Shown piece after piece: positions 1-64,000 of a stretch of DNA of 64,000 nt. The position numbers were made by a program, and so were the translations under genes. Under the pieces are notes generated by a model. The model did no database searches and was not told the DNA's origin. It saw only the letters and a list, made by a program, of their open reading frames with translations. Origin of the DNA: Catellatospora coxensis (GTDB lineage Bacteria; Actinomycetota; Actinomycetes; Mycobacteriales; Micromonosporaceae); assembly GCF_016862635.1 (NCBI RefSeq), contig NZ_BONI01000043.1, positions 1 through 64,000 on the forward strand. The letters run 5' to 3'. Each line of letters opens with the position of its first letter. Positions within the stretch are counted from its first letter, which is position 1.

Positions 1-879
1 CGGGCCGGGTGGGTGCCGCGGCTGCGGGAGCGATACGCCCGCCGCTACACCGACCCGGCGACGGTCGAGCGGGAGGTCGAGCGCTGTCTCGCCAACCAGC
101 GCGACGACCCGGGCGGGCGGGTGTACGCGGTCGAGGCCGGCGGCGCGCCGGCCGGTTTCCTGGCCCTCGGCGGATCACGGCCGCGCCGCCCCGAGCAGCG
201 CAGCCTGCACGACCTGTGGCTGGCGCCGGAGCACCGCGGCCGCGGCCTGGGCCGCGAGCTGGTCGCGTGGTCCCGCGAGCGGGCCGCGGCGGACGGGGGC
301 AGCCGCCTGAGCGTGACGGTCGTGCCGGGTGACCCCGTCACCGACGCGCTCTTCGGCGCGTACCCCCTGCGGGCGCAGCAGATGGTCAAGACGGTGACCG
401 CCCAGGTGTCCCTGCCGGACGGCCTCGCGGGCCGTGCGATGACGCCCGTCGACTTCGACCAGTGGCTGCAGGAGGCGATCCGGATGTACGCCGAGGAGAT
501 GACCGCCTCCGGCAGCCGCTCCCCCGCCGACGCCCTGGCCGCGTCCGTCGCCGAGCACGAGGAGTTGCTCCCGGAGGGCCTGCGCAGCCCAGGGCACGCC
601 TTCTGGTGCGTGACCGCCGGCGACGAGGTCGTCGGCACGATCTGGCTGCGCCACGGCTTCCTGCCCGGCCTGAGCTTCGTGTTCGGCGTGGACGTGGACC
701 CGGCGCACCGGGGTCGCGGGTACGGCCGCGCGGCGATGCTGGTCGGCGAGCAGGCGACCGCGGCGGCGGGCGACGCCCAGCTCGGGCTGAACGTCTTCGG
801 CCACAACACGGTCGCCCGACGCCTCTATGACTCGCTCGGCTACCAGATCGTCGAGCAGTACCGCGCCGACGACCTGTAG
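1..879 (+). CDS. Tandem GNAT-family N-acetyltransferase (5' partial)
   Basis: The reading frame is open from the first base, so the gene probably starts upstream; an internal GTG at 13 is the first possible start inside the window. Two GNAT modules are visible: one around residues 1-125 with the acetyl-CoA loop HRGRGLGREL, and one around 135-288 with HRGRGYGRAAM followed by GLNVFGHNTVARRLYDSLGY, which is the usual end of a GNAT fold. Such proteins transfer acetyl groups from acetyl-CoA to an amine; the substrate cannot be told from sequence. Two-domain GNATs are common in actinobacteria. No operon partner is seen. Confidence 0.85.
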   Translation, partial: RAGWVPRLRERYARRYTDPATVEREVERCLANQRDDPGGRVYAVEAGGAPAGFLALGGSRPRRPEQRSLHDLWLAPEHRGRGLGRELVAWSRERAAADGGSRLSVTVVPGDPVTDALFGAYPLRAQQMVKTVTAQVSLPDGLAGRAMTPVDFDQWLQEAIRMYAEEMTASGSRSPADALAASVAEHEELLPEGLRSPGHAFWCVTAGDEVVGTIWLRHGFLPGLSFVFGVDVDPAHRGRGYGRAAMLVGEQATAAAGDAQLGLNVFGHNTVARRLYDSLGYQIVEQYRADDL

Positions 880-985
880 CCGGCGGCATTCGCGCTCAGT
901 CAGGTTCCGACACATTCATTGAGATCGTTAGATCCACATGTTTGCATGTATCGAGTTACCGTCCCGTCACGGAAAGGTATCGAAC

Positions 986-2038
986 ATGCCAAGACCGACT
1001 CGTGTGCTCTCCACCCTGGTGGGGATCGTCGCCATGCTCGGCACACTGCTGGTCGCCGGCACGCCCGCGCAGGCTGCCGTGCCGAACCGGTTCGGGTTCG
1101 TGCTGTGGAACGGCGCGGCCGTGGTGCCCGCGGGCACCACCCCGGCGGCCACCACCGTCGTGCCGCTGGCCGTCGGCCGCTACCAGGTCACGTTCCCAGG
1201 CCAGGCGGCCCCCGGGGGCGTCGTGCACGTCACCGCGATCTCCAACGGGCCGCGCTGGTGCCAGGCCGAGACCTGGTTCCCGTCCGGCGCCAACGAGATC
1301 GCCATCATCCGCTGCTACCGGGTCGGCGGGGTGCCCGACAACAGCGGCTTCAGCGCGTTCTTCACCATGGCCTCCGGCGTGGGGGCGTCCGGCCCGTACG
1401 GCTACGTGGACACCCAGCCCACCGGCGTGATCATCAGCCAGTACAACGCGGCCGGCGCGGCCAACCTGGTCACCCCGATGGGCGTGGGCCAGTGGAGCGT
1501 CAAGTTCCCGAACATCGGCTCCGGCGGGCCGATCGACGGCAGCGCGCAGGTGACCGCCGTCGGCACCGTGGGCACCCGTTGCAAGATCCGCAACTGGACC
1601 TCGATCCCGGCCCAGCAAGAGGTCATCGTGCTCTGCTTCAACTCGGCGGGCGCGCTGGTCAACAGCCGCTTCACGGTGACGTACCAGCAGAAGGCGTCGC
1701 TGTACGGCGCGGGCTTCCCGCCGCAGTACTTCGGCTACCTGTGGAACGCCCCGCCCGTGGGCCCGGCGTTCACCAACTTCAACTCGGTGCTCGGGTACGG
1801 CGCGAACACGCTGATCTCGGCGGGCCTCGGCCTGTCCCTGGTCACCTTCCGGCAGATCGGCTTCGCGCCGCTCACCGTGCAGGTCACCGCGGCCGGCTCG
1901 AACTCGAACTTCTGCGGCCTGAACTTCCCGTGGACGATCGCGGCCCCCGACCTGTACGTCCGTGACGTCAGCTGCTACACCAACGCCGGCGCCGCCGTGA
2001 ACACCGGCTTCACCGTCAGCGCCAGCTCCCGCCTCTGA
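986..2038 (+). CDS. Secreted protein of unknown function
   Basis: A Sec signal peptide covers about residues 1-31 (MPRPTR, hydrophobic core, AGTPAQA cleavage region). The mature part is beta-rich and is built of three similar units of about 100 residues, each with FGFVLWN, YGYVDTQ or FGYLWNA near its start and a pair of cysteines later, so it looks like an extracellular beta-sandwich repeat protein. The start at 986 is chosen over an upstream ATG at 938 because GGAAAGG lies just upstream and the signal peptide begins there. No enzymatic motif is seen. A strong hairpin follows the stop. I do not recognise the family. Confidence 0.8.
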   Translation: MPRPTRVLSTLVGIVAMLGTLLVAGTPAQAAVPNRFGFVLWNGAAVVPAGTTPAATTVVPLAVGRYQVTFPGQAAPGGVVHVTAISNGPRWCQAETWFPSGANEIAIIRCYRVGGVPDNSGFSAFFTMASGVGASGPYGYVDTQPTGVIISQYNAAGAANLVTPMGVGQWSVKFPNIGSGGPIDGSAQVTAVGTVGTRCKIRNWTSIPAQQEVIVLCFNSAGALVNSRFTVTYQQKASLYGAGFPPQYFGYLWNAPPVGPAFTNFNSVLGYGANTLISAGLGLSLVTFRQIGFAPLTVQVTAAGSNSNFCGLNFPWTIAAPDLYVRDVSCYTNAGAAVNTGFTVSASSRL

Positions 2039-2045
2039 CAGGCCC

Positions 2046-2080
2046 GCGGCCACGCCCGGCTCCCTACCGGGCGTGGCCGC
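2046..2080 (+). terminator. Strong GC hairpin terminator
   Basis: Perfect 14-bp arms (GCGGCCACGCCCGG / CCGGGCGTGGCCGC) with a 7-base loop, 8 bases after the stop of the secreted protein gene. There is no long T run, as usual in high-GC actinobacteria. Confidence 0.75.
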
Positions 2081-2104
2081 TCCGTGTCCGCGGTCGGCCG
2101 CGGG

Positions 2105-2168
2105 CTGCGGTTTCGGGGAAACTGCGCCCATCCCGCACGGCATTCGCGCACTTTCCCCGAGACCGCAG
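2105..2168. repeat. Palindromic repeat family 1, copy a (TTTCGGGGAAA)
   Basis: Arms CTGCGGTTTCGGGGAAAC (2105-2122) and 2151-2168 pair with one or two mismatches around a 28-base middle. A second copy is at 23738-23795. It lies between convergent genes and may also act as a terminator. Confidence 0.65.
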
Positions 2169-2201
2169 GCCGTGAACGCGGGCGGGCCGCGGCGAGGAGG
2201 G

Positions 2202-2705
2202 TCAGGGGCGGGTGACGAGGCGGCGCAGGGCACGGCCCAGGAGGCGGGCGTACGTGTGCTGGAAGCCGACCGCCACCGGGCCGGCTGCCCGGGTGTACCA
2301 GCGGGCGGGGCGGCTGAACGCGATCACCGAGAACCACACCGCGCCGGCGGCCGACTCGACGAGGAAGGCCTCCTCGCCGGTTTCGGGGTGGCCGGCGAGT
2401 GTGCCGTACGCGAAGCCGGCCCGCTGGGGGCCGTCCTCGGCCCATACCACCTCGCAGGGGGCGGCGATGCGCAGCGGGCCGATGCCCAGGCCCGAGGTCA
2501 CCGCGAGCCCTTCGACCGCGCGCGGACCGTCGGCGGTGATGCGCACCCCGATCGCGCGCTGCGGCGCGAACGTCAGCACCGCCTCCGCGGCTACCGCCAT
2601 CACCGACGCGTCGCCGATGCGGGTGCGGTAGCGCAGGTGGTTGTAGCCGCGCGGCAGGACCTCGTCGCGCGTCGCACCGACCTCCGCGTAACTGAAGCGG
2701 CTCAT
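2202..2705 (-). CDS. DUF1990 family protein
   Basis: The sequence fits the DUF1990 family along its whole 167-residue length: a central GYNHLRYRTRIG motif, PLRIAAPCEVVW, then GFAYGTLAGHPETGEEAF and a C-terminal IAFSRPARWYTRAAGP segment. The family is cytosolic, beta-rich and of unknown function. The start at 2705 is preferred to an ATG 13 codons upstream because GGGG lies just before it and homologues start near SRFSYAEVG. It stands alone between two hairpin repeats. Confidence 0.85.
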   Translation of the reverse strand: MSRFSYAEVGATRDEVLPRGYNHLRYRTRIGDASVMAVAAEAVLTFAPQRAIGVRITADGPRAVEGLAVTSGLGIGPLRIAAPCEVVWAEDGPQRAGFAYGTLAGHPETGEEAFLVESAAGAVWFSVIAFSRPARWYTRAAGPVAVGFQHTYARLLGRALRRLVTRP

Positions 2706-2733
2706 CCCCGCACGTCCCCCATGGTTCAGCGTT

Positions 2734-2781
2734 AAGAAGGGCACCTTCCTCTACGGATAACGATAAGAAGGTGCCCTTCCT
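2734..2781. repeat. Palindromic repeat family 2, copy a (AAGAAGGGCACCTTC)
   Basis: Arms AAGAAGGGCACCTTC (2734-2748) and GAAGGTGCCCTTCCT (2767-2781) flank an 18-base loop. The copy at 29156-29205 has the same arms, and its loop in inverted orientation matches at 14 of 18 bases. This hairpin is familiar from Micromonosporaceae intergenic regions. Confidence 0.75.
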
Positions 2782-2785
2782 TCGC

Positions 2786-3340
2786 CTAGGGGCGGTAGAC
2801 GGTGGTGGCGTCGGAGGTTACGCGGGTTTCGCGGAGGGGGCGGGTGGCGGGGCCGCCGGCGACGGAGCCGTCGGTGGCGCGGAAGCGGCTGCCGTGGCAG
2901 CCGCACTCGATGATGCCGTCGGCGACGCTGGTGACGGTGCAGCCCTGGTGGGTGCAGACGGCGGAGAACGCCTTGTAGACGCCCGCCTGCGGCTGGGTGA
3001 CGACGAGGCGTTCGGCTTCGAGGATCACGCCGCCGCCGACCGGGACCTTGGCCGTTTCGACCAGCGGTTTACCCGCCGGTTTGGCGGGAGCGGTGCCGGG
3101 GGCCGACGCGGCTGGGTCGCCGGGGCCCGTCGTGCCCGGGGCGGGCTCGGCGGGGGCGGTCGTGGCGGGGGCGGCGTCGGCGGGCAGCGGCTCCGGGTCG
3201 GTGCTCTCGCCGTAGGCCTGGCAGCCCGCCAGCAGCGCGGCCGCCCCGGCCACGCCGGCCAGCACGGCCCGCCGCGAGGCGCAGCCGGCCGCGCAGCCGC
3301 TGCTGGTCGTGTGCTCGTGCGTCGCGGTCTCCCGGGTCAT
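2786..3340 (-). CDS. Rieske [2Fe-2S] lipoprotein
   Basis: A 184-residue exported electron-transfer protein. Residues 20-40 form a signal segment ending in the lipobox LLAGC (Cys about 40), so it is probably lipid-anchored; the SRR just before it could also suit the Tat route that folded Rieske proteins use. A Pro/Ala/Thr-rich linker leads to a Rieske domain with CTHQGC and CGCHGSRF, which supply the two Cys and two His cluster ligands. The stop of the DUF6529 gene and this start overlap as TGATG, so the two are translationally coupled and probably work together in membrane electron transfer. Confidence 0.88.
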   Translation of the reverse strand: MTRETATHEHTTSSGCAAGCASRRAVLAGVAGAAALLAGCQAYGESTDPEPLPADAAPATTAPAEPAPGTTGPGDPAASAPGTAPAKPAGKPLVETAKVPVGGGVILEAERLVVTQPQAGVYKAFSAVCTHQGCTVTSVADGIIECGCHGSRFRATDGSVAGGPATRPLRETRVTSDATTVYRP

Positions 3341-3897
3341 CAGAAACGCACCCCGATCGTGGTGAAGTACCAGAAGGACGAGGTCAGCCACAGTCCGATC
3401 AGGGCGGTGAAGACCGCCCCGCCCAGCAGCGGCAGGGTCCAGCCGGGCAGGCCGCGTTTGGGCAGGCTCAGCATCTTGACCGTGAACGCGCCGAAGAAGA
3501 AGCAGCCCAGCAGCGAGTGGGCCAGGGTACGGGTGTCGTAGGTGGCGAAACCCAGCGCGTACAGGCAGTGCACGGCCACCGGCACGGTCAGCAGGAACGC
3601 GAACCGTCCCGACCAGCGGTGCAGCGGCCCGATCCAGGACGGCGGGTTCGCCCCGAACCTGCCCCACATCGCGAACGCGCTGACCAGCTGCACCAGCGCG
3701 AGCAGCGCCGCCCCGCTGGCAAGCCACACCTTCACCGTCTGCGGGCCGGAGAACCCGGCCACGTTCACCGCGATGCCGGTCGGCGTGTGCACGCTGCCGT
3801 ACACGCCCAGCGTCACCGTCACGATCGCGCCGAGCAGCAGCGGCACGTACAGCCCGGCCGCCGATGCCTTGACACGCCTGGTGCTCTGGTCGCTCAT
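3340..3897 (-). CDS. DUF6529 membrane protein, possible b-type cytochrome
   Basis: A 185-residue integral membrane protein with about five hydrophobic segments. Histidines sit in helices in a cytochrome b561/ferric-reductase-like pattern (LHRWSGR, VHCLYALG, LAHSLLG), so haem binding is plausible but unproven. It resembles the family annotated as DUF6529, which recurs beside Rieske lipoproteins. The start overlaps the stop of an upstream micro-ORF (ATGA), and its own stop overlaps the Rieske start. Confidence 0.75.
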   Translation of the reverse strand: MSDQSTRRVKASAAGLYVPLLLGAIVTVTLGVYGSVHTPTGIAVNVAGFSGPQTVKVWLASGAALLALVQLVSAFAMWGRFGANPPSWIGPLHRWSGRFAFLLTVPVAVHCLYALGFATYDTRTLAHSLLGCFFFGAFTVKMLSLPKRGLPGWTLPLLGGAVFTALIGLWLTSSFWYFTTIGVRF

Positions 3898-3965
3898 GCC
3901 TTCTCCTCGCTGCGCTCGTCGGCGGCTTGGCCAAGCCTGCCGATTCGCTCGCTGCGCTCGCTCAT
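3894..3965 (-). CDS. MSERSERI micro-ORF bridging two operon genes
   Basis: A 23-codon frame (MSERSERIGRLGQAADERS...) that ends in an ATGA overlap with the DUF6529 start. The DNA core ATGAGCGAGCGCAGCGAGCG recurs, with one substitution, at 54823. It looks like a repeat whose frame is used for translational coupling rather than a gene with a functional peptide; that role is inference. Confidence 0.45.
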   Translation of the reverse strand: MSERSERIGRLGQAADERSEEKA

Positions 3966-4009
3966 GACCTGTTCCTTCCTCTGCCAGACAACCGATTCAT
4001 GGCGTGCCC

Positions 4010-4702
4010 TCAGTTCTCGGCGAGTACGCCGGTGACGGGCGCGGCGGTCAGCGCGGCGCCGTCGACGGTGACCGCGCCCGTGGCCGGGTCGATCGCGGGC
4101 GCGGGCTGCGGCACGTCGTCGACGGTGACGACGCCGACCTGGCTGCCGTCGGGCAGCACGATCCAGCCGCCGACGACCTTGGCATTGCGTACGGTCGCGG
4201 TGGCGCGGTACAGGCCGGACGGCTTGGCGACCGCCTTCACGGTGAAGGTCCACTTGCGGCCGTTCGCGGTGACCGTGCCGGTGGCCTTCCCGCCGCCGAA
4301 GGTCCCGGTGAGGGTCGCGCCCTTCTTGCCGGTCAGCGCCAGCTTGCCGTCCGCGGCGGTGCCCTGCAGCCACACCTCGGCCTTCTTCCCGTCACACAGG
4401 TACGCGACCGCGACGCCGTCGGTGACCGCGATCGCGATCGTCGCGCCGCCGCCGTCCACGGTGCCCGCCCAGGTGGCGTTCACCTTCTCGGCGGGCGCGT
4501 CGGGCGCGGCGGCGGAGGCGGAGGCGGCCACCGTCGGCGAGGGCGGCGTGGACGCCGCGGGCGCGGCCGAGGCCACCGCCGCGCCCAGCCCGGCCGGGTC
4601 CGGCTCGCCGCCGCCCTTGGTGAGCGACAGGTTCACCGTGATCAGCACGGCCGCGAGCGCGAGGCCGGCCAGCAACGTGATGATGGGCCCGTTGCGCTTC
4701 AT
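4010..4702 (-). CDS. Membrane-anchored extracytoplasmic protein, unknown function
   Basis: 230 residues: a single N-terminal membrane segment (about 7-27, no clear cleavage site), a low-complexity Ala/Pro/Ser linker (35-75), then a beta-rich domain of repeated GTV.G...VTV.G strands typical of small extracellular barrels. It lies about 45 bases upstream of the micro-ORF and the DUF6529/Rieske pair in the same direction, so it is probably the first gene of that operon. I do not recognise a named family and see no catalytic motif. Confidence 0.7.
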   Translation of the reverse strand: MKRNGPIITLLAGLALAAVLITVNLSLTKGGGEPDPAGLGAAVASAAPAASTPPSPTVAASASAAAPDAPAEKVNATWAGTVDGGGATIAIAVTDGVAVAYLCDGKKAEVWLQGTAADGKLALTGKKGATLTGTFGGGKATGTVTANGRKWTFTVKAVAKPSGLYRATATVRNAKVVGGWIVLPDGSQVGVVTVDDVPQPAPAIDPATGAVTVDGAALTAAPVTGVLAEN

Positions 4703-4830
4703 CGTCAGCTCCTAACGCCGCCGGACACAGCACCGGCGACGAGTCCAGCCAACCCCTGACCCGGGCGGTGCGTCTGCGTACTAGTCCACACAGCGGATTC
4801 GCGACAGTGCTGCGGCGCCGCCGTGGGGCG

Positions 4831-4836
4831 TAAGGT
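4831..4836 (+). promoter_or_regulatory. Leaderless -10 element (TAAGGT) for the cyclase gene
   Basis: TAAGGT is followed by six bases and then the GTG at 4843, the spacing expected when transcription starts at the start codon. No Shine-Dalgarno sequence is present, which supports a leaderless transcript. Confidence 0.55.
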
Positions 4837-4842
4837 GTCGGC

Positions 4843-6516
4843 GTGTCGCGCCCCTTCCTCCCGCCTGCCGTCCAGCCGGTGCGCGCCCTGGTCTGGCTGC
4901 TGCATCTGGCGCTGCCGATGGCGGGGCTGTGGCTGCTGCTGGCCGTGCCGGGCACGGACATCGCCTGGCACGACTCGCACAGCCACTTCTGGCTGGTGCT
5001 GGTGGTCGCCGCGGTGAACGTCGTGCTGGGCATCCGGATCTCGGCCGTGGCACGCAAGCGGGCCGACGCGCGGCTGCTGCTGGTGTCGCTGGCGTTCCTG
5101 GCCAGCGCCGGCTTCCTGCTGCTGCACGCGCTGGCCACACCCGGGGTGCTGGTGCACCACCCGTCCGTCGGTTTCGACCTGTCACAGCCGGTCGGGCTCG
5201 CCGTCGCGGCGGTGTTCGCGCTGGTCTCGTCACTGCCGCTGGAGGGCGCGCGGGGTGCGGCGGTGCTGCGGGCCCGGCCCTGGCTGCAGGGCGGGCTGTG
5301 GGCGCTGATCCTGGCCTGGGGCGTCGTCGAGCTGCTGGACCTGCCGCCGCTGAGCGCCCCGCCCGGCCCACGCGACGTGCAGGGCGCGATGGCCTGGGTC
5401 ACCGCCGCCACGGTCGTGCTGTACCTGGTCGCCGCGCTGCGCTACTTCGCCATGCACCGGCGCAAGCCCGCCGCCATGCTGATCAGCATCGTCACCGCGT
5501 TCACGCTGCTGGCCGAGTCGAGCGTGGCGGTGCTGCTGGCCTACAAGTGGCAGCTGTCCTGGTGGGAGTGGCATCTGCTGCTGGCGTTCGCGTTCGGCTT
5601 CGTCGCGTACAGCGCCTACGTGCAGTACGGCCGCGAGGGCGGCAGCGCCGGCCTGTTCGACGCGATCACCCTGGACCAGACCGCCCGCGCGATCCGCGCC
5701 GAGTACGGCGCCGCGCTGGAGGAGCTGGTCACCGCGCTGCAGGAGCGCGAGCGCACCGGGGCCGCCACCGGGCCGGTCGCCGCCCGGCTGGCCGAGCGCT
5801 TCGGGCTCACCGAGGGCCAGACCGCGGTGCTCGACCGGGCCGCCGCGGCGCTGTCGGCCGAGCGGGAGCTGTCGCGCACGCTGGGCACCCTGTTCCGGCA
5901 CTACCTGTCGCCGGACGTGGCCGCCGCGCTGCTGGCCGACCCCGACCAGGCCGCGCTCGGCGGCGAGGTGGTCGAGGTGACCGCGCTCTTCGCCGACCTG
6001 CGCGGCTTCACGACGTTCTCCGAGGGCGTCGAACCGGCCGAGATCGTGCGGATGCTCAACCGCTACCACGGCGTCGCCGTGCCGGCCATCCTCGACAACG
6101 GCGGCACCGTGGTGCAGTTCGTCGGCGACGCCCTGCTGGCCCTGTTCAACGCCCCGGCCCGGCAGCCCGACCACGCGCTGCGGGCGGTCCGCGCCGCGCT
6201 GGCGATGCAGCAGGGCGTCGACCGGATCGCCGCCGGGCACCCCGACTGGCCGCGGTTCCGGGTCGGCGCGAACACCGGCCCGGCGCTGGTCGGCAACATC
6301 GGCAGCGAGCAGCTGCGCGGCTTCAACGCGATGGGCGACGCGGTCAACGTCGCCGCCCGCCTGCAGACCCTCGCCGAGCCCGGCCAGGTCGTCATCGGCG
6401 AGGCGACCCGGCTGGCCGCCGGGGACGCGGTCACCGCCGCGCCGCTGGGCGATCTGCCGGTCAAGGGCCGGATCGCCACGGTACGCGCGTACGCCGTCAC
6501 CGGGATGCGACCGTGA
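4843..6516 (+). CDS. Membrane-bound class III adenylate/guanylate cyclase
   Basis: 557 residues. Residues 1-265 contain about seven to eight hydrophobic helices, then a linker (270-370), then a class III cyclase domain (about 375-555). Metal-binding motifs FADLRGFT (383-390, Asp385) and FVGDAL (Asp429) are present, as is the asparagine/arginine pair in GDAVNVAARL. The usual purine-selecting lysine before the GD motif is replaced (VVQFVGD), so substrate choice between ATP and GTP is not certain. It makes a cyclic nucleotide second messenger, and the next gene, overlapping by GTGA, encodes a likely receptor. Confidence 0.9.
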   Translation: MSRPFLPPAVQPVRALVWLLHLALPMAGLWLLLAVPGTDIAWHDSHSHFWLVLVVAAVNVVLGIRISAVARKRADARLLLVSLAFLASAGFLLLHALATPGVLVHHPSVGFDLSQPVGLAVAAVFALVSSLPLEGARGAAVLRARPWLQGGLWALILAWGVVELLDLPPLSAPPGPRDVQGAMAWVTAATVVLYLVAALRYFAMHRRKPAAMLISIVTAFTLLAESSVAVLLAYKWQLSWWEWHLLLAFAFGFVAYSAYVQYGREGGSAGLFDAITLDQTARAIRAEYGAALEELVTALQERERTGAATGPVAARLAERFGLTEGQTAVLDRAAAALSAERELSRTLGTLFRHYLSPDVAAALLADPDQAALGGEVVEVTALFADLRGFTTFSEGVEPAEIVRMLNRYHGVAVPAILDNGGTVVQFVGDALLALFNAPARQPDHALRAVRAALAMQQGVDRIAAGHPDWPRFRVGANTGPALVGNIGSEQLRGFNAMGDAVNVAARLQTLAEPGQVVIGEATRLAAGDAVTAAPLGDLPVKGRIATVRAYAVTGMRP

Positions 6517-7193
6517 GCCAGCGAATCAGCGGGGATTTCTGGAGCCTGCTCACGCCTGCGGAGCAGGAGCAGTTCACCCGGCGCAGCGCCCTGCGGCGGT
6601 GGAGCCGCGGCGAGGTGCTGTGCCGGGAGGCCGACCGCTCGGACTGGGTCGCCATGCTGCGCGCGGGCCGGGTCAAGGCTTCCTCGCACACCGCCGCGGG
6701 CGGCGAGGTCGTGCTCGCGGTACGCGGACCCGGCGCGCTGCTCGGCGAGCTGTCCGCGGTGGACCGCGCGCCGCGTTCGGCGACGCTCACCGCGCTGGAG
6801 CCGGTGACGGCGCTGGTCATGCCACTGGCCGAGTTCGAGGCGTACCTGCAGGCGCACGGCCGGGTGGCGTTCCTGCTGATGCGGCTGCTCACCGAGCGGC
6901 TGCGCGACGCCGACCGCAAGCGCGTCGAGTTCGGCGCGCAGGACAGCACCGGCCGGGTCGCCGCGCGCCTGGTCGAGCTGGCCGAGCGCTTCGGCCGCCC
7001 GGACGGCGACGCCATCGCGATCGCGCTGCCGCTGTCCCAGGACGAGCTGGCGGGCTGGGTGGGCGCGTCCCGGGAGGCGGTCAGCAAGGCGCTGGGCGTG
7101 CTGCGCGGCGCGGGCTGGATCCGTACCAGCCGCATGTCCGTGACCGTGCTGGACCTCGCCTCTCTGCGGGCTCGCGCCGGCCTGCCCGGCTGA
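6513..7193 (+). CDS. Crp/Fnr family transcriptional regulator
   Basis: 226 residues with an N-terminal cyclic-nucleotide-binding beta-barrel (about 15-130; GPGALLGELSAVDRAPRSATLTAL is the phosphate-binding cassette region with GELS and RSAT) and a C-terminal winged helix (about 145-215; LSQDELAGWVGASREAVSKAL). The conserved Glu and Arg of cAMP receptors are both in place. The GTG start overlaps the cyclase stop, so synthase and sensor are co-translated; the likely reading is a local cAMP circuit. Target genes are unknown. Confidence 0.9.
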   Translation: MSQRISGDFWSLLTPAEQEQFTRRSALRRWSRGEVLCREADRSDWVAMLRAGRVKASSHTAAGGEVVLAVRGPGALLGELSAVDRAPRSATLTALEPVTALVMPLAEFEAYLQAHGRVAFLLMRLLTERLRDADRKRVEFGAQDSTGRVAARLVELAERFGRPDGDAIAIALPLSQDELAGWVGASREAVSKALGVLRGAGWIRTSRMSVTVLDLASLRARAGLPG

Positions 7194-7226
7194 ACCGGCC
7201 CGCCCTGGTCGGCCGACCCGGGTGCA

Positions 7227-7232
7227 TAGACT
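7227..7232 (+). promoter_or_regulatory. Leaderless -10 element (TAGACT)
   Basis: TAGACT lies seven bases before the ATG at 7240 and no ribosome-binding site is visible, which decides for that start. Confidence 0.45.
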
Positions 7233-7239
7233 GGCGCTC

Positions 7240-7818
7240 ATGGCTGAAACCTCGCCGGCAGGCAACCGGTCCGCGATCCGGGCCGTCCCAGCACGTATGA
7301 CCTTCCTGCGCACCATCGTCCGGCATGCCGCCGCCGTCGGGGCGCTCGCGCTGCTCATCGCGGCCTGCGCACCCGCGGACGGCGTCGACCCGGCAGGCTC
7401 GCCGAGCTCCGGCGGACGGGTCTCGCCGAGCCCCGGCGGATCGGTCTCGCCCCGGCCTGCCTCGGTCAGCGTGTACCGGACCGGCGGCTTCGCCGGTGTG
7501 AACGACCAGATAACGGTCGACCCGGCCGGAGCCTGGACCCTCACGGACCGTGCCGGAAACACCAAATCGGGCAAACTGACCACTTCGGAGCGCGCGGAGC
7601 TCCAGACGCTGGCCGCCGATCCGCGGCTGGACACCGAGGCCGCCCGCCCCACCGCCCCGACCACGTGCGCCGACGCCTTCCAGTACACCGTCTCCGTCTA
7701 CCGGACGGGCGGCGCCGGAAAGGTCACCGTCATGTACACCGACTGCCCAAGTGACGAAAATCTGCCGGAGGCCGCCCGCGCGATAACGGCCCTGGTCGGC
7801 AACGCTACCCGGATCTGA
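7240..7818 (+). CDS. Emfourin-like lipoprotein (putative protease-inhibitor fold)
   Basis: A lipobox (LLIAAC, Cys about 43) follows a hydrophobic stretch, so the protein is an exported lipoprotein. After a Ser/Pro/Gly linker comes one domain of about 105 residues: VSVYRTGGFAGVND, a short Asp-rich strand, a helix (TTSERAELQTLAADPRL), then DAFQYTVSVYRTGGAGKVTV. This strand order matches emfourin, the proteinaceous inhibitor of protealysin-like metalloproteases, but no protease gene is adjacent. The start at 7240 follows from the -10 element; an ATG at 7297 would give a more usual signal peptide length. Confidence 0.65.
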   Translation: MAETSPAGNRSAIRAVPARMTFLRTIVRHAAAVGALALLIAACAPADGVDPAGSPSSGGRVSPSPGGSVSPRPASVSVYRTGGFAGVNDQITVDPAGAWTLTDRAGNTKSGKLTTSERAELQTLAADPRLDTEAARPTAPTTCADAFQYTVSVYRTGGAGKVTVMYTDCPSDENLPEAARAITALVGNATRI

Positions 7819-7880
7819 TCTTCATCCATACGCGTCTACGGATGGCATCCCGGTGACGTTTGTGTGTCGGCGGAACTGGT

Positions 7881-7886
7881 TAGAGT
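7881..7886 (+). promoter_or_regulatory. Leaderless -10 element (TAGAGT) for recQ
   Basis: TAGAGT lies seven bases before the ATG at 7894; there is no Shine-Dalgarno sequence. Confidence 0.45.
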
Positions 7887-7893
7887 CGCGGCG

Positions 7894-9528
7894 ATGATGT
7901 TCTTATTCCGCTCCCTGCGCCTGCGACGCGCCGCCCGTGACCACTTCGGCTGGAACCGGTTGCGGCCCGCGCAGCTGGACGCCATGCGCGCCCTGCTGCG
8001 CGGCCGCGACGCGATGGTGGTGCTGCCCACCGGTGGCGGAAAGTCGGCCGTCTACCAGGTCACCGCGTCCCTCCTGAAGGGACCGACGGTGGTGATCTCG
8101 CCGCTGCTGGCTTTGCAGCACGACCAGATCGCCAACCTCAACGACCGCGGCAACCCGGCCCTGCGGGCGGTGCGGATCAGCTCCGCGGAGACCCCGGCCA
8201 AGCAGGCCGCGGCGCTCAAGGAGCTGCGCGAGGGCACCGCGCGCTTCCTGTTCATCACGCCGGAGCAGCTCAGCTCGCCGGAGCGGATGGCCGAGGTGAA
8301 GGCGCTGCGCCCGGCGCTGGTCGCGGTGGACGAGGCGCACTGCATCTCGTCCTGGGGCCACGACTTCCGGCCCGACTACCTCACCATCGGGCACCTGATC
8401 CGGGGCCTGGGCCGCCCGCCGGTGGTGGCGCTGACGGCCACCGCGTCGCCGCCGATGCGCGAGGACATCATCGCCCGGCTCGGGCTGCGCAAGCCCAAGG
8501 TGGTGCAGACCGGGCTGGACCGGCCCAACCTGTTCCTGGAGGCCACCCACTGCCCCAGCGAGGACTACCGCTGGCGGCGGCTGCTCAAGCTGCTGGAGGA
8601 GGCCACCCCGCCGGGCATCGTGTACGTGGCGACCCGGCGCGCCGCCGAGGAGCTCGCCCAGCGGCTCAACGACGCCGGGCACGAGGCCACGGCATACCAC
8701 GGGGGCATGGCGGCCGGGGTGCGCGCCCGCGCGCACGAGGCGTTCCTCGCCGACCGGGTGCCGATCATGGTCGCCACGTCGGCCTTCGGCATGGGCATCG
8801 ACAAGCCGAACATCCGCTTCGTCGTGCACATGGCCCTGCCCGACTCCCCCGACAGCTACCTGCAGGAGATCGGCCGGGCCGGCCGCGACGGCGAGCCCGC
8901 GCACGCGCTGCTGCTGCACCGCGCCGAGGACGTGGCCCTGCAACGCTTCTTCAACGGCGGCGCGCCCGACCTGGCCGAGCTGCGCACCGTGGCGGCGGCT
9001 CTGCACAGCGGCCCGGTCACCAAGACCGCGCTGGCCAAGACCACCGGCTACAACGCCCGCAAGCTGGCCGCGCACCTGAGCCTGCTGGAGCAGGTCGGCG
9101 CGGTGGCGACCGGGACCAAGGGCGAGCTGAGCGTGCCGCGGTTCGCGCCGCTGCCCGACCAGGCGGCCCGGGACGCGCTCGCCGAGCACGGCCGATACCA
9201 GGCCGGCCAGCGCTCGCGCACCGACATGATGCGCCGCTTCGCCGAGATGCGCGGCTGCCGGGTGCAGGCGCTGCTGGGCTACTTCGGCGAGCAGCTCAAC
9301 GACGTCTGCGGGCACTGCGACAGCTGCCACGAGGGCACCTCGGAGGTGATCGCCGACGACGTGCCGTACCCGCTGCACAGCACGGTGCGCCACGCCGACT
9401 GGGGCACCGGCATGGTGCTCGGCTACGAGAAGGACCGGATGACCGTGCTGTTCGACTCGGTCGGCTACAAGACCCTGGCGGTGGCCGTGGTCACCGCGCA
9501 GCAGCTGCTGGTGCTCGAACGCGGCTGA
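7894..9528 (+). CDS. RecQ-family ATP-dependent 3'-5' DNA helicase
   Basis: 544 residues. Helicase motifs are in order: TGGGKS (46-51, Walker A), DEAH (146-149), ALTATA, and motif VI QEIGRAGRDG. A RecQ zinc site follows (CRVQALLGYF... CGHCDSC). There is no HRDC domain; instead the last 45 residues (HADWGTGMVLGYEKDRMTVLFDSVGYKTL) look like a small SH3/Tudor-like barrel of the type found at the end of PcrA. It unwinds branched DNA in repair and recombination. Gene is monocistronic and ends in a hairpin shared with the convergent neighbour. Confidence 0.93.
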   Translation: MMFLFRSLRLRRAARDHFGWNRLRPAQLDAMRALLRGRDAMVVLPTGGGKSAVYQVTASLLKGPTVVISPLLALQHDQIANLNDRGNPALRAVRISSAETPAKQAAALKELREGTARFLFITPEQLSSPERMAEVKALRPALVAVDEAHCISSWGHDFRPDYLTIGHLIRGLGRPPVVALTATASPPMREDIIARLGLRKPKVVQTGLDRPNLFLEATHCPSEDYRWRRLLKLLEEATPPGIVYVATRRAAEELAQRLNDAGHEATAYHGGMAAGVRARAHEAFLADRVPIMVATSAFGMGIDKPNIRFVVHMALPDSPDSYLQEIGRAGRDGEPAHALLLHRAEDVALQRFFNGGAPDLAELRTVAAALHSGPVTKTALAKTTGYNARKLAAHLSLLEQVGAVATGTKGELSVPRFAPLPDQAARDALAEHGRYQAGQRSRTDMMRRFAEMRGCRVQALLGYFGEQLNDVCGHCDSCHEGTSEVIADDVPYPLHSTVRHADWGTGMVLGYEKDRMTVLFDSVGYKTLAVAVVTAQQLLVLERG

Positions 9529-9576
9529 CGCCGCCGGACCCGGCCGGGGAAGATCGGGGCCGGGCCCGGCGGCGTC
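9527..9576. terminator. Bidirectional hairpin between convergent genes
   Basis: 19-bp arms (9527-9545 and 9558-9576, one mismatch) that begin inside the recQ stop codon region and end 3 bases before the stop of the opposing gene. Confidence 0.7.
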
Positions 9577-9579
9577 AGG

Positions 9580-10947
9580 TCAGCAGAGGCCGCCGCATCC
9601 GCCGCCGGACGGCGGCACCGCGCCGTCCATGGGGTGGGGCAGCCCGTTGGCGAACTCCGGCTGGGCGTGCGTGGTCAGCCTCGGCTCGACCAGGACGAAC
9701 TCGCCGACGTAGTCCGGGTCGATGTTGACGATCACGCTCGGGTCCGGGGTCTCCGGCTCGCCGTCACCGGGCGGCGTCCAGCCCTGGACGACGTTGATCG
9801 CCGCGCCGCGTACCCGGAGCACGCCCTGGACGACCTCCTCGGTGATGACGGCCGGCTGCTGGCTCTCGTCGAAGTAGCCGCCGGTGGAGGACACCTGCGT
9901 GCAGTTCTCGCCGTTCGCGTCGCAGCGGTAGGTGACCGATCCGCTGGTGGTGGTGCCGTTCGCCGGTTTCGACGACTCGCTGTGGGTGACCGTGGTGCCG
10001 GTGACGTTGCCGTCCTTGTCCCGCTTGTACGTGGTCTTGTCGGTCTGGCTCTCCGTGCTGCCGTCCTTGCCCGTGCGGGTGGTGGTGGTCGATTCCGACT
10101 GCACCCTGCCGCCCGCGTCCGTGACGGTCGTTGTCTCCGTCTCGACCCGCGTGTCGCCGTCGTAGCCGAAGTCCCGGTCGATGGTCACCATCGCGCTGTT
10201 GTCACCGTTCTCATCGGTGTACGCGATCTCGGTGCGGCCGGTTTCCCGGTCCACCCTGGTGTGCGCCGAGGAGCCGTCGTAGTACTCGGTGACGTCGCCG
10301 AACCCGTCCTCGTCGCGGGTGTTGCTCTTCACCCCGCCGCGGTCCGCCATGTACGAGGCGCCGCCCGCACTGATCAGCGAGGTGTCGAGGGTGCCCAGTT
10401 TGATCCCCGCGGGCAGCCCGTCGCCGCCGCTGCCGGGCAGGTCGAGACCCAGGGTCATGCCGTCGCTGCTCGGGTCGAGGCCGAACGCGTCGAGCAGCTT
10501 GCTGTCGATACCCATCCGGGTGAGCGCGTCCTTGCGGGCCGGCAGCGGGAACGTCTCCAGCCAGCCCCGGTCGACCTGCTCGCGCAGCTTGACCGTCTCC
10601 AGCGGGAGCAGCACGAAGACGCCCTGGCCGTACTCGAACGTCGGCAGCGCCCGCCCGATCACCAGCTCGGCGACCAGCTCCGGCGACGGGAAGCTGGCCC
10701 GGTCGAACGGGTCGGTGCCGGCGACCAGCTCGTCGGCGTCGCACCAGCCGTCGCCGTCGGAGTCGATGACCTTCCAGGCGATGTAGCACATGCTCAGATC
10801 GCAGATCTTGACCTGCTGGTACGGGCGGCGCGGCGGTTCCTTCTCCTCCGCCGCGACAGCGGGCGCGGAGAGGCCGACGGCGGCGAGCGTCAACGCGCCC
10901 GCCGCGCCGAGCAGTCTCCGGGCGAGGGTGTGGGTCGGTGGTGTCAT
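9580..10947 (-). CDS. Secreted protein with a calcium-binding thrombospondin-3-like motif
   Basis: 455 residues. Signal peptide at about 1-33 (ending in APAVAA). Soon after comes DSDGDGWCDADEL, a classical DxDxDG calcium loop of the thrombospondin type 3 kind. A second Asp-rich loop (DEDGFGDVTEYYDG) is near 210. The centre (about 240-340) is a Thr/Ser/Glu-rich strand repeat (TETTTVTDAGG, STTTTRTGKDG) like RHS or biofilm-matrix stalks. The C-terminus ends in GGGCGGLC. Start 10947 is chosen because the signal peptide begins there. The function is not known; a structural or adhesive cell-surface role is inference. Confidence 0.7.
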   Translation of the reverse strand: MTPPTHTLARRLLGAAGALTLAAVGLSAPAVAAEEKEPPRRPYQQVKICDLSMCYIAWKVIDSDGDGWCDADELVAGTDPFDRASFPSPELVAELVIGRALPTFEYGQGVFVLLPLETVKLREQVDRGWLETFPLPARKDALTRMGIDSKLLDAFGLDPSSDGMTLGLDLPGSGGDGLPAGIKLGTLDTSLISAGGASYMADRGGVKSNTRDEDGFGDVTEYYDGSSAHTRVDRETGRTEIAYTDENGDNSAMVTIDRDFGYDGDTRVETETTTVTDAGGRVQSESTTTTRTGKDGSTESQTDKTTYKRDKDGNVTGTTVTHSESSKPANGTTTSGSVTYRCDANGENCTQVSSTGGYFDESQQPAVITEEVVQGVLRVRGAAINVVQGWTPPGDGEPETPDPSVIVNIDPDYVGEFVLVEPRLTTHAQPEFANGLPHPMDGAVPPSGGGCGGLC

Positions 10948-11050
10948 GGCCCGGATGCTGTCAGCCGTCAAGCAGGACAACCGGCATTCTGCAAGGTCAC
11001 CGACACTCCGTCCACCCCGGACCTAGGGATCCCACCAGGGTCCCCGGTCT

Positions 11051-11127
11051 AGATCGTCCGACTTGCCCGGCAGGCGTGCGTATCCGGCACGCCGACACGC
11101 CCACCTGCCGGGCAAATCCCATGATCT
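11051..11127. repeat. Palindromic repeat family 3, copy a (GACTTGCCCGGCAGG)
   Basis: Arms AGATCGTCCGACTTGCCCGG (from 11051) and the matching right arm ending near 11126 enclose about 30 bases. Copies b and c are at 45244-45321 and 46820-46898; this copy is inverted relative to them, sharing ATACGCAC...TGCC.GGCA.GT. The 190-bp gap between 10947 and 11137 contains nothing else recognisable. Confidence 0.7.
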
Positions 11128-11136
11128 TGCGGCGGG

Positions 11137-12567
11137 TCAGTCCGAGGTGTGCGGGGACAGCGCGGCGGCGGCGTCGGCGTCGTAGCCGCGCCAGGCCCGG
11201 AGCACGATCAGGCTGCCCACCACCAGCGGCACGATGACCACCGCGTACGCCAGGCGCAGCGAACCGGTGGCGTCGGAGGCCTCGCCGATGAGCCAGGGGC
11301 CGAGCGCGCCGCCCAGGGTGATCACCGACTGGAGCACCGCGAAGCCCAGGCCGCGCCGCGACGCCTCGACCACGTCGGCGTTGGCCGCGGTCAGGTTCGC
11401 GATGGCTCCGGCGAAGCCGACGTTGGCGAGCCCGAAGCAGACGACCTGCGGCACGAACGGTCCCACCGCCACGGCCCCGGCCAGCGCGACGGTGCCGAAC
11501 AGCAGCGACCAGCCGCCCAGCCGCACCCGCCAGCCGGGACGGCGGCCGTGGCCGCGATCGCCGAGCCAGCTGCCCAGGCCGATGCCGGCGAGGATGCCGA
11601 CCAGGCCGGCACCGCCGCCGACCGCGGCCGAGGCGGCCTCGTCGAGCCCGAACTCGCGCTGGTAGAACGACGGCATCCAGAAGAACAGCCCGCCCAGCCC
11701 GAAGAACAGGATGCTCAGCCCGCTCACCACCGAGCGCAGCGTGCGGATCCGCCACAGCTCGCGCACCTGCGCGGCGAGGCCCGACAGGCCCGTCGCACCG
11801 GGCGCGCCGGCCGGGACCGCCTGGCGCGGCACGGTCGCGGAGCCGGCCGCCGGGGCCGGCTCGCCCGCGGCGGGCGCCGGCGTGGCCGGGTCGGCGTACC
11901 AGGAGCTGAGGCGGTCGCCGATGCCCCGGACCGGCTCGCGCACGGTGAGCATGAGCAGCGCGATGACCGCGCCGGGGATCGCGACGAGGAAGAAGCCGGT
12001 GCGCCAGTCGTACGCCTTGGCCAGCGCACCGCCCGCGATCACGCCGATCGGCAGGCCCGCGAAGTAGGCGGCGCGTTCGAGCCCGTAGGCGCGGGCCCGG
12101 CTGGGGCCCGGGTAGAGGTCGCCGAGCAGGCTGGACGCGGGCGGGTTGTAGAGCTGACCGGCCGCGCCGAGCAGCACCCGCACCCCGAACAGCATCGCGT
12201 AGGACCCGGCCAGGCCGGTGCCGAGGGTGAGCAGCGCCCACACGGCGACCACGGCGGCCACGGTCCAGGTGCGCCGTCCGGTGTCGGCCAGCCGCCCGGC
12301 GGGCAGCAGCAGGAGCACCGCGGCGATCGCCCCGGCGGTGGCGATGGCCCCGGCCGCGCCGTCGTCGAACCCGAACTCCCGCTGGATCGCCGGCAGCGCC
12401 CCGGCCAGCAGGTTGTACTCGATCCGGTCGATCAGCGCGACCAGCGCCACGCAGATCGCGGGCCACCAGCCGAACGGGGCGGCGCGCCCGCGCCTGACCC
12501 GCACCGGCGGCCGCCCGGGATACGCGGCGATCTCGCGGACCTGCTCGTCGACGGCGGGGACGGCCAT
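11137..12567 (-). CDS. MFS transporter, Spinster-like
   Basis: 476 residues and 12 hydrophobic segments with a long central loop (about 225-270). The first half carries DRIEYNLLAGALPAIQREFG and the loop motif GRLADTGRRT, the MFS motif A. LLGDLYPGPSRARAYG is typical of the Spinster/hexuronate branch. It moves a small solute across the membrane, with direction unknown. GGAGGTAGG precedes the start. The IclR-type box at 12694 overlaps a minus-strand TAGGAT -10, so the transporter is probably co-regulated with the catabolic genes and could carry a breakdown intermediate. Confidence 0.85.
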   Translation of the reverse strand: MAVPAVDEQVREIAAYPGRPPVRVRRGRAAPFGWWPAICVALVALIDRIEYNLLAGALPAIQREFGFDDGAAGAIATAGAIAAVLLLLPAGRLADTGRRTWTVAAVVAVWALLTLGTGLAGSYAMLFGVRVLLGAAGQLYNPPASSLLGDLYPGPSRARAYGLERAAYFAGLPIGVIAGGALAKAYDWRTGFFLVAIPGAVIALLMLTVREPVRGIGDRLSSWYADPATPAPAAGEPAPAAGSATVPRQAVPAGAPGATGLSGLAAQVRELWRIRTLRSVVSGLSILFFGLGGLFFWMPSFYQREFGLDEAASAAVGGGAGLVGILAGIGLGSWLGDRGHGRRPGWRVRLGGWSLLFGTVALAGAVAVGPFVPQVVCFGLANVGFAGAIANLTAANADVVEASRRGLGFAVLQSVITLGGALGPWLIGEASDATGSLRLAYAVVIVPLVVGSLIVLRAWRGYDADAAAALSPHTSD

Positions 12568-12693
12568 GCGCCTACCTCCAGGGGCTCGACCGGGCGGCGG
12601 CCCGGCAGCTGTCCGTCGGGCCGTCGTGCCCCGGGACGTCCAGGCGTCCCGGGAGCGACGGGCACCTGTCCGGTGCCGAGCATCCTACGGAAG

Positions 12694-12719
12694 GGAAACG
12701 TCGTTTCGCCAGAGGAACC
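12694..12719. promoter_or_regulatory. IclR-type operator A
   Basis: GGAAACGTC followed by GTTTCGCCAGAGGAAC(C): a GTTTC-N6-GGAAC palindrome with an overlapping upstream GGAAAC half-site. Nearly identical to the boxes at 21803 and 48499. A minus-strand -10 TAGGAT (12688-12683) adjoins it, towards the MFS gene; the divergent flavoprotein gene starts 70 bp away. Confidence 0.65.
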
Positions 12720-12776
12720 ATGCCGCGCGGATCGACGCAGTCCACCGAAAACCGCTGCGCCGCAGGTGCGGCGGCC

Positions 12777-12782
12777 TAGCCT
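12777..12782 (+). promoter_or_regulatory. Leaderless -10 element (TAGCCT)
   Basis: TAGCCT plus six bases to the ATG at 12789 of the flavoprotein gene. Confidence 0.5.
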
Positions 12783-12788
12783 GAGGAC

Positions 12789-14045
12789 ATGGCGGAACAC
12801 TGCGACGTGGCCGTCGTCGGCGCGGGCCTGGCCGGCCTGGTCGCCGCCCGGCGGATCACCGAGGCGGGGTTGCGGGTGACCGTGCTGGAGGCGTCCGACG
12901 ACGTCGGCGGGCGGGTGCGCACCGACACCGTCGACGGCTTCCTGCTGGACCGCGGCTTCCAGACGCTCTGCCCGGCCTACCCCGCCCTGCAGGAGGAGTA
13001 CGACCTCACCGACCTGCACCTGCGGCCGTTCACGCGCGGGGTGGCGGTGCACTGGGCCGGGCGCACCCATCACCTGCGGCCCGGCCCGACCGCGGCGCTC
13101 GCGCTGGCCTCCGGGCTGGTGCCGGCCGCCGACGGGCTGACGCTGGTCGAGCTGGCCGCCCGGGACACGCTCGGCTCCACCGCCGCGGTGCTGCGCCAGC
13201 CCGACGTGAGCACCCTCGACGAGCTGAAGGCCGCCGACCTCGCGCCGGCGACGGTGGACCGGGTGCTGCGCCCGTTCCTGGCCGGGGTGTTCCTGGAGGA
13301 CCGGCTCGACACCTCGGGCCGCTTCTTCCATCTCATGTGGCGCATGTTCCTGCGCGGCGGCGCGGCCGTGCCCGCCCAGGGCATGCAGGCGCTGCCCCGG
13401 CTGCTCGCGGCACGGCTGCCCGCGGGCACGGTGCGCTGCGACGCGCGGGTCGAGCGGCTGACTCCGCACGGTGTGGCGGTGGCCGGCGGCGACGAGATCA
13501 CCGCGCGGGCCGTCGTGGTGGCCACCGACGGCGGCACGGCGGCGGCGCTGCTGCCCGGCCTGCGCACACCCGCCTGGCACGGGGTCACCACGTTCTACCA
13601 CGCCTGTTTCGGTGCGCCGTCGATGCACCCGATGCTCACCGTGGACCCCGGGGGCGGCGGCCTGGTGACCAACACGGTGGTGCTCACCGCCGCCGCGGCC
13701 GGGTACGCCACCGACGGCCGGTCGCTGATCGCGACGTCCACCCTGGACACGAGCAGCCCGATCGACGCGCTGGAGCGTTCGGTCCGCGCCCGGCTGGCCG
13801 TGCTGTACGACGTGCCGACCGCCGGCTGGCAGTTCCTGGACGCGTACCGCATCCCGCATGCGCTGCCCGCGATGCCCGCCCCGCACCGGATGCGCCGCCC
13901 CGTACGCCACGGCTACGGCCGCTACGTCTGCGGCGACCACCGCGACACCAGCTCGATCCAGGGCGCCCTGGTCTCCGGCCGCCGCGCGGCGAACGCGGTG
14001 CTGGCCGACCTCGGCGCCCGCGTCTACGCGGCGGGCCGGGTCTGA
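12789..14045 (+). CDS. FAD-dependent amine-oxidase-fold oxidoreductase
   Basis: 418 residues. N-terminal Rossmann dinucleotide motif VGAGLAGLVAARRI (10-23) and the GGRVRTD signature for FAD; the C-terminal FAD segment is YVCGDHRDTSSIQGALVSGRRAAN. This places it in the protoporphyrinogen-oxidase/carotenoid-desaturase-like flavin family. Substrate is unknown; given the regulon box upstream and the tetrapyrrole theme of the window, a porphyrin or isoprenoid-like hydrophobic substrate is possible but only inferred. It is divergent from the MFS gene and leaderless. Confidence 0.8.
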   Translation: MAEHCDVAVVGAGLAGLVAARRITEAGLRVTVLEASDDVGGRVRTDTVDGFLLDRGFQTLCPAYPALQEEYDLTDLHLRPFTRGVAVHWAGRTHHLRPGPTAALALASGLVPAADGLTLVELAARDTLGSTAAVLRQPDVSTLDELKAADLAPATVDRVLRPFLAGVFLEDRLDTSGRFFHLMWRMFLRGGAAVPAQGMQALPRLLAARLPAGTVRCDARVERLTPHGVAVAGGDEITARAVVVATDGGTAAALLPGLRTPAWHGVTTFYHACFGAPSMHPMLTVDPGGGGLVTNTVVLTAAAAGYATDGRSLIATSTLDTSSPIDALERSVRARLAVLYDVPTAGWQFLDAYRIPHALPAMPAPHRMRRPVRHGYGRYVCGDHRDTSSIQGALVSGRRAANAVLADLGARVYAAGRV

Positions 14046-14056
14046 CCCACGGTCGT

Positions 14057-14092
14057 GCCGGGTGCGTGCCGCGATCGGCGGACGCACCCGGC
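14057..14092. terminator. Hairpin between convergent genes
   Basis: GCCGGGTGCG (14057-14066) pairs with CGCACCCGGC (14083-14092). Confidence 0.6.
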
Positions 14093-14102
14093 CCGTGCTC
14101 GG

Positions 14103-14999
14103 TCAGGCGACGCCCTCGAAGGCGACCTGTGGGTCGCTCGTCGCGCCGGAACCCCAGACGGCGTTGTAGGCCGTGGTGTCCCCCGCCAGGTAGTAGCGGA
14201 ACCAGTCGGTCAGCACCCGGCGCGTGATCTGCAGCTGCGTAGCCCGGGTGATGGTGCCGCTGTCGCAGAAGGCCGACGACGTGTCGATGAAGCCGCAGTG
14301 GAAGCCGCCGACGATGGTGCGCAGCTGCTTGGGCGCGGGCTTGCCGTGGTAGATCGGGCGCTGGTGGCTCGCGATCGGCGCGGTGCCGTCCTTCTCCCCC
14401 GCGACCAGCATCATCGGCACCCGCACCGAGGCCGCGGCGGTGGCCGCCGACGGGTTGGTCTCCGCGGCGGCGAGGTTGGCCACGGTGGTGACCGCGGGGT
14501 TGCGGGCCGCGGCCAGCACGCTCGCGCCGCCGCCCATGGAGTGGCCGGACAGCCCCAGCTTCGTGGTGACGACGTGCGCGTTGAACCGCGAGCCCGCCGT
14601 GGTGTCCTGCGCCACCAACCAGGTGAGCTGGGCGTTGAGGTCGTCGGCGAAGGCGCTGTGGCTCGGGAACAGGCTGCCCTGCGAGGTCGGCGCGGCCACC
14701 ACGAAGCCCCACGAGGCCAGGTGCTGCATGGTGCTGTAGTACTTGCTGACGCTCTGCAGGAAGCCGTGCCCGAAGGCGATGGCCGGGAAGCGGCCGGCGG
14801 CCACGGCCGCGTTCTGCCCCGCGGTCGCCGCCGGGTAGTAGATCCGGGCGCTGAAGGAGCGGCCGGAGGCGCTGACCGAGGCGTCGACATAACCGACGGC
14901 GTACGCGCCGGGGGTGGAGCTGTCGGCGGCGGCGGGCGAACCCACACCCGCCACCGCGGCGGTGATCATGGCCAGCACGAGGATCGCTCGTCTGATCAT
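14103..14999 (-). CDS. Secreted alpha/beta hydrolase, chlorophyllase/polyesterase-like
   Basis: 298 residues. Signal peptide about 1-25 (SPAAA). The mature enzyme has the strand AIAFGHGFLQS (oxyanion region), nucleophile elbow GHSMGGG, an acid strand MMLVAGEKDGTAP and a catalytic His in GGFHCGF. Order and length fit the chlorophyllase / PET-hydrolase-like branch of secreted serine esterases. AGAGGAAC precedes the ATG. An IclR-type palindrome lies 27 bp upstream, so it probably belongs to the catabolic regulon; release of phytol or another ester outside the cell is the inferred role. Cutinase or lipase activity is the alternative. Confidence 0.75.
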   Translation of the reverse strand: MIRRAILVLAMITAAVAGVGSPAAADSSTPGAYAVGYVDASVSASGRSFSARIYYPAATAGQNAAVAAGRFPAIAFGHGFLQSVSKYYSTMQHLASWGFVVAAPTSQGSLFPSHSAFADDLNAQLTWLVAQDTTAGSRFNAHVVTTKLGLSGHSMGGGASVLAAARNPAVTTVANLAAAETNPSAATAAASVRVPMMLVAGEKDGTAPIASHQRPIYHGKPAPKQLRTIVGGFHCGFIDTSSAFCDSGTITRATQLQITRRVLTDWFRYYLAGDTTAYNAVWGSGATSDPQVAFEGVA

Positions 15000-15025
15000 C
15001 ACTGTTCCTCTCGTCGAGGGAATCT

Positions 15026-15051
15026 GGTTCGCACAGTGGAACACCGTTTCC
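15026..15051. promoter_or_regulatory. IclR-type operator F
   Basis: GGTTCGCACAGTGGAAC (15026-15042) matches the site at 25249 at 14 of 17 positions; an overlapping GGAACACCGTTTCC follows to 15051. It sits just upstream of the secreted hydrolase start. Confidence 0.55.
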
Positions 15052-15097
15052 ACCAACGAGACAAGCGATGATTTATGCCAACATATCGATGCGCAGC

Positions 15098-15868
15098 TCA
15101 CTCCGCCCAGGAGGGCTTTCGCCGCTGCAGGAACGCCGTCATGCCCTCGACCGCCTCGTCCGTGGCGAACAGCCGCGCCGACTCCTCGGCCAGCCGCACC
15201 CCGTGCTCGTCCAGCTCCCGGCGTACCGCAGCCGTGGTGAGCAGCTTGGACGCGGCCAGGCCCTGCGGCGAGGCGGCGCGCAGCCCGGCCAGCACGCCGG
15301 TCAGCAGCGCGTCCACATCGTCCCCGGCCTGGGTGACCAGACCGCAGGCGACGGCGGCCGCCGCGTCGAACACCTCGCCGGTCAGGAAGTAGCGCGCGGC
15401 GGCGCGCTCCGGCATCCGGGTGAGCGTGGTCAGCGAGATCACCGCCGGGGCGACGCCGAGCCTGGCCTCGGTGAACGCGAAGCCGGACGCGGGCCCGGCC
15501 AGCGCGATGTCGCATGCGCCGAGCAGCCCCAGGCCGCCCGCGCGCACCTGGCCGTCCACCCGCGCCACCACCGGTTTCGGCAGCTCGACGATGCTCCGCA
15601 GCAGCCCCAGCAGGCGCGCGGTGCCCTCGGCGATCCCGCCCCCGGCGGCCTCGGTCAGGTCCGCGCCCGCGCAGAAGACGCGGCCGGTGTGGGTCAGCAC
15701 CACGGCGCGCACGCCGGGATCGGCCGCCGCGGCGGCCAGCGCCTCCCCGAGCTGCGCGACGAGCGCCGCGGACAGCGCGTTGCGGTTGTGCGGGGAGTCC
15801 AGCGTCAGCGTCGCGACGCCGCGCTCCACGGTCGAGCTCACGAGGTTCGGCACGGCGTCAACCCTCAT
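15098..15868 (-). CDS. Enoyl-CoA hydratase/isomerase family protein
   Basis: 256 residues, the normal crotonase length. Crotonase features: substrate-loop CAGADLTEA, oxyanion-hole glycine region VRAGGLGLLGACDIALA, and FTEARLGVAPAVIS. The usual catalytic glutamates are not both obvious: the first aligns with AGGLGLL and the second with LGVAPAV, so it may be an isomerase or lyase variant. It works in acyl-CoA breakdown. It is divergent from the aldehyde dehydrogenase and acyl-CoA synthetase genes across a palindrome at 15886, which suggests shared control. Confidence 0.85.
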   Translation of the reverse strand: MRVDAVPNLVSSTVERGVATLTLDSPHNRNALSAALVAQLGEALAAAAADPGVRAVVLTHTGRVFCAGADLTEAAGGGIAEGTARLLGLLRSIVELPKPVVARVDGQVRAGGLGLLGACDIALAGPASGFAFTEARLGVAPAVISLTTLTRMPERAAARYFLTGEVFDAAAAVACGLVTQAGDDVDALLTGVLAGLRAASPQGLAASKLLTTAAVRRELDEHGVRLAEESARLFATDEAVEGMTAFLQRRKPSWAE

Positions 15869-15885
15869 CAGCCCGGCAATAAAAG

Positions 15886-15899
15886 TCAAGCGCGCTTGA
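15886..15899. promoter_or_regulatory. 14-bp perfect palindrome, probable operator
   Basis: TCAAGCGCGCTTGA lies in the 102-bp gap between the divergent enoyl-CoA hydratase and aldehyde dehydrogenase genes. The form suits a TetR-family repressor of fatty-acid-type genes. The regulator gene is not identified. Confidence 0.5.
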
Positions 15900-15958
15900 T
15901 TTATACCGCGCTGACCTGCATTGATACGACAGCCTCTTGCGTTTGCGGCACGAAGGGC

Positions 15959-15964
15959 TACCGT
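15959..15964 (+). promoter_or_regulatory. Leaderless -10 element (TACCGT)
   Basis: TACCGT plus six bases to the ATG at 15971. Confidence 0.45.
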
Positions 15965-15970
15965 GCACGC

Positions 15971-17473
15971 ATGGGCACCCCTCAGTCCCGTGGGGCCGAC
16001 GCCACCCCGCTGGCGCCGCTCACCGGCGAGCCCCTCCCACCCGTGCGGCAGTCCACTGCCGACGATGTCGCGCTGGCCTACGCCCGGGCCCGCGCGGCCC
16101 AGTCGGGCTGGGCCGCCCTGCCCGCACGCGAGCGGGCCCGGCCGGTGCGGCGCTTCGCGTCGCTGCTGCTGCGCCGCCAGGACGAGATCCTCGACCTGGT
16201 GCAGCGCGAGACCGGCAAGGCCCGGCTGCACGCGCACGAGGAGGTGCTGGACGCCGCGTTGGTCAGCACGTACTACGCCCGCCGCGCGCCGCGCCTGCTG
16301 CGGCCGCGCCGCCGGGCAGGCGCGCTGCCGCTGCTGACGTACGCGGTGGAGGTGCGCCATCCGCTCGGCGTGGTCGGGGTGATCACGCCGTGGAACTATC
16401 CGCTGGCGCTGGCCGTCACCGACATCGTGCCCGCGCTGCTGGCCGGGAACGCGGTCGTGCACAAGCCGGACACCCAGACCGCGCGGACCGCCGCCTGGGC
16501 GCGGGACCTGATGGCCGAGGCCGGGCTGCCCGACGGGGTGTGGCAGCAGGTCACCGGCGAACCGGCCGACATCGGCGACGCGCTGCTCGACGGCGCGGAC
16601 CACCTGTGCCTGACCGGTTCCACGGCCGCGGGCCGGGCTGTCGCCATGGGGGCCGGGCGGCGGCTGATCGGCTGCTCGCTGGAGCTCGGCGGCAAGAACT
16701 CCCTGCTGGTACGCGCCGACGCGGACCTCGACCAGGCCGCCCAGGCCGCCGTACGGGCCTGCTTCGCCAGCGCCGGGCAGCTGTGCCTGTCCGCCGAGCG
16801 CATCATCGTGCACGAGCGCGTGCACGAGGCGTTCCTGGAGCGCTTCCTGCCCCTGGTGCGCGGGCTGCGGCTGGCCGGCGGCCTCGACTACGGCCCGCAG
16901 ATGGGCTCGCTGAGCCTGCCCCGGGTGCTGGCCACCGTGCGCCGGCACCTCGAGGACGCGACCGCGCGCGGGGCCGTGGTGCTGGCCGGTGGCGCGGCCC
17001 GGCCCGACCTCGGTCCGCTGTTCCACGAGCCGACCGTGCTCGGCGGGGTGACGCCGGACATGGCCGTGTACCGCGAGGAGACGTTCGGGCCTGTGGTGGC
17101 CGTGTTCGCGGTGCCCGGCGACGACGCCGCCGTCGAGCTGGCCAACGACACCGAGTACGGCCTCAACGCGGCCGTGTTCAGCCGGGACACCGGTGCGGCG
17201 CGGGCGCTGGCCCGGCGGCTGCGGGCCGGGACCGTGAACATCAACGAGGGCTACGCGGCCGCGTACGCCTCGCATGACGCGCCCATGGGCGGCATGAAGT
17301 CGTCCGGGCTCGGCCGCCGCCACGGCACCGCCGGGCTGCTCGCCTACACGGCCCCGCAGACCATCGCCCACCAGCGCCTGAACCTCACCCCGCCGGCCGG
17401 CCCCGGGCAGGCCCGCTACGCGCGCGCGCTGACCGCCGCCGTGCGCGCCATGCAACTGCTGCACCTGCGATGA
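15971..17473 (+). CDS. Aldehyde dehydrogenase family protein (succinate-semialdehyde/fatty-aldehyde type)
   Basis: 500 residues. ALDH motifs in order: GVITPWNYPLALAVT, cofactor-loop LTGSTAAGRAVA, active-site Glu in LELGGKN, catalytic Cys in SAGQLCLSAER, and the EETFGPVVAVF signature. Oxidises an aldehyde to the acid using NAD(P)+. Its stop overlaps the start of a long-chain acyl-CoA synthetase (ATGA), so the product acid is probably activated at once to a CoA ester, a pairing that would suit a long-chain or isoprenoid aldehyde such as phytenal (inference). Confidence 0.9.
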   Translation: MGTPQSRGADATPLAPLTGEPLPPVRQSTADDVALAYARARAAQSGWAALPARERARPVRRFASLLLRRQDEILDLVQRETGKARLHAHEEVLDAALVSTYYARRAPRLLRPRRRAGALPLLTYAVEVRHPLGVVGVITPWNYPLALAVTDIVPALLAGNAVVHKPDTQTARTAAWARDLMAEAGLPDGVWQQVTGEPADIGDALLDGADHLCLTGSTAAGRAVAMGAGRRLIGCSLELGGKNSLLVRADADLDQAAQAAVRACFASAGQLCLSAERIIVHERVHEAFLERFLPLVRGLRLAGGLDYGPQMGSLSLPRVLATVRRHLEDATARGAVVLAGGAARPDLGPLFHEPTVLGGVTPDMAVYREETFGPVVAVFAVPGDDAAVELANDTEYGLNAAVFSRDTGAARALARRLRAGTVNINEGYAAAYASHDAPMGGMKSSGLGRRHGTAGLLAYTAPQTIAHQRLNLTPPAGPGQARYARALTAAVRAMQLLHLR

Positions 17474-19218
17474 CCCGTTCCGGAGAGGACCCGATGCCCC
17501 CCGCGACCCTGTGCGCCGCGTTCCAGGCCACCGCCGCCGTCGCACCCGACACCATCGCGCTCGGCGCGTTCGGATCCGACGTCGAGCTGACGTGGCGCGA
17601 GTACGCCGAGCGGGTGCGCGCCATCGCGGCAGGCCTGGCCGGGGCGGGCGTGCGACGCGGCCAGACCGTCGCGCTGATGCTGGCCAACCGGCCGGAGTTC
17701 CACCTGGCCGACACCGCGGCGATCCACCTGGGCGCGGTGCCGTTCTCGGTCTACAACACCTCGTCGCCGGCGCAGATCGCGTACGTGCTCGACAACGCGC
17801 GGGCCCGGGTCGTCATCTGCGAGCAGCAGTACGCGGCGCGCATCGCCGCCAGCGGGGCGGCTTACGAGCACCTGGTGTGCGTGGACGGGCGGCCCGACGG
17901 CACGATCACCCTGGACGAGCTGTGCGCGCTCGCCGAGCCGGGCTTCGACTTCGACGCCGCGTGGCGCGCCGTGCAGCCCGACGACCTGCTCACCCTCATC
18001 TACACCTCGGGCACCACCGGCCCGCCCAAGGGCGTCGAGCTGACCCACGCCAACCTGCTGGCCGAGGCCGACGCGGTGACGGCGCTGTTCCCGCTGGAGC
18101 GCGCCGACCACGGGCTGTCCTACCTGCCCGCCGCGCACGTCGCCGACCGCCTGGCCAGCCACTACCTGCAGCTGCTGTACGGCGCGCGGATCACCTGCCT
18201 GGCCGACCTGACCCAGCTCGGCCCGGCCCTGGCCCAGGTGCGCCCGACGTACTGGGCGGCGGTGCCGCGGGTGTTCGAGAAGATGCGCGCGCGCATCGAG
18301 GACGCGCTGCTCGACGCGCCCGCGCCGCGCCGGTGGGCGTTCCGGCTGGCGCTGCGGTGGGGCCGGGGCAGGCGGGGCGGACCGGCGGCGCGGGCGCTGG
18401 CCCGGATCGCGGACCGGCTGGTGCTCGGCCAGGTGCTGGCCCGGCTGGGCATGGACCGGATGCGCTGGGCGATGTGCGGTGCGGCGGCGCTGCCGGTGCC
18501 GGTGCTGGAGTTCTTCCTCGATCTCGGGCTGCCGGTGTGCGAGATCTGGGGCATGTCGGAGACCTGCGGGGCGAGCACGCTCAACCCGCCGGAGGCGATC
18601 CGCCCCGGCACGGTCGGCATCCCCGCGCCGGGGGTGCGGGTGCGCCTGGCCGACGACGGCGAGCTGCTGATCCGCGGGCCGCTGGTGACCCGCGGCTACC
18701 ACCGCGACCCGGCACGCACCGCCGAGGCGTTCGACGCCGACGGCTGGCTGCGCACCGGGGACGTGGCCACGATCGACGGCGACGGGTACGTGTCCATCGT
18801 GGACCGCAAGAAGGAACTGATCATCAACGCGGCGGGCAAGAACATGTCCCCGGCGAACATCGAGGGCGTGGTCAAGTCGGCGTGCCCGCTGATCGGCGCG
18901 CTGGTCGTGGTCGGTGACGGGCGGCCGTACAACGTGGCTCTGATCGTGGCCGACCCGGAGGCGGTGGCGTCGTTCACCGCGCGGCACGGGGCGGCGGCGG
19001 TGCCGGACGCGATCGCGGCCGGGGTCGCCGCGGGCAACGCCGAGCTGTCCCGGGTGGAGCAGATCAAGCGGTACGAGGTGCTCGACGCGGTGTGGGCCCC
19101 GGGCGGGGACGAGCTGACGCCGACGCTGAAACTGCGCCGCGCGGCGATCGTGCGCAAGTACGCCTCGGTGATCGACGGGCTCTACGCCGCACCCGAAAGA
19201 TATTCCCAAAGCGCTTAG
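17470..19218 (+). CDS. Long-chain fatty-acid-CoA ligase (AMP-forming), FadD15-like
   Basis: 582 residues, full length for FadD-type ligases. P-loop YTSGTTGPPKG (178-188), GMSETCGAS (A4/A5 region), GWLRTGDVATIDGDGYVSIVDRKKELIINAAGKNMSP (A8 hinge and lysine region; positions about 417-453) and a C-terminal catalytic Lys in TPTLKLRR. The split into 'GW..TGD' and 'RKKELI' places it with long-chain, not acetyl, ligases. ATGA overlap with the dehydrogenase. Membrane-associated acyl activation for beta-oxidation. Confidence 0.9.
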   Translation: MTRSGEDPMPPATLCAAFQATAAVAPDTIALGAFGSDVELTWREYAERVRAIAAGLAGAGVRRGQTVALMLANRPEFHLADTAAIHLGAVPFSVYNTSSPAQIAYVLDNARARVVICEQQYAARIAASGAAYEHLVCVDGRPDGTITLDELCALAEPGFDFDAAWRAVQPDDLLTLIYTSGTTGPPKGVELTHANLLAEADAVTALFPLERADHGLSYLPAAHVADRLASHYLQLLYGARITCLADLTQLGPALAQVRPTYWAAVPRVFEKMRARIEDALLDAPAPRRWAFRLALRWGRGRRGGPAARALARIADRLVLGQVLARLGMDRMRWAMCGAAALPVPVLEFFLDLGLPVCEIWGMSETCGASTLNPPEAIRPGTVGIPAPGVRVRLADDGELLIRGPLVTRGYHRDPARTAEAFDADGWLRTGDVATIDGDGYVSIVDRKKELIINAAGKNMSPANIEGVVKSACPLIGALVVVGDGRPYNVALIVADPEAVASFTARHGAAAVPDAIAAGVAAGNAELSRVEQIKRYEVLDAVWAPGGDELTPTLKLRRAAIVRKYASVIDGLYAAPERYSQSA

Positions 19219-19313
19219 AAAGAAGAAATCCAAAAAATCCGGCCATCCGACCAAACCGTGCCAAGCTCGGCGGCGAATCCCTCCTGATGTCTCACCGGAG
19301 GAAGGACACCGAC

Positions 19314-19919
19314 ATGCTCGGCAAGAGGAGGCTGACCGCGCTCGCGGCAGCCGGCACGTTCGCGTTCTCGCTGGCCCTGACGGCCTGCGGCACCGACACC
19401 ATGGCCACCCAGACCACGGGCCCGAACACCGCGACGACCGCGGAGGAGTTCGGGCCCGGTTGCGCGGCCGTACCGAAGGACCCGAACAACCCGGGCAGCT
19501 TCGACGCGATGGCCCAGCAGCCCGTGGCGACCGCGGCGTCGGGCAACCCGCTGCTGTCCACGCTGGTCACCGCGGTGAAGCAGGCCGGCCTGGTCGACAC
19601 GCTCAACAACGCCGAGGCGGTCACCGTCTTCGCGCCGACCAACGACGCCTTCGCGAAGATCCCGAAGGCCGACCTGGACAAGGTGCTGGCCGACAAGGAG
19701 CTGCTCACGAAGATCCTGACCTACCACGTGGTGGCCGGGAAGACCGCGCCCGAGCAGCTCGCGGGCACCCACAAGACCCTGGAAGGGCAGGACCTGACCG
19801 TGTCCGGTGGCGGCACGGACTTCAAGGTCAACGACAGCGCGAAGGTGGTCTGCGGCAACGTGCAGACCAGCAACGGCACGGTGTACATCGTCGACTCCGT
19901 GCTGATGCCGCCGTCCTGA
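19314..19919 (+). CDS. Fasciclin-domain lipoprotein
   Basis: 201 residues. Signal peptide with lipobox LALTAC (Cys about 25), then one FAS1 domain (about 70-200) with AVTVFAPTNDAFAKIP (H1 box) and GTVYIVDSVLMPP (H2 box). Resembles mycobacterial MPB70/MPT83 and other actinobacterial surface fasciclins that mediate adhesion. GGAGGAAGG precedes the ATG. It is monocistronic and ends in a strong hairpin. Confidence 0.92.
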   Translation: MLGKRRLTALAAAGTFAFSLALTACGTDTMATQTTGPNTATTAEEFGPGCAAVPKDPNNPGSFDAMAQQPVATAASGNPLLSTLVTAVKQAGLVDTLNNAEAVTVFAPTNDAFAKIPKADLDKVLADKELLTKILTYHVVAGKTAPEQLAGTHKTLEGQDLTVSGGGTDFKVNDSAKVVCGNVQTSNGTVYIVDSVLMPPS

Positions 19920-19932
19920 CCGGACCGGACCG

Positions 19933-19961
19933 CTCCCCGGCCCGCGTTCCGGGCCGGGGAG
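19933..19961 (+). terminator. Hairpin terminator
   Basis: Perfect 12-bp arms CTCCCCGGCCCG and CGGGCCGGGGAG around a 5-base loop, 13 bases after the fasciclin gene and just before the stop of the opposing gene. Confidence 0.75.
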
Positions 19962-19970
19962 TACCCGTGT

Positions 19971-20591
19971 TCAGGTGAGCCGGGTCAGCGCCTCGGCCAG
20001 GCTCACCACGTCGGCGTACTTGGCGTCGAGGTCGAACAGGTTGGCCTCGTGCGGGCCGGGGTCGCGGTCGGCGCAGGCCTCGCGCACCACCATGGGCCGG
20101 AAGCCGTGCTGCAGCGCGTCCACGGCCGAGGCGCGTACACAGCCGCTGGTCGAGAAGCCACCGATGACCAGCGTGTCCACCCGGTGCGCGGTCAGCCACG
20201 CGGGCAGCGACGTGCCCGCGAACGCGCTCGCGTAGTGCTTGAGCACGACGTGCTCCCCAGGTGCGGGGGTGACCTCGGCCGGGAACTCGCCCAGCGGGCT
20301 GCCCGCGGCGAACGCCGCCAGCGCGGGCACCTTCGCGGCGAACAGCGGGGCCTCGGCACAACTGGCGTCGGCGTACCGCACGCCGGTCAGCACCACCGGC
20401 AGCCCGGCCGCCCGCGCGGCCGCCAGCAGCGCGGCCATCGCCTCCAGCGCCGCCTGCCCGGTGTCGAGCCGCAGCGGCGAGCCCGGCACCGTGTACGCGG
20501 CCACCGGGTCGACCAGCAGCACCGCGGGGCGCTCGCCCCAGCCGAGCCGCCGGGCGAACCCGGCCTGCGCGTAGTCGGCGTCCAGCGTCAT
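19971..20591 (-). CDS. Isochorismatase-family cysteine hydrolase (amidase type)
   Basis: 206 residues. Catalytic triad pattern of the isochorismatase/N-carbamoylsarcosine amidase family: Asp in LLVDPVAAY, Lys in VVLKHYASAFAGT, and Cys in GGFSTSGCVRASA (about 152). The SGCVRA form with Ser-Gly before Cys and the long insert favour an amidohydrolase (N-carbamoyl compound, maleamate or similar half-amide) over isochorismatase. Coupled by TGATG overlap to the upstream CoA-transferase gene, so it probably hydrolyses an amide on the same pathway; maleamate-like half-amides are the inferred substrate. Confidence 0.82.
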   Translation of the reverse strand: MTLDADYAQAGFARRLGWGERPAVLLVDPVAAYTVPGSPLRLDTGQAALEAMAALLAAARAAGLPVVLTGVRYADASCAEAPLFAAKVPALAAFAAGSPLGEFPAEVTPAPGEHVVLKHYASAFAGTSLPAWLTAHRVDTLVIGGFSTSGCVRASAVDALQHGFRPMVVREACADRDPGPHEANLFDLDAKYADVVSLAEALTRLT

Positions 20592-21784
20592 CAGATGACG
20601 CCCCGCTCCCGCAGCTCGGCCCGCTCGGTCTCGGACAGGCCCAGCAGGGTGCCGTACACCTCGTCGTTGTGCTGGCCCAGTGTCGGTCCCGCCCAGCGCA
20701 CCGAGCCGGGGTCGGCCGACAGGCGCGGGGCGACGTTCTGCATGGGCAGCTCGCCGAAGTCGGGGTGTGGCACGCGCACGACCGCCTCCCGCGCGGCGAC
20801 GTGCGGGTCGGCCAGGATGTCCTTGGCCGTGTACACGCCGCCGGCCGGCACGCCCGCCTCGTGCAGCGCGGCGAGCAGCTTGTCCGGTTGCTGGGTCCGG
20901 GTCCAGGCGGCGATCAGGTCGTCGAGTTCGGCCTGGTGCGCGCCACGGGCGCCGTGGGTGGCGTAGCGAGGGTCGTCGGCCAGCTCCGGGGCGCCCATGA
21001 CCTCGCACAGCCGCCGGAAGACGGTGTCCTGGTTGGCCCCGATCAGCACCTCGGTGCCGTCCGCGGTCGGGTAGGCGTTGCTCGGGGCGACGTTGGGCAG
21101 CACCGCGCCGGTGCGCTCGCGCTGGTAGCCGGCCACCGCCCACTCGGGCAGCAGCGACTCCATCATCGCCAGCACGGCCTCGTAGATCGCCGAGTCGACG
21201 ACCTGGCCGCGGCCGGTGCGCTCGCGGGCGTGCAGCGCGGCCAGCGTGCCGTACGCGGCGTAGGTGGCGGCCAGCGAGTCGCCGAGCGAGATGCCCGAAC
21301 GCGACGGGGGCCGGTCGGCCTCGCCGGTGACGTACCGGATGCCGCCCATGGCCTCGCCGATCGAGCCGAACCCGGCGCGCGGCGCGTACGGGCCGGTCTG
21401 GCCGTAGCCGGTGACCCGGACCAGGATCAGCCGCGGGTTGATCGCCGACAGCTCGTCCCAGCCGAGCCCCCAGCGCTCCAGGGTGCCGGGGCGGAAGTTC
21501 TCCAGCAGCACGTCCGCGTCGGCGACCAGGCGGCGGACCAGGTCCTGGCCTTCCTTGACGCGCAGGTTGCAGGTCACGGACTTCTTGTTGCGGGCGACCA
21601 CCGGCCACCACAGCGACTGCCCGTGCGGCTTCTCCCGGCCCCACTGGCGCATCGGGTCGCCCTTGCCCGGGTCCTCGAGTTTGATGACCTCGGCGCCGAA
21701 ATCGCCGAGTAGCTGGCCGCAGAACGGGCCGGCCAGCAGCGTGCCCGTTTCGATGACCCTGATGTCGGATAGTGCGCCTGTCAC
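20591..21784 (-). CDS. CaiB/BaiF class III CoA-transferase
   Basis: 397 residues, full length. Signatures: GPFCGQLLGDFGAEVIKLEDPGKGD at the N-terminus (split motif), NKKSVTCNL, ADVLLENFRPGTLERWGL, and catalytic Asp in GQVVDSAIYE. Moves CoA between carboxylic acids through an aspartyl-CoA intermediate. The GTG start lies exactly six bases after a minus-strand TAGGAT, so the transcript is probably leaderless. The IclR-type box at 21803 is immediately upstream. A paralogue of similar length is at 25306. Confidence 0.9.
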   Translation of the reverse strand: MTGALSDIRVIETGTLLAGPFCGQLLGDFGAEVIKLEDPGKGDPMRQWGREKPHGQSLWWPVVARNKKSVTCNLRVKEGQDLVRRLVADADVLLENFRPGTLERWGLGWDELSAINPRLILVRVTGYGQTGPYAPRAGFGSIGEAMGGIRYVTGEADRPPSRSGISLGDSLAATYAAYGTLAALHARERTGRGQVVDSAIYEAVLAMMESLLPEWAVAGYQRERTGAVLPNVAPSNAYPTADGTEVLIGANQDTVFRRLCEVMGAPELADDPRYATHGARGAHQAELDDLIAAWTRTQQPDKLLAALHEAGVPAGGVYTAKDILADPHVAAREAVVRVPHPDFGELPMQNVAPRLSADPGSVRWAGPTLGQHNDEVYGTLLGLSETERAELRERGVI

Positions 21785-21790
21785 GGCGGC

Positions 21791-21796
21791 ATCCTA
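21791..21796 (-). promoter_or_regulatory. Leaderless -10 element (TAGGAT) for the CoA-transferase
   Basis: TAGGAT on the minus strand with six bases to the GTG at 21784. On the plus strand the overlapping TATGCT (21795-21800) could serve the divergent lyase gene. Confidence 0.55.
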
Positions 21797-21802
21797 TGCT
21801 TT

Positions 21803-21828
21803 GGAAACGCTGTTTCGCTAGAGGAACC
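21803..21828. promoter_or_regulatory. IclR-type operator B
   Basis: GGAAACGCT followed by GTTTCGCTAGAGGAAC(C). It lies between the divergent CoA-transferase and lyase genes and overlaps the predicted plus-strand transcription start, so binding could control both. Confidence 0.7.
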
Positions 21829-21837
21829 GAGGGTGTC

Positions 21838-22734
21838 GTGGAGATCGTCGAAGTCGGCCCGCGTGACGGGCTGCAGAACGAGAAGACGCTGCTGTCCACC
21901 GAGGTGAAGGTCGAGTACATCACGCGGGCGATCGCCGCGGGGGTGCGCCGCATCGAGGCGGTCGCGTTCGCGCACCCGGCGCGGGTGCCGCAGATGGCCG
22001 ACGCCGAGGCGGTGCTCGCCGCCGTCCCCCGCCTTCCGGACGTGTCCTACATCGGCCTGGTGCTCAACCGGCGCGGCCTGGACCGCGCGCTCGCCTCGGC
22101 GGGCGTGGACGAGGTCAACTACGTGCTGGTCGCCACGGACGAGTTCTCCCAGCGCAACCAGGGCATGAGCACCGCCGCGTCGCTCGCCCAGTGGGACGAG
22201 GTCGCCGCCGGGGCCCGCGCCGCCGGGCTGCGCGCCACGCTGACCGTCGCCGCCGCGTTCGGCTGCCCGTTCACCGGCGAGGTCACCGCTCAGCACGTCG
22301 CCGGGCTGGTCGCCGCCGCGCAGACCCGGCCCGACGAGATCTGCCTCGCCGACACCATCGGCGTCGGCGTGCCACGCCAGGTCGCCGAGCTGGTCACCGA
22401 GGTGCGCGCGGTCGCACCCGGCGTCGCGCTGCGCGCGCACTTCCACAACACCCGCAACACGGGGTACGCCAACGCGCTGGCCGCGCTGGAGTACGGCGTG
22501 CTCGCGCTGGACGCCAGCACCGGCGGCATCGGCGGCTGCCCGTTCGCCCCGGCCGCCACGGGCAACATCGCCACCGAGGACCTCGCCCACCTGCTGCACC
22601 GCTCCGGAACGGACACCGGCACGCGGCTCGCCGAGCTGGCCGAGACCGGAACCTGGATCGCGGACCAGCTGGGCATCACGGCGCCCGCCATGCTCGGCCG
22701 CGCCGGAGCCTTCCCCCCACCGGCCACCGCTTGA
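21838..22734 (+). CDS. Hydroxymethylglutaryl-CoA lyase family protein
   Basis: 298 residues. TIM-barrel HMG-CoA lyase motifs: VEVGPRDGLQNE (residues 5-16, catalytic Arg and metal Asp), RAHFHNTRNTGYAN (metal His pair) and the mobile loop DASTGGIGGCPFAPAATGN with catalytic Cys. Cleaves a 3-hydroxy-3-methylacyl-CoA to acetyl- or acyl-CoA and a keto acid. The GTG at 21838 is chosen because GAGGG precedes it and the family starts there. Divergent from the CoA-transferase that could make its substrate. Confidence 0.9.
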   Translation: MEIVEVGPRDGLQNEKTLLSTEVKVEYITRAIAAGVRRIEAVAFAHPARVPQMADAEAVLAAVPRLPDVSYIGLVLNRRGLDRALASAGVDEVNYVLVATDEFSQRNQGMSTAASLAQWDEVAAGARAAGLRATLTVAAAFGCPFTGEVTAQHVAGLVAAAQTRPDEICLADTIGVGVPRQVAELVTEVRAVAPGVALRAHFHNTRNTGYANALAALEYGVLALDASTGGIGGCPFAPAATGNIATEDLAHLLHRSGTDTGTRLAELAETGTWIADQLGITAPAMLGRAGAFPPPATA

Positions 22735-22767
22735 CCGGCCCGTCGCGCAAGCGGTCACCCGCGCCGG

Positions 22768-23631
22768 TCAGGCGGCGCAGATCGCCAGCGCCGACGCCTG
22801 CCAGGGCGTGCTCGTGCCGTACGCCATCTGCGAAGCGGTGACCGAGACCGAGTCGCTCGTGGTCCACGGCATCATCGCCTCGAACTTCGCCCCGTTGTCC
22901 GCGCCCACGAGCGCACCGCCGACGCCGTGCACGACGGTCCCCGCCGGGCAGTAGGCCACGACGGATCTGTCCGCCGTGTCGAACGGGCTCGACGCGTACG
23001 CGCGCTGCTGGCCGGGCACCGGGGCGACGCAGATCGCCCACACGTCGCCGTACCCGGTGACGTCGGCGTAGTCGCCGGGCACCGCCTCGCGGGCCCGGTT
23101 CCACTGCACGGTCACCATGCCCAGGTCGGCGTCCACGACCAGGTCGTCCAGGATGAACGGCGACTTGTGCGCGCTCCCGCCGAGCCCGATCGCCTTGCGC
23201 CCCTTCGGGCAGTACGCCTTGGCGGTGCCGGTGGTCTGGCCCGGCATGGTCGTGTACTCGGTGTGCACGATGCTGTGGCCGGTGACCCCGGTGCCGCAGA
23301 TCGCCCAGGACCGCACCGCCCACGGGGTGGCCGTGATCAGCACGCCGTCGCGGTAGGCGGCGTGCGCGTACGCCATGGCCCACCAGGCCCGGCCGTCGGC
23401 GCGCGGGCCGGAGTGGCTGAGCTGCACCACGCCGTTGCCGCCGATGACCCGGCCACCGCCGCCGAGCAGCAGCGTGCCGGCCGGGCAGGACGCCTCGGCG
23501 ATCTTGAAGGTGAGATTGCTCGGCGTGGTCGCGGACACCACGACCCGGCCGGCCACGGCGGCCGCCGGAGCGGCCGGAACGAGGGCGGCGACCACGGCCA
23601 GTACGGCCGGTACGGCGAGGCGACGGATCAT
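22768..23631 (-). CDS. Secreted protein of unknown function
   Basis: 287 residues. Signal peptide 1-25 (PAAPAAA). The mature part repeats a unit: CPAGTLLLGGGGRVIGG, CPKGRKAIGLGGSA, CPAGTVVHGVGGAL, each followed by a strand ending in WAICG, WAICVA or LAICAA. Paired cysteines in each repeat suggest a disulfide-stabilised beta propeller or prism. This repeat type is seen in many streptomycete secreted proteins of unknown function. No enzymatic residues seen. It is probably monocistronic. Confidence 0.75.
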   Translation of the reverse strand: MIRRLAVPAVLAVVAALVPAAPAAAVAGRVVVSATTPSNLTFKIAEASCPAGTLLLGGGGRVIGGNGVVQLSHSGPRADGRAWWAMAYAHAAYRDGVLITATPWAVRSWAICGTGVTGHSIVHTEYTTMPGQTTGTAKAYCPKGRKAIGLGGSAHKSPFILDDLVVDADLGMVTVQWNRAREAVPGDYADVTGYGDVWAICVAPVPGQQRAYASSPFDTADRSVVAYCPAGTVVHGVGGALVGADNGAKFEAMMPWTTSDSVSVTASQMAYGTSTPWQASALAICAA

Positions 23632-23737
23632 GACAGTCCTCACTGATCGGCGGGCGACTGCCTCGATCGTGCCGACTCGCCCCTCCACACGCGAGCCCCT
23701 CGCCGCCAACCCGACAGCACCGCGCCACTCCGGCATA

Positions 23738-23795
23738 CAGTTTCGGGGAAAGTGGCGGAATCGAGGTTCGGATTCGTGCACTTTCCCCGAAACTG
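23738..23795. repeat. Palindromic repeat family 1, copy b
   Basis: Perfect 17-bp arms CAGTTTCGGGGAAAGTG (23738-23754) and CACTTTCCCCGAAACTG (23779-23795). Same core as 2105-2168. The rest of the 169-bp gap shows nothing else. Confidence 0.75.
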
Positions 23796-23800
23796 CGGCC

Positions 23801-25228
23801 CTAGCGGGCGACGAAGCGGCCCGACGGGGCGCCGACGACGACTCCGTCACGGTAGGCGAGGCGGCCGCCGACGACGGTGGCGACCGGCCAGCCCTTGACC
23901 TTGTGGCCCTCGAAGGGGCAGTGGTCCTGGCCGGACAGCAGGAGGTCGGTGGTGACCTCCTGCTCCAGGTCGGGGTCCACGATGGTCAGGTCGGCGTCCA
24001 TGCCGACCATCAGGCTGCCCTTGCGCCCGGCCAGGCCGTACGCGCGGGCGGGGTTGCCGGCGGCGAGTTCGGCGACGCGCTGGGCGGACAGGCCGCGCTT
24101 GTGCATGCCCTCGCTGAGCAGGATCGGGTACAGCAGCGCGGTGCCGCCGAAGCCGGGCAGCGCGGGCCACAGCGCGTCGCCCTTGTTCTCCTCCAGGCAG
24201 CAGGCGTGGTCGGAGGCGACCCAGTCCACGGTGCCGTCCAGTACCGCGGCCCACAGCGCCTCGGTGTCGGACACGGCGCGGATCGGCGGGTTGACCTTCG
24301 CGCCGAGGCCGCCCTTGCGGTCCAGGCTCTCGTGGTCCAGGCACAGGTGGTGCAGGGTGACCTCGCAGCGCAGGTCGAGGCGCTTGGTGGCCTTGGCGGC
24401 GGCCGCCGCGGCGATCGCCTCGGCCGACGACAGGTGCAGCAGGTTCACGGGGCAGCCGGTCGCGCCGGCCAGGGTCGTCGCCTCGCCGATGGCGACCTGC
24501 TCGGTCAGCGGCGGGCGGGCGTCGGAGTACGCCTTCAGGGTCTGCGGGTCGCCCGCGGCCCGGACCCGGTCGATGAACAGCCGCATCAGCTCGGCCTGCT
24601 CGCAGTGCAGCGACAGCGAGACCCGGCGGCCGTCGCGCTGGTTGGCGGCGACCGCCTCCATGATCTGGTACAGGTGGCCGAGGTCGTACTCGTCGCTCAT
24701 GGTGAACGACTTGGCGTCGCGGGAGTCGGCGGACAGGTTGAAGCCCTTGTAGAACATGTAGTACTTGAACGAGCTGACGCCGTGCTCGTCGATCAGCGCG
24801 GGGACCTCGCCGACCTGGGCGGTGTCCATCGGCGCGAGGTGGAAGCCGTAGTCGGTCCAGGCGTGCCCGGCGACCGCGTCGAGCACCTGCGGGAAGATCT
24901 CGCCGTACGGGCCGGTGCGGTTGAGGTAGTGCTGGCCGGTGCGGAAGTAGGACAGCACCGTGGTCACGCCGCCGACCAGCGAGGAGCGGGTCTCCTCGGC
25001 GGCGTCGAGCGCCAGGTCGCGGTAGATGCCCAGGTGGTAGTGGGCGTCGACGGCCCCGGGGAAGACCAGCCGGCCCTGCGCCGACAGCACCTCGTCGGCC
25101 GCGGCCGGGTCGAGGTCGTCGCCGATCGACACGATCTTCCCATCGCGTACGGCGAGATCTGCGCGTACCGTGCCGACATACGGCAGCACCAGCGTGCCGT
25201 CCTTGACCAGCAGATCGTATCGTGCCAT
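23801..25228 (-). CDS. Dihydropyrimidinase/hydantoinase-family cyclic imide hydrolase
   Basis: 475 residues. All binuclear metal ligands of the hydantoinase family are present: His63 and His65 (DAHYH), carboxylated Lys155 (SSFKYYMFY), His208 (LSLHCE), His265 (LLHLSS) and Asp340 (ASDHAC). The family opens six- or five-membered cyclic amides: dihydropyrimidines, hydantoins, allantoin or cyclic imides. No other pyrimidine- or purine-catabolic gene is nearby, whereas half-amide hydrolases, CoA-transferases and a maleate-isomerase-type enzyme are, so an imidase role is favoured (inference). GGGAGGA precedes the ATG; divergent from the CoA-transferase operon across operator D. Confidence 0.88.
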   Translation of the reverse strand: MARYDLLVKDGTLVLPYVGTVRADLAVRDGKIVSIGDDLDPAAADEVLSAQGRLVFPGAVDAHYHLGIYRDLALDAAEETRSSLVGGVTTVLSYFRTGQHYLNRTGPYGEIFPQVLDAVAGHAWTDYGFHLAPMDTAQVGEVPALIDEHGVSSFKYYMFYKGFNLSADSRDAKSFTMSDEYDLGHLYQIMEAVAANQRDGRRVSLSLHCEQAELMRLFIDRVRAAGDPQTLKAYSDARPPLTEQVAIGEATTLAGATGCPVNLLHLSSAEAIAAAAAAKATKRLDLRCEVTLHHLCLDHESLDRKGGLGAKVNPPIRAVSDTEALWAAVLDGTVDWVASDHACCLEENKGDALWPALPGFGGTALLYPILLSEGMHKRGLSAQRVAELAAGNPARAYGLAGRKGSLMVGMDADLTIVDPDLEQEVTTDLLLSGQDHCPFEGHKVKGWPVATVVGGRLAYRDGVVVGAPSGRFVAR

Positions 25229-25248
25229 GGCGATCCTCCCAGGGGTGC

Positions 25249-25275
25249 GTTTCGCACACTGTAACGAGGTTTCCT
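25249..25275. promoter_or_regulatory. IclR-type operator D
   Basis: GTTTCGCACACTGTAAC (25249-25265), extended to GAGGTTTCC at 25267-25275, which is the reverse of the GGAAAC half-site of operators A-C. It is between the divergent imidase and CoA-transferase genes. Confidence 0.6.
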
Positions 25276-25293
25276 TTTTGAGGGTAGGGCGTG

Positions 25294-25299
25294 TACGGT
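25294..25299 (+). promoter_or_regulatory. Leaderless -10 element (TACGGT)
   Basis: TACGGT plus six bases to the ATG at 25306; it decides for this start over the GTG at 25291. Confidence 0.5.
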
Positions 25300-25305
25300 T
25301 CCCCC

Positions 25306-26502
25306 ATGCCGCCCGCCGCCCTGTCCGGCGTCACCGTCGTCGACGCCGCGACCCTCTTCGCCGGCCCCCTGGCCGCCACGATCCTCGGTGACTACGGCGC
25401 GGACGTGATCAAGATCGAGCACCCGGCGAAGGGCGACCCGTCCCGCGGCCACGGCCCGTCCCGCGACGGGGTGCCGCTGTGGTGGACCATGCTGGGCCGC
25501 AACAAGCAGACCGTCACCCTCGACCTCGGCCGCGCCGAGGGAGCCGAGCTGGCCAAGCGGCTGCTCGCCGACGCCGACGTGCTCATCGAGAACTTCCGGC
25601 CCGGCACCCTGGAGCGCTGGGGCCTGTCCCCCGAGGCGCTGCACGAGGTCAACCCGCGCCTGATCATCGCCCGGGTCACCGCGTTCGGCCAGCACGGCCC
25701 GTACGCGCACCGGCCCGGGTTCGGCACGCTCGCCGAGGCGATGAGCGGCTTCGCTGCGATCACGGGCGCACCCGACGGGCCGCCGACGTTGCCGCCGTTC
25801 GGGCTGGCGGATGGCATCTCCGCGCTGACCTGCGCACAGGCGGTGCTGACCGCGCTCTACCACCGCGACGCGCGCGGCGGGACCGGGCAGGTCATCGACC
25901 TGGCCATCGTCGAGCCGATGCTCACCGTGCTGGGCATGCAGGCCATGGCGTACGACCAGCTCGGGCTCGTGCAGCAGCGCACCGGCAACCGGTCGGTCAA
26001 CAACGCGCCGCGCAACACCTACCGCACCCGCGACGGCCGCTGGGTGGCCGTGTCCACCAGCGCCCAGGCCATCGCCGAACGGGTCATGCACCTGGTCGGG
26101 CACCCCGAGGTGATCGCCGAACCGTGGTTCGCGACCGGCGCGGGCCGCGCCGCGCACGCCGACGAGCTGGACGCCCACGTCGGCGGCTGGATCGCCGACC
26201 GCGACCTGGCCGAGGTGACCGACGCGTTCGACGAGGCGCAGGCCGCGGTCGCCCCGATCTACGACATCACCGACGTCTTCGCCGACCCGCAGTTCGCCGC
26301 CCTGGACTCGATCACCACGGTCGAGGACCCGATGCTCGGGCCGCTGCGTATGCCCAACGTGCTCTACCGCATGTCGCAGACCCCCGGCCGGATCGGCTGG
26401 ACGGGGCGGCCGCGGGGAGCCGACAACGACACCGTCTACCGCGAGCGGCTCGGCCTGACCGAGGACGAGCTGACCGCGCTGCGCGACACGGGAGTGATCT
26501 GA
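25306..26502 (+). CDS. CaiB/BaiF class III CoA-transferase
   Basis: 398 residues. Family signatures: GPLAATILGDYGADVIKIEHPAKGD (N-terminal split motif), NKQTVTLDL, ENFRPGTLERWGL, and catalytic Asp in GQVIDLAIVEP. Transfers CoA between organic acids. It begins a three-gene operon with a TGATG overlap to the cyclase gene. Its partner at 20591 is similar in length and layout but not a close duplicate, so the two may act on different steps. Confidence 0.9.
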   Translation: MPPAALSGVTVVDAATLFAGPLAATILGDYGADVIKIEHPAKGDPSRGHGPSRDGVPLWWTMLGRNKQTVTLDLGRAEGAELAKRLLADADVLIENFRPGTLERWGLSPEALHEVNPRLIIARVTAFGQHGPYAHRPGFGTLAEAMSGFAAITGAPDGPPTLPPFGLADGISALTCAQAVLTALYHRDARGGTGQVIDLAIVEPMLTVLGMQAMAYDQLGLVQQRTGNRSVNNAPRNTYRTRDGRWVAVSTSAQAIAERVMHLVGHPEVIAEPWFATGAGRAAHADELDAHVGGWIADRDLAEVTDAFDEAQAAVAPIYDITDVFADPQFAALDSITTVEDPMLGPLRMPNVLYRMSQTPGRIGWTGRPRGADNDTVYRERLGLTEDELTALRDTGVI

Positions 26503-27368
26503 TGCAGGGCCTCGACCAGGACCGGCACGCACTGCTGCCCGCCCCGAGCGGCCGACCCGCCCTGAACGGCGCGATCAAGCCATGGGAGGCGGTACGCGGG
26601 CGGCAGGTGATCGACCTGGCGCAGCCGATGCGGCGCGGCATGCCGCAGTCGCCGAACCACCCGCCGTTCCGGATGGCTCTCGAACGCCGGCACGGCGACA
26701 TGATGCGCCCCGACGGCGGCTCGGCCGCCAACGAGCTGATCGTCACCGGCGGCCACGTCGGCACGCATGTCGACGCGCTGTCGCACGTGTCGCAGGACGG
26801 CCTGCTGCACGGCGGCCGCCCCGCCGGACCGCTGCAGTCCCACCAGGGCTTCAGCGACCTCGGCATCGACACGTTCCCGCCGTACCTGGGCCGGGCCGTG
26901 GTGCTCGACGTGGCCCGCGCGCACGGCGTGGACGTGCTGCCCGCCGGGTACGCGATCACGCCCGAGGACCTCGACCGCGCCGCCGCCGGCCTGACCCTGG
27001 CCCCCGGCGAGGTGATCCTCATCGGCACCGGCTGGTCGCGGCGCTGGTCCGAACACGACGCCTTCATCGGCTCCCGCGACGGCACCCCCGGCCCGGACGA
27101 GGCGGCCGCCCGCTGGCTGGCCGCCCACTCCCCCGCCGCCGTCGGCGCGGAGACCATCGCCTTCGAGCACATCCCCGCCGGGCGCGGCCACGCCGTGCTG
27201 CCCGCGCACCGGGTGCTGCTGGTCGAGCACGGCGTGCACATCATCGAGACGATGAACCTGGACCCGCTGCTGGCCACCGGCGCCCGCGAGATCCTGCTCG
27301 TGCTCAACCCGCTCCCGCTGGTCGGCGCGACCGGCGCCCCGGTCCGCCCGCTGGCCGTGCTCGCATGA
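26502..27368 (+). CDS. Cyclase family protein (kynurenine-formamidase fold)
   Basis: 288 residues. Metal-binding signature GGHVGTHVDALSH (HxGTHxDxxxH) at about 84-96, and a later EHIPAGRGHAVLPAH segment supply the binuclear metal site of the cyclase/formamidase family. Members hydrolyse N-formyl or amide/lactone bonds or close rings. Coupled on both sides (TGATG with the CoA-transferase; ATGA with MmgE/PrpD). Substrate unknown; a lactone or amide derived from imide breakdown is plausible. Confidence 0.88.
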   Translation: MQGLDQDRHALLPAPSGRPALNGAIKPWEAVRGRQVIDLAQPMRRGMPQSPNHPPFRMALERRHGDMMRPDGGSAANELIVTGGHVGTHVDALSHVSQDGLLHGGRPAGPLQSHQGFSDLGIDTFPPYLGRAVVLDVARAHGVDVLPAGYAITPEDLDRAAAGLTLAPGEVILIGTGWSRRWSEHDAFIGSRDGTPGPDEAAARWLAAHSPAAVGAETIAFEHIPAGRGHAVLPAHRVLLVEHGVHIIETMNLDPLLATGAREILLVLNPLPLVGATGAPVRPLAVLA

Positions 27369-28852
27369 CCGCCGTTCCGACCGCCACCGGGGCGGATGAC
27401 GCCGCCGCCCGCTCCAGCGCCACCGGATCCGCCGGAACCGGCCGGCGCGGCGACGCCACGGGCGGGGTGGCGCCCGTCTCCGCCGACCGGGCTGTGGCAC
27501 AGCTCGCCGAGTTCGCCGTGGGCTGCCGCGGCGGTGCGATCCCGGACGGGGTGCCGGAGCGCATCCTGGACATCCTCGGGCTGGCGCTGGCGGCGCAGGA
27601 CGATCCCGCGGTGCGGGCCGTGCTCGCGTCGGTGCGCCGCTGGGGCGGCACACCCGAGGCGACCGTGATCGGCGCGGGCGACCGGCTGCCCGCGCCCGCC
27701 GCCGCGCTGGTCAACGGGGTCATGGCGCACGCGCTCGACTTCGACGACACGCACCTGCCGTCGGTGCTGCACCCCAGCGCGGGTATCGTGCCCGCCGCGC
27801 TGGCCGCCGCCGAGGCCACCGGCGCGGACGGCCCGTCACTGGTCCGCGCCGTCGCCGCCGGGATCGAGATCTGCAACCGGCTCGGCATGGCCGCGTACGA
27901 CCGGGAGCTGCGCAACTCCGTGTTCTTCGAGCGCGGCCTGCACGCCACGTCGATCTGCGGCACGATCGGCGGGGCCGCCGCGGCGGGGCTGCTGTACGGG
28001 TTGGACGCGGCCGGGATCGCGCACGCGATGGGCATCGCCGCGTCCATGGGCGCGGGGCTGATCGAGGCCAACCGCACCGGCGGCACGGTCAAGAAGACGC
28101 ACTGCGGCTGGGCGGCGCACGCCGGGGTCAGCGCGGCCGTGTTCGCCGCCGACGGGCTCACCGGCCCGCCGACGGTGCTGGAGGGGCGCTTCGGCTTCTT
28201 CGCCGCGTACACCTCGGGGGTCTTCGACGCCGACGCCCTGCTCGGCGGCCTCGGTGAGCGCTGGGAGCTGTCGCGGACCGTCTACAAGCCCTACCCGACC
28301 AACCACTTCACGCACCCCGGCATCGACTGCGCGCTCGCGCTGCGGGCCGCCGGGCTGCGCGCCGCCGACGTCGCCTCGATCGAGCTGGGCGTGGCCGCCC
28401 CCGTGCTGCGCACCATCGCCGAGCCCGCCGCCGACAAGGCCCGGCCGCAGACGGCGTACCACGGCAAGTTCTCGGGCCCCTACACCGTCGCGACGGCGCT
28501 GCTCGGCGGCGGCGGGCTCGGCGTGGGCACGGCCGACTTCGAACGGCTGGACGACGAAGTGCTCGCTCTCGCGGCCCGGGTGACCTGCGTGCCCGACGAA
28601 CGCGCCACCGAGATCTTCCCGAACGCGTTCGCCGCCGTGCTGCGCGTGCGCACCGTGGACGGCCGCGTGCTGGAGCACCGGGTCGACGCCTCGCGCGGCA
28701 GCGCGGCCCACCCGCTGCACGCCGACGACCTCGACCTCAAGTTCCGGCTGAACGCCGCCGGCCTGTCCGCCGAGCAGGCCGCAGCGGTGTCGGCGGCCGC
28801 CCGCTCGCTGCGCCCGGCCGCCGAACTGGTGGCGCTGACACGCTGCCGCTGA
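27365..28852 (+). CDS. MmgE/PrpD family protein
   Basis: 495 residues with an Ala/Thr/Gly-rich N-terminal extension of about 35 residues before the family fold. Typical features: ALVNGVMAHALDFDDTH (residues about 115-131), HPSAGIVPAALA, GLHATSICGTIGGAAAAG, KTHCGWAAHAG and KPYPTNHFTHPGIDCAL. The family includes 2-methylcitrate dehydratase and cis-aconitate decarboxylase-type enzymes that act on branched tricarboxylates. As the last gene in the CoA-transferase/cyclase operon it probably dehydrates or decarboxylates a branched di- or tricarboxylate. Confidence 0.88.
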   Translation: MTAVPTATGADDAAARSSATGSAGTGRRGDATGGVAPVSADRAVAQLAEFAVGCRGGAIPDGVPERILDILGLALAAQDDPAVRAVLASVRRWGGTPEATVIGAGDRLPAPAAALVNGVMAHALDFDDTHLPSVLHPSAGIVPAALAAAEATGADGPSLVRAVAAGIEICNRLGMAAYDRELRNSVFFERGLHATSICGTIGGAAAAGLLYGLDAAGIAHAMGIAASMGAGLIEANRTGGTVKKTHCGWAAHAGVSAAVFAADGLTGPPTVLEGRFGFFAAYTSGVFDADALLGGLGERWELSRTVYKPYPTNHFTHPGIDCALALRAAGLRAADVASIELGVAAPVLRTIAEPAADKARPQTAYHGKFSGPYTVATALLGGGGLGVGTADFERLDDEVLALAARVTCVPDERATEIFPNAFAAVLRVRTVDGRVLEHRVDASRGSAAHPLHADDLDLKFRLNAAGLSAEQAAAVSAAARSLRPAAELVALTRCR

Positions 28853-28861
28853 CCGGGCCGG

Positions 28862-29119
28862 TCACGGCCAGACGTCGGTGGGCAGCGGCCGGGGCAGGTG
28901 CGGGTTGCCGGTGGCGGTGAAGGCCGGTTCGCGGCCGGCGCGAGCGGCGGACTCGAAGTCGGCGAGCGTGCCGAACGCCCACCTGCCGAGCAGCAGGATC
29001 GCGGTCAGGTTCACCAGCGCCATCAGCGCCATCGCGACGTCGGCGAGCGCCCAGACCGGCTCCAGGGCCACCGCCGAGCCGATGGCGACCGCCGCCAGCG
29101 CCACGATCCGGAACGATTG
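28862..29119 (-). pseudogene. C-terminal remnant of an AGCS alanine/glycine:cation symporter
   Basis: About 85 codons: FRIVALAAVAIGSAVAL, EPVWALADVAMALMALVNL, TAILLLGRWAFG, then a hydrophilic tail ending PRPLPTDVWP. This is the last membrane pair and cytoplasmic tail of the sodium:alanine symporter family (W.LAD..M.LM.L.NL.A..LL). The frame is closed upstream by TGA at 29120-29122 and the other roughly 400 residues are missing. A GTG at 29104 could start translation but no ribosome site is seen. It abuts the repeat at 29156. The rest of the 380-bp gap to 29232 holds only that hairpin. Confidence 0.7.
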
Positions 29120-29155
29120 TCAGCCCCTCGGACCAGCCAAAACCCCCAAACCACG

Positions 29156-29205
29156 AAGGAAGGGCACCTTCTTATCGTTCTCCGTTGTAGAAGGTGCCCT
29201 TCTTA
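29156..29205. repeat. Palindromic repeat family 2, copy b
   Basis: Arms AAGGAAGGGCACCTTC (29156-29171) and GAAGGTGCCCTTCTTA (29190-29205). Loop sequence conserved with copy a in inverted orientation. Confidence 0.75.
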
Positions 29206-29231
29206 TCAGGATCTGCGGCCTGACCTGGGGA

Positions 29232-30695
29232 TCAGCGCCAGAACCAGACCTGGTTGGCCTGCGGCCCCGGCCCGCAGGCCCACAGAATGGTGGTGGTGCC
29301 GTTGGCCGTGCCCCACGCGTCGGCGTCGAGGCACTTGCCCGACGCCGGGTTGACCATGTTGCCGTTCGGCTGCATGATCCACTGCTGCGCCGAGTTGTTC
29401 AGGCAGGTCCACAGCCGCACCACGGCCCCGTCGGCGGTGCTCGCGCCCGCCACGTCCAGGCACTTGCCCGAGTTCGGGTTGACCAGCGTGTTGCCGACCT
29501 GCCGCCACTGCTGCGCCGGGTTGTTCAGGCAGTCCCACAGCTGCGTCTTGGTGCCGTCCTCGGTACGCCCGCCGGACACGTCCAGGCAGCGGCCCGACAC
29601 CGGGTTCACGATCGACCGCGCGGGCGCGCCCCCGCCGCGGATCAGGAACAGGTTGTCCGCGACGTTGAAGTTGTTCGCCAGGTACGACCCGGTCGCCGGG
29701 TTGGTGCTGTAGTAGTCGTCGTGCCGGCAGTCCAGCCGCTGGTCGTGGGCCCGGTCGCCGCAGACGAACCGCATCGGCGGGTGGTTCGGCTCGTCCGAGT
29801 AGCACATGACGTCCCACTCGTCGGTGCAGTGCGCGCCGCCGGACGCGTTGGGGGCGTTGTTGTTCACCGCGCCGAGGTTGTGCCCCAGCTCGTGGCTGGC
29901 CACCGCGGCCGTCCAGCAGCCGTTGTCGGAGCGGCCGTACTCCGGCCCGAAGTTGGACCGGTTGTCGTCGGTCTTGCGGGTGTCCCCGGCGAAGCCGCCG
30001 ATGCCGCAGTACACGTTCGCCTCGACCAGCATCACGTACTTGCGGTCGGTGCGGTTGTAGCCCGCCGCCCGCACCGCGTTGACGCTGGCCCCGAACTCGT
30101 TCAGGGCCGACTGGGCGACCTGCACGCGGCGCACCACGGGACGGCACGCGCCGTTGACGTTCTCGGTGACGAAGCGGATGTGCCGCTCGCCGCCGGTCTC
30201 CCGGGCGCTCTCGTTGTAGATGACGTCCATACCCTCGGCGAGGGTGCGGAACGTCTCCTTGTACTGGTCGTACCGGTTGGTGGTGCCGTGCACGTAGAGC
30301 ACCTCGACGCGGCGGCCGGACACCCCGTCGCCCTCGCAGACGGCCAGCGCCGCGGGCGCGGACAGGGCCTGGGTGGCGGGGATGCGCCGGTTCACGGCCA
30401 GGCCCGCGGGAGGCGCGTCCGGGCCGTGGGTGCACATCAGCGGGGTGACCGCGACGACGCGCATGCCGCCGACGCAGGGGCCGCTCGTGTCCGCCGCGAG
30501 TCCCTTGTAGACGAGGCCGCGGTCGGGCTCGTCGGCGGGCAGGACGATCGGCTTGGCGTCCGCGCCGAACGCCCGGAACTCCGGGGCGGGGTCGGCGGGG
30601 CGGGCGGTGGCCGAGCCGGTCAGCACGCCTGCCAGCAGGAGCAGGGTCGCGCCGGCGATGGACATGGCACGACCGCCGGGATGGGACAGAGCCAT
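29232..30695 (-). CDS. Secreted zinc metalloprotease with C-terminal ricin-B lectin domain
   Basis: 487 residues. Signal peptide about 1-32. The catalytic region (about 110-345) has HELGHNLGAVNN, a HExxHxxG zinc site, followed by DVMCYSD, which looks like a Met-turn, so it is metzincin-like. The last residue of the long zinc motif is Asn-rich rather than His. After that a ricin-B trefoil (about 365-487) repeats CLDVSGG, LWDCLNNPAQQW and SGKCLDVAG, sugar-binding QxW units. It is exported and probably binds polysaccharide while cutting protein. A promoter element shared with the gene at 33405 lies about 70 bp upstream. Confidence 0.85.
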   Translation of the reverse strand: MALSHPGGRAMSIAGATLLLLAGVLTGSATARPADPAPEFRAFGADAKPIVLPADEPDRGLVYKGLAADTSGPCVGGMRVVAVTPLMCTHGPDAPPAGLAVNRRIPATQALSAPAALAVCEGDGVSGRRVEVLYVHGTTNRYDQYKETFRTLAEGMDVIYNESARETGGERHIRFVTENVNGACRPVVRRVQVAQSALNEFGASVNAVRAAGYNRTDRKYVMLVEANVYCGIGGFAGDTRKTDDNRSNFGPEYGRSDNGCWTAAVASHELGHNLGAVNNNAPNASGGAHCTDEWDVMCYSDEPNHPPMRFVCGDRAHDQRLDCRHDDYYSTNPATGSYLANNFNVADNLFLIRGGGAPARSIVNPVSGRCLDVSGGRTEDGTKTQLWDCLNNPAQQWRQVGNTLVNPNSGKCLDVAGASTADGAVVRLWTCLNNSAQQWIMQPNGNMVNPASGKCLDADAWGTANGTTTILWACGPGPQANQVWFWR

Positions 30696-30760
30696 GGGCG
30701 TGGCTCCTCTCGGGAGTGGATGGAGCCCGCAAGCTATCCACCACCCGGGTATGGAGTCGA

Positions 30761-30776
30761 CAGTTTTCGATACTCG
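30761..30776 (-). promoter_or_regulatory. Shared upstream element of ricin-B genes, copy 1
   Basis: CAGTTTTCGATACTCG (plus strand) corresponds to GGTTTTCGATACCCG at 35098. In both cases a minus-strand -10-like TAGCYT lies about 30 bp closer to the gene (GCTAT at 30733 and 35068). Probably a regulator site. Confidence 0.5.
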
Positions 30777-30846
30777 TAGGCGGTGCTGGACCGGACCGGC
30801 CGGACGGGCGAGGATGTGCGGCAGCGCCCCACGAGGAGGACCACCG

Positions 30847-31530
30847 ATGGCACGACTGCACCTGACCGGAAGCACCCACGAGTACGGCGACGTGTTCACG
30901 TACCGCTTCCGCCCGCAGGGCACGCTGTCCTTCCAGCCCGGCGAGTACGGGCACCTGTTCTTCCCGCAGCTGCTGCGCCGGTTCGCCAAGCCGGTGCGGG
31001 AGATCTCGTTCGCCTCCGCGCCCGGCGACGACGAGGTGTGGTTCACCCTCGACCACAGCTCCGGGTCACCGTTCCAGGAGCACTTCCGCTCGCTGGCCCC
31101 CGGTGCGGCGATGCAGGTCTTCGGCATCGGCGGCCACCTGAAGCTGCCCGAGGACCCGGCCCGGCCGCTGGTGCTCGTCGGCGGCGGCATCGGGGTGACG
31201 CCGTTCCGCTCGATCCTGCGGCACCTGCGGGTGCACCAGCCGCAGACCCCGGTCGCGCTGGTCCACGCGGCACGCGGCGACTACCTGTACGGCGACGAGT
31301 TCGCGGCCATGCCGATCGCGTACCACCGGATCGGCCGGGCCGAGCTGGCCGACACCCTGGCCGCCGTCGGCGACGTGGAACCGCCCGCGGAATACCTGGT
31401 GGCGGGCTCGGACGCGTTCATCTCCGGCGCGGTCGAGCACCTGCGGAACGCGGGCGTGCCGAACGACACCATCCAGACCGACACCTTCAAGGGCCTGCAC
31501 GACGACGCCACCACGGCTGTCGCCCCCTGA
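30847..31530 (+). CDS. Ferredoxin-NADP reductase-like FAD/NAD oxidoreductase
   Basis: 227 residues. FNR fold without its own iron-sulphur domain: FAD motif REISFASAP (RxxS type), NAD-binding GGGIGVTPFRSILRHL, and the C-terminal YLVAGSDAFISG..EHL. It passes electrons from NAD(P)H to a ferredoxin, Rieske oxygenase or flavin. CGAGGAGGACC precedes the ATG. There is no dedicated ferredoxin gene nearby. It is a candidate reductase for the Rieske oxygenase or bilin-reductase-fold proteins at 50-54 kb; that link is inference. Confidence 0.85.
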   Translation: MARLHLTGSTHEYGDVFTYRFRPQGTLSFQPGEYGHLFFPQLLRRFAKPVREISFASAPGDDEVWFTLDHSSGSPFQEHFRSLAPGAAMQVFGIGGHLKLPEDPARPLVLVGGGIGVTPFRSILRHLRVHQPQTPVALVHAARGDYLYGDEFAAMPIAYHRIGRAELADTLAAVGDVEPPAEYLVAGSDAFISGAVEHLRNAGVPNDTIQTDTFKGLHDDATTAVAP

Positions 31531-31542
31531 CCACCCGGCCGG

Positions 31543-32481
31543 TCAGTCCTGGGTGAGGAGGCGGCGGGCGGAGCGGACGACGGCCTCGTCGACCAGGCGG
31601 CCGTGGGCGTCGAGGCATACGCCGGAGCCGTCGCGCAGGGCCTGCTCGTGCCGGGCCACCAGGTCGCGGGCGGCGGCCAGTTCCGGCTCCGCCGGTGTGA
31701 AGACCTCGTGCACGACCGGGAGCTGTGCCGGGTGGATGCAGGCCCGGCCGCGGAAGCCGAGGCGTTTCAGGGCCAGGGTCGAGGTGCGCAGGGCGTCGGG
31801 GTCGCGGAAGTTCACCGACACCGGCGCGACGGGCGGGGCGATGCCCGCCGCGGCGCAGGCCAGCACGGCCTGCGAGCGTACCCAGAGCAGTTCGCGCTCG
31901 TCCGGCCCGAGGGTGACGCCCAGGTCGGCGGCCAGATCGGCCTCGCCGAGCTGCAACCGGGCGACCCGCGGCCCACGGGCGATCGCCGGCGCGGCCAGCA
32001 CCGCCGCCGCCGACTCCAGCAGCGGCACGACCTTCGTCGCGCCCACCGCCAGTCCCGCCGCCCGTTCCAGCCCGGCCAGCACCTCGTCCAGCGCGGACAG
32101 CTGCTGCACCGTCTCGGTCTTGGCCACGCACAGCCCGGCCAGCCCCGGCCCGACCACGGCGGCCGCGTCGACGTGCCCCAGCTCCCCGGGGTTCACCCGT
32201 ACCCACACCCGGGGCCGTTCCCTGCCCGCGTCCGCACGGCCGGTCGCGGCGGAGATCGCTGTTTCAGGTCCGAAGCCGGGGTCCGGCCGCAGATTCTGAC
32301 CGGAAGCAGCGATCATGTCTGCCGCCCCGGTCAGGAACGCGGCCACGGCGGCCCGCGCGGCGTCCTTGCCGGCCGGGGGCACGGCGTCCTCGAGGTCGAC
32401 GATGAGGGCGTCCGCGCCGACGGTCAGCGCCTTGGCCAGCTTCGCCGGGCTGTCGCCGGGCACGTACAGGTAGGACCTCAT
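31543..32481 (-). CDS. HpcH/HpaI aldolase / CitE-like lyase with in-frame palindrome insert
   Basis: 312 residues. CitE motifs: MRSYLYVPGDSPAKLAKAL, GADALIVDLEDAVPP (metal Asp/Glu), RVWVRVNP, KVVPLLES, LQLGEADLAADLG, and GRACIHPAQLP. Family members cleave citramalyl-, malyl- or citryl-CoA-type esters. Residues about 57-77 (AASGQNLRPDPGFGPETAIS) interrupt the conserved path between the helix ending AAFL and RVWVRVNP; the DNA there is a palindrome (32254-32314). So the protein is longer here than usual. Divergent from the membrane gene at 32615 across operator G. Confidence 0.85.
   Translation of the reverse strand: MRSYLYVPGDSPAKLAKALTVGADALIVDLEDAVPPAGKDAARAAVAAFLTGAADMIAASGQNLRPDPGFGPETAISAATGRADAGRERPRVWVRVNPGELGHVDAAAVVGPGLAGLCVAKTETVQQLSALDEVLAGLERAAGLAVGATKVVPLLESAAAVLAAPAIARGPRVARLQLGEADLAADLGVTLGPDERELLWVRSQAVLACAAAGIAPPVAPVSVNFRDPDALRTSTLALKRLGFRGRACIHPAQLPVVHEVFTPAEPELAAARDLVARHEQALRDGSGVCLDAHGRLVDEAVVRSARRLLTQD
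32254..32314. repeat. Palindromic element inside the CitE-like gene
   Basis: Arms GATCGCTGTTTCAGGTC (32254-32270) and GACCGGAAGCAGCGATC (32298-32314) pair at 15 of 17 positions. The element keeps the reading frame and codes for an extra loop. Confidence 0.65.
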
Positions 32482-32580
32482 CCGGTCACCTGCTTGACGC
32501 CGCCCACGGCGGTGCCCGCAGAATCATTGCCGACCATGGGGCGACGCTAGCCATGCGTTGACCAGCCCGTCAAGGGGCTT

Positions 32581-32597
32581 GTTTCTCACAGCGGATC
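32581..32597. promoter_or_regulatory. IclR-type operator G (weaker)
   Basis: GTTTCTCACAGCGGATC matches operator F (GGTTCGCACAGTGGAAC) at 13 of 17 positions. It lies between the divergent CitE-like and membrane-protein genes. Confidence 0.4.
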
Positions 32598-32614
32598 AGT
32601 GTTTCCATAGCGCG

Positions 32615-33322
32615 GTGGGACCGCATACGCACGGCTGGTGGATTCTGCTCCACATCATCCTCTTCGTCTTCTGGCTCGGCGGCGACCTGGGCGTGTTCTG
32701 GTCGAGCCGGTTCGTCCTCCGGCCCGACCTCACCCCCGCCGCCCGCGCGACCGCCCTGAAGATCATGGGCGGACTCGACCTGGGCCCGAAGATCTGCCTC
32801 GTCCTGTTCCTGCCCAGCGGCGTCACGCTGATGGCACTGGAGCCGCACGGCGCGCAGGTGTTCGGGGTCAACCCGTTCGGCTGGCCGGTGGTCGTGGCGG
32901 TGTGGCTGTTCGCCGCCGCCTGGCTGGCCGCGACCATCACCGACCACCACCATCCGGGCCGGCGGCCCTGGGTGCGCCGCGCCGACTGGACGATCCGGCT
33001 GACCCTGATCACGGCCCTCGGCCTCACGGCGGTGTACACCCTGGTAGCGGACCAGCCCTTCGGCGTCGACACGAATCCGCGCTGGCTGGGCGCGAAGCTG
33101 CTGCTCTACACCGTGGCCATCGGCTGCGGGCTGGGCATCCGGCTGACCCTGCGCCCGTTCGGCCCGGCCTTCGGCGCGCTGATGACCACCGGCTCGACGC
33201 CCGAGGTCGAGAGCACCCTGAAGCGCTCCATCGACGGCTGCCTGCCGTACGTGTGGGGCATCTGGGGCAGCGTGCTGGCCGCCGCCGCGCTCGGCGTGCT
33301 GAAGCCGTTCGCCGAGCTGTAG
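32615..33322 (+). CDS. Integral membrane protein, unknown function
   Basis: 235 residues. About five transmembrane segments; the first begins WWILLHIILFVFWLGGDLGVF, a pattern seen in DUF2269-like and other bacterial membrane proteins with conserved membrane His. THH and DHHHP motifs near 105-112 could bind metal. The GTG at 32615 is chosen because the hydrophobic first helix begins at once and homologues start there; an upstream TTG at 32558 would add a polar leader. It could be a haem or metal membrane protein, but I cannot assign a function. Confidence 0.65.
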   Translation: MGPHTHGWWILLHIILFVFWLGGDLGVFWSSRFVLRPDLTPAARATALKIMGGLDLGPKICLVLFLPSGVTLMALEPHGAQVFGVNPFGWPVVVAVWLFAAAWLAATITDHHHPGRRPWVRRADWTIRLTLITALGLTAVYTLVADQPFGVDTNPRWLGAKLLLYTVAIGCGLGIRLTLRPFGPAFGALMTTGSTPEVESTLKRSIDGCLPYVWGIWGSVLAAAALGVLKPFAEL

Positions 33323-33367
33323 CCGCCGGACCGGGTTCGTTCCACGCGGCTCCCGGCACCGGTCACC

Positions 33368-33398
33368 GGGCCGCCCTCGGTGAGAGGGCGGCCCTTTT
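33368..33398. terminator. Intrinsic terminator between convergent genes
   Basis: Perfect 11-bp arms GGGCCGCCCTC and GAGGGCGGCCC with loop GGTGA, followed by TTTT on the plus strand. Confidence 0.85.
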
Positions 33399-33404
33399 CA
33401 CGGG

Positions 33405-35012
33405 TCAGCGCCAGTTCTGGTTGGACTGGACCGGGTTGCCGCAGGTCCAGATGATCATCTGGGTGCCGTTGGCGGTGCCCCAGCCGTCGGCGTCGAGGCA
33501 CTTGCCGGACGCCGGGTTGACGATGGTGCCGTCGGCGTTGACGGTCCAGCGCTGCGCGCCGTTGCCCAGGCAGGTCCAGAGCTGCACGATCGCCCCGTTG
33601 GCGGTCGAGCCGCCGGCCACGTCCAGGCACTTGCCCGAGTTCGGGTTGACCAGCGAGCCGTTGGCCTCCACCCGCCACTTCTGCGCCGGGTTGTTCAGGC
33701 AGTCCCACAGCTGCACCTTCGTGCCGTCGGCGGTACGGCCGCCGGACACGTCCAGGCAGCGGTTGCTGCCCACGTTGACGAACGTGCGCTCGGCGGCGCC
33801 CCCGCCGCAGGTCGTGGTGAAGGCCCGGTCGACCAGCCCGGCGCAGAAGGCGTTCTTCGCGCCGGTGTATCGCGACAGCCGCCCGTCCACGAACCAGGTC
33901 GAGTTCACCGGGAAGTCGAAGCTGCCGTCGTTGACGCCGTCCCAGCCGTACCGGAAGTCCAGGTCGATGTAGGTCGCCGCTTTGATCACGTTGCTCAGGT
34001 CGTACGTGCCCGAGGTGTTCGGCAGCGGGCCGACGTAGTTCATCAGGCCGAACAGCCGCCGCACCCAGGTCTCGCCGCGGGCGGCCTCCAGCCCCGCGGT
34101 GTCGCCGCCGCTGTCGGTGAAGTTCATCATCCCGGACTCCGACACGATCATCGGCTTGTTGCGGTCCTTGGCGAACTTCATCATCTTCAGCACGTTGCCG
34201 TCGTGGTCCCAGTTCTTCCAGACGGCGGTGTCGTTGCCGTTGGCGTCCTTGCCGAGGTACGCGTTGCGGCACTGCAGGGCGGCGGTGTCGTAGTTCTGCG
34301 GCGGGGTGCCGTTGTAGAGGTAACCGTTGTCGTAGATCGGCAGGCACAGCTCGTGCGCGAACACCGAGACGCCGACCCAGTCGGTGACCGCGTCGCCCGG
34401 GTAGAGCTTCTCGTACTCGCCGCGTACCGGGTGGAAGACGTAGGTGACGTTGTCGGGCACGGTGCCCTGGTCGATCAGCGAGCGCAGCCGGGCGAAGGCG
34501 TTGCGGTAGGAGGAGCAGCTCGCCTCGGTGCAGTGGTAGAAGCTGGACACCTCGTAGTCCAGGCGCAGGAAGAACTTCGCCTGGGGGTACGCGTTCATGA
34601 AGTCGATCAGGTTGGTGAACTGGCTCGCGTGCTGCCCGTTCGCGATCTCCTGGGTGACCGCGCGGGAGCGGGCCGCCTTGGCGTTCTCGTCGCCGCCGGG
34701 GAAGCCGGGCGGGTTGTCCTTCCAGCTCACTCCGACCTGGATCATCTTGCCCTGCTGGGCGAGCCAGGTGGCGTGGTCGCGGTGGCCGTTGTTGACCCAG
34801 GTGCCCGACGTGACCTCGTAGTAGACCGAGCCGCCGGCGGGCGGCTGCGCGAACGAGGTGTAGTCGTTCCAGGAGGCCTGGGTGGACTGGCCGATGAACA
34901 GCAGCCGCCCGTTGGCGGGGGCGAACGTGGCGGCGGTCGCCGGGGCGGCGACGGCGGTGAGGGCGGCCGCGGCGAGCAGGGCGCAGGCCAGGCCGGTGGC
35001 TAGACGTCTCAC
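33405..35012 (-). CDS. Secreted glycoside hydrolase (GH26-like barrel) with ricin-B domain
   Basis: 535 residues. Signal peptide about 1-32 (PATAATF). Barrel region about 35-390 with FLRLDYEVSSFY (possible acid/base Glu), VTDWVGVSVFAHE and KPMIVSESGMMNF (possible nucleophile Glu); the pair of glutamates on strands 4 and 7 fits a clan GH-A enzyme, closest in my view to GH26-type mannanases. The C-terminal ricin-B trefoil (about 405-535) repeats CLDVSGG, LWDCLNNPAQKW and SGKCLDVAGG and is close to that of the protease at 29232. Exported polysaccharide hydrolase; substrate not established. Confidence 0.75.
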   Translation of the reverse strand: MRRLATGLACALLAAAALTAVAAPATAATFAPANGRLLFIGQSTQASWNDYTSFAQPPAGGSVYYEVTSGTWVNNGHRDHATWLAQQGKMIQVGVSWKDNPPGFPGGDENAKAARSRAVTQEIANGQHASQFTNLIDFMNAYPQAKFFLRLDYEVSSFYHCTEASCSSYRNAFARLRSLIDQGTVPDNVTYVFHPVRGEYEKLYPGDAVTDWVGVSVFAHELCLPIYDNGYLYNGTPPQNYDTAALQCRNAYLGKDANGNDTAVWKNWDHDGNVLKMMKFAKDRNKPMIVSESGMMNFTDSGGDTAGLEAARGETWVRRLFGLMNYVGPLPNTSGTYDLSNVIKAATYIDLDFRYGWDGVNDGSFDFPVNSTWFVDGRLSRYTGAKNAFCAGLVDRAFTTTCGGGAAERTFVNVGSNRCLDVSGGRTADGTKVQLWDCLNNPAQKWRVEANGSLVNPNSGKCLDVAGGSTANGAIVQLWTCLGNGAQRWTVNADGTIVNPASGKCLDADGWGTANGTQMIIWTCGNPVQSNQNWR

Positions 35013-35097
35013 GGTGGTGGACCTTCCGTGTGGGCGGTGTCCCGGGGAGCGGGGATGGCGCCGCCAGGCTATGGACGGGAAGTGCCGAACACCGATG

Positions 35098-35113
35098 GTT
35101 TTCGATACCCGAG
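35098..35113 (-). promoter_or_regulatory. Shared upstream element of ricin-B genes, copy 2
   Basis: GGTTTTCGATACCCGA, matching 30761-30776 with the same distance to a TAGCYT hexamer. Confidence 0.5.
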
Positions 35114-35144
35114 TCAGTTGATCACGCGATGTGATCAACTGACT
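35112..35144. promoter_or_regulatory. Perfect inverted repeat in a divergent promoter region
   Basis: AGTCAGTTGATCAC (35112-35125), loop GCGAT, GTGATCAACTGACT (35131-35144). It lies between divergent genes, so it is not a terminator; an operator or extruded hairpin is more likely. Confidence 0.5.
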
Positions 35145-35204
35145 GCGCACAGAAGCGTCGCGTGCAAGGTGGATACCTCCAAAGTAGACCTTCGGTTGTT
35201 GTCC

Positions 35205-35221
35205 GTTTCGCAGACTGGAAC
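35205..35221. promoter_or_regulatory. IclR-type operator E
   Basis: GTTTCGCAGACTGGAAC, differing from operator D at two positions; placed at about -35 of the predicted leaderless promoter for the gene at 35253. Confidence 0.6.
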
Positions 35222-35239
35222 GCAATGGCTGCACACGGT

Positions 35240-35245
35240 TACGCT
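35240..35245 (+). promoter_or_regulatory. Leaderless -10 element (TACGCT)
   Basis: TACGCT plus seven bases to the ATG at 35253. Confidence 0.45.
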
Positions 35246-35252
35246 CGCGCGC

Positions 35253-36047
35253 ATGTCCATGAATGCGTTGACGATCCTGGCCGTGGCGGCCGAGGAGCAG
35301 CCGCCCGCGCTCAGCGTGGCGCTCGCGGTGGAGGACTTCGCCCCCACCCTGCTGGCGTTCGCCGGGTTCCTGCTGCTGGCCCCGTCGGCGCTGGGCAGGA
35401 TCGGCGCCGTGCTCATGGGCGCGGGCGGCGCGTCGAAGTCCACCTGGAAGCTGCTGCACGCCGCCTGGTCGATCGAGGTCGACTGGCTGGACGACCTGCT
35501 GTTCCCGCTGCTGGCCGCGGGCGGGCTGCTGCTGGCGCTGTCGCTGCACCAGTCGCTGCGCTGGTGGCGCTGGCCGCTGCTGCTGATCGGCGCGGGCGTC
35601 GCGACCCTGGCGGTGCAGGCCCGGTCGGTGCAGCCGGCGTTCATCTTCGCCACGGTCATCGTGATCTGGATCAGCGTGCTCGGCACGATCCGCGCGTGGA
35701 AGCACGGCAACGCGCTGGCCGCCGGCCTCTTCCCGGTCAGCGTGCTGGCTGTGATCGTGCTGGTGCCGCTGCGCGGCCACGCGGCCAGCGACGCCCTGGC
35801 CTTCCAGTGGGTGCAGCAGGGCATGAACACCATGGCCCAGGGCATCTTCTTCGTCGCCGCGCTGCTGACCTACCGCGCCGTGAAGGGCAAGGGCCAGGAC
35901 TTCTCCGACGCCGACACGGTCACCACCGACGCCGGGCAGCAGTGGCCGTCCGGCGAGTACTCGACGTACGACGGCAGCCGCCGCTGGGACCCGTCGCGCG
36001 GCGGCGAGCGCTACGAGTCGCAGGGCGGCCGCCGCAGGCGGCTCTGA
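35253..36047 (+). CDS. Multi-pass membrane protein, paralogue of the gene at 55661
   Basis: 264 residues with about seven hydrophobic segments in the first 215 and a hydrophilic Gly/Arg/Asp-rich cytoplasmic tail (about 220-264). Motifs shared with the 55661 product: VEDFAPTLLAFAGF, GGASKSTWKLL, WLDDLLFPLLAAG, SVQPAFI, ISVLG and LAFQW.QQG.NT.AQ. I do not recognise a named family. The IclR-type box upstream and the paralogue inside the chlorophyll-type operon suggest a role in that pathway, such as transport or sensing of a hydrophobic intermediate. Confidence 0.75.
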   Translation: MSMNALTILAVAAEEQPPALSVALAVEDFAPTLLAFAGFLLLAPSALGRIGAVLMGAGGASKSTWKLLHAAWSIEVDWLDDLLFPLLAAGGLLLALSLHQSLRWWRWPLLLIGAGVATLAVQARSVQPAFIFATVIVIWISVLGTIRAWKHGNALAAGLFPVSVLAVIVLVPLRGHAASDALAFQWVQQGMNTMAQGIFFVAALLTYRAVKGKGQDFSDADTVTTDAGQQWPSGEYSTYDGSRRWDPSRGGERYESQGGRRRRL

Positions 36048-36096
36048 ATCGCCGCAGGCGGTTGTCAGGCCGCCCAGGGCATACATGTCTCGGTAT

Positions 36097-36128
36097 GGCC
36101 ACATCAAAGATGATGTGGCCACATCTTT
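36097..36128 (+). terminator. Hairpin with T-run
   Basis: GGCCACATC (36097-36105), loop AAAGAT, GATGTGGCC (36112-36120), then a T-rich ACATCTTTTT. It ends the 35253 transcript and faces the IclR gene end. Confidence 0.7.
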
Positions 36129-36184
36129 TTCGATGTAGCCGCACGGCGCGCCACCTGCCGGAGGCGCCGCGCCGCCGTCCGGGG

Positions 36185-36994
36185 TCAGGCCACGTAGCCG
36201 AGCTGCTCCGAGATCCTGGCCGCCGCGGCCACCAGCTCCTGGGCGTTGCCCGAGCCCTCCGGCTTGAAACGTGCGGCCGGGCCCGCGACGCTGAGCACGG
36301 CGACCACGTGGCCGTCGTGGTCGAACACCGGCGCGGCGATCGACGCGGCCCCGGCCTGGCGCTCGCCGAGCGAGGTCGCGTACCCGCGCTTGCGGATCGC
36401 GGCCAGCTCCTTGCGCAGCTTCGCCGGGTCGGTGACGGTCTTGTCGGTCAGCGGCTGCAGCGGGTGCCGGTCGAGGTAGGCGTCGACCTCGCTGTCGGGC
36501 AGGAAGGCCAGGAACGCCTTCGACGAGCCGCCGGCGTGCAGCGGGTACGGGATGCCGAGCGTGACCTCCATGCGCAGCTCCTGGTCGGGCACGACCTGGT
36601 CGACGTAGAGGCGGGTGTCGCCGCGGCGCAGCGACAGCGTCGCCGTCTCGCCGGTGCGCTCGGCGAGCAGGCGCAGCTCGGGCGCGGCCATCGCGCGCAG
36701 GTCGGTGCGGGCCAGGTAGGCCCGGCCCAGCGACACCGCGGCGTGGCCGAGGGCGTACCGCCGGGTCACCGGGTCGACCGTGATCAGGTCGCGGCTGCGC
36801 AGCGCGGTGAGAATGCGGTGCACCGCGGCCTTGGTCAGGCCGAGCGCGGTCGCGATCTCGGTGACGCCGAGGTCGGGGTGCCCGCTGCGCCCGAAGTAGA
36901 GCAGCACGTCCATGGCCCGCTCGACGGCGGCGATGGAGCGGGACTGGCTGTCGTCGTCAGCGGTGACGGTCGACTTCGCAGCGGCAGTGGGCAC
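36185..36994 (-). CDS. IclR-family transcriptional regulator
   Basis: 269 residues. N-terminal winged helix (about 22-80; ERAMDVLLYFG, VTEIATALGLTKAAVHRILTAL) and C-terminal IclR effector domain (about 90-265; HAGGSSKAFLAFL, RGYATSLGERQAGAASIAAPVFD, GHVVAVLSVAGPAARF). It binds DNA as a dimer or tetramer and senses a small organic ligand. AGGAGGA precedes the GTG. It is divergent from the flavin reductase operon, and box H lies in the shared promoter region. The spread of similar boxes in the window makes it the likely regulator of the catabolic genes. Confidence 0.92.
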   Translation of the reverse strand: MPTAAAKSTVTADDDSQSRSIAAVERAMDVLLYFGRSGHPDLGVTEIATALGLTKAAVHRILTALRSRDLITVDPVTRRYALGHAAVSLGRAYLARTDLRAMAAPELRLLAERTGETATLSLRRGDTRLYVDQVVPDQELRMEVTLGIPYPLHAGGSSKAFLAFLPDSEVDAYLDRHPLQPLTDKTVTDPAKLRKELAAIRKRGYATSLGERQAGAASIAAPVFDHDGHVVAVLSVAGPAARFKPEGSGNAQELVAAAARISEQLGYVA

Positions 36995-37100
36995 GGGTCC
37001 TCCTGTGAGCGCGGACGGTCGCCAGTGTAGATCCAGCCGCGCCCGGCGCGCAGAGGCCGCACGGGCGTTGACAGGTGCGCGACCAAGTCGTTACCTTCTC

Positions 37101-37126
37101 GGCAACAGCGTTTCCTAATGCGAAAC
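37101..37126. promoter_or_regulatory. IclR-type operator H
   Basis: GGCAACAGC followed by GTTTCCTAATGCGAAAC, a perfect GTTTC-N7-GAAAC palindrome. It lines up with operator C (GGAAACAGC-GTTTC). Located between the IclR gene and its divergent operon. Confidence 0.65.
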
Positions 37127-37140
37127 GGAGGGCGGTGGCG

Positions 37141-38127
37141 GTGGACGGCACGTTGCTGCGTTCGGTGCTGAGCCAGTGGCCCAGCGGGGTCGCCGTGGTC
37201 ACCACCATGGTGACCGAGCCGGACGGCGCCCGCCGCCCCCACGGCATGACCGCCAGCTCATTCTCCTCCGTCAGCCTTGATCCGCCACTGGTCTCCGTCT
37301 GCTTGGGCAATCATCTGCCCACCCGGCTGATGATCGAACAGGCGGGGGTGTTCGCGCTGAGCTTCCTCGGCAAGGACCAGGCCGAGATCGGCCGCCGCTT
37401 CGCGGGCGCGCGACCGGGCGAGGACCGCTTCGCGGGGCTCGACTGGCTCACCGGCGAGACCGGCTGCCCGATGCTGGCCGAGGCGACCGGCCGGCTGGAC
37501 TGCACCGTCGAGCACGCCTACCCCGGTGGCGACCACACCATCTTCGTCGGCCGGGTGGTCGGCGCCGCGGTGCCGCGCATCACCGCGCCGCTGCTGTTCC
37601 ACTCGCGCGCGTGGGGCCAGCTGGCCGACCCGCTGCCTGAGGAGATCACCATGACAGTGCTCGACGGTCCCGTCACTCAACAGGCGCACACGCTGCTCGT
37701 CCGCGACCCGGGCGACGTCGCGCAGGTGGCGGCGGCCGCCGCGCACGCGCCCGTGCTGGCGTACGTCGCCGACGCCTTCTCCCCCACCCGCGAGGCCGAC
37801 GTGCTCGCGGCGATCGACGCCCTGGCCGGGCTGCCCGGCGTGACCCTGGGCTGCGCCGAGAGCAGCCCGGCGTCCCCGCTGCAGGTGCGCCGGGTGCTGC
37901 AGGACGCCGTGGTGCGCGCCCGCCCCGCGCCGGTGCACGTACGGCTGCTCGCCCACCACGGCCTCGGCCTGGTCAACGCCCTCGTCGCGATGAAGAGCGG
38001 CGTACACCGCTTCGACACCGTGCTCGACCCCGGCTCCGGCGGCCTGCCCGCGCAGGACCTGCTGCTACTGGCCCGCCAGCTGGGGGTGGCGTGCGCGCCG
38101 CTGCCCGGCCTCGGTTCCCTCACCTGA
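37141..38127 (+). CDS. Flavin reductase domain fused to a degenerate HMG-CoA-lyase-like domain
   Basis: 328 residues. Residues about 5-165 are a flavin reductase (HpaC/DIM6 type): QWPSGVAVVTT, GMTASSFSSVSLDPPLVSVCL, and the tail HTIFVGRVVGA..LLFHSRAWGQL. After a short linker, residues about 185-328 look like the second half of an HMGL-type TIM barrel (VHVRLLAHHGLGLVNALVAMKSGVHRFDTVLDPGSGG), without the catalytic Cys loop. The N-terminal part probably supplies reduced FMN/FAD to a monooxygenase; the fused part may be structural. GTG 37141 is chosen over 37135 because GGAGGG has eight-base spacing to it. Confidence 0.75.
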   Translation: MDGTLLRSVLSQWPSGVAVVTTMVTEPDGARRPHGMTASSFSSVSLDPPLVSVCLGNHLPTRLMIEQAGVFALSFLGKDQAEIGRRFAGARPGEDRFAGLDWLTGETGCPMLAEATGRLDCTVEHAYPGGDHTIFVGRVVGAAVPRITAPLLFHSRAWGQLADPLPEEITMTVLDGPVTQQAHTLLVRDPGDVAQVAAAAAHAPVLAYVADAFSPTREADVLAAIDALAGLPGVTLGCAESSPASPLQVRRVLQDAVVRARPAPVHVRLLAHHGLGLVNALVAMKSGVHRFDTVLDPGSGGLPAQDLLLLARQLGVACAPLPGLGSLT

Positions 38128-38150
38128 CCATCCACAAGGGAGTGCACGAA

Positions 38151-39437
38151 ATGGCAGACCGGCTCATCGGCCAGCGCCTCGTCGACGACATGACCGCCGC
38201 CGAACTCGACCGCGCGGCACGCGTGGAGGCGGTGCTGCCCGCGCTGCGCGCCGCCGCCGAGCAGGCCGACGCGGCCGGGGAGTTCCCCGCGGGCCACGTC
38301 GCCCTGCTGCGCGACGCCGGGCTGCTCGGCCTGGTCGTGCCCGAGGAGTACGGCGGCCTCGGCGGCGGCCTGCGCGACCTGGCCGCCGCGACGTTCGCGA
38401 TGGGCAGCGCCTGCCCGTCGACGGCGCTGGCCTTCTTCTTCCACAACACCAGCGCCTCGCGCGGGCTGCTGCCGCTGGAGGCGATCGACGCCGGGCTGTT
38501 CGACGACGCCGACGTGCCCGTCGTCCGGGCCTTCGCCGAGCAGGTGCTGCGCCGCATGGCCGGCGGCACCTGGCTGGCCAACTTCGCCAGCGAGTCGGTC
38601 AAGAGCGCCGGCGCCAACATCGCCATCTCCACCACCGCCCGCCCCGCGACCCGCGACGGCGTCGACGGCTGGCTGATCACCGGCGAGAAGTCGTTCGGCT
38701 GCGCCACCGGCGTCGCCGACACCTACCTGGTCACCGCCCGCCTCGACGGCACCGACACCGCCGCCGGCCTGGCCCTGTTCCTGGTCCCGCGCGAAGCCGA
38801 GGGCGTCGCCTCCCGCCCGGCCTGGGACGGCCTCGGCATGCGCGGCTCGGCCAACCACGGCATCACCCTGCGCGACGTGTGGGTGCCCGCGACCGAGGCG
38901 CTGACCGTGCCGGGCGCGTTCGTGAAGATGCTGCAGTGCAGCCGGGGCAGCTTCGTCGGCAACCAGCTCGCCATCACCGCCGTGTACGTCGGCTGCGCCC
39001 AGGGCGTGTACGACGAGACGCTGCAGCGCCTGACCAGCAAGACGTTCGCCGACACCGGGCGGCCGATTGCGGAGTCCCCCATGCACCAGGTGATCATCGG
39101 GGACATGACCGAGAACCTGGAGACGGCGTACCTGTGGCTGCGCCGCCAGCTGCTGCTGGAGACGTCCGAGCCGCCCATCGCGCCGAAGAACGAGGTCTAC
39201 CGGCAGTGGCGGCTGGCCAAGGGCTCCATCTGCGAGAACGCGTTCGCGGTCGCGGTCGGGGCGTTCAAGGCATCCGGCACCTCCGGCGCGACCCTGCACG
39301 GCACCATGGGCCGCGCCCTGCGCGACCTGTCGATGGGCCTGGTCATGACGTTCCCGCCGGAGCGCGGGCGGCTGGAGGCGGCCGGCATGGTCACCGCCGA
39401 CCGGGCCAACGACCTGTTCGCGAGCGTGCCCAAGTGA
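38151..39437 (+). CDS. Acyl-CoA dehydrogenase-family flavoprotein
   Basis: 428 residues. ACAD fold: LVVPEEYGGLGGGLRDLAAATFAMG at the N-terminus, GEKSFGCATGVADTYLVTAR in the middle (the flavin-facing strand), WDGLGMRGSANHGITL and a C-terminal helical bundle. The usual catalytic Glu is not clearly in place, and its partner is a flavin reductase upstream, so it may be a class D flavin monooxygenase of the HpaB/DszC-like ACAD fold rather than a true dehydrogenase. AAGGAG precedes the ATG. Second gene of the IclR-divergent operon. Confidence 0.8.
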   Translation: MADRLIGQRLVDDMTAAELDRAARVEAVLPALRAAAEQADAAGEFPAGHVALLRDAGLLGLVVPEEYGGLGGGLRDLAAATFAMGSACPSTALAFFFHNTSASRGLLPLEAIDAGLFDDADVPVVRAFAEQVLRRMAGGTWLANFASESVKSAGANIAISTTARPATRDGVDGWLITGEKSFGCATGVADTYLVTARLDGTDTAAGLALFLVPREAEGVASRPAWDGLGMRGSANHGITLRDVWVPATEALTVPGAFVKMLQCSRGSFVGNQLAITAVYVGCAQGVYDETLQRLTSKTFADTGRPIAESPMHQVIIGDMTENLETAYLWLRRQLLLETSEPPIAPKNEVYRQWRLAKGSICENAFAVAVGAFKASGTSGATLHGTMGRALRDLSMGLVMTFPPERGRLEAAGMVTADRANDLFASVPK

Positions 39438-40909
39438 GCGCCCGGCCCGAGGCGGTCGCCGACCTCGTCGACGGCGCGTGGGCGGCCTGCGCCGCCCCGC
39501 TCGGCTTCACCCTGCAGGACCCGGCCACCGGCGAGCCCGTCGGCGCGGCCGTCGGCAGCGACCCCGCGCGGGTCGAGGCCGCCGTCGCCGCGGCGACCGC
39601 GGTGCACGACTCCGGTGCCTGGTCGGGCCTGCCCGCCGCCGAACGCGCCGACGTGCTCGACGCGGTCGCGGCCCGGGTCGAGGCCGTCGGCGGCGACATC
39701 GCGGCCGTCGAGTCCTTCGCGACCGGGGTGCCGATCTCGCAGACCATGCCGCTGTCGGTCATCCTCGGCGGCGCGTTCCGGCTGGCCGCGATGCAGCTGC
39801 GCGAGGGCTGGCTGAGCAGCGCGATGCCGCGCGAGGACGGGCGGCTCGCCCACGTCGACCGGCTGCCCTGGGGACCGGCGGCCTGCCTGGTGCCGTGGAA
39901 CGCGCCCGCGCCGATGGCCGCGCACAAGGCCGCCAACGCGCTCGCGGCCGGCTGCCCCACGATCGTCAAACCCAGCGAGTACGCCCCGTACGGCACGCAG
40001 CTGCTGGCGCGGGCGGTGCACGAGGCGCTGGCCGGGGCAGGCCTGCCCGGCGGGCTGTTCCAGCTCGCGCACGGCGCCGCGGGCACCGGGGCGCTGCTGG
40101 TCGGCGACCCGCGGGTGCGGGCCGTGTCGTTCACCGGCGGGCTGGCCGGGGGCCGGGCCGTCGCGGCGGCGTGCGCGTACGACATCAAGCCTGTGCAGCT
40201 CGAACTCGGCGGCAACAACCCGCTGGTCGTGCTGCCCGACGCGGACACCGCCACGGTCGCCCGCGCCGCCGCCGACCTGCTGACCACCCTCAACGGGCAG
40301 TGGTGCCGGGCGCTTGGCCGGCTGATCCTGCCCGCCGGGCGGGCCGCGGAGATCCTCGACGCGACCCTGGAGCGGCTGGCCGCGCTGCGGGTCGGCGCAC
40401 CCCTCGACCCGGACACCGACTTCGGGCCGCTGGTCCACTCCGGACACCGGGACCAGATCATCGCCGCCCGCGACGCGCTCGTCGGGCACGGCGGCACCGC
40501 GCACGCGCCGCTGACCGTGCCGGAACAGGGCAACTACCTCAGCCCGACGCTGGTCACCGGTGTCGACCCGGCGCACACCACGCACGAGATCTTCGGGCCG
40601 GTCGCGGCGGTGCACACCTACACGAGCATCGACGAGGCGGTGGCGCTGGCCAACGGGACGCCGTACGGGCTGGAGGCGTACGTGACCGGCCCGGACGAGG
40701 AGGCCGCGCTGGCCGTCGCGCGGCGGCTCCGCGCGGGCGAGGTGAAGGTCAACGGGTCCAGCGTGATGAGCCTGCACCTGTTCACCCCGCGCCCGGCCTG
40801 GGGGCTGTCCGGGTACTCGGAGGAGGGCACGGCCGAGACGCTGCGCTTCTTCACCAACCCGCGGGTCGTCGGCGTCGAGGGCGGCTTCGCGCTGCACGGC
40901 CGCCCGTGA
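39434..40909 (+). CDS. Aldehyde dehydrogenase family protein
   Basis: 491 residues. Motifs: PWGPAACLVPWNAPAPMAA, SFTGGLAGGRAVA, active-site Glu in LELGGNNP, and catalytic Cys in NGQWCRALGR (about 286), EIFGPVAAVHTY. The GxWCR form in place of GQ.C.A is unusual. NAD(P)-dependent oxidation of an aldehyde to acid. GTGA overlap with the upstream gene and again with the next one. Confidence 0.9.
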   Translation: MSARPEAVADLVDGAWAACAAPLGFTLQDPATGEPVGAAVGSDPARVEAAVAAATAVHDSGAWSGLPAAERADVLDAVAARVEAVGGDIAAVESFATGVPISQTMPLSVILGGAFRLAAMQLREGWLSSAMPREDGRLAHVDRLPWGPAACLVPWNAPAPMAAHKAANALAAGCPTIVKPSEYAPYGTQLLARAVHEALAGAGLPGGLFQLAHGAAGTGALLVGDPRVRAVSFTGGLAGGRAVAAACAYDIKPVQLELGGNNPLVVLPDADTATVARAAADLLTTLNGQWCRALGRLILPAGRAAEILDATLERLAALRVGAPLDPDTDFGPLVHSGHRDQIIAARDALVGHGGTAHAPLTVPEQGNYLSPTLVTGVDPAHTTHEIFGPVAAVHTYTSIDEAVALANGTPYGLEAYVTGPDEEAALAVARRLRAGEVKVNGSSVMSLHLFTPRPAWGLSGYSEEGTAETLRFFTNPRVVGVEGGFALHGRP

Positions 40910-41757
40910 CCGCCCCGGCGCTGCGGGCCCTGCTCGCCTCGAACCGCGTCACCCACCTGCCCGGCGTGTACGACCCGCCCACCGCGGCACTGGCCGTACG
41001 CGCCGGGCACCGCGCGGCACACCTGTCCGGGGCCGCCTGCGCCGCTCTCGACCTGGGCCTGCCCGACCTGGGGTACGTGCACGGCACGCACATCGCCGAG
41101 CGCGCCGCCCGGATCGTGCCCGCGCTGGGCGGCGTTCCGCTGCTGGCCGACGCGGACACCGGCTACGGCGACGCGCTGCAGGCGGTGTGGACGGCCCGGC
41201 GCTACGCGGCGGCGGGCGTGTCCGGCCTGCACCTGGAGGACCAGGTGATGCCGAAGCGCTGCGGCCACCTCGCGGGCAAGGAACTGGTCGACGCCGACAC
41301 GGCCGCCCGCAAGATCCGGGCGATCGTCGCCGACGGCACGGGGATCGTCGTCGTGGCGCGCACGGACGCGTACACGGTGACCGGGCTGGACGACGCGATC
41401 GCCCGGGGCCGGGCCTACGCGGCGGCCGGGGCGGACGCCGTCTTCCTGGAGGGTGTGTCCGACCTGGACGAACTCGCCCGCGCGCACGCGGCGCTTCCCG
41501 GAGTCCCGCTGGTGCTCAACCGCTCCGAGGCCGGCGGGCATGCCGCCGCCACGAGCGACGCCGACCTCGCCGCCGCCGGGGTCCGCCTGGTGCTGCACCC
41601 GGTCGCGCCGCTACTGGCCGCGCTGCACGCCGCCGACCGCGCCTATCGCGAGATCGCCGCCGCGGGCCGCGCGACCGTGGACCGCCTGGCCTGGTCGGAG
41701 TTCACCGACCTCGTCGGCCAGAACGAAGCCCTCGCCCTGGACACGAAGCACCACTGA
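40906..41757 (+). CDS. Isocitrate lyase/PEP-mutase family, 2,3-dimethylmalate lyase-like
   Basis: 283 residues, the short form of the family. Metal aspartates in LLADADTGYGD (82-88) and the lyase loop KRCGHLAGKELV (117-128); the KRCGH form with catalytic Cys marks C-C lyases (isocitrate, methylisocitrate or dimethylmalate) and not mutases. It would split a substituted malate to pyruvate or glyoxylate and a short acid. In this context it may cleave an alkylmalate that comes from an alkylmaleimide (inference). GTGA overlap with the aldehyde dehydrogenase. Confidence 0.88.
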   Translation: MTAPALRALLASNRVTHLPGVYDPPTAALAVRAGHRAAHLSGAACAALDLGLPDLGYVHGTHIAERAARIVPALGGVPLLADADTGYGDALQAVWTARRYAAAGVSGLHLEDQVMPKRCGHLAGKELVDADTAARKIRAIVADGTGIVVVARTDAYTVTGLDDAIARGRAYAAAGADAVFLEGVSDLDELARAHAALPGVPLVLNRSEAGGHAAATSDADLAAAGVRLVLHPVAPLLAALHAADRAYREIAAAGRATVDRLAWSEFTDLVGQNEALALDTKHH

Positions 41758-41803
41758 TGACGCGACTGACGCGATCACCCCGCACCGCCCCCACCCGGCC
41801 CGT

Positions 41804-41870
41804 CATCGACGTTGGCCTATCACATCGAATCCGGCTCACGGATTTTCCACGTAATAGGCCAACGTCGATG
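41804..41870. repeat. Palindromic repeat family 4, copy a (GACGTTGGCCTAT)
   Basis: Arms CATCGACGTTGGCCTAT (41804-41820) and ATAGGCCAACGTCGATG (41854-41870) with further partial pairing inwards. The second copy is at 57079-57144. It sits in the 205-bp gap between the lyase and monooxygenase genes; the remainder is G-rich with only a short leader frame. Confidence 0.75.
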
Positions 41871-41936
41871 AAAGACGTGGCGGGGCGGGGGCGGCGGCGG
41901 CACCTGGAGCGGCTCGCCGAAGGCGGGCGGCGCGGC

Positions 41937-41966
41937 ATGACCGGACAGAGGCAGGAGAGGGTATGA
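41937..41966 (+). CDS. Possible nine-codon leader micro-ORF
   Basis: ATG at 41937 codes MTGQRQERV and its stop overlaps the monooxygenase start (ATGA). Too short to be sure; similar bridges occur at 43108, 54823 and 3894. Confidence 0.25.
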   Translation: MTGQRQERV

Positions 41967-43111
41967 GCAGGATCGTCGTGGCCGGGGCGGGGCCGGTCGG
42001 GTTGACCGCCGCGCTGGCGCTGGCACGGCAGGGCGTCGCGGTGACCGTGCTGGAGGCCGGTGACGAGCTGGCCGCCGAGTCGCGGGCGTCGACGTTCCAC
42101 CCGCCGACCCTGGAGATGCTGGCCGAGCTGGGCGTCGTGGACGCGCTGCTGGCCCGGGGCCTGGTCGCGCCGACGTTCGCCTACCGCGACCGCGCGCATG
42201 GCCACGTCGCCACGCTCGACCTGGGCGTGCTCGCCCGGGACACGCCGTACCCGTACCGGGTGCAGTGCGAGCAGTCGAAGCTCACCCCGATCCTGCGGGC
42301 CGAGGTCGAGGCCGCCGGTGGCGTGATCCGGTTCGGGTGGCCGGTCGCCGGCGTCGACCAGGTCGCCGACGGCGTCGTGGTACGCGCCGCCGACGGCCGG
42401 ACCGAACGCGGCGACTGGCTGATCGCCGCCGACGGCGCGCACTCCGCGGTACGCCGGTCGCTGGGCGTCGAGTTCGCGGGCATCACCTACCCGGAGCGTT
42501 TCCTGGTCGCGTCCACCGACGAGGACCTGCCCGGACTGCTCGACGACCTGGCCGAGGTCAACTACGTCTTCGACCCGGTCGACTGGTCGGTGCTGCTGCA
42601 CACCCCGGACCACTGGCGGGTGCTGCTGCCGACGCCCGACGGCACGCCCGACGGCGACGAGCTGGACCGGCTCGACGGGCGGCTGCGGCAGGTCGCCGAC
42701 CCGGGCCGGCCGTGGCAGGTCGCGCACGCCAGCATCTACCGCGTACACCAGCGGGTGGCCGAGACGTTCCAGGTCGGACGGGCGCTGCTCGCCGGGGACG
42801 CGGCGCACGTCAACAACCCGCTCGGCGGGCTGGGCATGAACTCGGGCATCCACGACGCGGTGGCGTACGCCCGCGCGCTGGTCACCGGCGACGGCGCGGT
42901 CCGGCTGGCCGCGGCCCAGCGGCGGCGCATCGCCCTGGAGTACGTGCAGACCGTCTCCCACCAGAACTACCAGCGCCTCACCGCCACCGACCCGGCGGCC
43001 CGCGCGGCGTACCTGGCCGAGATCCGCGCCACCGCGGCCGACCCGGTCCGCGCCCGCGCCCACCTCCTGCGCGCCTGCATGATCTCGTCCCTGCGCCCGG
43101 TGCCCGCATGA
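41963..43111 (+). CDS. FAD-dependent aromatic-type monooxygenase
   Basis: 382 residues. Group A flavin monooxygenase motifs: VAGAGPVGLTAALALARQG (6-24), DG motif in LIAADGAHSAVRRSLG (about 154-169), and GD motif in ALLAGDAAHVNNPLGGLGMNSGIHDA (about 274-299). Hydroxylates or epoxidises an aromatic or conjugated ring using NAD(P)H and oxygen. AGGAGAGGG precedes the ATG. It may oxidise a pyrrole or bilin-type substrate, given the regulon; this is inference. Confidence 0.88.
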   Translation: MSRIVVAGAGPVGLTAALALARQGVAVTVLEAGDELAAESRASTFHPPTLEMLAELGVVDALLARGLVAPTFAYRDRAHGHVATLDLGVLARDTPYPYRVQCEQSKLTPILRAEVEAAGGVIRFGWPVAGVDQVADGVVVRAADGRTERGDWLIAADGAHSAVRRSLGVEFAGITYPERFLVASTDEDLPGLLDDLAEVNYVFDPVDWSVLLHTPDHWRVLLPTPDGTPDGDELDRLDGRLRQVADPGRPWQVAHASIYRVHQRVAETFQVGRALLAGDAAHVNNPLGGLGMNSGIHDAVAYARALVTGDGAVRLAAAQRRRIALEYVQTVSHQNYQRLTATDPAARAAYLAEIRATAADPVRARAHLLRACMISSLRPVPA

Positions 43112-43167
43112 GCAGGCGCAGCGGCCCCGCCGGGAAGCCCGCGAAGCGTCGCAGGGAGAGGGCATGA
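43108..43167 (+). CDS. Micro-ORF bridging monooxygenase and dehydrogenase genes
   Basis: 19 codons (MSRRSGPAGKPAKRRRERA) with ATGA overlaps at both ends. It is very basic and low complexity. It probably keeps ribosomes on the message between the two genes. Confidence 0.35.
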   Translation: MSRRSGPAGKPAKRRRERA

Positions 43168-44612
43168 GCGAGCGGATCACGCGGTACAACCCGGCGCGGG
43201 TGTACGAGCTGGTCGGCACCGTGCCCGCTGCGGACCCCGGCCGGGTCGACGCGGTGGTGCGGGCCGCCGGCGCGGCGCAGCGGGACTGGGCACGGGTCGA
43301 GGTCGCCGACCGGGTGGCCGCGCTGCGGGCCGCCGCCGACGCGGTCGAGCCGCACCTGCCGACGCTGGCCGAGCTGCTGGCCCGGGAGTCGGGCAAGGTG
43401 CTGGCCGACTGCCGGGGTGAGCTCGGGTTCGCGCTGACCTTCCTGCGCTGGGTGGCCGAGCACGCCCCGCGGGTGCTCGCGGACACGGCGCTGGACGACG
43501 CGGCGGGCCGGCTGCTGCTGCGCCGCCGCCCGTACGGCGTGGTCGCGGCGATCACCCCGTGGAACGCGCCGATCATCCTGTCCTTCCTGAAGATCGCCCC
43601 GGCGCTGGCCGCGGGCAACACGGTGGTGGTGAAGCCGTCGCCGCTGGCCCCGCTGGCGATCGACCGTACGGTGCGGCTGCTGGCGTCGGCGCTGCCCGCG
43701 GCGGTGCTGCAGGTGCTGCACGGCGACGCGGCGGCGGGCGCGGCCCTGGTCGGGCACCCGCTGGTCGGCAAGGTCGCGTTCACCGGCGGCGCGGCGACGG
43801 CCCGGGTGGTCGCCGCGGCGGCCGCGGCGCAGACCACGCCGACCGTGCTGGAGCTGGGCGGCAACGATCCGGTGCTGCTGCTCGGCGACGCCGACCTGTC
43901 CCCGGAGCCGATGCGACGGCTGGTCATGGCCTCGTTCGCGACCAGCGGGCAGGTGTGCATGGCCGCGAAACGGCTGTACGTGCCCGAGACCCGCCACGAC
44001 GAGTTCGTCGCCGCGTACCGGGCGGCCGCCGCCGACGTGCTGTGCCTGGGCGACCCGCTCGCCGCCGGGGTCAGCATGGGCCCGGTGGTGACCGCCGAGG
44101 CCGCGACCCGGATCACGGGGCTGGTCGAGGACGCGGTGGCGCGCGGCGGGCGGGCGCTGCCGGTGGGCCGCGTCGACCCGGCCGCCGACCTGCGGGCCGG
44201 GCACTTCGTCACGCCGACGCTGGTGACCGGCGTGCCCGAGGACGCGCCGCTGGTCGCCGAGGAGCAGTTCGGGCCGACCGTGCCGGTGCTGCCCTACCGC
44301 GACGAGGCCGGCCTGGTGGCCCGCGCCAACGCCGGTGAGCTGGGATTGGGCGCGTCGGTGTGGTCGGCCGACGAGGAGCGGGCGTTCGCGGTGGCGCGGC
44401 GGCTGGAGGCCGGCTTCGTCTTCGTCAACACGCACAACCGCACCGGCATGTCGCTGCGCGCCCCGTTCGGCGGCGTGAAGCGCTCCGGGTACGGCCGCGA
44501 GTACGGCGAGGAGGGCATCGCCGAGTACGCGCAGACGTGTGTGGTGCACGCGCCGGCCGCGTTCCGGGCGGGCGGCGCGGGCGCGGCGGCGAACGCGTAC
44601 CCGGCGTCGTGA
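43164..44612 (+). CDS. Aldehyde dehydrogenase family protein (benzaldehyde/vanillin type)
   Basis: 482 residues. Motifs: PYGVVAAITPWNAPIILS, FTGGAATARVV, Glu in LELGGNDP, catalytic Cys in TSGQVCMAAKR (about 272), EEQFGPTVPVLPY, and C-terminal APFGGVKRSGYGREYGEEGI. Oxidises an aldehyde with NAD(P)+. Third aldehyde dehydrogenase of the window; its GG.KRSG.GRE tail differs from the other two. It is the last gene of the operon led by the flavin reductase fusion. Confidence 0.9.
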   Translation: MSERITRYNPARVYELVGTVPAADPGRVDAVVRAAGAAQRDWARVEVADRVAALRAAADAVEPHLPTLAELLARESGKVLADCRGELGFALTFLRWVAEHAPRVLADTALDDAAGRLLLRRRPYGVVAAITPWNAPIILSFLKIAPALAAGNTVVVKPSPLAPLAIDRTVRLLASALPAAVLQVLHGDAAAGAALVGHPLVGKVAFTGGAATARVVAAAAAAQTTPTVLELGGNDPVLLLGDADLSPEPMRRLVMASFATSGQVCMAAKRLYVPETRHDEFVAAYRAAAADVLCLGDPLAAGVSMGPVVTAEAATRITGLVEDAVARGGRALPVGRVDPAADLRAGHFVTPTLVTGVPEDAPLVAEEQFGPTVPVLPYRDEAGLVARANAGELGLGASVWSADEERAFAVARRLEAGFVFVNTHNRTGMSLRAPFGGVKRSGYGREYGEEGIAEYAQTCVVHAPAAFRAGGAGAAANAYPAS

Positions 44613-44664
44613 CCCGCGGCGGCCGGTGCGCGACCCGCGCCGGTGAGCCGGTCTGAGCGCCGCC

Positions 44665-44670
44665 TACGCT
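44665..44670 (+). promoter_or_regulatory. Leaderless -10 element (TACGCT)
   Basis: TACGCT plus six bases to the GTG at 44677. Confidence 0.5.
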
Positions 44671-44676
44671 GCCGGT

Positions 44677-45201
44677 GTGACGAGCGTGTTGATCCTTCCC
44701 GGCTTCGAGAACTCCGGCCCGGCGCACTGGCAGACCCGGTGGGAGCAGGAGCTGGGGTTCCAGCGGGTCGAGCAGGCCGACTGGTTCCACCCGCTGGTCG
44801 GCGACTGGGTCGAGGCGCTGGCCGCCGCGGTGGCCGCCGCACCGGCCCCGGTGACGCTGGTGGCGCACAGCCTGGGCTGCGTGACGGTCGCGCATTGGGT
44901 CGCCCGCGGCGGCGACACCGCCAAGGTGCGCGGCGCGCTGCTGGTCGCGCCCGCCGATGTCGACACCGCCGAGGTGCCCGAGCTGGTGAACTTCCGCCCG
45001 GTGCCGCTCGGGCCGCTGCCGTTCCCGAGCATCGTCGTGGCCGGTGACGACGACCCGTGGGCGGCCCTGCCGCGCAGCGAGGCCTTCGCCGCGGCGTGGG
45101 GCTCCCGCCTGGTCGTGGTCCCCGGCGGCGGCCACCTCAACGCCGACTCCGGCCTCGGCTCCTGGCCCCAGGGCCAGTCCCTGCTCGCCGAACTCCGCTG
45201 A
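44677..45201 (+). CDS. RBBP9/YdeN-family serine hydrolase
   Basis: 174 residues. LPGFENSGPAHWQTRWE at the N-terminus is diagnostic for the RBBP9/YdeN family; nucleophile elbow VAHSLGC (about 62-68), acid in AGDDDPW and His in GGGHLNADSGLG. A small cytosolic alpha/beta hydrolase, general substrate unknown. It is leaderless and has its own promoter, so it is probably independent of the catabolic operon. Confidence 0.9.
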   Translation: MTSVLILPGFENSGPAHWQTRWEQELGFQRVEQADWFHPLVGDWVEALAAAVAAAPAPVTLVAHSLGCVTVAHWVARGGDTAKVRGALLVAPADVDTAEVPELVNFRPVPLGPLPFPSIVVAGDDDPWAALPRSEAFAAAWGSRLVVVPGGGHLNADSGLGSWPQGQSLLAELR

Positions 45202-45243
45202 CCCGCGCGGCCGCACGCCGCCGGGCACCGCACGCCGAGCGCC

Positions 45244-45321
45244 GATGATCGTCCGATTTGCCTGGCAGTCGTGCGAATCTTGCGGGCGCATACGCACGGG
45301 TGCCAGGCAGGTTGGATGACC
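45244..45321. repeat. Palindromic repeat family 3, copy b
   Basis: GATCGTCCGATTTGCCTGGCA on the left and TGCCAGGCAGGTTGGATGAC on the right enclose GCGAAT and ATACGCAC blocks shared with copy c. Lies between convergent genes. Confidence 0.7.
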
Positions 45322-45342
45322 GTGGGGGGTGGGCGGACCCGG

Positions 45343-45984
45343 TCAGGGGGTGCGCCAGCGCCAGTTCAGTTCGGCGGGGGTGGGTGGCGGGCCGGGGAGG
45401 TCGGTGCGGTCACGGTCGGCGGCGAGGCCGTCGAGCAGCAGGGCCAGGTGGCGGGCGCGTAGTTCGCGGGTGCGCGCGGGGTCGGGTACGCGTACCGCGG
45501 CGCAGCTCTCCAGCAGCAGTGTGACGTCGGCGAGCACGGCGTCGGGGCGCAGGCTGCCGTCGTCGAGCGCCCGCTGCACGAGTCGCGCCGCGAGCTCACC
45601 GGCCTGGCGTGCGGTCGCGCCCATCTCGGGCGTCGGGGTGAACGTCCCAGCCAGGTGGACGGTCAGCGAGTGCACGTCGGCGTCGACGACCGCACGCAGG
45701 AAGCCGGTCAGGCCGCGCCACGGGTCCGGTTCGGCCAGCGCCGCCTGGGCCTGGGCGGTGAACAGCAGCAGCCCGTCGTGGCACAGCCGGCGCAGCAGCT
45801 CCTCCTTGCCGCTGTACCGGCGGTAGAGCGCGCTGATGCCGACACCCGCCCGCTCGGCCACGGCGGCGATGGGCGCCTTGGGATCGGCGAGGAACACCTC
45901 CCGGGCGGCGTCCAGGATCACCGCGTCGTTGCGCGCCGCCTGCTGTTTGCGGCCCGACATGGGGACCGCGCTCGTCTCCGTCAC
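45343..45984 (-). CDS. TetR-family transcriptional regulator
   Basis: 213 residues. TetR N-terminal helix-turn-helix at about 12-60 (AARNDAVILDAAREVFL, IAAVAERAGVGISALYRRYSGKEELL). The C-terminal ligand domain resembles the TetR_C_33-like group. The GTG at 45984 is 98 bases from the divergent DinB-family gene, with two inverted repeats between them, so it probably represses itself and that gene. Confidence 0.9.
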   Translation of the reverse strand: MTETSAVPMSGRKQQAARNDAVILDAAREVFLADPKAPIAAVAERAGVGISALYRRYSGKEELLRRLCHDGLLLFTAQAQAALAEPDPWRGLTGFLRAVVDADVHSLTVHLAGTFTPTPEMGATARQAGELAARLVQRALDDGSLRPDAVLADVTLLLESCAAVRVPDPARTRELRARHLALLLDGLAADRDRTDLPGPPPTPAELNWRWRTP

Positions 45985-46001
45985 GAGTTCAGGTTAGCAG
46001 T

Positions 46002-46016
46002 GGAACGGATCGTTCC
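46002..46016. promoter_or_regulatory. TetR operator 1
   Basis: GGAACGGATCGTTCC, perfect inverted repeat with a 3-base centre, next to a minus-strand TAACCT -10. Confidence 0.6.
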
Positions 46017-46034
46017 GCTCTGCTAAGCTGAAAC

Positions 46035-46054
46035 GGAACGAGGCATTCCGTTCC
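46035..46054. promoter_or_regulatory. TetR operator 2
   Basis: GGAACGAGGCATTCCGTTCC: GGAACG and CGTTCC arms with an 8-base centre, just downstream of a plus-strand TAAGCT (46024-46029). Confidence 0.55.
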
Positions 46055-46081
46055 GGAAATGCCGAGACGAAGGGCGGAGCC

Positions 46082-46687
46082 ATGACCACGATCACCGGCA
46101 CTGACGCGATCACCCTGCTCGACGCGGCGCACACCGCGCTGCGTACGGCGGTGGCGGGCATCCCGGCCGACGGCTGGGACCTGCCGACGCCCTGCGAGCA
46201 CTGGACCGTCACCCAGGTGCTGCAGCACGCCACCGGCGACCAGATCGGGTTCGCCGCGGCCATCACCGGCGGGCCGTGGCCGAGCGAGGATCCGTTCCAG
46301 CCCTCCGGCCGCCTCGACGGCGACGCGTCCGCCCTGCTGGAGCAGGCGCTGAAGGCGTCCGCGACCGCCTTCGCGACCGTGGACGCCGACGCGGAGCAGG
46401 TGCCCGTGCCGCTGCCGCAGGGCCCGCTGCCGCTGTGGGTCGCCGCCGGGGCCGCCGCGCTCGACGCGGCCGTGCACGCCTGGGACATCGCCGTCGCCAC
46501 CGGCCGCCCCTCGCCGCTGACCGCACAGGACTCCCGGCAGCTGCTCACGGTGGCCCGGCAGATCGTGGAGCCGCTGCGGGCCTACGGGGCGTACGCCGCC
46601 GAGCTGACCGTCGCCGAGGACGCCGACCCGACCGCGGAACTGCTGGGCTACCTGGGCCGCCACCCCGCCTGGACGCCGCGGTCCTGA
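46082..46687 (+). CDS. TIGR03086-type DinB/mycothiol maleylpyruvate isomerase-like protein
   Basis: 201 residues. N-terminal helical bundle with LPTPCEHWTVTQVLQHATGDQ (metal His) and DAAVHAWDIAVATGRP (second His pair), the TIGR03086 pattern. The family is metal binding and often thiol (mycothiol) dependent in actinobacteria. It is the likely target of the divergent TetR regulator. Substrate unknown; detoxification of an electrophile is plausible. Confidence 0.88.
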   Translation: MTTITGTDAITLLDAAHTALRTAVAGIPADGWDLPTPCEHWTVTQVLQHATGDQIGFAAAITGGPWPSEDPFQPSGRLDGDASALLEQALKASATAFATVDADAEQVPVPLPQGPLPLWVAAGAAALDAAVHAWDIAVATGRPSPLTAQDSRQLLTVARQIVEPLRAYGAYAAELTVAEDADPTAELLGYLGRHPAWTPRS

Positions 46688-46712
46688 CCACCCCTCACCT
46701 CGCGTCTCTTGA

Positions 46713-46749
46713 GGACTGCGGCCTGTGCCAATGGCGAGGACCGCAGTCC
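46713..46749 (+). terminator. Hairpin after the DinB-family gene
   Basis: GGACTGCGG (46713-46721) and CCGCAGTCC (46741-46749) pair perfectly. The 266-bp gap to 46954 holds this and repeat family 3 copy c. Confidence 0.5.
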
Positions 46750-46819
46750 CCGGGACTCGCCACGGGGCGGGCCACCCGCTCCCGGGCACCCGCGCCCACC
46801 AGGCGGGACGGCCCACCCC

Positions 46820-46898
46820 AAGATCGTCGGACTTGCCTGGCAACCGGGCGAATGCGGCCTCAAGATACGCACAGGTGCCAGGCAGGTCGAACGACCTT
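46820..46898. repeat. Palindromic repeat family 3, copy c
   Basis: AAGATCGTCGGACTTGCCTGG on the left, GCCAGGCAGGTCGAACGACCTT on the right; inner blocks GCGAATG and ATACGCAC shared with copy b. Between convergent genes. Confidence 0.7.
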
Positions 46899-46953
46899 GG
46901 TGAGGGACGGGGCCGCACCGAACCCTCAGGCGCGCCCGGGGCCGAGGGGTTGG

Positions 46954-47436
46954 TCAGTTGAGGTGCCAGATGGTGAAGTTGAGGGCGCCGGCGAAGGTGA
47001 CCCAGAGCCAGTAGGGCACCAGCAGCCAGGCCGCGAGCGCGGAGATCCGGCGGAAGAGCAGCACGGTCGCGGCGATGGCCAGCCACAGCGCGACGATGTC
47101 GGCGAACGCCAGGCCGCGCTGGCCCGCGCCGAAGAACAGCGGCGTCCAGATCGCGTTGAGGACCAGCTGCAGGGTGTACGCCCACATGGCCGGTCCCCAG
47201 CCGGCCCGCCGCCAGACCAGCCAGCCCGCGACCGCGATCATCGCGTACAGCACCGTCCAGACCGGCCCGAACAGCCAGGACGGCGGCGCCCAGCCGGGGC
47301 GGGCCAGGGCCGCGTAGTCGTCGGCGGGCCGCGCCACGGCCAGCGAGCCGACCAGCGCCACCGCGATCACCGCCGCGAAGAAGCCGGCCAGCGCCCACCA
47401 CTGGGCCGCAGGACGCCGTGCCAGGTGAACCGTCAT
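46954..47436 (-). CDS. tspO: TspO/MBR family tryptophan-rich sensory protein
   Basis: 160 residues and five transmembrane helices, exactly the family size. Motifs PGWAPPSWLFGPVWTVLYAMI, LNAIWTPLFFG and a Trp-rich last helix (WLLVPYWLWVTFAGALNFTIW). TspO proteins bind porphyrins and haem breakdown products and act in tetrapyrrole transport, sensing or degradation. An IclR-like half-box lies about 30 bp upstream. Position next to a proposed tetrapyrrole regulon is suggestive. Confidence 0.92.
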   Translation of the reverse strand: MTVHLARRPAAQWWALAGFFAAVIAVALVGSLAVARPADDYAALARPGWAPPSWLFGPVWTVLYAMIAVAGWLVWRRAGWGPAMWAYTLQLVLNAIWTPLFFGAGQRGLAFADIVALWLAIAATVLLFRRISALAAWLLVPYWLWVTFAGALNFTIWHLN

Positions 47437-47463
47437 GACTCCGCTATAACCGAACCGGCCGGA

Positions 47464-47480
47464 GGGAAACGCCGTTTCGC
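47464..47480. promoter_or_regulatory. Possible IclR-type half operator I
   Basis: GGAAACGCCGTTTCGCC repeats the first half of operator A (GGAAACGTCGTTTCGCC, one change) but lacks the following GGAAC. Upstream of tspO. Confidence 0.3.
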
Positions 47481-47592
47481 CCCGTTGCGTCGTTTCGCGG
47501 CTCGTTCGCCCCGGCGTCACGCCGGCCCGGCGGCCGGGAACGGACCACTGACGCGGCGAACGGGCCGAAGCCGGGCCTGTCAGGATGGGCGG

Positions 47593-48159
47593 ATGGCCCA
47601 CGTCCTGCTGTTCCACTCCGTCATCGGGCTGCGCCCGGCCGTGCTGAGCGCCGCCGAGCGCCTGCGGGCGGCCGGGCACACGGTGCTGACGCCAGACCTG
47701 TACGACGGGGTGGTGGTGGACACCGTGGACGAGGGCTTCGAGCTGCTCCGCGAGATCGGCCCGGAGGTGGTGCAGCAGCGCGCCCGGCAGGCGGCGGCGC
47801 ACCTGCCCGGGGGCGGGGTGCTGGCCGGGCTGTCGATGGGCGCGAGTTTCGCCCAGGCCATCGCCGAGCACGAGCCGCGGGTGGGCGGCCTGCTCCTGCT
47901 GCACGGCACCGCGGGCGCGCCGCGCCGGATGCCGTCGGGCCTGGACGCCCAGCTGCACATCGCCGAGCACGACCAGTACGAGTCGGCCGACGAGATCATG
48001 GCATGGGAGCTGGCGATGGCCCGGCTGGGGGCGTTTCCGGAAGTGTTCACGTACGCGGGCGGGCATCTGTTCACCGATGACGCCTCGCCCGACTACGACG
48101 TCGCGTCCAGCGAGCTGGCCTGGGGACGCTGCCTGCGGTTCCTGGCCGCGCTGAGCTGA
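47593..48159 (+). CDS. Dienelactone hydrolase family protein
   Basis: 188 residues. Alpha/beta hydrolase with the family's N-terminal VLLFHSVIGLRP, helix PDLYDG (as in carboxymethylenebutenolidase), and nucleophile elbow LAGLSMGASFA; here Ser replaces the family's usual Cys. Asp/His follow in HDQYE and GGHLFTD. It may open lactones. Independent transcription unit; only 6 bp separate its stop from the opposing Dabb gene. Confidence 0.82.
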   Translation: MAHVLLFHSVIGLRPAVLSAAERLRAAGHTVLTPDLYDGVVVDTVDEGFELLREIGPEVVQQRARQAAAHLPGGGVLAGLSMGASFAQAIAEHEPRVGGLLLLHGTAGAPRRMPSGLDAQLHIAEHDQYESADEIMAWELAMARLGAFPEVFTYAGGHLFTDDASPDYDVASSELAWGRCLRFLAALS

Positions 48160-48165
48160 GCCGGG

Positions 48166-48447
48166 TCAGCTGCTGAAGTCGACGACGACCCGGGCGGCCA
48201 GCCGCGGGCGCAGCCACCGCGCGAGCTCCAGGTGCGCCGGGTGCTCCTGGTATCCGCGCAGGTCGTCCGCGTCCAGGTGGGTCGTGACCAGGCACAGGTG
48301 CGCCGAGACCGGGGTGTGCAGCTCGTCCAGGTTCACCTGGAGCGTCCGGACCTGCGGAACGGCCCCGACCAGCCCTTCCAAAAGATCCTTCGCCTTGGCA
48401 GCATCGTCTGCGTCGGTGAACGTCATCAGCACTACGTGAGAAAGCAT
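48166..48447 (-). CDS. Stress-responsive Dabb family protein
   Basis: 93 residues, a small ferredoxin-like dimeric alpha/beta barrel: MLSHVVLMTFTD at the start, VRTLQVNLDEL, and YQEHPAHLELARWLRP with the characteristic HP.H. Such proteins may bind small hydrophobic ligands or act as small oxygenases/decarboxylases; EthD and tetracenomycin polyketide cyclases are relatives. The ATG at 48447 has better spacing to GGAGG than the GTG at 48450. It is divergent from the nitrilase operon across operator C. Confidence 0.85.
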   Translation of the reverse strand: MLSHVVLMTFTDADDAAKAKDLLEGLVGAVPQVRTLQVNLDELHTPVSAHLCLVTTHLDADDLRGYQEHPAHLELARWLRPRLAARVVVDFSS

Positions 48448-48498
48448 CACGACCTCCGGTCAACCACTGTTGCAAACGCCCCCGCGAGTGTAGTTTCG

Positions 48499-48524
48499 GG
48501 AAACAGCGTTTCGCTAGGGGAACC
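48499..48524. promoter_or_regulatory. IclR-type operator C
   Basis: GGAAACAGC followed by GTTTCGCTAGGGGAAC(C), nearly the same as operator B. It lies between a TAGTTT -10 candidate (48491-48496) and the ATG at 48536, where a bound protein would block transcription of the nine-gene operon. Confidence 0.7.
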
Positions 48525-48535
48525 GGAGACACCAC

Positions 48536-50191
48536 ATGGCTCCAACACGGGTTGCCGCGGTGCAGCTCGCGGCGTCGCAGGACGTCGAGGCCAACCTCGC
48601 CGCCTGCCTGCGCCTGATCGACGAGGCCGCGGCCCAGGGCGCGCAGCTGATCGTCCTGCCCGAGTTCTGCAACCACCTGTCCTACTACACCGACCGGGCC
48701 GAGGCGCACCGCATCGCCACCCGGCCCGGTGACCCGTTCCTGACCGCGGTCGCCGAGCGCGCCCGCAAGCACCGGGCGTACGTGAAGATCAACGTCACGC
48801 ACGCGCACCCGGACGGGCGCACCGGCGGCACCAACTTCATGTTCGGGCCGGACGGCACGGTGCTCGGCCAGTGCGACAAGCAGACCCTGATGGGCGCGGA
48901 GAACGACCACCTCGACCCGGCTGGCGAGGTCGGCCCGGTGCTCGACACCCCGCTCGGCCGGCTCGGCATGTACGCCTGCATGGAGGGCGTCATCAACGAG
49001 GTGGCCCGCGGGCTGGCCCTGCGCGGCGCGCAGGTGCTGCTCAACAGCCTCAACTCGTTCGCCACCGACGAGGCGAGCCTGCACATCCCGGTCCGCGCGG
49101 CCGAGAACAAGGTATGGGTCGTCGCCGCGAACAAGGTCGGCCCGCTGCTGCCCGAGGAGCACCTGCCGCGGCTGAGCGCCGCGCTCGGCGTACCCGCCGA
49201 ATGGCTGCACGGAGCCGGGGAGAGCCAGATCGTCGCCCCCGACGGCACCGTGGTCGCCAAGGGCCCCCGCACCGGCGAGGCCGTCGTGATCGCCGACATC
49301 GACCCGTCCCTGGCCGACGACAAGCGCCGCCCCGACGGCACCGACATCTTCGCCGCCCGCCGCCCGGAGCTGTACTCCCCGATCGCCGCCCCACCCCACG
49401 GCCGCCGCCACGCCCCCGGCGCGGCCACGCTGCCCGTGGCGATCGTCCGCGGCGACACCGCCACCGTGGTACGCGAGACCGCCCGCGCCGCCGCCGCCGG
49501 CGCCCGCCTCATCGTCACCACCGAAACCGACCCGGCCCTGCTCGCCGCCGCCCTCGACGGCACCGGCGCCCACGCCGTCACCGCAACCCCGACTGGCCCG
49601 GTCCTCGTCGACGCCAACGGCCAGCTCGCCCACCAACCCGTCCTCCACCCCCAAGATCCCGACGATCTTGCGCGAACTGTTGCCGATTCGCCGGATTCAC
49701 CCGTGTCATCCCCACAGTCCACGCAAGATCGTCGCGGTGAGGGGGCGGCGGTGCGGGTGGTGGAGATGGCTTGGGGGCGGTTGGTGATGGTGGCGGGGGA
49801 GGATTCGATCTTTCCGGAGGTGTTCCGGTTGGCGGCGCTTGCCGACGCTGATGTGGTGGCGGTGCCGTTCTCGGCGGTGGAGCAGTGGGAGTTGGGTCTC
49901 GGGCTGCCTGAGCGGGCGGCGGAGAACCGGCTCAACGTGATTGCCGCTGCGCCGGTTGAGCAGGACAGTGCGGTGTTCGCGCTGTCGTCGGACTTCACGT
50001 TGTGGACCGCTTGGCAGGGCCCGTTCACGGGGCGGATCAGCCATCCGGTGATCACCACTGTGCCCGCCGGACAGGTGTCCGGGCGGGCTGACGTCGCTCC
50101 GGCACAGGCCGCCAACCGGCAGGTGTCGCGGCAGACGGACCTCGTCGACGGCCGCCCCTGGCGGCTCGTGCAAGCCCTCACAGAAAGGTAG
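48536..50191 (+). CDS. Carbon-nitrogen hydrolase with a degenerate second nitrilase-like domain
   Basis: 551 residues, about twice the normal nitrilase length. Domain 1 (1-285) has the full Glu43/Lys115/Cys148 triad (LPEFC, CDKQTL, YACMEG) and cleaves amide or nitrile C-N bonds. Domain 2 (about 300-551) has nitrilase-like strands (RLIVTTETDP, WGRLVMVAGED, AAENRLNVIAAAPV) but no catalytic Cys. Between its halves the frame runs through a 75-bp palindrome (49660-49734, residues about 375-400). First gene of the chlorophyll-type operon; it could hydrolyse the half-amide from an imide. A G-richer base composition begins after the palindrome. Confidence 0.85.
   Translation: MAPTRVAAVQLAASQDVEANLAACLRLIDEAAAQGAQLIVLPEFCNHLSYYTDRAEAHRIATRPGDPFLTAVAERARKHRAYVKINVTHAHPDGRTGGTNFMFGPDGTVLGQCDKQTLMGAENDHLDPAGEVGPVLDTPLGRLGMYACMEGVINEVARGLALRGAQVLLNSLNSFATDEASLHIPVRAAENKVWVVAANKVGPLLPEEHLPRLSAALGVPAEWLHGAGESQIVAPDGTVVAKGPRTGEAVVIADIDPSLADDKRRPDGTDIFAARRPELYSPIAAPPHGRRHAPGAATLPVAIVRGDTATVVRETARAAAAGARLIVTTETDPALLAAALDGTGAHAVTATPTGPVLVDANGQLAHQPVLHPQDPDDLARTVADSPDSPVSSPQSTQDRRGEGAAVRVVEMAWGRLVMVAGEDSIFPEVFRLAALADADVVAVPFSAVEQWELGLGLPERAAENRLNVIAAAPVEQDSAVFALSSDFTLWTAWQGPFTGRISHPVITTVPAGQVSGRADVAPAQAANRQVSRQTDLVDGRPWRLVQALTER
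49660..49734. repeat. Palindromic element inside the nitrilase gene
   Basis: CGACGATCTTGCGCGAACTGT (49660-49680, written as arm) pairs with 49714-49734; the outer 13 bases CGACGATCTTGCG / CGCAAGATCGTCG are perfect. It is 75 bp, exactly 25 codons, and in frame. Confidence 0.75.
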
Positions 50192-50198
50192 ACCGACC

Positions 50199-50999
50199 GT
50201 GGCCGAGACCCTGCGGCACGTCGAGGACATGGTGGACAACTCCCCCGTCGTCGACGTGCACGAGACCTTCCACCTGTACCAGCAACTGCTCGCCGAGCTG
50301 AAGGCGAAGATCGACGCCCGGTTCGAGCTGCACCGGGACGAGTCCACGCTGGAGCTGGAGACGTACGGGCAGTACCCGGACGGCCCGGGCGGCTCGCTGG
50401 CCGCGTACAGCGGGCCGGAGGTCGACTGGATGGTGCACTCCTGGCTGGGCAACCCGTCGGCGAGCTTCGCCAACCTGCACCTGACCGTGTGGCTCGGCCC
50501 GCAGGTCAAGGTGCCGCACCTGGGCCTGGCCCTGCTGGTGTGGCCGGAGGGCTGGTTCTACCTCGACTCCGTGCCCCGGGTGAACATGGTCGAGGACGGC
50601 GAGTACTACGACAGCTACTACGCCCCGCTCGACGCCGACTGGCTGGCCCACCGCGCCGACCCCGAGTTCGAGTACTTCGTCAGCCGGGCCGGCTTCATCC
50701 GGGCCAGCCTGAGCCCGACGGCGTACTGCTACTCGTTCGGCCGCAGCGAGCGCAACATCGACATCGTCCGCAAGCTGACCCACGAGCACGTGGACCGGTG
50801 GCTGCGCTGGGTCGACGAGGCTCCGCCGGTGCCGGAGGAGGAGCGGGCCGCGCTCGCTGAGACCGACCTGCGGATCCGGCGCAACATCGCCGAGCGCGAC
50901 CCGGCCAACGTGATGGGTGTGCGCTTCTTCGGCCAGGAGACCACGGACAAGCTGGTCCGCGGCCTGTGGGGCGGCGACCGGAAGTCGGCCCGGCCGTGA
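50199..50999 (+). CDS. Red chlorophyll catabolite reductase (RCCR)-like protein
   Basis: 266 residues. From memory of plant RCCR (ACD2) I see a collinear match: EVDWMVHSWLG (75-84), a strand pair ending KVPHLGLALLVW, YYDSYYAPLD, FIRASLSPTAY (167-176), and near the C-terminus a helix with D.RIRRNIAERD and FGQETTDKLVRGLWGG. Plant RCCR reduces the linear tetrapyrrole red chlorophyll catabolite with ferredoxin electrons. One acidic residue of the plant active site is not evident in PHLGLAL, so chemistry may differ. GAAAGG precedes the GTG; GTGA overlap with the next gene. Function is inferred; the family call is fairly firm. Confidence 0.75.
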   Translation: MAETLRHVEDMVDNSPVVDVHETFHLYQQLLAELKAKIDARFELHRDESTLELETYGQYPDGPGGSLAAYSGPEVDWMVHSWLGNPSASFANLHLTVWLGPQVKVPHLGLALLVWPEGWFYLDSVPRVNMVEDGEYYDSYYAPLDADWLAHRADPEFEYFVSRAGFIRASLSPTAYCYSFGRSERNIDIVRKLTHEHVDRWLRWVDEAPPVPEEERAALAETDLRIRRNIAERDPANVMGVRFFGQETTDKLVRGLWGGDRKSARP

Positions 51000-51967
51000 C
51001 GACGGTGATCCGCTCCGTCTGGTGGGCGGCGACGATCCCGGGCCACGAGGCCCCGTTCGACACCGCCCACCTGCGCGTCTACTACCCGGCCCGGCCGGAC
51101 GGCTCGGACCGCGAGCGCCTGTCGGGCGTGATGGCCGCCGACGCGGACGGCGCGCCGTACCCGGTGGCGGTGATCGTTTCCGGGGTGAACGTGGGCCAGG
51201 AGGCGTACCGGTGGCTGGCCGAGCGGCTGGCCGCGCAGGGTGTCGTCGCGGTGACCTATGACTGGGTGGGCACGCTGTTCGGGGGCCTGCACGGCATCAC
51301 GCCGGGCGTGGACCTCGACGCGGCCCGGCCCGACGGTTACGGCAAGCGCCCGACGACGCCGTCGCTGCGGCCGGTGCTCGACGCCCTCGCCGCGATGACC
51401 GGGCCGGTCGCCGGGCTGCTCGACCTGAACAAGGTCGCCCTGATCGGGCACTCGGCGGGCGGCACCGTGGCGCTCCAGTCGGCGAGCTTCGTGCCCGAGG
51501 TGAAGGCCGTCGCGACGTACGGCGCGCACACCATGGTCGCGACGATGCTGGGCTGGCCGGCGGGGACCGTGCTGCCGGCCCAGGCCGACTGCCCGGTGCT
51601 GCTGGTCGCGGGCACCAACGACGGGGTCATCAACGGCTCGGCGGACCGCTACGGCGAGGACGCGGCCACCCGCCGCGACCCGATCAGCCGCACCTTCGAC
51701 GAGGCGCTGCCCGACCGGGGCGGCGACAACGCGCTGGTCCGGCTCGCCGGGGCGAACCACTTCGCGATCGTGCACCCGGTCGACCACACCGCCGCGCGGG
51801 CGTTCCTCGACCAGCCCGCCGACGGCGACCCCGCCGCGCACCGGGAACTGCTGGCCGACCTGCTCGGCACGTTCTGCCGGATGCACCTGACCGGCGACCA
51901 GGCGTCGTATACCGAATGGGACAAACTCGCCGGTCACGACGGCGTCGCGTCCATCCAGCGGAGGTAA
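50996..51967 (+). CDS. Chlorophyllase/PAF-acetylhydrolase-like alpha/beta hydrolase
   Basis: 323 residues, no signal peptide, so cytosolic. Strand YPVAVIVSGVNVG (oxyanion region), helix YRWLAERLAAQGVVAVTYDW, nucleophile elbow ALIGHSAGG (about 152-160), acid in LLVAGTNDG and catalytic His in GANHFAIVHP. This order fits the chlorophyllase (PF07224-like) and PAF-acetylhydrolase branches. In a chlorophyll pathway it would remove phytol from a chlorophyll derivative. Coupled to the RCCR-like gene. Chlorophyllase activity is inferred from family and neighbours. Confidence 0.75.
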   Translation: MTTVIRSVWWAATIPGHEAPFDTAHLRVYYPARPDGSDRERLSGVMAADADGAPYPVAVIVSGVNVGQEAYRWLAERLAAQGVVAVTYDWVGTLFGGLHGITPGVDLDAARPDGYGKRPTTPSLRPVLDALAAMTGPVAGLLDLNKVALIGHSAGGTVALQSASFVPEVKAVATYGAHTMVATMLGWPAGTVLPAQADCPVLLVAGTNDGVINGSADRYGEDAATRRDPISRTFDEALPDRGGDNALVRLAGANHFAIVHPVDHTAARAFLDQPADGDPAAHRELLADLLGTFCRMHLTGDQASYTEWDKLAGHDGVASIQRR

Positions 51968-51970
51968 GCC

Positions 51971-53173
51971 ATGTTGAAGAACTTCTGGTACGCGGTCGAG
52001 TTCTCCGACCGGGTCACCACCAAGCCGGCCCGGATCACCGTGCTCGGCCAGCACCTGGCCCTCTACCGCACGCCGAAGGGCCGCCCCGTCGCGCTGAGCG
52101 ACCTGTGCGTGCACCGGGGCGCGGCGCTGTCGGGCGGCTGGACCAAGGACGGCTGCCTCGTCTGCCCGTACCACGGCTGGGAGTACGACGCCGACGGCCA
52201 GGTCACGAAGATCCCGGCGAACCTGCCCGGCCGGGGCATCCCGAAGAAGGCCCGCGTCGACTCGTACCCGGTGCAGGAGAAGTACGGCTTCGTCTGGGTG
52301 TTCATGGGCGACCTGCCCGAGTCCGAACGCCCGCCGATCCCGGTGTGGCCGGAGTTCGACGACCTGAAGGAGAACGGCGGCCGCTTCCGGGCGGTGACCG
52401 GCGAGTTCCTGTGGAAGGCGAACTACGAGCGCATCCTGGAGAACGGCTGCGACATCGCGCACGCGCCGTTCGTGCACGCGGGCGCGTTCGGCAACCCGGA
52501 GCGCCCGGAGGTCGCCGAGTACGAGCTGGAGACCCCCGACGAGTGGTCGGCGTTCGCCACGGTGGACCTGTACCCGCCGCGGCCGAAGGGCATCTGGGCG
52601 GCTCTCAACCGCAACAAGGGCGACCTGAGCAACCGCCCGCCGGTGCGCACCTCGGCCGGCTGGATGCTGCCCAACATGATCAAGCTGCACGTGCGGCTGC
52701 CGATCGGCGAGCTGATCATCTACGACACCAACATCCCGATCGACGAGACGACCACGCTGGTCAAGTGGGTCGCGCTGCGCACCTTCTTCACCGGCAAGTG
52801 GGCCGACAAGAACGCGATCAACCGCACCTTGAAGATCTTCTACGAGGACGCGGAGGTCGTGAACAAGGTCCGGCCCGAGCTGCTGCCCTTCGACCTGGGC
52901 GCGGAGCTGCACATCAAGAGCGACCTGATCGCGGTCCACTACCGCCGCCGCCGCCAGGAGCTGGCCGAGAAGGGCTGGCTGCTGTCCGAGGAGGACAGCA
53001 TCACCGGCGACGTGCCGCGCCGCACCGCGACCGTGATCGCCTCCCCGGCCCGCCGGGAGAACCCCGAGCTGGCCCGCGCCTGGGTGCACAAGGCCCGGGG
53101 CGAGCACCCGACCGTCCAGGCCGCATGGGACGCGGCCGCCGCGGCCGAGTCCGAATCCACCCCTGAGGAGTGA
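51971..53173 (+). CDS. Rieske non-haem iron oxygenase, pheophorbide a oxygenase-like candidate
   Basis: 400 residues. Rieske cluster ligands Cys46-x-His48 and Cys65-x2-His68 (CVHRG, CPYHGW); mononuclear iron site ENGCDIAHAPFVHAG (Asn158, Asp161, His164, His169). The C-terminal half is mostly beta with a long helical end and no obvious membrane helix, unlike plant PaO. Rieske oxygenases of this class use ferredoxin electrons and oxygen to cut or demethylate rings. Next to RCCR-, NOL- and chlorophyllase-like genes it is the natural candidate for opening the porphyrin ring. GCGGAGG precedes the ATG. Confidence 0.85.
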   Translation: MLKNFWYAVEFSDRVTTKPARITVLGQHLALYRTPKGRPVALSDLCVHRGAALSGGWTKDGCLVCPYHGWEYDADGQVTKIPANLPGRGIPKKARVDSYPVQEKYGFVWVFMGDLPESERPPIPVWPEFDDLKENGGRFRAVTGEFLWKANYERILENGCDIAHAPFVHAGAFGNPERPEVAEYELETPDEWSAFATVDLYPPRPKGIWAALNRNKGDLSNRPPVRTSAGWMLPNMIKLHVRLPIGELIIYDTNIPIDETTTLVKWVALRTFFTGKWADKNAINRTLKIFYEDAEVVNKVRPELLPFDLGAELHIKSDLIAVHYRRRRQELAEKGWLLSEEDSITGDVPRRTATVIASPARRENPELARAWVHKARGEHPTVQAAWDAAAAAESESTPEE

Positions 53174-53175
53174 CC

Positions 53176-53883
53176 GTGAGCCTGCCCGCCGACCTGTGCG
53201 AGCGCACCCTGCAACGAATCCTCGCCCGGCACCCCGACCTGGTCGCGCAGGACACCCCGCTGGCCGAGCTGACCAGCCCGATGTCGCCCGCCCCGGTCGG
53301 CTCGGTGCGCGTCTTCCGCGGCGAGGCGGTGGCCAAGGTCGTGTACGTCGGCCTGGTCGTCCCGATGATCCACCTGGACAGCCACATGATCTTCGCGTTC
53401 ACACCCGAGGACTCGGCCGTCCCGCACTTCACCCTGGACTCGGTGTACGGCGGCTCCTACCACGCCTTCCACCTGGACCTGATCCCGCGCGCCGACCTGG
53501 CCGCGAACCTGCCCTACCTGGACGCGGCGTTCCACCCGCTGACCCCGGTCTTCGAGGCGGCCTCGGCGACCGAGGGCCTGTCCCCGGCGGCGATCGGCCC
53601 GCGCCAGCGCGCCATCATGTCGCCGTGGATGCTGGTCAACCGGGCCACCGAGGACGCCTTCGCGAGTATCGACACCTACGTGAACGCCTACGCCGACCAC
53701 TGGTCGACGCTGGTGGAGAAGGGTCTGTCCGCCCCGGACGGCGCCGACCTGGCCGCCCGGGACGCGGCGGTGCGCGCGAACATCTTCAGCCGTGACGTCG
53801 ACCCGGTCTGGGCGCAGGTGTCCCGGCTGCTCGGCGACGGGACCACCGACGCGATCCGCGCCGAGCTGGTGGCCAATGGCTGA
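53176..53883 (+). CDS. Ferredoxin-dependent bilin reductase-fold protein
   Basis: 235 residues. The pattern is that of bilin reductases/RCCR: MIHLDSHMIFAFT, VPHFTLDSVYGGSYHAFHLDLIP (82-104; Asp88 falls where bilin reductases have their catalytic Asp, P.F..D), a helix with YLDAAFHPL, MSPWMLVNRATEDAF and a C-terminal helix with ARDAAVRANIFSRDVD. So the operon has two proteins of this superfamily; this one keeps the catalytic Asp, the other does not show all acidic residues. It may reduce a linear tetrapyrrole. GTG 53176 has a GGAG at proper spacing; 53170 overlaps the previous stop. Confidence 0.7.
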   Translation: MSLPADLCERTLQRILARHPDLVAQDTPLAELTSPMSPAPVGSVRVFRGEAVAKVVYVGLVVPMIHLDSHMIFAFTPEDSAVPHFTLDSVYGGSYHAFHLDLIPRADLAANLPYLDAAFHPLTPVFEAASATEGLSPAAIGPRQRAIMSPWMLVNRATEDAFASIDTYVNAYADHWSTLVEKGLSAPDGADLAARDAAVRANIFSRDVDPVWAQVSRLLGDGTTDAIRAELVANG

Positions 53884-54826
53884 GCCCAGCGAGTGGCAGA
53901 AGCGCATCACGGGTGAGTGGCACGGCCGGCCGTCGCTGTTCGACGCCACCGGCACCTGGTGCGGGTACGAGGACATCCGGCGCTCGTCGGTGTTCGAGAA
54001 CGGCGTGACGACGTACTACATGGACGGCGGGCTCACCGGGGGCGGGCCGCTGGCCGGGCAGTTCCGGCTGGGCGCGCCGTTCGCGTTCGGGGTCGAGGAC
54101 GCCGACGACGACCGGGTGTACACCGGGCCGGACTTCTACGGCACCGGCCAGCCCTACGGCTCGTTCGTCGACTCGCACTACTACGGCCCCGGCTGGCAGG
54201 TCGACCTGAACACCTGGAACCAGATCCTGCCCGACGGGCAGACCCAGGTGTACTCGTCCGTGCTCTACCAGGGCTGGTCGGTCGTCGGCTGCTTCAACGG
54301 CGTCTACACCCGCAGCACCGACCACGACGACAACCCCGCCACCCAGGCCCGGGTCACCGAGTTCCTGGCCGCCGAGACGCGGCGCGGCCCGGTCCCGCAC
54401 ATCATGCCCACCAAACGATCCGGGGCGTACGCGGGCAGCTGCGAACTCTGGGGCGCCGACCAGAAGCCGCGCGGCACGGTCGACGTGCGCATCGCTCTGG
54501 AGCCGGTCGACCTGCTGCACACCCGCCGCACCCTGACCTGGTCCGGGGCCCTGAACCGCAGCGCCACGGCCTCGGCCCGGCGCGACGGCAACCGGCTGTT
54601 CCACGAGGGCCCCGACGCCTGGGGCAACGCGGTCGCCTTCGGCCGCGCCGCCTTCGGCTCCCTGCACTTCACCGACGTCACCAAGGTGAAGTACCGCGAA
54701 TTCATGATCGACGCCGAGCCCGGCATGTCCGCGGGCAAGCGCCTCGCCGTCGTCTACGAGATCTTCCAGGGCAACGTGCTCGACAGCGTCCTGCACGGCC
54801 TCCTGGAGTGGGAGGACGCCGCATGA
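53876..54826 (+). CDS. Calycin/lipocalin-like protein (DUF3598-like)
   Basis: 316 residues. Starts WQKRITGEWHGRPSLFDATGTW, a GxWxG lipocalin-type entry, followed by many short strands (YEDIRRSSVFENG, SSVLYQGWSVVGCFNGVYT, GSCELWG, TRRTLTWSGALN) and YEIFQGNVLDSVL at the end. This pattern resembles DUF3598, a calycin group known mainly from cyanobacteria and plants and related to phycobilin lyases. It overlaps the bilin-reductase-like gene by 8 bp, so a tetrapyrrole carrier or lyase role is plausible. The family assignment is tentative. Confidence 0.55.
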   Translation: MAEPSEWQKRITGEWHGRPSLFDATGTWCGYEDIRRSSVFENGVTTYYMDGGLTGGGPLAGQFRLGAPFAFGVEDADDDRVYTGPDFYGTGQPYGSFVDSHYYGPGWQVDLNTWNQILPDGQTQVYSSVLYQGWSVVGCFNGVYTRSTDHDDNPATQARVTEFLAAETRRGPVPHIMPTKRSGAYAGSCELWGADQKPRGTVDVRIALEPVDLLHTRRTLTWSGALNRSATASARRDGNRLFHEGPDAWGNAVAFGRAAFGSLHFTDVTKVKYREFMIDAEPGMSAGKRLAVVYEIFQGNVLDSVLHGLLEWEDAA

Positions 54827-54891
54827 ACGAGCGCAGCGAGCGAATCATGAGGCCTGCCGAAGTCATGCCGACGCCGCAGGCGGCGGCATGA
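54823..54891 (+). CDS. MNERSERI micro-ORF bridging two operon genes
   Basis: 22 codons (MNERSERIMRPAEVMPTPQ...) with ATGA overlaps at both ends, to the calycin-like gene and to the SDR gene. The first 24 bases match the micro-ORF at 3894-3965 (minus strand) except at one base. Confidence 0.4.
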   Translation: MNERSERIMRPAEVMPTPQAAA

Positions 54892-55664
54892 CCGCCAAGG
54901 TTGTCGTGGTAACCGGCGGGACCAGGGGCATCGGGCTCGGCCTGGTGCGGGAGCTGGCCGCACGGGGCGCGCAGGTCGTCTACTGCGGACGGTCCGTCGA
55001 CTCGGTGAAGCGGGCCGGCGAGCAGGTCCCGGCCGCGTACGGCGTGGTCGCCGACGTCACCGACCGCGAAGCGGTGCAGCACCTGTGGGACGCGGCCGTC
55101 GAGCGGCACGGGCGGGTCGACATCTGGATCAACAACGCGGGCATGTCCCCGGCCCGGCACAAGCTGTGGGAGCTGGACCCCGAGGCGCTCGACGCCACGG
55201 TGGACCTGAACCTGCGCGGCGTGCTGCACGCCAGTGCCGTGGTGCTGGCCGGGATGCAGGCCCAGGGCGCCGGCGCGCTGTGGAACATGGAGGGCTTCGG
55301 GTCCAACGGCATGCGCCGCCCCGGGCTGACCGTGTACGGCGCGACCAAGCGGGCCGTCACGTACACCACGGACAGCCTGGCCAAGGAGGTGGACGGCACC
55401 GGGGTGACCGTGCACCACCTGTCCCCCGGCATGGTCGTCACCGACCTGCTGACGTACGACTACACCCCGGAAGAACTGGCGCAGGCGAAGAAGATCTTCA
55501 ACATCCTGGCGGACCGGGTGGAGACCGTCACCCCGTGGCTGGCCGGCAAGGTGCTGGCCGGGGCGAAGAACGGGGCCCGGGTGGCGTGGCTGACCCAGGG
55601 CAAGGCGTTCTGGCGCTTCCTCACCGCGTTCCGCAGGCGCGACGTGTTCGGGGAGGACGCGTGA
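54888..55664 (+). CDS. NOL/NYC1-like short-chain dehydrogenase (chlorophyll b reductase homologue)
   Basis: 258 residues. Classical SDR sites: TGGTRGIG (9-16), NNAG (82-85), Ser139, Tyr150-x3-Lys154. Beyond these it carries the signatures of plant chlorophyll b reductases NOL/NYC1: VDIWINNAG, WNMEGFGSNG (plant: FN.DGAGSDG), YGATKRAV, VHHLSPGMVVTDLL and FNILAD..E.V. Those enzymes reduce the C7 formyl of chlorophyll b. Together with the RCCR-like gene this is the strongest sign that the operon handles chlorophyll. The protein lacks transit peptide and membrane segments. GTGA overlap with the next gene. Confidence 0.82.
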   Translation: MTAKVVVVTGGTRGIGLGLVRELAARGAQVVYCGRSVDSVKRAGEQVPAAYGVVADVTDREAVQHLWDAAVERHGRVDIWINNAGMSPARHKLWELDPEALDATVDLNLRGVLHASAVVLAGMQAQGAGALWNMEGFGSNGMRRPGLTVYGATKRAVTYTTDSLAKEVDGTGVTVHHLSPGMVVTDLLTYDYTPEELAQAKKIFNILADRVETVTPWLAGKVLAGAKNGARVAWLTQGKAFWRFLTAFRRRDVFGEDA

Positions 55665-56323
55665 ACACCAACGACTACCCGGTGATCATGGCGCTGGAGG
55701 ACTACGTCCCCACGCTGCTGGCACTGGCCGGGTTCTGGCTGCTCGGCGGGGCGTCCGCCGCGATCGACCGGCGGGCCGCCGTCGCGGGGCGGCTCGGGGG
55801 CGTGCTGATCGGGCTGGGCGGGGTGGCCAAGTCCACCTGGAAGCTCATCCTTTCCGCGTTCGGCCACGACGTGCGCTGGCTGGAGCAGTCGCTGTTCCCG
55901 CTGATGGCGGCCGGCGCGCTGCTGGTGCTGTGGTCGCTGCACACGACACTGCGCGGGCGGCGCGCGCCGTGGTGGCCGTACGCCCTGGTGGGTGTGGGGG
56001 TCGCGGGGGCCGCGGTCGCCCTCGGCAGCGTGCAGCCCGCGTTCATCGCGGCCACCACCGGCGTCACCCTGATCAGCGTGCTCGGCGCGGTGCTGGCCGG
56101 CCGCCGCCGGGCCTGGGTCGCGGTGGTGCTCTTCGTGCTCGGCATCGTCGCCGTCACGTCGCTGGTGCCGCTGCGCAACCACCCGCAGCACGAGACGCTG
56201 GCCTTCCAGTGGCTGGAGCAGGGCACCAACACCCTCGCCCAGGCCGTCTTCCTGACCGCCGCCCTGCTCACCGTCCGCGCGTCCCGCAGCGCGGCGGTCC
56301 GGCCCGTGGGGGCAGTGGCATGA
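55661..56323 (+). CDS. Multi-pass membrane protein, paralogue of the gene at 35253
   Basis: 220 residues and about seven hydrophobic segments. Shared motifs with the 35253 product: LEDYVPTLLALAGFWLL, GGVAKSTWKL, WLEQSLFPLMAAG, GSVQPAFI, ISVLGAVL and LAFQWLEQGTNTLAQ; it lacks the hydrophilic tail. Coupled on both sides (GTGA and ATGA). No known family recognised; being inside the operon, it may transport or sense a pathway intermediate. Confidence 0.75.
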   Translation: MNTNDYPVIMALEDYVPTLLALAGFWLLGGASAAIDRRAAVAGRLGGVLIGLGGVAKSTWKLILSAFGHDVRWLEQSLFPLMAAGALLVLWSLHTTLRGRRAPWWPYALVGVGVAGAAVALGSVQPAFIAATTGVTLISVLGAVLAGRRRAWVAVVLFVLGIVAVTSLVPLRNHPQHETLAFQWLEQGTNTLAQAVFLTAALLTVRASRSAAVRPVGAVA

Positions 56324-57063
56324 CCGACGCACTGGGGTGGCGGCGCAAGTTCGGGGTCATCGCGCCGTCCACGAACACGATCGTCGAGCCGGACTTCTAC
56401 TCGATGACGGTGCCCGGGGTGACCGCGCACTTCTCCCGTATCCACATCCGCAACCAGGACCTGTCCGACGACGCGAACTTCGAGCACCTGCTGGTGCAGA
56501 TCCGCGACGAGATCGGGGCGGCCTGCGAGCGGGTGCTGACCTGCGAGCCCGACTACATGGTCATGGGCATGTCGGCGGAGACGTTCTGGGGCGGGGTCGA
56601 GGGCAACCGGGAGTTCGTCCGCCAGATCAAGGCGATCACCGGACTGGAGGTCGCCACGGGGGCCGAGGCCTGCGAGCGGGCCCTGAAGATCTACGGCGCG
56701 CGGCGCATCGGCGTGGTCACGCCGTACCAGCCGGTCGGCGACCAGAACGTGGTGAAGTTCTTCAGCGAGATCGGCTTCGAGGTCACCGCGATCGAGGGGC
56801 TGAAGTGCCCGACGGCGGTGGCCATCGCGCACGTGACCGAGGACGAGCTGCGCGACGCGATCCGCAAGGTCGACGGGCCGGACGTGGACGCGATCGTGCA
56901 GTGCGGGACGAACCTGTCCATGGTGCGGCTGGCCGACGAGGCGGAGCGCTGGCTCGGCAAGCCGGTCATCGCGATCAACGCGGCGACCTGGTGGATGGCG
57001 CTGCGCGACAACGGCATCGAGGACAAGGTGTACGGCGCGGGCTCCCTGCTCCGCGAGCACTGA
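56320..57063 (+). CDS. Maleate isomerase/arylmalonate decarboxylase-family protein
   Basis: 247 residues. Asp/Glu racemase superfamily: FGVIAPSTNTIVEPDF (11-26), MGMSAETFWGG (82-92), GVVTPYQPVG and catalytic Cys195 in VQCGTNLSM. Maleate isomerases normally also carry a Cys near the first loop; here that position is Met84-Ser85, so the enzyme has one cysteine like arylmalonate decarboxylase. It could isomerise or decarboxylate a substituted maleate. Last gene of the nine-gene operon, and ends in a hairpin. Confidence 0.8.
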   Translation: MTDALGWRRKFGVIAPSTNTIVEPDFYSMTVPGVTAHFSRIHIRNQDLSDDANFEHLLVQIRDEIGAACERVLTCEPDYMVMGMSAETFWGGVEGNREFVRQIKAITGLEVATGAEACERALKIYGARRIGVVTPYQPVGDQNVVKFFSEIGFEVTAIEGLKCPTAVAIAHVTEDELRDAIRKVDGPDVDAIVQCGTNLSMVRLADEAERWLGKPVIAINAATWWMALRDNGIEDKVYGAGSLLREH

Positions 57064-57078
57064 CCCGCCGCGCTTTTC

Positions 57079-57144
57079 AATCGACGTTGGCCTATCACAT
57101 CGAGTTCGACTCACGAAAACTCGATGTGATAGGCCAACGTCTAT
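57079..57144. repeat. Palindromic repeat family 4, copy b
   Basis: Left arm TCGACGTTGGCCTATCACAT from 57081 continues to CGAGTT; the right arm ends at GGCCAACGTCTA near 57143. Arms are about 26 bp with one mismatch. Between convergent genes, so probably also a terminator. Confidence 0.75.
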
Positions 57145-57185
57145 GAAAAACGGGGTCCGGGTCACGCCGGCGCGGACGGCCGGGG

Positions 57186-58064
57186 TCAGCGGTCGCGGCG
57201 GGCGGCGACAGGCAGGGCGAGGCGGAGCGCGTCGGTCAGGTCGGCCGGGCGGGAGACGCCGTCGGGCAGCGGGTCGGCCCAGCCGGGGCCCGCCGCGGCG
57301 ATCAGGGCCGGGCGCGGGCGGGCGGCGAGCAGCGGTTCGAGCTGGGCAGGATCGCCGGTCGGGGCGAACTGCGACCAGACGAACACCGCGACCGGGCCGG
57401 TACGCCGTACCGCGTCGGCCAGGGCGAGGGGCGGGACCCGGGCACCTAGCATGCGGCTGCCGCAGCCCTGCTCGGCCAAGGCGGCGGCCAGGGCCTCCAG
57501 GGGCAGCGTGTGCTGCTCCTCGGCGGCACAGGCCAGCAGGGTGCGCGCGGCGGCCGCGCCGAACGGCCGGGGCACCGTCCACAGCACCTCCAGGATGCAG
57601 CGGGACAGCAGGTGCTCCACCTCGATCATGTGCCCGTCCGGCTGCTGCCGCCGGGCCACCTCGACCAGCACCGGGCACAGCAGGTGGTCCCACGCGTAGA
57701 CGACGCCGCGCCCGCGCACCGCCCCGGCGATCGTGGTCAGCATCGCGGGCATGTCGAGGCGTACGGCGGCGACGGCGAGCCCCCGCGCCGACGGGTCGGC
57801 GACCGGGGCGAGCCGGGCCGCGGTGGGTTCGCCGGGCAGCCCGGCCAGCGCGATCCGGGCCGCCTCGTGCGCGGGCACGCCCTCGGTGGTCAGCCGGCAC
57901 ATCACTTCGAGCCGCGCCAGGTCGGCGGGGGTGTACCGGCGGTGCCGGTGTGCGACGTGCTCACTCGGCCCGAGGCCGTACCGCTGGTGCCAGGTGCGCA
58001 GCGTGGTCACCGCGACGCCGAGCCGCCGCGCGACCTCGCCCGCGCTGCGTCCCTGCTCGCTCAT
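57186..58064 (-). CDS. MerR-family regulator with B12-binding domain (LitR/CarH-like)
   Basis: 292 residues. MerR helix-turn-helix at 8-75 (SAGEVARRLGVAVTTLRTWHQRYG, HRRYTPADLARLEVM). The rest fits the cobalamin photoreceptor layout: a four-helix bundle with the EVEH motif (about 141) and a B12-binding half with EEQHTLPLEALAAALAEQG..LGARVP, matching E.H.LGL..LA..L...G..V..LG. CarH/LitR repress carotenoid genes in the dark by binding DNA with adenosylcobalamin. It is in the crtE-crtI operon and probably controls the divergent crt promoters, where 11-12 bp repeats occur. Confidence 0.85.
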   Translation of the reverse strand: MSEQGRSAGEVARRLGVAVTTLRTWHQRYGLGPSEHVAHRHRRYTPADLARLEVMCRLTTEGVPAHEAARIALAGLPGEPTAARLAPVADPSARGLAVAAVRLDMPAMLTTIAGAVRGRGVVYAWDHLLCPVLVEVARRQQPDGHMIEVEHLLSRCILEVLWTVPRPFGAAAARTLLACAAEEQHTLPLEALAAALAEQGCGSRMLGARVPPLALADAVRRTGPVAVFVWSQFAPTGDPAQLEPLLAARPRPALIAAAGPGWADPLPDGVSRPADLTDALRLALPVAARRDR

Positions 58065-58087
58065 GCCATCACCCCCGTCGGGCCAGG

Positions 58088-59581
58088 TCAGCGGCCGGTG
58101 ATGCGGGCGGCGGCGAGCTTGCCCGAGATCAGCACCATCGGCACGCCGACGCCCGGGGTGGTGCCGGAGCCGGTGAAGACCACGTTGGACAGCGCCGGGT
58201 GCAGGTTGCGCGGCCGGAACGGGCCGGACTGGGTCAGCGTGTGCGCGGCCGCGAACGGGGTGCCCGCGTCCATGCCGAGTTCGGCCCAGTCGGCCGGGGT
58301 GACGACGGTCCGGGTCTGCACGCCCGCCTTGAACCCGGGGTAGCCGCGGGCTTCGAGCACGTCGACCAGCTCGTCGGCGTACCGGTCGGCGAGCCCGCCG
58401 CGCCAGTCCTGGTCCCCGGCGGTCAGGTTCGGGACGGGGGCGAGCACGTAGTAGGTGTGCCGTCCGGCCGGGGCGACCGACGGATCGGTCCGGCTGGGGT
58501 TGGTGACCAGCAGCGACGGGTCGCTCATCAGCTCGCCCTTGCTGATCACCTCGTCGAAGGTGCGCCGCCATTCCCGCCCGAAGTGGATGTTGTGATGCCC
58601 GGCCTCGGTGTACTCGGCGTCGGAGCCGACGTGCACGACCACGCAGGACGGCGAGTGGCGCAGCCGCCGGGGTTTCGAGCCGGGCAGCAGGGCGTGCGCG
58701 GCGGCGGTGTCCGGGTTGAGCACGACCGCGTCGGCGGGGACACGCTCGCCGTCCGTGGTGATCACGGCGGTCGCCCGGCCGCCGCTGGTCTCGACGCGCA
58801 GCGCCTGCGTGCCGTAGCGCATCCGCACGCCGTGCTTCTCCGCCGCGGCGGCCATGGCCCGAGGCAGGGCGTGCATCCCGCCGCGCGGGTGGTACACCCC
58901 GGCGACGGAGTCGAGGTAGGCGATGACGGTGTACACGGCCAGCGCCTTGTGCGGGGACAGGCCCGCGTACATGGCCTGGAAGGAGAAGACCCGCCTGGTC
59001 CGGTCGTCGGACAGGAACGAGTCGATGCGGTTCTGCAGGCGGCCGAACGCGCCCGCCGTGACCAGCCGCAGCAGGTTGGCGGTGAGCAGGTCGCGCGGGC
59101 TGTCGAAGTTGCGCTCGATGAAGTCGTGCCGTTCCAGCTCCCACAGCCGGCGGGCGTAGTCGACGAAGCGCCGGTAGCCGTCGGCCTCGCGCGGGCCGCA
59201 GACCTGCGTGATCTCCTCGGCCATGCGCTCCGGCTCGGCGATCACGTCGAGCTTCGAACCGTCGGCGAACCAGGCCCGGTAGGCCGGGTCCAGCGGGGTC
59301 AGGTCGAGCCAGTCGGCCAGTTCCTCGCCGACCGCGGCGAACGCCTCGGCGATCAGGTCGGGCATGGTCAGCACGGTCGGGCCGGTGTCGAAGGTGTACC
59401 CGTCGCGGTCGAGCCGGCCGGCCCGCCCGCCCGGCACGTCCTCGCGTTCCAGCACGGTCACCCGGCGGCCTGCCCCGGCCAGGTGCAGCGCGCAGGCCAG
59501 CCCGCCCAGCCCTGCTCCCACCACGACCACGTGGTCGGTGCGTCCGGGAACCGTCCGCATGCGTGCGCTCCTTCCGGTCAT
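58088..59581 (-). CDS. crtI: Phytoene desaturase
   Basis: 497 residues. FAD motif VVVGAGLGGLACALHLAGAG (about 19-38), GGRAGRLDRDGYTFDTGPTVLTMP, GVYHPRGGMHALPRAMA and C-terminal FTGSGTTPGVGVPMVLISGKLAA, all diagnostic of bacterial CrtI. Desaturates phytoene to neurosporene or lycopene at the membrane. ATGA overlap with crtE upstream. Confidence 0.95.
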   Translation of the reverse strand: MTGRSARMRTVPGRTDHVVVVGAGLGGLACALHLAGAGRRVTVLEREDVPGGRAGRLDRDGYTFDTGPTVLTMPDLIAEAFAAVGEELADWLDLTPLDPAYRAWFADGSKLDVIAEPERMAEEITQVCGPREADGYRRFVDYARRLWELERHDFIERNFDSPRDLLTANLLRLVTAGAFGRLQNRIDSFLSDDRTRRVFSFQAMYAGLSPHKALAVYTVIAYLDSVAGVYHPRGGMHALPRAMAAAAEKHGVRMRYGTQALRVETSGGRATAVITTDGERVPADAVVLNPDTAAAHALLPGSKPRRLRHSPSCVVVHVGSDAEYTEAGHHNIHFGREWRRTFDEVISKGELMSDPSLLVTNPSRTDPSVAPAGRHTYYVLAPVPNLTAGDQDWRGGLADRYADELVDVLEARGYPGFKAGVQTRTVVTPADWAELGMDAGTPFAAAHTLTQSGPFRPRNLHPALSNVVFTGSGTTPGVGVPMVLISGKLAAARITGR

Positions 59582-60708
59582 GCCGCCCGCCAGGCGACCG
59601 CGGCGGCCAGCTCGCCCAGCGCGGCCCGGACGGGCTCGTCCAGCGGCGCGTCCGCGAGCGCGCTCTGCGCGTCGGCCACCCGTTCGGTGATCATGTCGCT
59701 GAGCCGCCGGGCCGCCCCGGTCGCCCGGACCACCTCGGCCAGCCGGCTCACGTCGGGGTGCTCGGCGGCGAGCAGTTTATCCAGCTCGGCGTGCTGGGCC
59801 GCGGTGGCCCGGGCGCGGGCCAGCAGCAGGAGCATGGTCGGCTTGCCCAGGTCGTCGCCGACCGGCTTGCCGGTGACGGCGGGTTCGCCGTACAGGCCGA
59901 GCAGGTCGTCGCGGAGCTGGAACGCCTCGCCGACGGCCAGACCGTAGCGCGTGTAGGCGCGCCCCAGCGGCCCGCGGGCGAACGCGGCGCCGGTGGCCCC
60001 GGCCAGCGCCGCGCCGTAGTGCAGCGGCCAGGTGGCGGTGTAGCCGGCCGTCTTGAGCCGCGCGGTGCGCAGCGCCCGCTCCGGGGACCAGGCCCGCGCG
60101 TGGTCGCCGAGCACGTCCAGGAACTGCCCGGCGATGGCCTCGACCCGCATCCGGTCGTACGCGGCCCGCGCGCCCGCCAGCGCCGGGGCGGGCACCTTCG
60201 CCCGGCTCATCAGCCGGTCGGCCCAGACCAGGCACAGGTCGCCGACGAGGATCGCGCCGGAGTCGCCGAAGCGCTCGGCGTCGCCGCGCAGCCGCTGCCC
60301 GGCGTGCGCGGCGGCCAGCGCCCGGTGCGCGGTGGGGCGGCCCCGGCGGGTCGCGGAGCGGTCCATCACGTCGTCGTGGACCAGGGCGAACGCGTGCAGC
60401 AGCTCCAGCGCGGCGAGCGCGGGCAGCACCGGCTGCACGGGCGCGGCCGGGCCGGCCACGCTGCGCCAGCCCCAGTACGCGAACAGCGGCCGGATGCGCT
60501 TGCCCCCGCCGAGCACGGCGTCGCGGGCGGCGGCCAGCAGCGGTTCGAGCGCGTGGTCGACGTCCAGCAGCGCGGCCGTCTCCGTGAGCACGAAGTCGCT
60601 GAGCGCCTGCTCGACCCGGTGGTGCAGGTCAGCGGCGTGGTCTACCGACCCGGGGCCCGCGGTCGGGGTAAAGGAAGGAGCGGTCGCGGAGAAGGTGTCG
60701 TTTGCCAC
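59578..60708 (-). CDS. crtE: Polyprenyl (geranylgeranyl) diphosphate synthase
   Basis: 376 residues. First Asp-rich motif HDDVMDRSATRRGRPT (DDxxD), second FQLRDDLLGLYGEP, plus GGKRIRP near the N-terminus. Condenses isopentenyl diphosphate to make the C20 carotenoid precursor. The start is GTG at 60708, placed six bases after a minus-strand TAATCT, so leaderless. Confidence 0.93.
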   Translation of the reverse strand: MANDTFSATAPSFTPTAGPGSVDHAADLHHRVEQALSDFVLTETAALLDVDHALEPLLAAARDAVLGGGKRIRPLFAYWGWRSVAGPAAPVQPVLPALAALELLHAFALVHDDVMDRSATRRGRPTAHRALAAAHAGQRLRGDAERFGDSGAILVGDLCLVWADRLMSRAKVPAPALAGARAAYDRMRVEAIAGQFLDVLGDHARAWSPERALRTARLKTAGYTATWPLHYGAALAGATGAAFARGPLGRAYTRYGLAVGEAFQLRDDLLGLYGEPAVTGKPVGDDLGKPTMLLLLARARATAAQHAELDKLLAAEHPDVSRLAEVVRATGAARRLSDMITERVADAQSALADAPLDEPVRAALGELAAAVAWRAA

Positions 60709-60714
60709 GCGCTC

Positions 60715-60720
60715 AGATTA
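60715..60720 (-). promoter_or_regulatory. Leaderless -10 element (TAATCT) for crtE
   Basis: TAATCT on the minus strand plus six bases to GTG at 60708. Confidence 0.55.
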
Positions 60721-60727
60721 GCGTAGA

Positions 60728-60756
60728 GTCGAAGTTGCGTCGATTGTTGAGTCGAT
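60728..60756. promoter_or_regulatory. GTCGA direct repeats, candidate LitR/CarH operator
   Basis: GTCGA occurs at 60728, 60739 and 60751, that is at 11 and 12 bp spacing, between the divergent crtE and crtB genes. CarH tetramers bind direct repeats of about this period. Confidence 0.5.
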
Positions 60757-60774
60757 TTTTTCGAGGAGAGCACC

Positions 60775-61692
60775 GTGGAGCCTGAACTCGCCGCCGCGTA
60801 CGAGCGCTGCCGGCAGCTGCACCGCCGCCACGGCCGCACGTACTACCTGGCCACCCGCCTGCTCCCGGCCTGGAAACGCCCGCACGTGCACGCGCTCTAC
60901 GGCTTCACCCGCTACGCCGACGAGATCGTCGACAGCACCGACGACCTGCCGCCCGCCGAGCGCGCCGCCCGGCTGCGCGAGTGGTCCGACCGGTTCGTGG
61001 CCGGCCTGCACGGCGCCCCGGTCGACGACCCGCTGCTGCCCGCGGTGCTGCACACCATCGAGCGCTTCGACATGGACCGCGCCGACTTCGCGTCGTTCCT
61101 GCGCAGCATGGCCATGGACCTGGAGGTCGCCGAGTACGCCGACTACGACGACCTGCTCGGTTACATGGAGGGCAGCGCCGCGGTGATCGGCACGATGATG
61201 CTGCCGATCCTGGAGCCGGCCGACGCCGACGCCGCCCGCGAGCCCGCCCGGCAGCTCGGGCTGGCCTTCCAGCTGACCAACTTCCTGCGCGACGTCGGCG
61301 AGGACCTGCAGCGCGGGCGGATCTACCTGCCCCAGCGCGACCTGCGCACGTTCGGCGTCAGCCCGTCGGAGCTGTACCAGGCGGCGGCGCGCGGCACGGC
61401 CACCACGGCCATCCGGGAACTGGTCCGCTACGAGATCACCCGGGCCCGGGAGCACTACGCCGCGGCGGCCCCCGGCGTGACCATGCTCGCGCCGACCTCG
61501 CAGGCCTGCATCCGCACCGCGTTCCACCTGTACGGCGGCATCCTCGACGAGATCGAACGGGCCGACCTCGACGTGTTCGCCCGCCGCGCGACAGTGCCCA
61601 CCCATCGCCGGTTGCAGGTGGCCGCCCGCTGCCTGCTCACCCCCGCCGGCACCCCTGTCGCGACGCCCCGGTCGCCGGAGCGGGCGAGCTGA
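60775..61692 (+). CDS. crtB: Phytoene synthase
   Basis: 305 residues. Trans-isoprenyl diphosphate synthase motifs: RTYYLATRLLP, YGFTRYADEIVDS (first DxxxD), and LGLAFQLTNFLRDVGEDLQRGRIYLP (second). Joins two geranylgeranyl diphosphates to phytoene. GAGGAGAG precedes the GTG. Stop overlaps the next start (TGATG). Confidence 0.94.
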   Translation: MEPELAAAYERCRQLHRRHGRTYYLATRLLPAWKRPHVHALYGFTRYADEIVDSTDDLPPAERAARLREWSDRFVAGLHGAPVDDPLLPAVLHTIERFDMDRADFASFLRSMAMDLEVAEYADYDDLLGYMEGSAAVIGTMMLPILEPADADAAREPARQLGLAFQLTNFLRDVGEDLQRGRIYLPQRDLRTFGVSPSELYQAAARGTATTAIRELVRYEITRAREHYAAAAPGVTMLAPTSQACIRTAFHLYGGILDEIERADLDVFARRATVPTHRRLQVAARCLLTPAGTPVATPRSPERAS

Positions 61693-62156
61693 TGGATTCG
61701 CTGCGCTACCTGCTGATCCTGGCCGCCTGCGTCGCCGTGACGCTGCCGCTGGAGCCGGTGCTCGGCGCGCGCGTCTACCGGCAGCCGCGGCGGCTGCTGG
61801 CCACGCTGGTCCCGGTGGTGGCCGTGTTCGTGACCTGGGATCTGATCGCGACCGCTCGGGGCCACTGGTGGTTCTCGCAGCGGTACACCACCGGCGTCAC
61901 CGTCGCGGGCCTACCGTGGGAGGAGTGGCTGTTCTTCCTGGTCGTGCCGCTGTGCGCGCTGCTCACCTTCGAGGTGCTGGGCCGCGGCCCGCAGCTGCTG
62001 CGCCGGGTCCGCAACGGCCCACGGCACCGCGGTGAGCCCGTCCCCGGGCAGCCCACCGGGGTGGCGCATCCCGGCGAGTCCGCGCGCCTCGGTCCGCAGG
62101 AGACACCCAGCGCGCCAGGGCGGCAGGCCGCCACCGGGGGCCGGCATGGCGGCTGA
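61692..62156 (+). CDS. crtYc: Lycopene cyclase subunit, CrtYc type
   Basis: 154 residues. Three membrane helices with the lycopene cyclase domain pattern: PLEPVLGARVYR, DLIATARGHWWFSQRYTTGV and LPWEEWLFFLVVPLCALLTFEVL (PxEExxFF). The last 45 residues are a low-complexity hydrophilic tail. Works with CrtYd as a heterodimer to close the ends of lycopene or a C50 precursor. Overlaps crtB and crtYd. Confidence 0.9.
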   Translation: MDSLRYLLILAACVAVTLPLEPVLGARVYRQPRRLLATLVPVVAVFVTWDLIATARGHWWFSQRYTTGVTVAGLPWEEWLFFLVVPLCALLTFEVLGRGPQLLRRVRNGPRHRGEPVPGQPTGVAHPGESARLGPQETPSAPGRQAATGGRHGG

Positions 62157-62487
62157 ATACACCGTCGCCGCCGTCGCCGCGCCGGTCGCCGTGCTGGCCC
62201 TGGAGCTGGCCGTGCTGCGCACCGGACTGCTGCGCACCGCCAGGTACTGGCTGACCGTGGCGATCTCGCTGGCCTTCATGGTGCCGGTGGACGGCTGGCT
62301 GACCCGGCCCGACGCGACCGTCGTGCACTACGCCGAGGAGCAGATCAGCGGCATCCGGGCGCCCTGGCACATCCCGGTCGAGGACTACGGGTTCGGCCTG
62401 GCGCTGATCACGTTGACGCTGCTGCTGTGGCAGCGGCTGCGCCCGGCCGACGGCGGCGGCGACGGCGGCGAGGCCCGCGATGCGTGA
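62146..62487 (+). CDS. crtYd: Lycopene cyclase subunit, CrtYd type
   Basis: 113 residues, three hydrophobic segments and the same domain pattern: VLRTGLLRTARYWLTVAI, WLTRPDATVVHYAEEQISGIRAP and PVEDYGFGLALITLTLLLW (PxEDxxF). Overlaps crtYc by 11 bp. A separate Yc/Yd pair is typical of actinobacterial beta- or epsilon-cyclases; ring type cannot be told here. Confidence 0.9.
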   Translation: MAAEYTVAAVAAPVAVLALELAVLRTGLLRTARYWLTVAISLAFMVPVDGWLTRPDATVVHYAEEQISGIRAPWHIPVEDYGFGLALITLTLLLWQRLRPADGGGDGGEARDA

Positions 62488-63145
62488 CCCGGTGGCGGCG
62501 TTCCTGCGCCACGGCTTCACCTACCTGGTGCGCCGGGACCTGCGCGGGGTGTGGCTGCGCGGCGGCCTGCCGCGGGGGCCGTTCGTCTGGGCGGCCAACC
62601 ACCACACCTGGTGGGACCCGTTCGTCGCGTCCGTCGTGCTGGAGCGCTCACGGCACCCGGCGTGCCTGCTGATGCAGCAGGACAACCTGGCCCGGTACCG
62701 GTTCGTGCGCCGGGTCGGGGTGTTCGGCACCGCCGAGCCCCGGACCGGGCTGCGGCACCTGGCCGACGGCCGCACCCTGGTCATCTACCCCGAGGGTGAG
62801 CTGCGCCCGGCCGGCCCGCCCGGCCCGCTGTCGCCCGGCGCCGCCTGGTACGCCCGCCAGGCGAGCGTGCCGCTGTACGCGGTCGCCGTCCGGGTGGTGC
62901 TGCGCGGGCAGACCAAGCCCGAGGCGTACGTCTCGTGCACCGAGGTGACCCGGCGCGGCAGCGACGGCGAGGTCACCGAGCGGCTCGCCGACACCCTGGC
63001 CGCCGACCTGTCGGCCCTGGACGGCCAGCTCGCCGCCGCCGAGCCGCGCCGCCCGCTGGCCAGCTTCCGGCGGGTGCTCGCCGGGCGGCGCAGCGTCGAC
63101 GAGCGCATCGACACCGTGCAGGGGGCCGCGTCATGGGCGTCCTGA
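62480..63145 (+). CDS. PlsC-type 1-acylglycerol-phosphate acyltransferase
   Basis: 221 residues. Acyltransferase motifs NHHTWWD (HxxxxD) and YPEGELRP, with RRVGVFG between them. In this cluster, between lycopene cyclase and a glycosyltransferase, it may acylate a carotenoid glycoside rather than glycerol phosphate (inference). Overlaps both neighbours by 8 and 13 bp. Confidence 0.85.
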
Positions 63146-64000
63146 GCGCGGCCGTCACGGGCTTCCACCTGGTCAAGACGGCCGGGCTGCTGAGCAACGC
63201 GCGCTCGTTCCCGGTGCTGGCGCGCGGCCGGTCGGCGGTGGGCCGGCCGCGCACCTCGCTGCTGGTGCCCGCCCGCGACGAGGCCGCGCGGCTGCCGTAC
63301 ACCCTGCCCGGCCTGCTCGCCCAGCCCGCCGAGGAGATCCTGGTCCTCGACGACGGCTCGACCGACGGGACCGCCGAGATCGTGGCGGGCTTCGCCGACC
63401 CGCGCCTGAGACTGCTCACCGGCGCGCCCCGGCCCGACGGCTGGATCGGCAAGAACTGGGCCTGCCACCAGCTCGCCCAGGCCGCCACCGGGGACCTGCT
63501 GGTCTACCTCGACGCGGACGTGACCTTGCGGCCCGGCGCGCTGGACGCGGTCTGGGCGCAACTGCGCCGCCAGCGGGCCGATGTGTTCTCGGTGTTCCCG
63601 CGCCAGCAGACGGGCACGCTGGGCGAGCGCTTCCTGGTCCCGCTGATCGACGAGAACCTGCTCGGCTTCCTGCCGTTTCAGCTGCTCGACCTGCCGATCC
63701 CGGCCGCCGCGGTGGCCAACGGGCAGCTGCTGGCCTTCCGGCGTGCCGCGTACGAGCACCTCGGCGGGCACGCGGCGGTGGCCGGCGAGATCGTCGAGGA
63801 CCTGGAGCTGGCCCGGCTCAGCCGCCGCAAGGGCCTCAAGCTCGGCCTCGCGCTGGGCGGCGATCTGGTGAGCACCCGCATGTACGACGGCTACCGCAGC
63901 GCGGTGCGCGGGGTCGGCAAGAGCATGCGGGCCGCGCACGGCGGCAGCGACCTGGTGCTGGCGGCGAGTTTCGCGGCGAACCTGACCGCGTACACGCTGC
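63133..64000 (+). CDS. Family 2 glycosyltransferase, CrtQ-like (3' partial)
   Basis: At least 289 codons, open to the window end. N-terminal hydrophobic helix, then [31 protein letters not shown] (nucleotide-sugar site), [21 protein letters not shown] (DxD), and [16 protein letters not shown] (ED motif). This is the diaponeurosporenoate glycosyltransferase/CrtQ-like arrangement, so it probably adds sugar to a carotenoid end group. ATG at 63133 overlaps the acyltransferase gene. Confidence 0.85.

What the first reader, a model, noticed from the sequence alone, without database searches (positions are those of the whole stretch)
48536..57063. Bacterial operon with homologues of the plant chlorophyll-breakdown enzymes
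Seen: nine same-strand genes with mostly ATGA/GTGA overlaps include an SDR with NOL/NYC1 signatures (54888), a protein collinear with plant RCCR (50199), a chlorophyllase-like hydrolase (50996), a Rieske oxygenase with intact ligands (51971), a second bilin-reductase-fold protein (53176) and a calycin-like protein (53876). Known: in plants NYC1/NOL, chlorophyllase/pheophytinase, PaO and RCCR act in this order. Inference: a heterotrophic actinobacterium can degrade chlorophyll or its litter products by a PaO/phyllobilin-like route encoded as one operon. I know of no such operon described in this form, but I could not search.
Basis: partly seen in the sequence, partly recalled or inferred. Interest (0 to 1): 0.95.

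Follow-up and report, generated by a model that had tools for sequence, protein, structure and literature searches.

The report
Bacterial chlorophyll-breakdown-like gene cluster
A soil-type actinobacterium carries a conserved gene cluster that includes relatives of plant enzymes that dismantle chlorophyll in autumn leaves, next to genes that look able to break the fragments down to food, which suggests an undescribed bacterial route for recycling chlorophyll-type pigments.

Summary
In detail: nine co-directional genes lie at 48536-57063. The first reductase (50199) is a true relative of plant red chlorophyll catabolite reductase (RCCR): Pfam 50.5 bits (cut-off 24.9), best PDB match, and joined to Arabidopsis RCCR in a tree (UFBoot 99). 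The second (53176) has a modelled RCCR/bilin-reductase fold. The SDR is its genome's best match to a chlorophyll b reductase (NYC1) fragment that I recalled from memory. The calycin-like protein folds like DUF3598/BFA1.

Weaker points: the Rieske protein is VanA-type, without PaO domain or CxxC; the hydrolase misses the chlorophyllase cut-off; RCCR1 has Ala at plant Glu154, where the second reductase keeps an acid.

The finding is larger than described. Rieske and second-reductase genes accompany RCCR1 in 55 of 56 near-relative loci. The four-gene core (RCCR1, Rieske, RCCR2, calycin) is in 7 of 15 distant loci, all Actinomycetota; other phyla show parts. Upstream lie flavin monooxygenases, aldehyde dehydrogenases, ring-opening hydrolases, CoA-transferases, PrpD and CitE: a supercluster of about 36 kb that looks like catabolism of a tetrapyrrole, most likely a chlorophyll derivative. 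The substrate is inferred, not shown.

The parts
48166..48450 (-). Dabb (dimeric alpha/beta barrel) small protein, divergent from the operon
   Evidence: Pfam Dabb 58.2 bits; present in 45 of 56 near-relative loci
48536..50191 (+). nit: nitrilase-superfamily amidase, two domains; the first has E-K-C type motifs, the second looks degenerate (read by eye)
   Evidence: Pfam CN_hydrolase, 2 stretches; motifs
50199..50999 (+). RCCR1: red chlorophyll catabolite reductase relative; Ala111 at plant Glu154, Asp234 at the helix acid
50996..51967 (+). alpha/beta hydrolase (GHSAGG), probable esterase
   Evidence: Pfam Hydrolase_4, PETase and DLH over cut-off; Chlorophyllase under it; GHSxGG in 58 of 58 relatives
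51971..53173 (+). VanA-type Rieske non-haem iron oxygenase
   Evidence: Pfam Rieske and VanA_C; best PDB matches SxtDIOX, SxtT, DdmC; each ligand motif in 63 of 64
53176..53883 (+). RCCR2: second RCCR/bilin-reductase-fold protein; Asp90 at plant Glu154 (residue numbers count from the GTG at 53170)
53876..54826 (+). two-barrel calycin-like protein, DUF3598/BFA1 fold
   Evidence: model pLDDT 91.9; Foldseek 2o62_A E 3.1e-9, 5yvf_A E 6.9e-9
54888..55664 (+). SDR with NYC1/NOL-like C-terminal half
55661..56323 (+). membrane-type protein, no family over cut-off; 51% identical paralogue at about 35178-36047
56320..57063 (+). Amdase/EutA/maleate-isomerase superfamily enzyme with Cys195
   Evidence: Pfam Amdase 77.9 bits; PDB maleate isomerase 2xed and arylmalonate decarboxylase; CGTN/CATN motif in 55 of 57
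57083..57139 (+). long hairpin, probable terminator
36185..36994 (-). IclR-type regulator
37075..38127 (+). flavin reductase
38151..39434 (+). acyl-CoA-dehydrogenase-type flavoenzyme, probable two-component monooxygenase
39512..40909 (+). aldehyde dehydrogenase 1 (start not fixed)
41963..43111 (+). FAD_binding_3 monooxygenase
43164..44612 (+). aldehyde dehydrogenase 2
20591..21784 (-). CoA-transferase family III, first
21772..22734 (+). HMG-CoA-lyase-like enzyme
23801..25228 (-). amidohydrolase
25291..26502 (+). CoA-transferase family III, second
26577..27368 (+). Putative cyclase family hydrolase; start not fixed
27365..28852 (+). MmgE/PrpD family
31543..32481 (-). CitE-like HpcH/HpaI lyase
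32558..33322 (+). membrane-type protein conserved in the cluster (start not fixed)

Best explanation
A catabolic supercluster (about 20.6-57.1 kb) that lets a heterotrophic actinobacterium degrade a tetrapyrrole pigment, most likely a chlorophyll derivative from plant or algal debris. Proposed order: the hydrolase removes an ester (phytyl or methyl) and the NYC1-like SDR changes a carbonyl group; the VanA-type Rieske oxygenase opens the macrocycle or oxidises the open chain; RCCR2 (acid kept at both places) and RCCR1 (one acid kept) reduce the bilin at different double bonds, perhaps as partners, with the calycin-like protein binding the bilin; flavin monooxygenases and aldehyde dehydrogenases cut and oxidise the pieces; nitrilase-type amidase, amidohydrolase and cyclase-type hydrolase open lactam or maleimide rings; Amdase-like enzyme, CoA-transferases, PrpD, HMGL and CitE turn substituted dicarboxylates into central metabolites. 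Shown by computation: gene families, fold of RCCR2 and calycin, conserved linkage. Inferred: substrate, order, and each reaction.
For: RCCR1: Pfam RCC_reductase in 28 of 28 scanned; its profile hits in the PDB at E <= 0.1 are RCCR (4.6e-19), PebB, HY2 and one weak unrelated chain; tree groups it with Arabidopsis RCCR, UFBoot 99. RCCR2 fold. The operon SDR is the best match to a recalled NYC1 fragment in 5 of 5 operon genomes. In 56 near loci: Rieske 55, RCCR2 55, calycin 54, SDR 54, Amdase 54, nit 54. Degradation genes within 10 kb upstream in near loci: ALDH1 50, FMO 48, ALDH2 51, ACDH type 38 of 56. CoA-transferase, cyclase, PrpD and CitE lie within 10 kb of RCCR1 in 5-7 of 15 distant loci, nearly all distant Actinomycetota; ACDH, ALDH and FMO also in Anaerolineales or Deltaproteobacteria loci. 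The whole arrangement is held in G003, G007, G008 and G019, and, save for the HMGL-like gene, compactly in Micromonospora rubida G435.
Against: No biochemical evidence. Rieske is not PaO type. RCCR1 has Ala at Glu154 in 28 of 28. No Staygreen (Mg-dechelatase) in 22 genomes, 20 of them reached through operon loci, though nothing rang in the controls either. Some genomes have RCCR1 without Rieske nearby: Actinoplanes couchii L062 and the ten cyanobacterial regions. In Anabaena a haem oxygenase gene lies about 3 kb from RCCR1, which fits haem-derived bilins there. L055 and L060 lack the hydrolase next door. NYC1-like SDRs occur in 13 other genomes of the phylum sample that have no RCC_reductase. 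I did not search for ferredoxins; the proteins scanned include none.
Confidence: 0.54

Rival explanations
1. The cluster degrades haem-derived bilins (biliverdin, bilirubin) or phycobilins rather than chlorophyll; the ring is opened elsewhere by haem oxygenase and the Rieske enzyme acts on the open chain.
For: RCCR and bilin reductases share fold and family ties; the own genome has a haem oxygenase on another contig; in Anabaena one of three haem oxygenase genes lies about 3 kb from RCCR1; plant RCCR acts on a bilin.
Against: Haem oxygenase found in only 5 of 12 operon genomes searched (several are MAGs that may be incomplete); with the Anabaena protein as query, a haem oxygenase showed up beside RCCR1 only in Anabaena among 106 stretches searched, the window included (a distant one could be missed); the NYC1-like SDR and ester hydrolase have no clear role in breakdown of haem bilins.
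Confidence: 0.24
2. A catabolic cluster for another nitrogen heterocycle (alkaloid, maleimide, linear pyrrole natural product) in which the RCCR fold was recruited to a different substrate.
For: Most neighbours are of generic families (ALDH, CoA-transferase, PrpD, CitE, amidohydrolase); RCCR1 lacks the Glu154 acid; the best PDB relatives of the Rieske protein act on small molecules.
Against: Two RCCR-fold proteins with a NYC1-like SDR and a calycin in one conserved operon is much coincidence for a non-tetrapyrrole substrate.
Confidence: 0.17
3. A biosynthetic or modification cluster for a tetrapyrrole-like natural product.
For: Actinomycete setting; Rieske, SDR and FAD enzymes are common in such clusters (general knowledge).
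Against: Among the 30 window proteins scanned there is no synthase of a known natural-product type, while lyases, CoA-transferases and an IclR regulator point to catabolism.
Confidence: 0.05

Closest known systems
Plant PaO/phyllobilin pathway (NYC1/NOL, PPH or chlorophyllase, PaO, RCCR)
   Same: RCCR relative, NYC1-like SDR, a Rieske oxygenase and an ester-type hydrolase together
   Different: Rieske is VanA type without PaO domain; hydrolase under chlorophyllase cut-off; two RCCR-fold proteins; downstream degradation genes; the host is a bacterium
Arabidopsis RCCR (ACD2), PDB 2zxk/3aga
   Same: family, fold, helix-acid region
   Different: Glu154 is Ala in RCCR1; the Phe218 position is Leu in the window protein; RCCR2 keeps an Asp at 154 but is a separate clade
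Ferredoxin-dependent bilin reductases (PebA, PebB, PebS, HY2, PcyA) and bacterial pre-PcyA (PMC10151467, passages read)
   Same: fold; helix Asp in a DP motif
   Different: RCCR1 groups with RCCR, not with them; pre-PcyA clusters are described with haem oxygenase, V4R and globin genes or B12-binding and globin genes
Bacterial Staygreen (Mg-dechelatase) homologues (PMC8531759, passages read)
   Same: precedent for a plant chlorophyll-breakdown enzyme with bacterial relatives of unknown role
   Different: no Staygreen found here (controls silent)
DUF3598 (Npun_R4044) and BFA1
   Same: two-barrel calycin fold of the 53876 protein
   Different: no Pfam family match for the window protein; function not comparable

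Membership tests
RCCR (RCC_reductase) | Pfam PF06405 gathering score | tested here: met
   RCCR1 50.5 bits, cut-off 24.9; 28 of 28 relatives match at E <= 0.1, best 6.9e-23
RCCR (RCC_reductase) | groups with plant RCCR apart from bilin reductases | tested here: met
   UFBoot 99 for AtRCCR + RCCR1 against RCCR2 + PebB, HY2, PcyA; 63 rows (one a duplicate), one plant RCCR
RCCR (RCC_reductase) | acid at Glu154 (its role is recalled from the RCCR literature, not read) | tested here: not met
   Ala111 in 28 of 28
RCCR (RCC_reductase) | reduces RCC to pFCC | not testable with these tools
   needs an enzyme assay
RCCR/bilin-reductase superfamily, second protein | fold | tested here: met
   top nine PDB matches are RCCR, best E 3.4e-11, TMq 0.78
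RCCR/bilin-reductase superfamily, second protein | Pfam RCC_reductase gathering score | tested here: not met
   14.0 bits, cut-off 24.9, in the window protein; 14 of 25 relatives match at E <= 0.1, best 3.5e-5
RCCR/bilin-reductase superfamily, second protein | acid at the Glu154 position | tested here: met
   Asp90 in 25 of 25, aligned with Glu154
Pheophorbide a oxygenase (PaO) | Rieske and mononuclear iron ligands | tested here: met
   window motifs; each in 63 of 64 relatives
Pheophorbide a oxygenase (PaO) | PaO domain PF08417 | tested here: not met
   no match at E <= 1; 0 of 11 non-cyanobacterial operon genomes, while Anabaena and two control genomes rang
Pheophorbide a oxygenase (PaO) | C-terminal CxxC motif (recalled) | tested here: not met
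   0 of 66 after residue 200
Chlorophyllase | Pfam PF07224 gathering score | tested here: not met
   15.8 bits, cut-off 26
NYC1/NOL chlorophyll b reductase | specific similarity beyond general SDRs | tested here: inconclusive
   best hit in 5 of 5 genomes (own 2.9e-13, next 1.3e-4); 14 of 396 phylum genomes have one at 1e-5; but the plant fragment was recalled and no tree was made
Arylmalonate decarboxylase/maleate isomerase superfamily | Pfam Amdase gathering score | tested here: met
   77.9 bits, cut-off 25.9
Maleate cis-trans isomerase | two active-site Cys (recalled) | tested here: not met
   by eye in the alignment: no Cys near the first place, second Cys kept
EutA or AMDase equivalog | NCBIfam cut-off | tested here: not met
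   83.8 of 318 and 70.7 of 225 bits

The most novel reading that the evidence does not exclude
Non-photosynthetic bacteria possess a complete aerobic pathway that mineralises chlorophyll (or phyllobilins), built around true RCCR relatives, a NYC1-like reductase and a non-PaO Rieske ring-opener, and such bacterial genes are cousins or sources of the plant RCCR and NYC1 genes.
Probability: 0.41. Interest if true: 0.95.

Novelty: new variant of a known kind. Interest (0 to 1): 0.86.

Why it matters
Very large amounts of chlorophyll are made and lost each year (general knowledge), yet my paper searches (listings of an open-licence library) showed no bacterial gene cluster that carries it, or the plant phyllobilins, into central metabolism. 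This cluster names candidate enzymes for each stage, many in named actinobacterial strains, so the question can be tested directly. It also bears on where plants got RCCR: as has been proposed for Staygreen (PMC8531759), it may have bacterial roots.

Tried and rejected
Staygreen (PF12638) as a marker of chlorophyll use: 0 of 22 genomes, but no control rang, so it shows little. PaO domain: found in Anabaena only, of 12 genomes. Structural second look by VIA-align: library not on the machine. I first took RCCR Asp291 to align with Asp223 (RCCR1) and Asp198 (RCCR2) and wrote so in a note; the count showed that this Asp is residue 280, and the alignments put the helix acid near Asp234 and Asp211 (uncertain by a column or two). 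The count 'RCCR2 in 12 of 15 distant loci' includes L086 and L091, where the match is RCCR1 itself; the true number is 10. L112 in the tree is a duplicate of L083. The automatic ORF picks chose wrong frames in some loci, so cluster counts there are rough; c14, c15, c20, c21, c23 and c25 looked like shadow frames and were not used.

Maleate isomerase as the name of the last gene was considered and dropped (first Cys missing). A biosynthetic cluster was considered and judged unlikely.
Full report
Observation. The nine genes exist as described, with small differences: 4 or 5 of 8 junctions overlap, the second reductase most likely starts at 53176, and a 61-base gap before the SDR holds a short repeat. 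A strong hairpin follows the operon. The window lies in a Catellatospora-type genome: the same-genus genome G001 has a contig of the same length, 128388, as the named Catellatospora methionotrophica contig.

RCCR1 (50199). Pfam RCC_reductase 50.5 bits against a cut-off of 24.9; Fe_bilin_red 21.1 bits, under its cut-off of 31. A single-sequence search of the PDB gave Arabidopsis RCCR first, E 9.3e-8. A profile of 28 proteins (27 of the 71 loci and the window) gave RCCR at 4.6e-19, PebB at 6.4e-10, HY2 at 0.0017 and one weak unrelated chain at 0.026. In a 63-row tree (one row a duplicate, one plant RCCR, three bilin reductases) Arabidopsis RCCR joins RCCR1 with UFBoot 99; support for RCCR1 as a clade without it is only 52. 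Plant Glu154 is Ala111 in 28 of 28; the helix acid is Asp234. The F218V mutant chain in the PDB output let me check the residue numbering.

RCCR2 (53176). Sequence alone is weak: 14.0 bits, 14 of 25 relatives match at E <= 0.1, and the profile hits RCCR at 0.0016 and HY2 at 0.053. The model is confident (pLDDT 96.0, pTM 0.93). Of 45 PDB matches at E <= 0.001, 43 are RCCR or bilin reductases, the top nine RCCR (2zxk_B, E 3.4e-11); the other two are chains of the Ycf2/Orf2971-FtsHi motor complex. It is about 25% identical to RCCR1 (24-27%), so the two are paralogues. Asp90 stands at Glu154 in 25 of 25. It forms its own clade (UFBoot 100). RCCR1 itself was not modelled: the two prediction jobs went to RCCR2 and the calycin.

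Rieske, hydrolase, SDR, calycin. The Rieske protein has Rieske and VanA_C domains and intact ligands; its best PDB matches are SxtDIOX, SxtT and DdmC; no PaO domain at E <= 1. The hydrolase passes Hydrolase_4, PETase and DLH but not Chlorophyllase. The SDR looks general to NCBIfam, and the 60 PDB matches shown of 200 end by residue 209. A 123-residue NYC1 fragment recalled from memory aligns to residues 133-257 at 34%, and this SDR is its best match in the genome, 2.9e-13 against 1.3e-4 for the next, a frame with a stop; by coordinates the operon SDR is also the best match in the four other genomes tested. In 396 genomes of the phylum, 14 have such a match at 1e-5, and of these only the own genome also has RCC_reductase, so the two do not always travel together. 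The calycin-like model (pLDDT 91.9) matches the DUF3598 protein Npun_R4044 (3.1e-9) and BFA1 (6.9e-9); one of 25 relatives touches DUF3598_N at 0.086, and a profile search of the PDB gave nothing.

Spread. RCC_reductase is in all 11 same-genus genomes searched, the own included, in 1 of 14 other genomes of the family and in 0 of 16 others of the order (12 of 41), and in 3 of 396 of the phylum sample, the own included. One scan of named genomes with RCCR1 gave 71 loci: 56 near (Micromonosporaceae, Actinomadura, Streptosporangium, Nonomuraea, Streptomyces and others) and 15 distant (seven Actinomycetota MAGs by title, two Anaerolineales, Anabaena, a proteobacterial, an Oligoflexaceae, two Deltaproteobacteria and one unplaced MAG). 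Near loci hold nit 54, hydrolase 53, Rieske 55, RCCR2 55, calycin 54, SDR 54, membrane protein 49, Amdase 54, Dabb 45 of 56. The main exception is Actinoplanes couchii L062, with only nit, RCCR1 and a weak SDR; L064 is a short contig; in L054, L057 and L098 some genes are on the other strand. Distant loci hold Rieske 9 (plus a piece at a contig end in L083), RCCR2 10 after removing two self-matches, calycin 9, nit 6, hydrolase 5, Amdase 3, SDR 2 of 15; several contigs end close by. The four-gene core RCCR1-Rieske-RCCR2-calycin is in 7 of 15, all Actinomycetota; a Deltaproteobacteria locus (L095) and the unplaced L093 have RCCR1, Rieske and RCCR2; others have less. In the phylum of Anabaena 10 of 291 genomes have RCC_reductase; of the ten regions read, none shows the Rieske gene, 5 have the nitrilase-like and 6 the aldehyde dehydrogenase gene of Anabaena.

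Wider cluster. Upstream in the window lie an IclR regulator, flavin reductase, acyl-CoA-dehydrogenase-type flavoenzyme, two aldehyde dehydrogenases and an FAD monooxygenase (36-45 kb), and further up two CoA-transferases, an HMGL-like enzyme, an amidohydrolase, a cyclase-type hydrolase, PrpD, CitE and a membrane-type protein (20-33 kb). At 33% identity over 55% of the length or better, near loci (10 kb of flank, some less) hold ALDH1 50, ALDH2 51, FMO 48 and the ACDH-type gene 38 of 56; distant loci hold CoA-transferase 2 in 7 (39-60%), cyclase in 5 (53-58%), PrpD in 6 (49-51%) and CitE in 6 (36-49%) of 15, all Actinomycetota but for L093; ACDH 4, ALDH1 5, ALDH2 5 and FMO 4 of 15 include Anaerolineales or Deltaproteobacteria loci. 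The whole arrangement was found in G003, G007, G008 and G019 and, without the HMGL-like gene and more compactly, in Micromonospora rubida (G435), where a second NYC1-like SDR lies within it; in Streptosporangium canum (G437) the far-upstream block was not found in the stretch read. This linkage is the main reason to read the operon as one part of a degradation pathway.

Mechanism. A plant-like order (de-esterification, carbonyl change, ring opening, bilin reduction) followed by oxidative cutting to monopyrroles and maleimides, hydrolysis of the cyclic amides, and CoA-dependent lysis of substituted dicarboxylates would use nearly every conserved gene. No step has been shown. Hydrolases with signal-like N-termini adjoin the cluster in some Actinomadura, Streptosporangium, Streptomyces and other loci (clusters c17, 12 loci, and c22, 9 loci; a few N-termini seen by eye), which would suit release of phytol outside the cell; this is speculation. 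A ferredoxin-reductase-like reading frame near 30.9-31.5 kb was noticed by eye and recurs in G003, not in the 71 loci (where the frame tested was a guess). Against the chlorophyll reading stands a haem oxygenase gene about 3 kb from RCCR1 in Anabaena; no other stretch of 106 showed one with that query.

What is known. Rockwell and others use RCCRs and related sequences as the outgroup of bilin reductases, place Ca. Schekmanbacteria sequences in it, and describe pre-PcyA in heterotrophs with other gene neighbours (PMC10151467, passages). Bacterial Staygreen homologues dechelate Mg, and their physiological relevance is called unknown (PMC8531759, passages). A review describes RCCR as cofactor-free and ferredoxin-driven (PMC4950323, passages). 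PMC11879140 (passages) names two Asp of HY2 as proton donors. PMC12746152 (passage) only cites pheophorbide a oxygenase in its reference list. Nine searches of the open library (listings seen) showed no bacterial cluster of this kind; subscription papers and preprints were not searched.

Noticed in passing
window 54829-54851 and 3937-3959: A short repeat (GAGCGCAGCGAGCGAATC...) sits in the gap before the SDR and, with 2 mismatches, at 3.9 kb; L028, L030 and L031 (Catellatospora) have a gap of similar size there, L029 and others none.
   Followed up: partly
window 57083-57139: Very long, nearly perfect inverted repeat after the operon, z -11.5.
   Followed up: partly
window about 35178-36047 and 55661-56323: Two paralogous membrane-type proteins, 51% identical, in the same supercluster; no Pfam match for the second at E <= 0.01.
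   Followed up: partly
PDB 8xqw_H and 8xks_P: A chain of the chloroplast Ycf2/Orf2971-FtsHi motor complex matches the RCCR2 model, so that complex may hold a bilin-reductase-like fold.
   Followed up: no
L082, L083, L084, L087, L095: A second calycin-like protein (25% like the first over 134 residues) and a DUF3891 protein travel with RCCR1.
   Followed up: no
L113-L122: Some cyanobacteria carry an RCCR1 relative, often beside nitrilase-like and aldehyde dehydrogenase genes but without the Rieske gene.
   Followed up: partly
L122 13276-13884 (also L086): In Anabaena a haem oxygenase gene lies about 3 kb from the RCCR1 gene.
   Followed up: partly
window 29232-31190 and 33405-36122 (-): Two proteins with ricin-type lectin domains lie inside the supercluster region; they look unrelated to it.
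   Followed up: no
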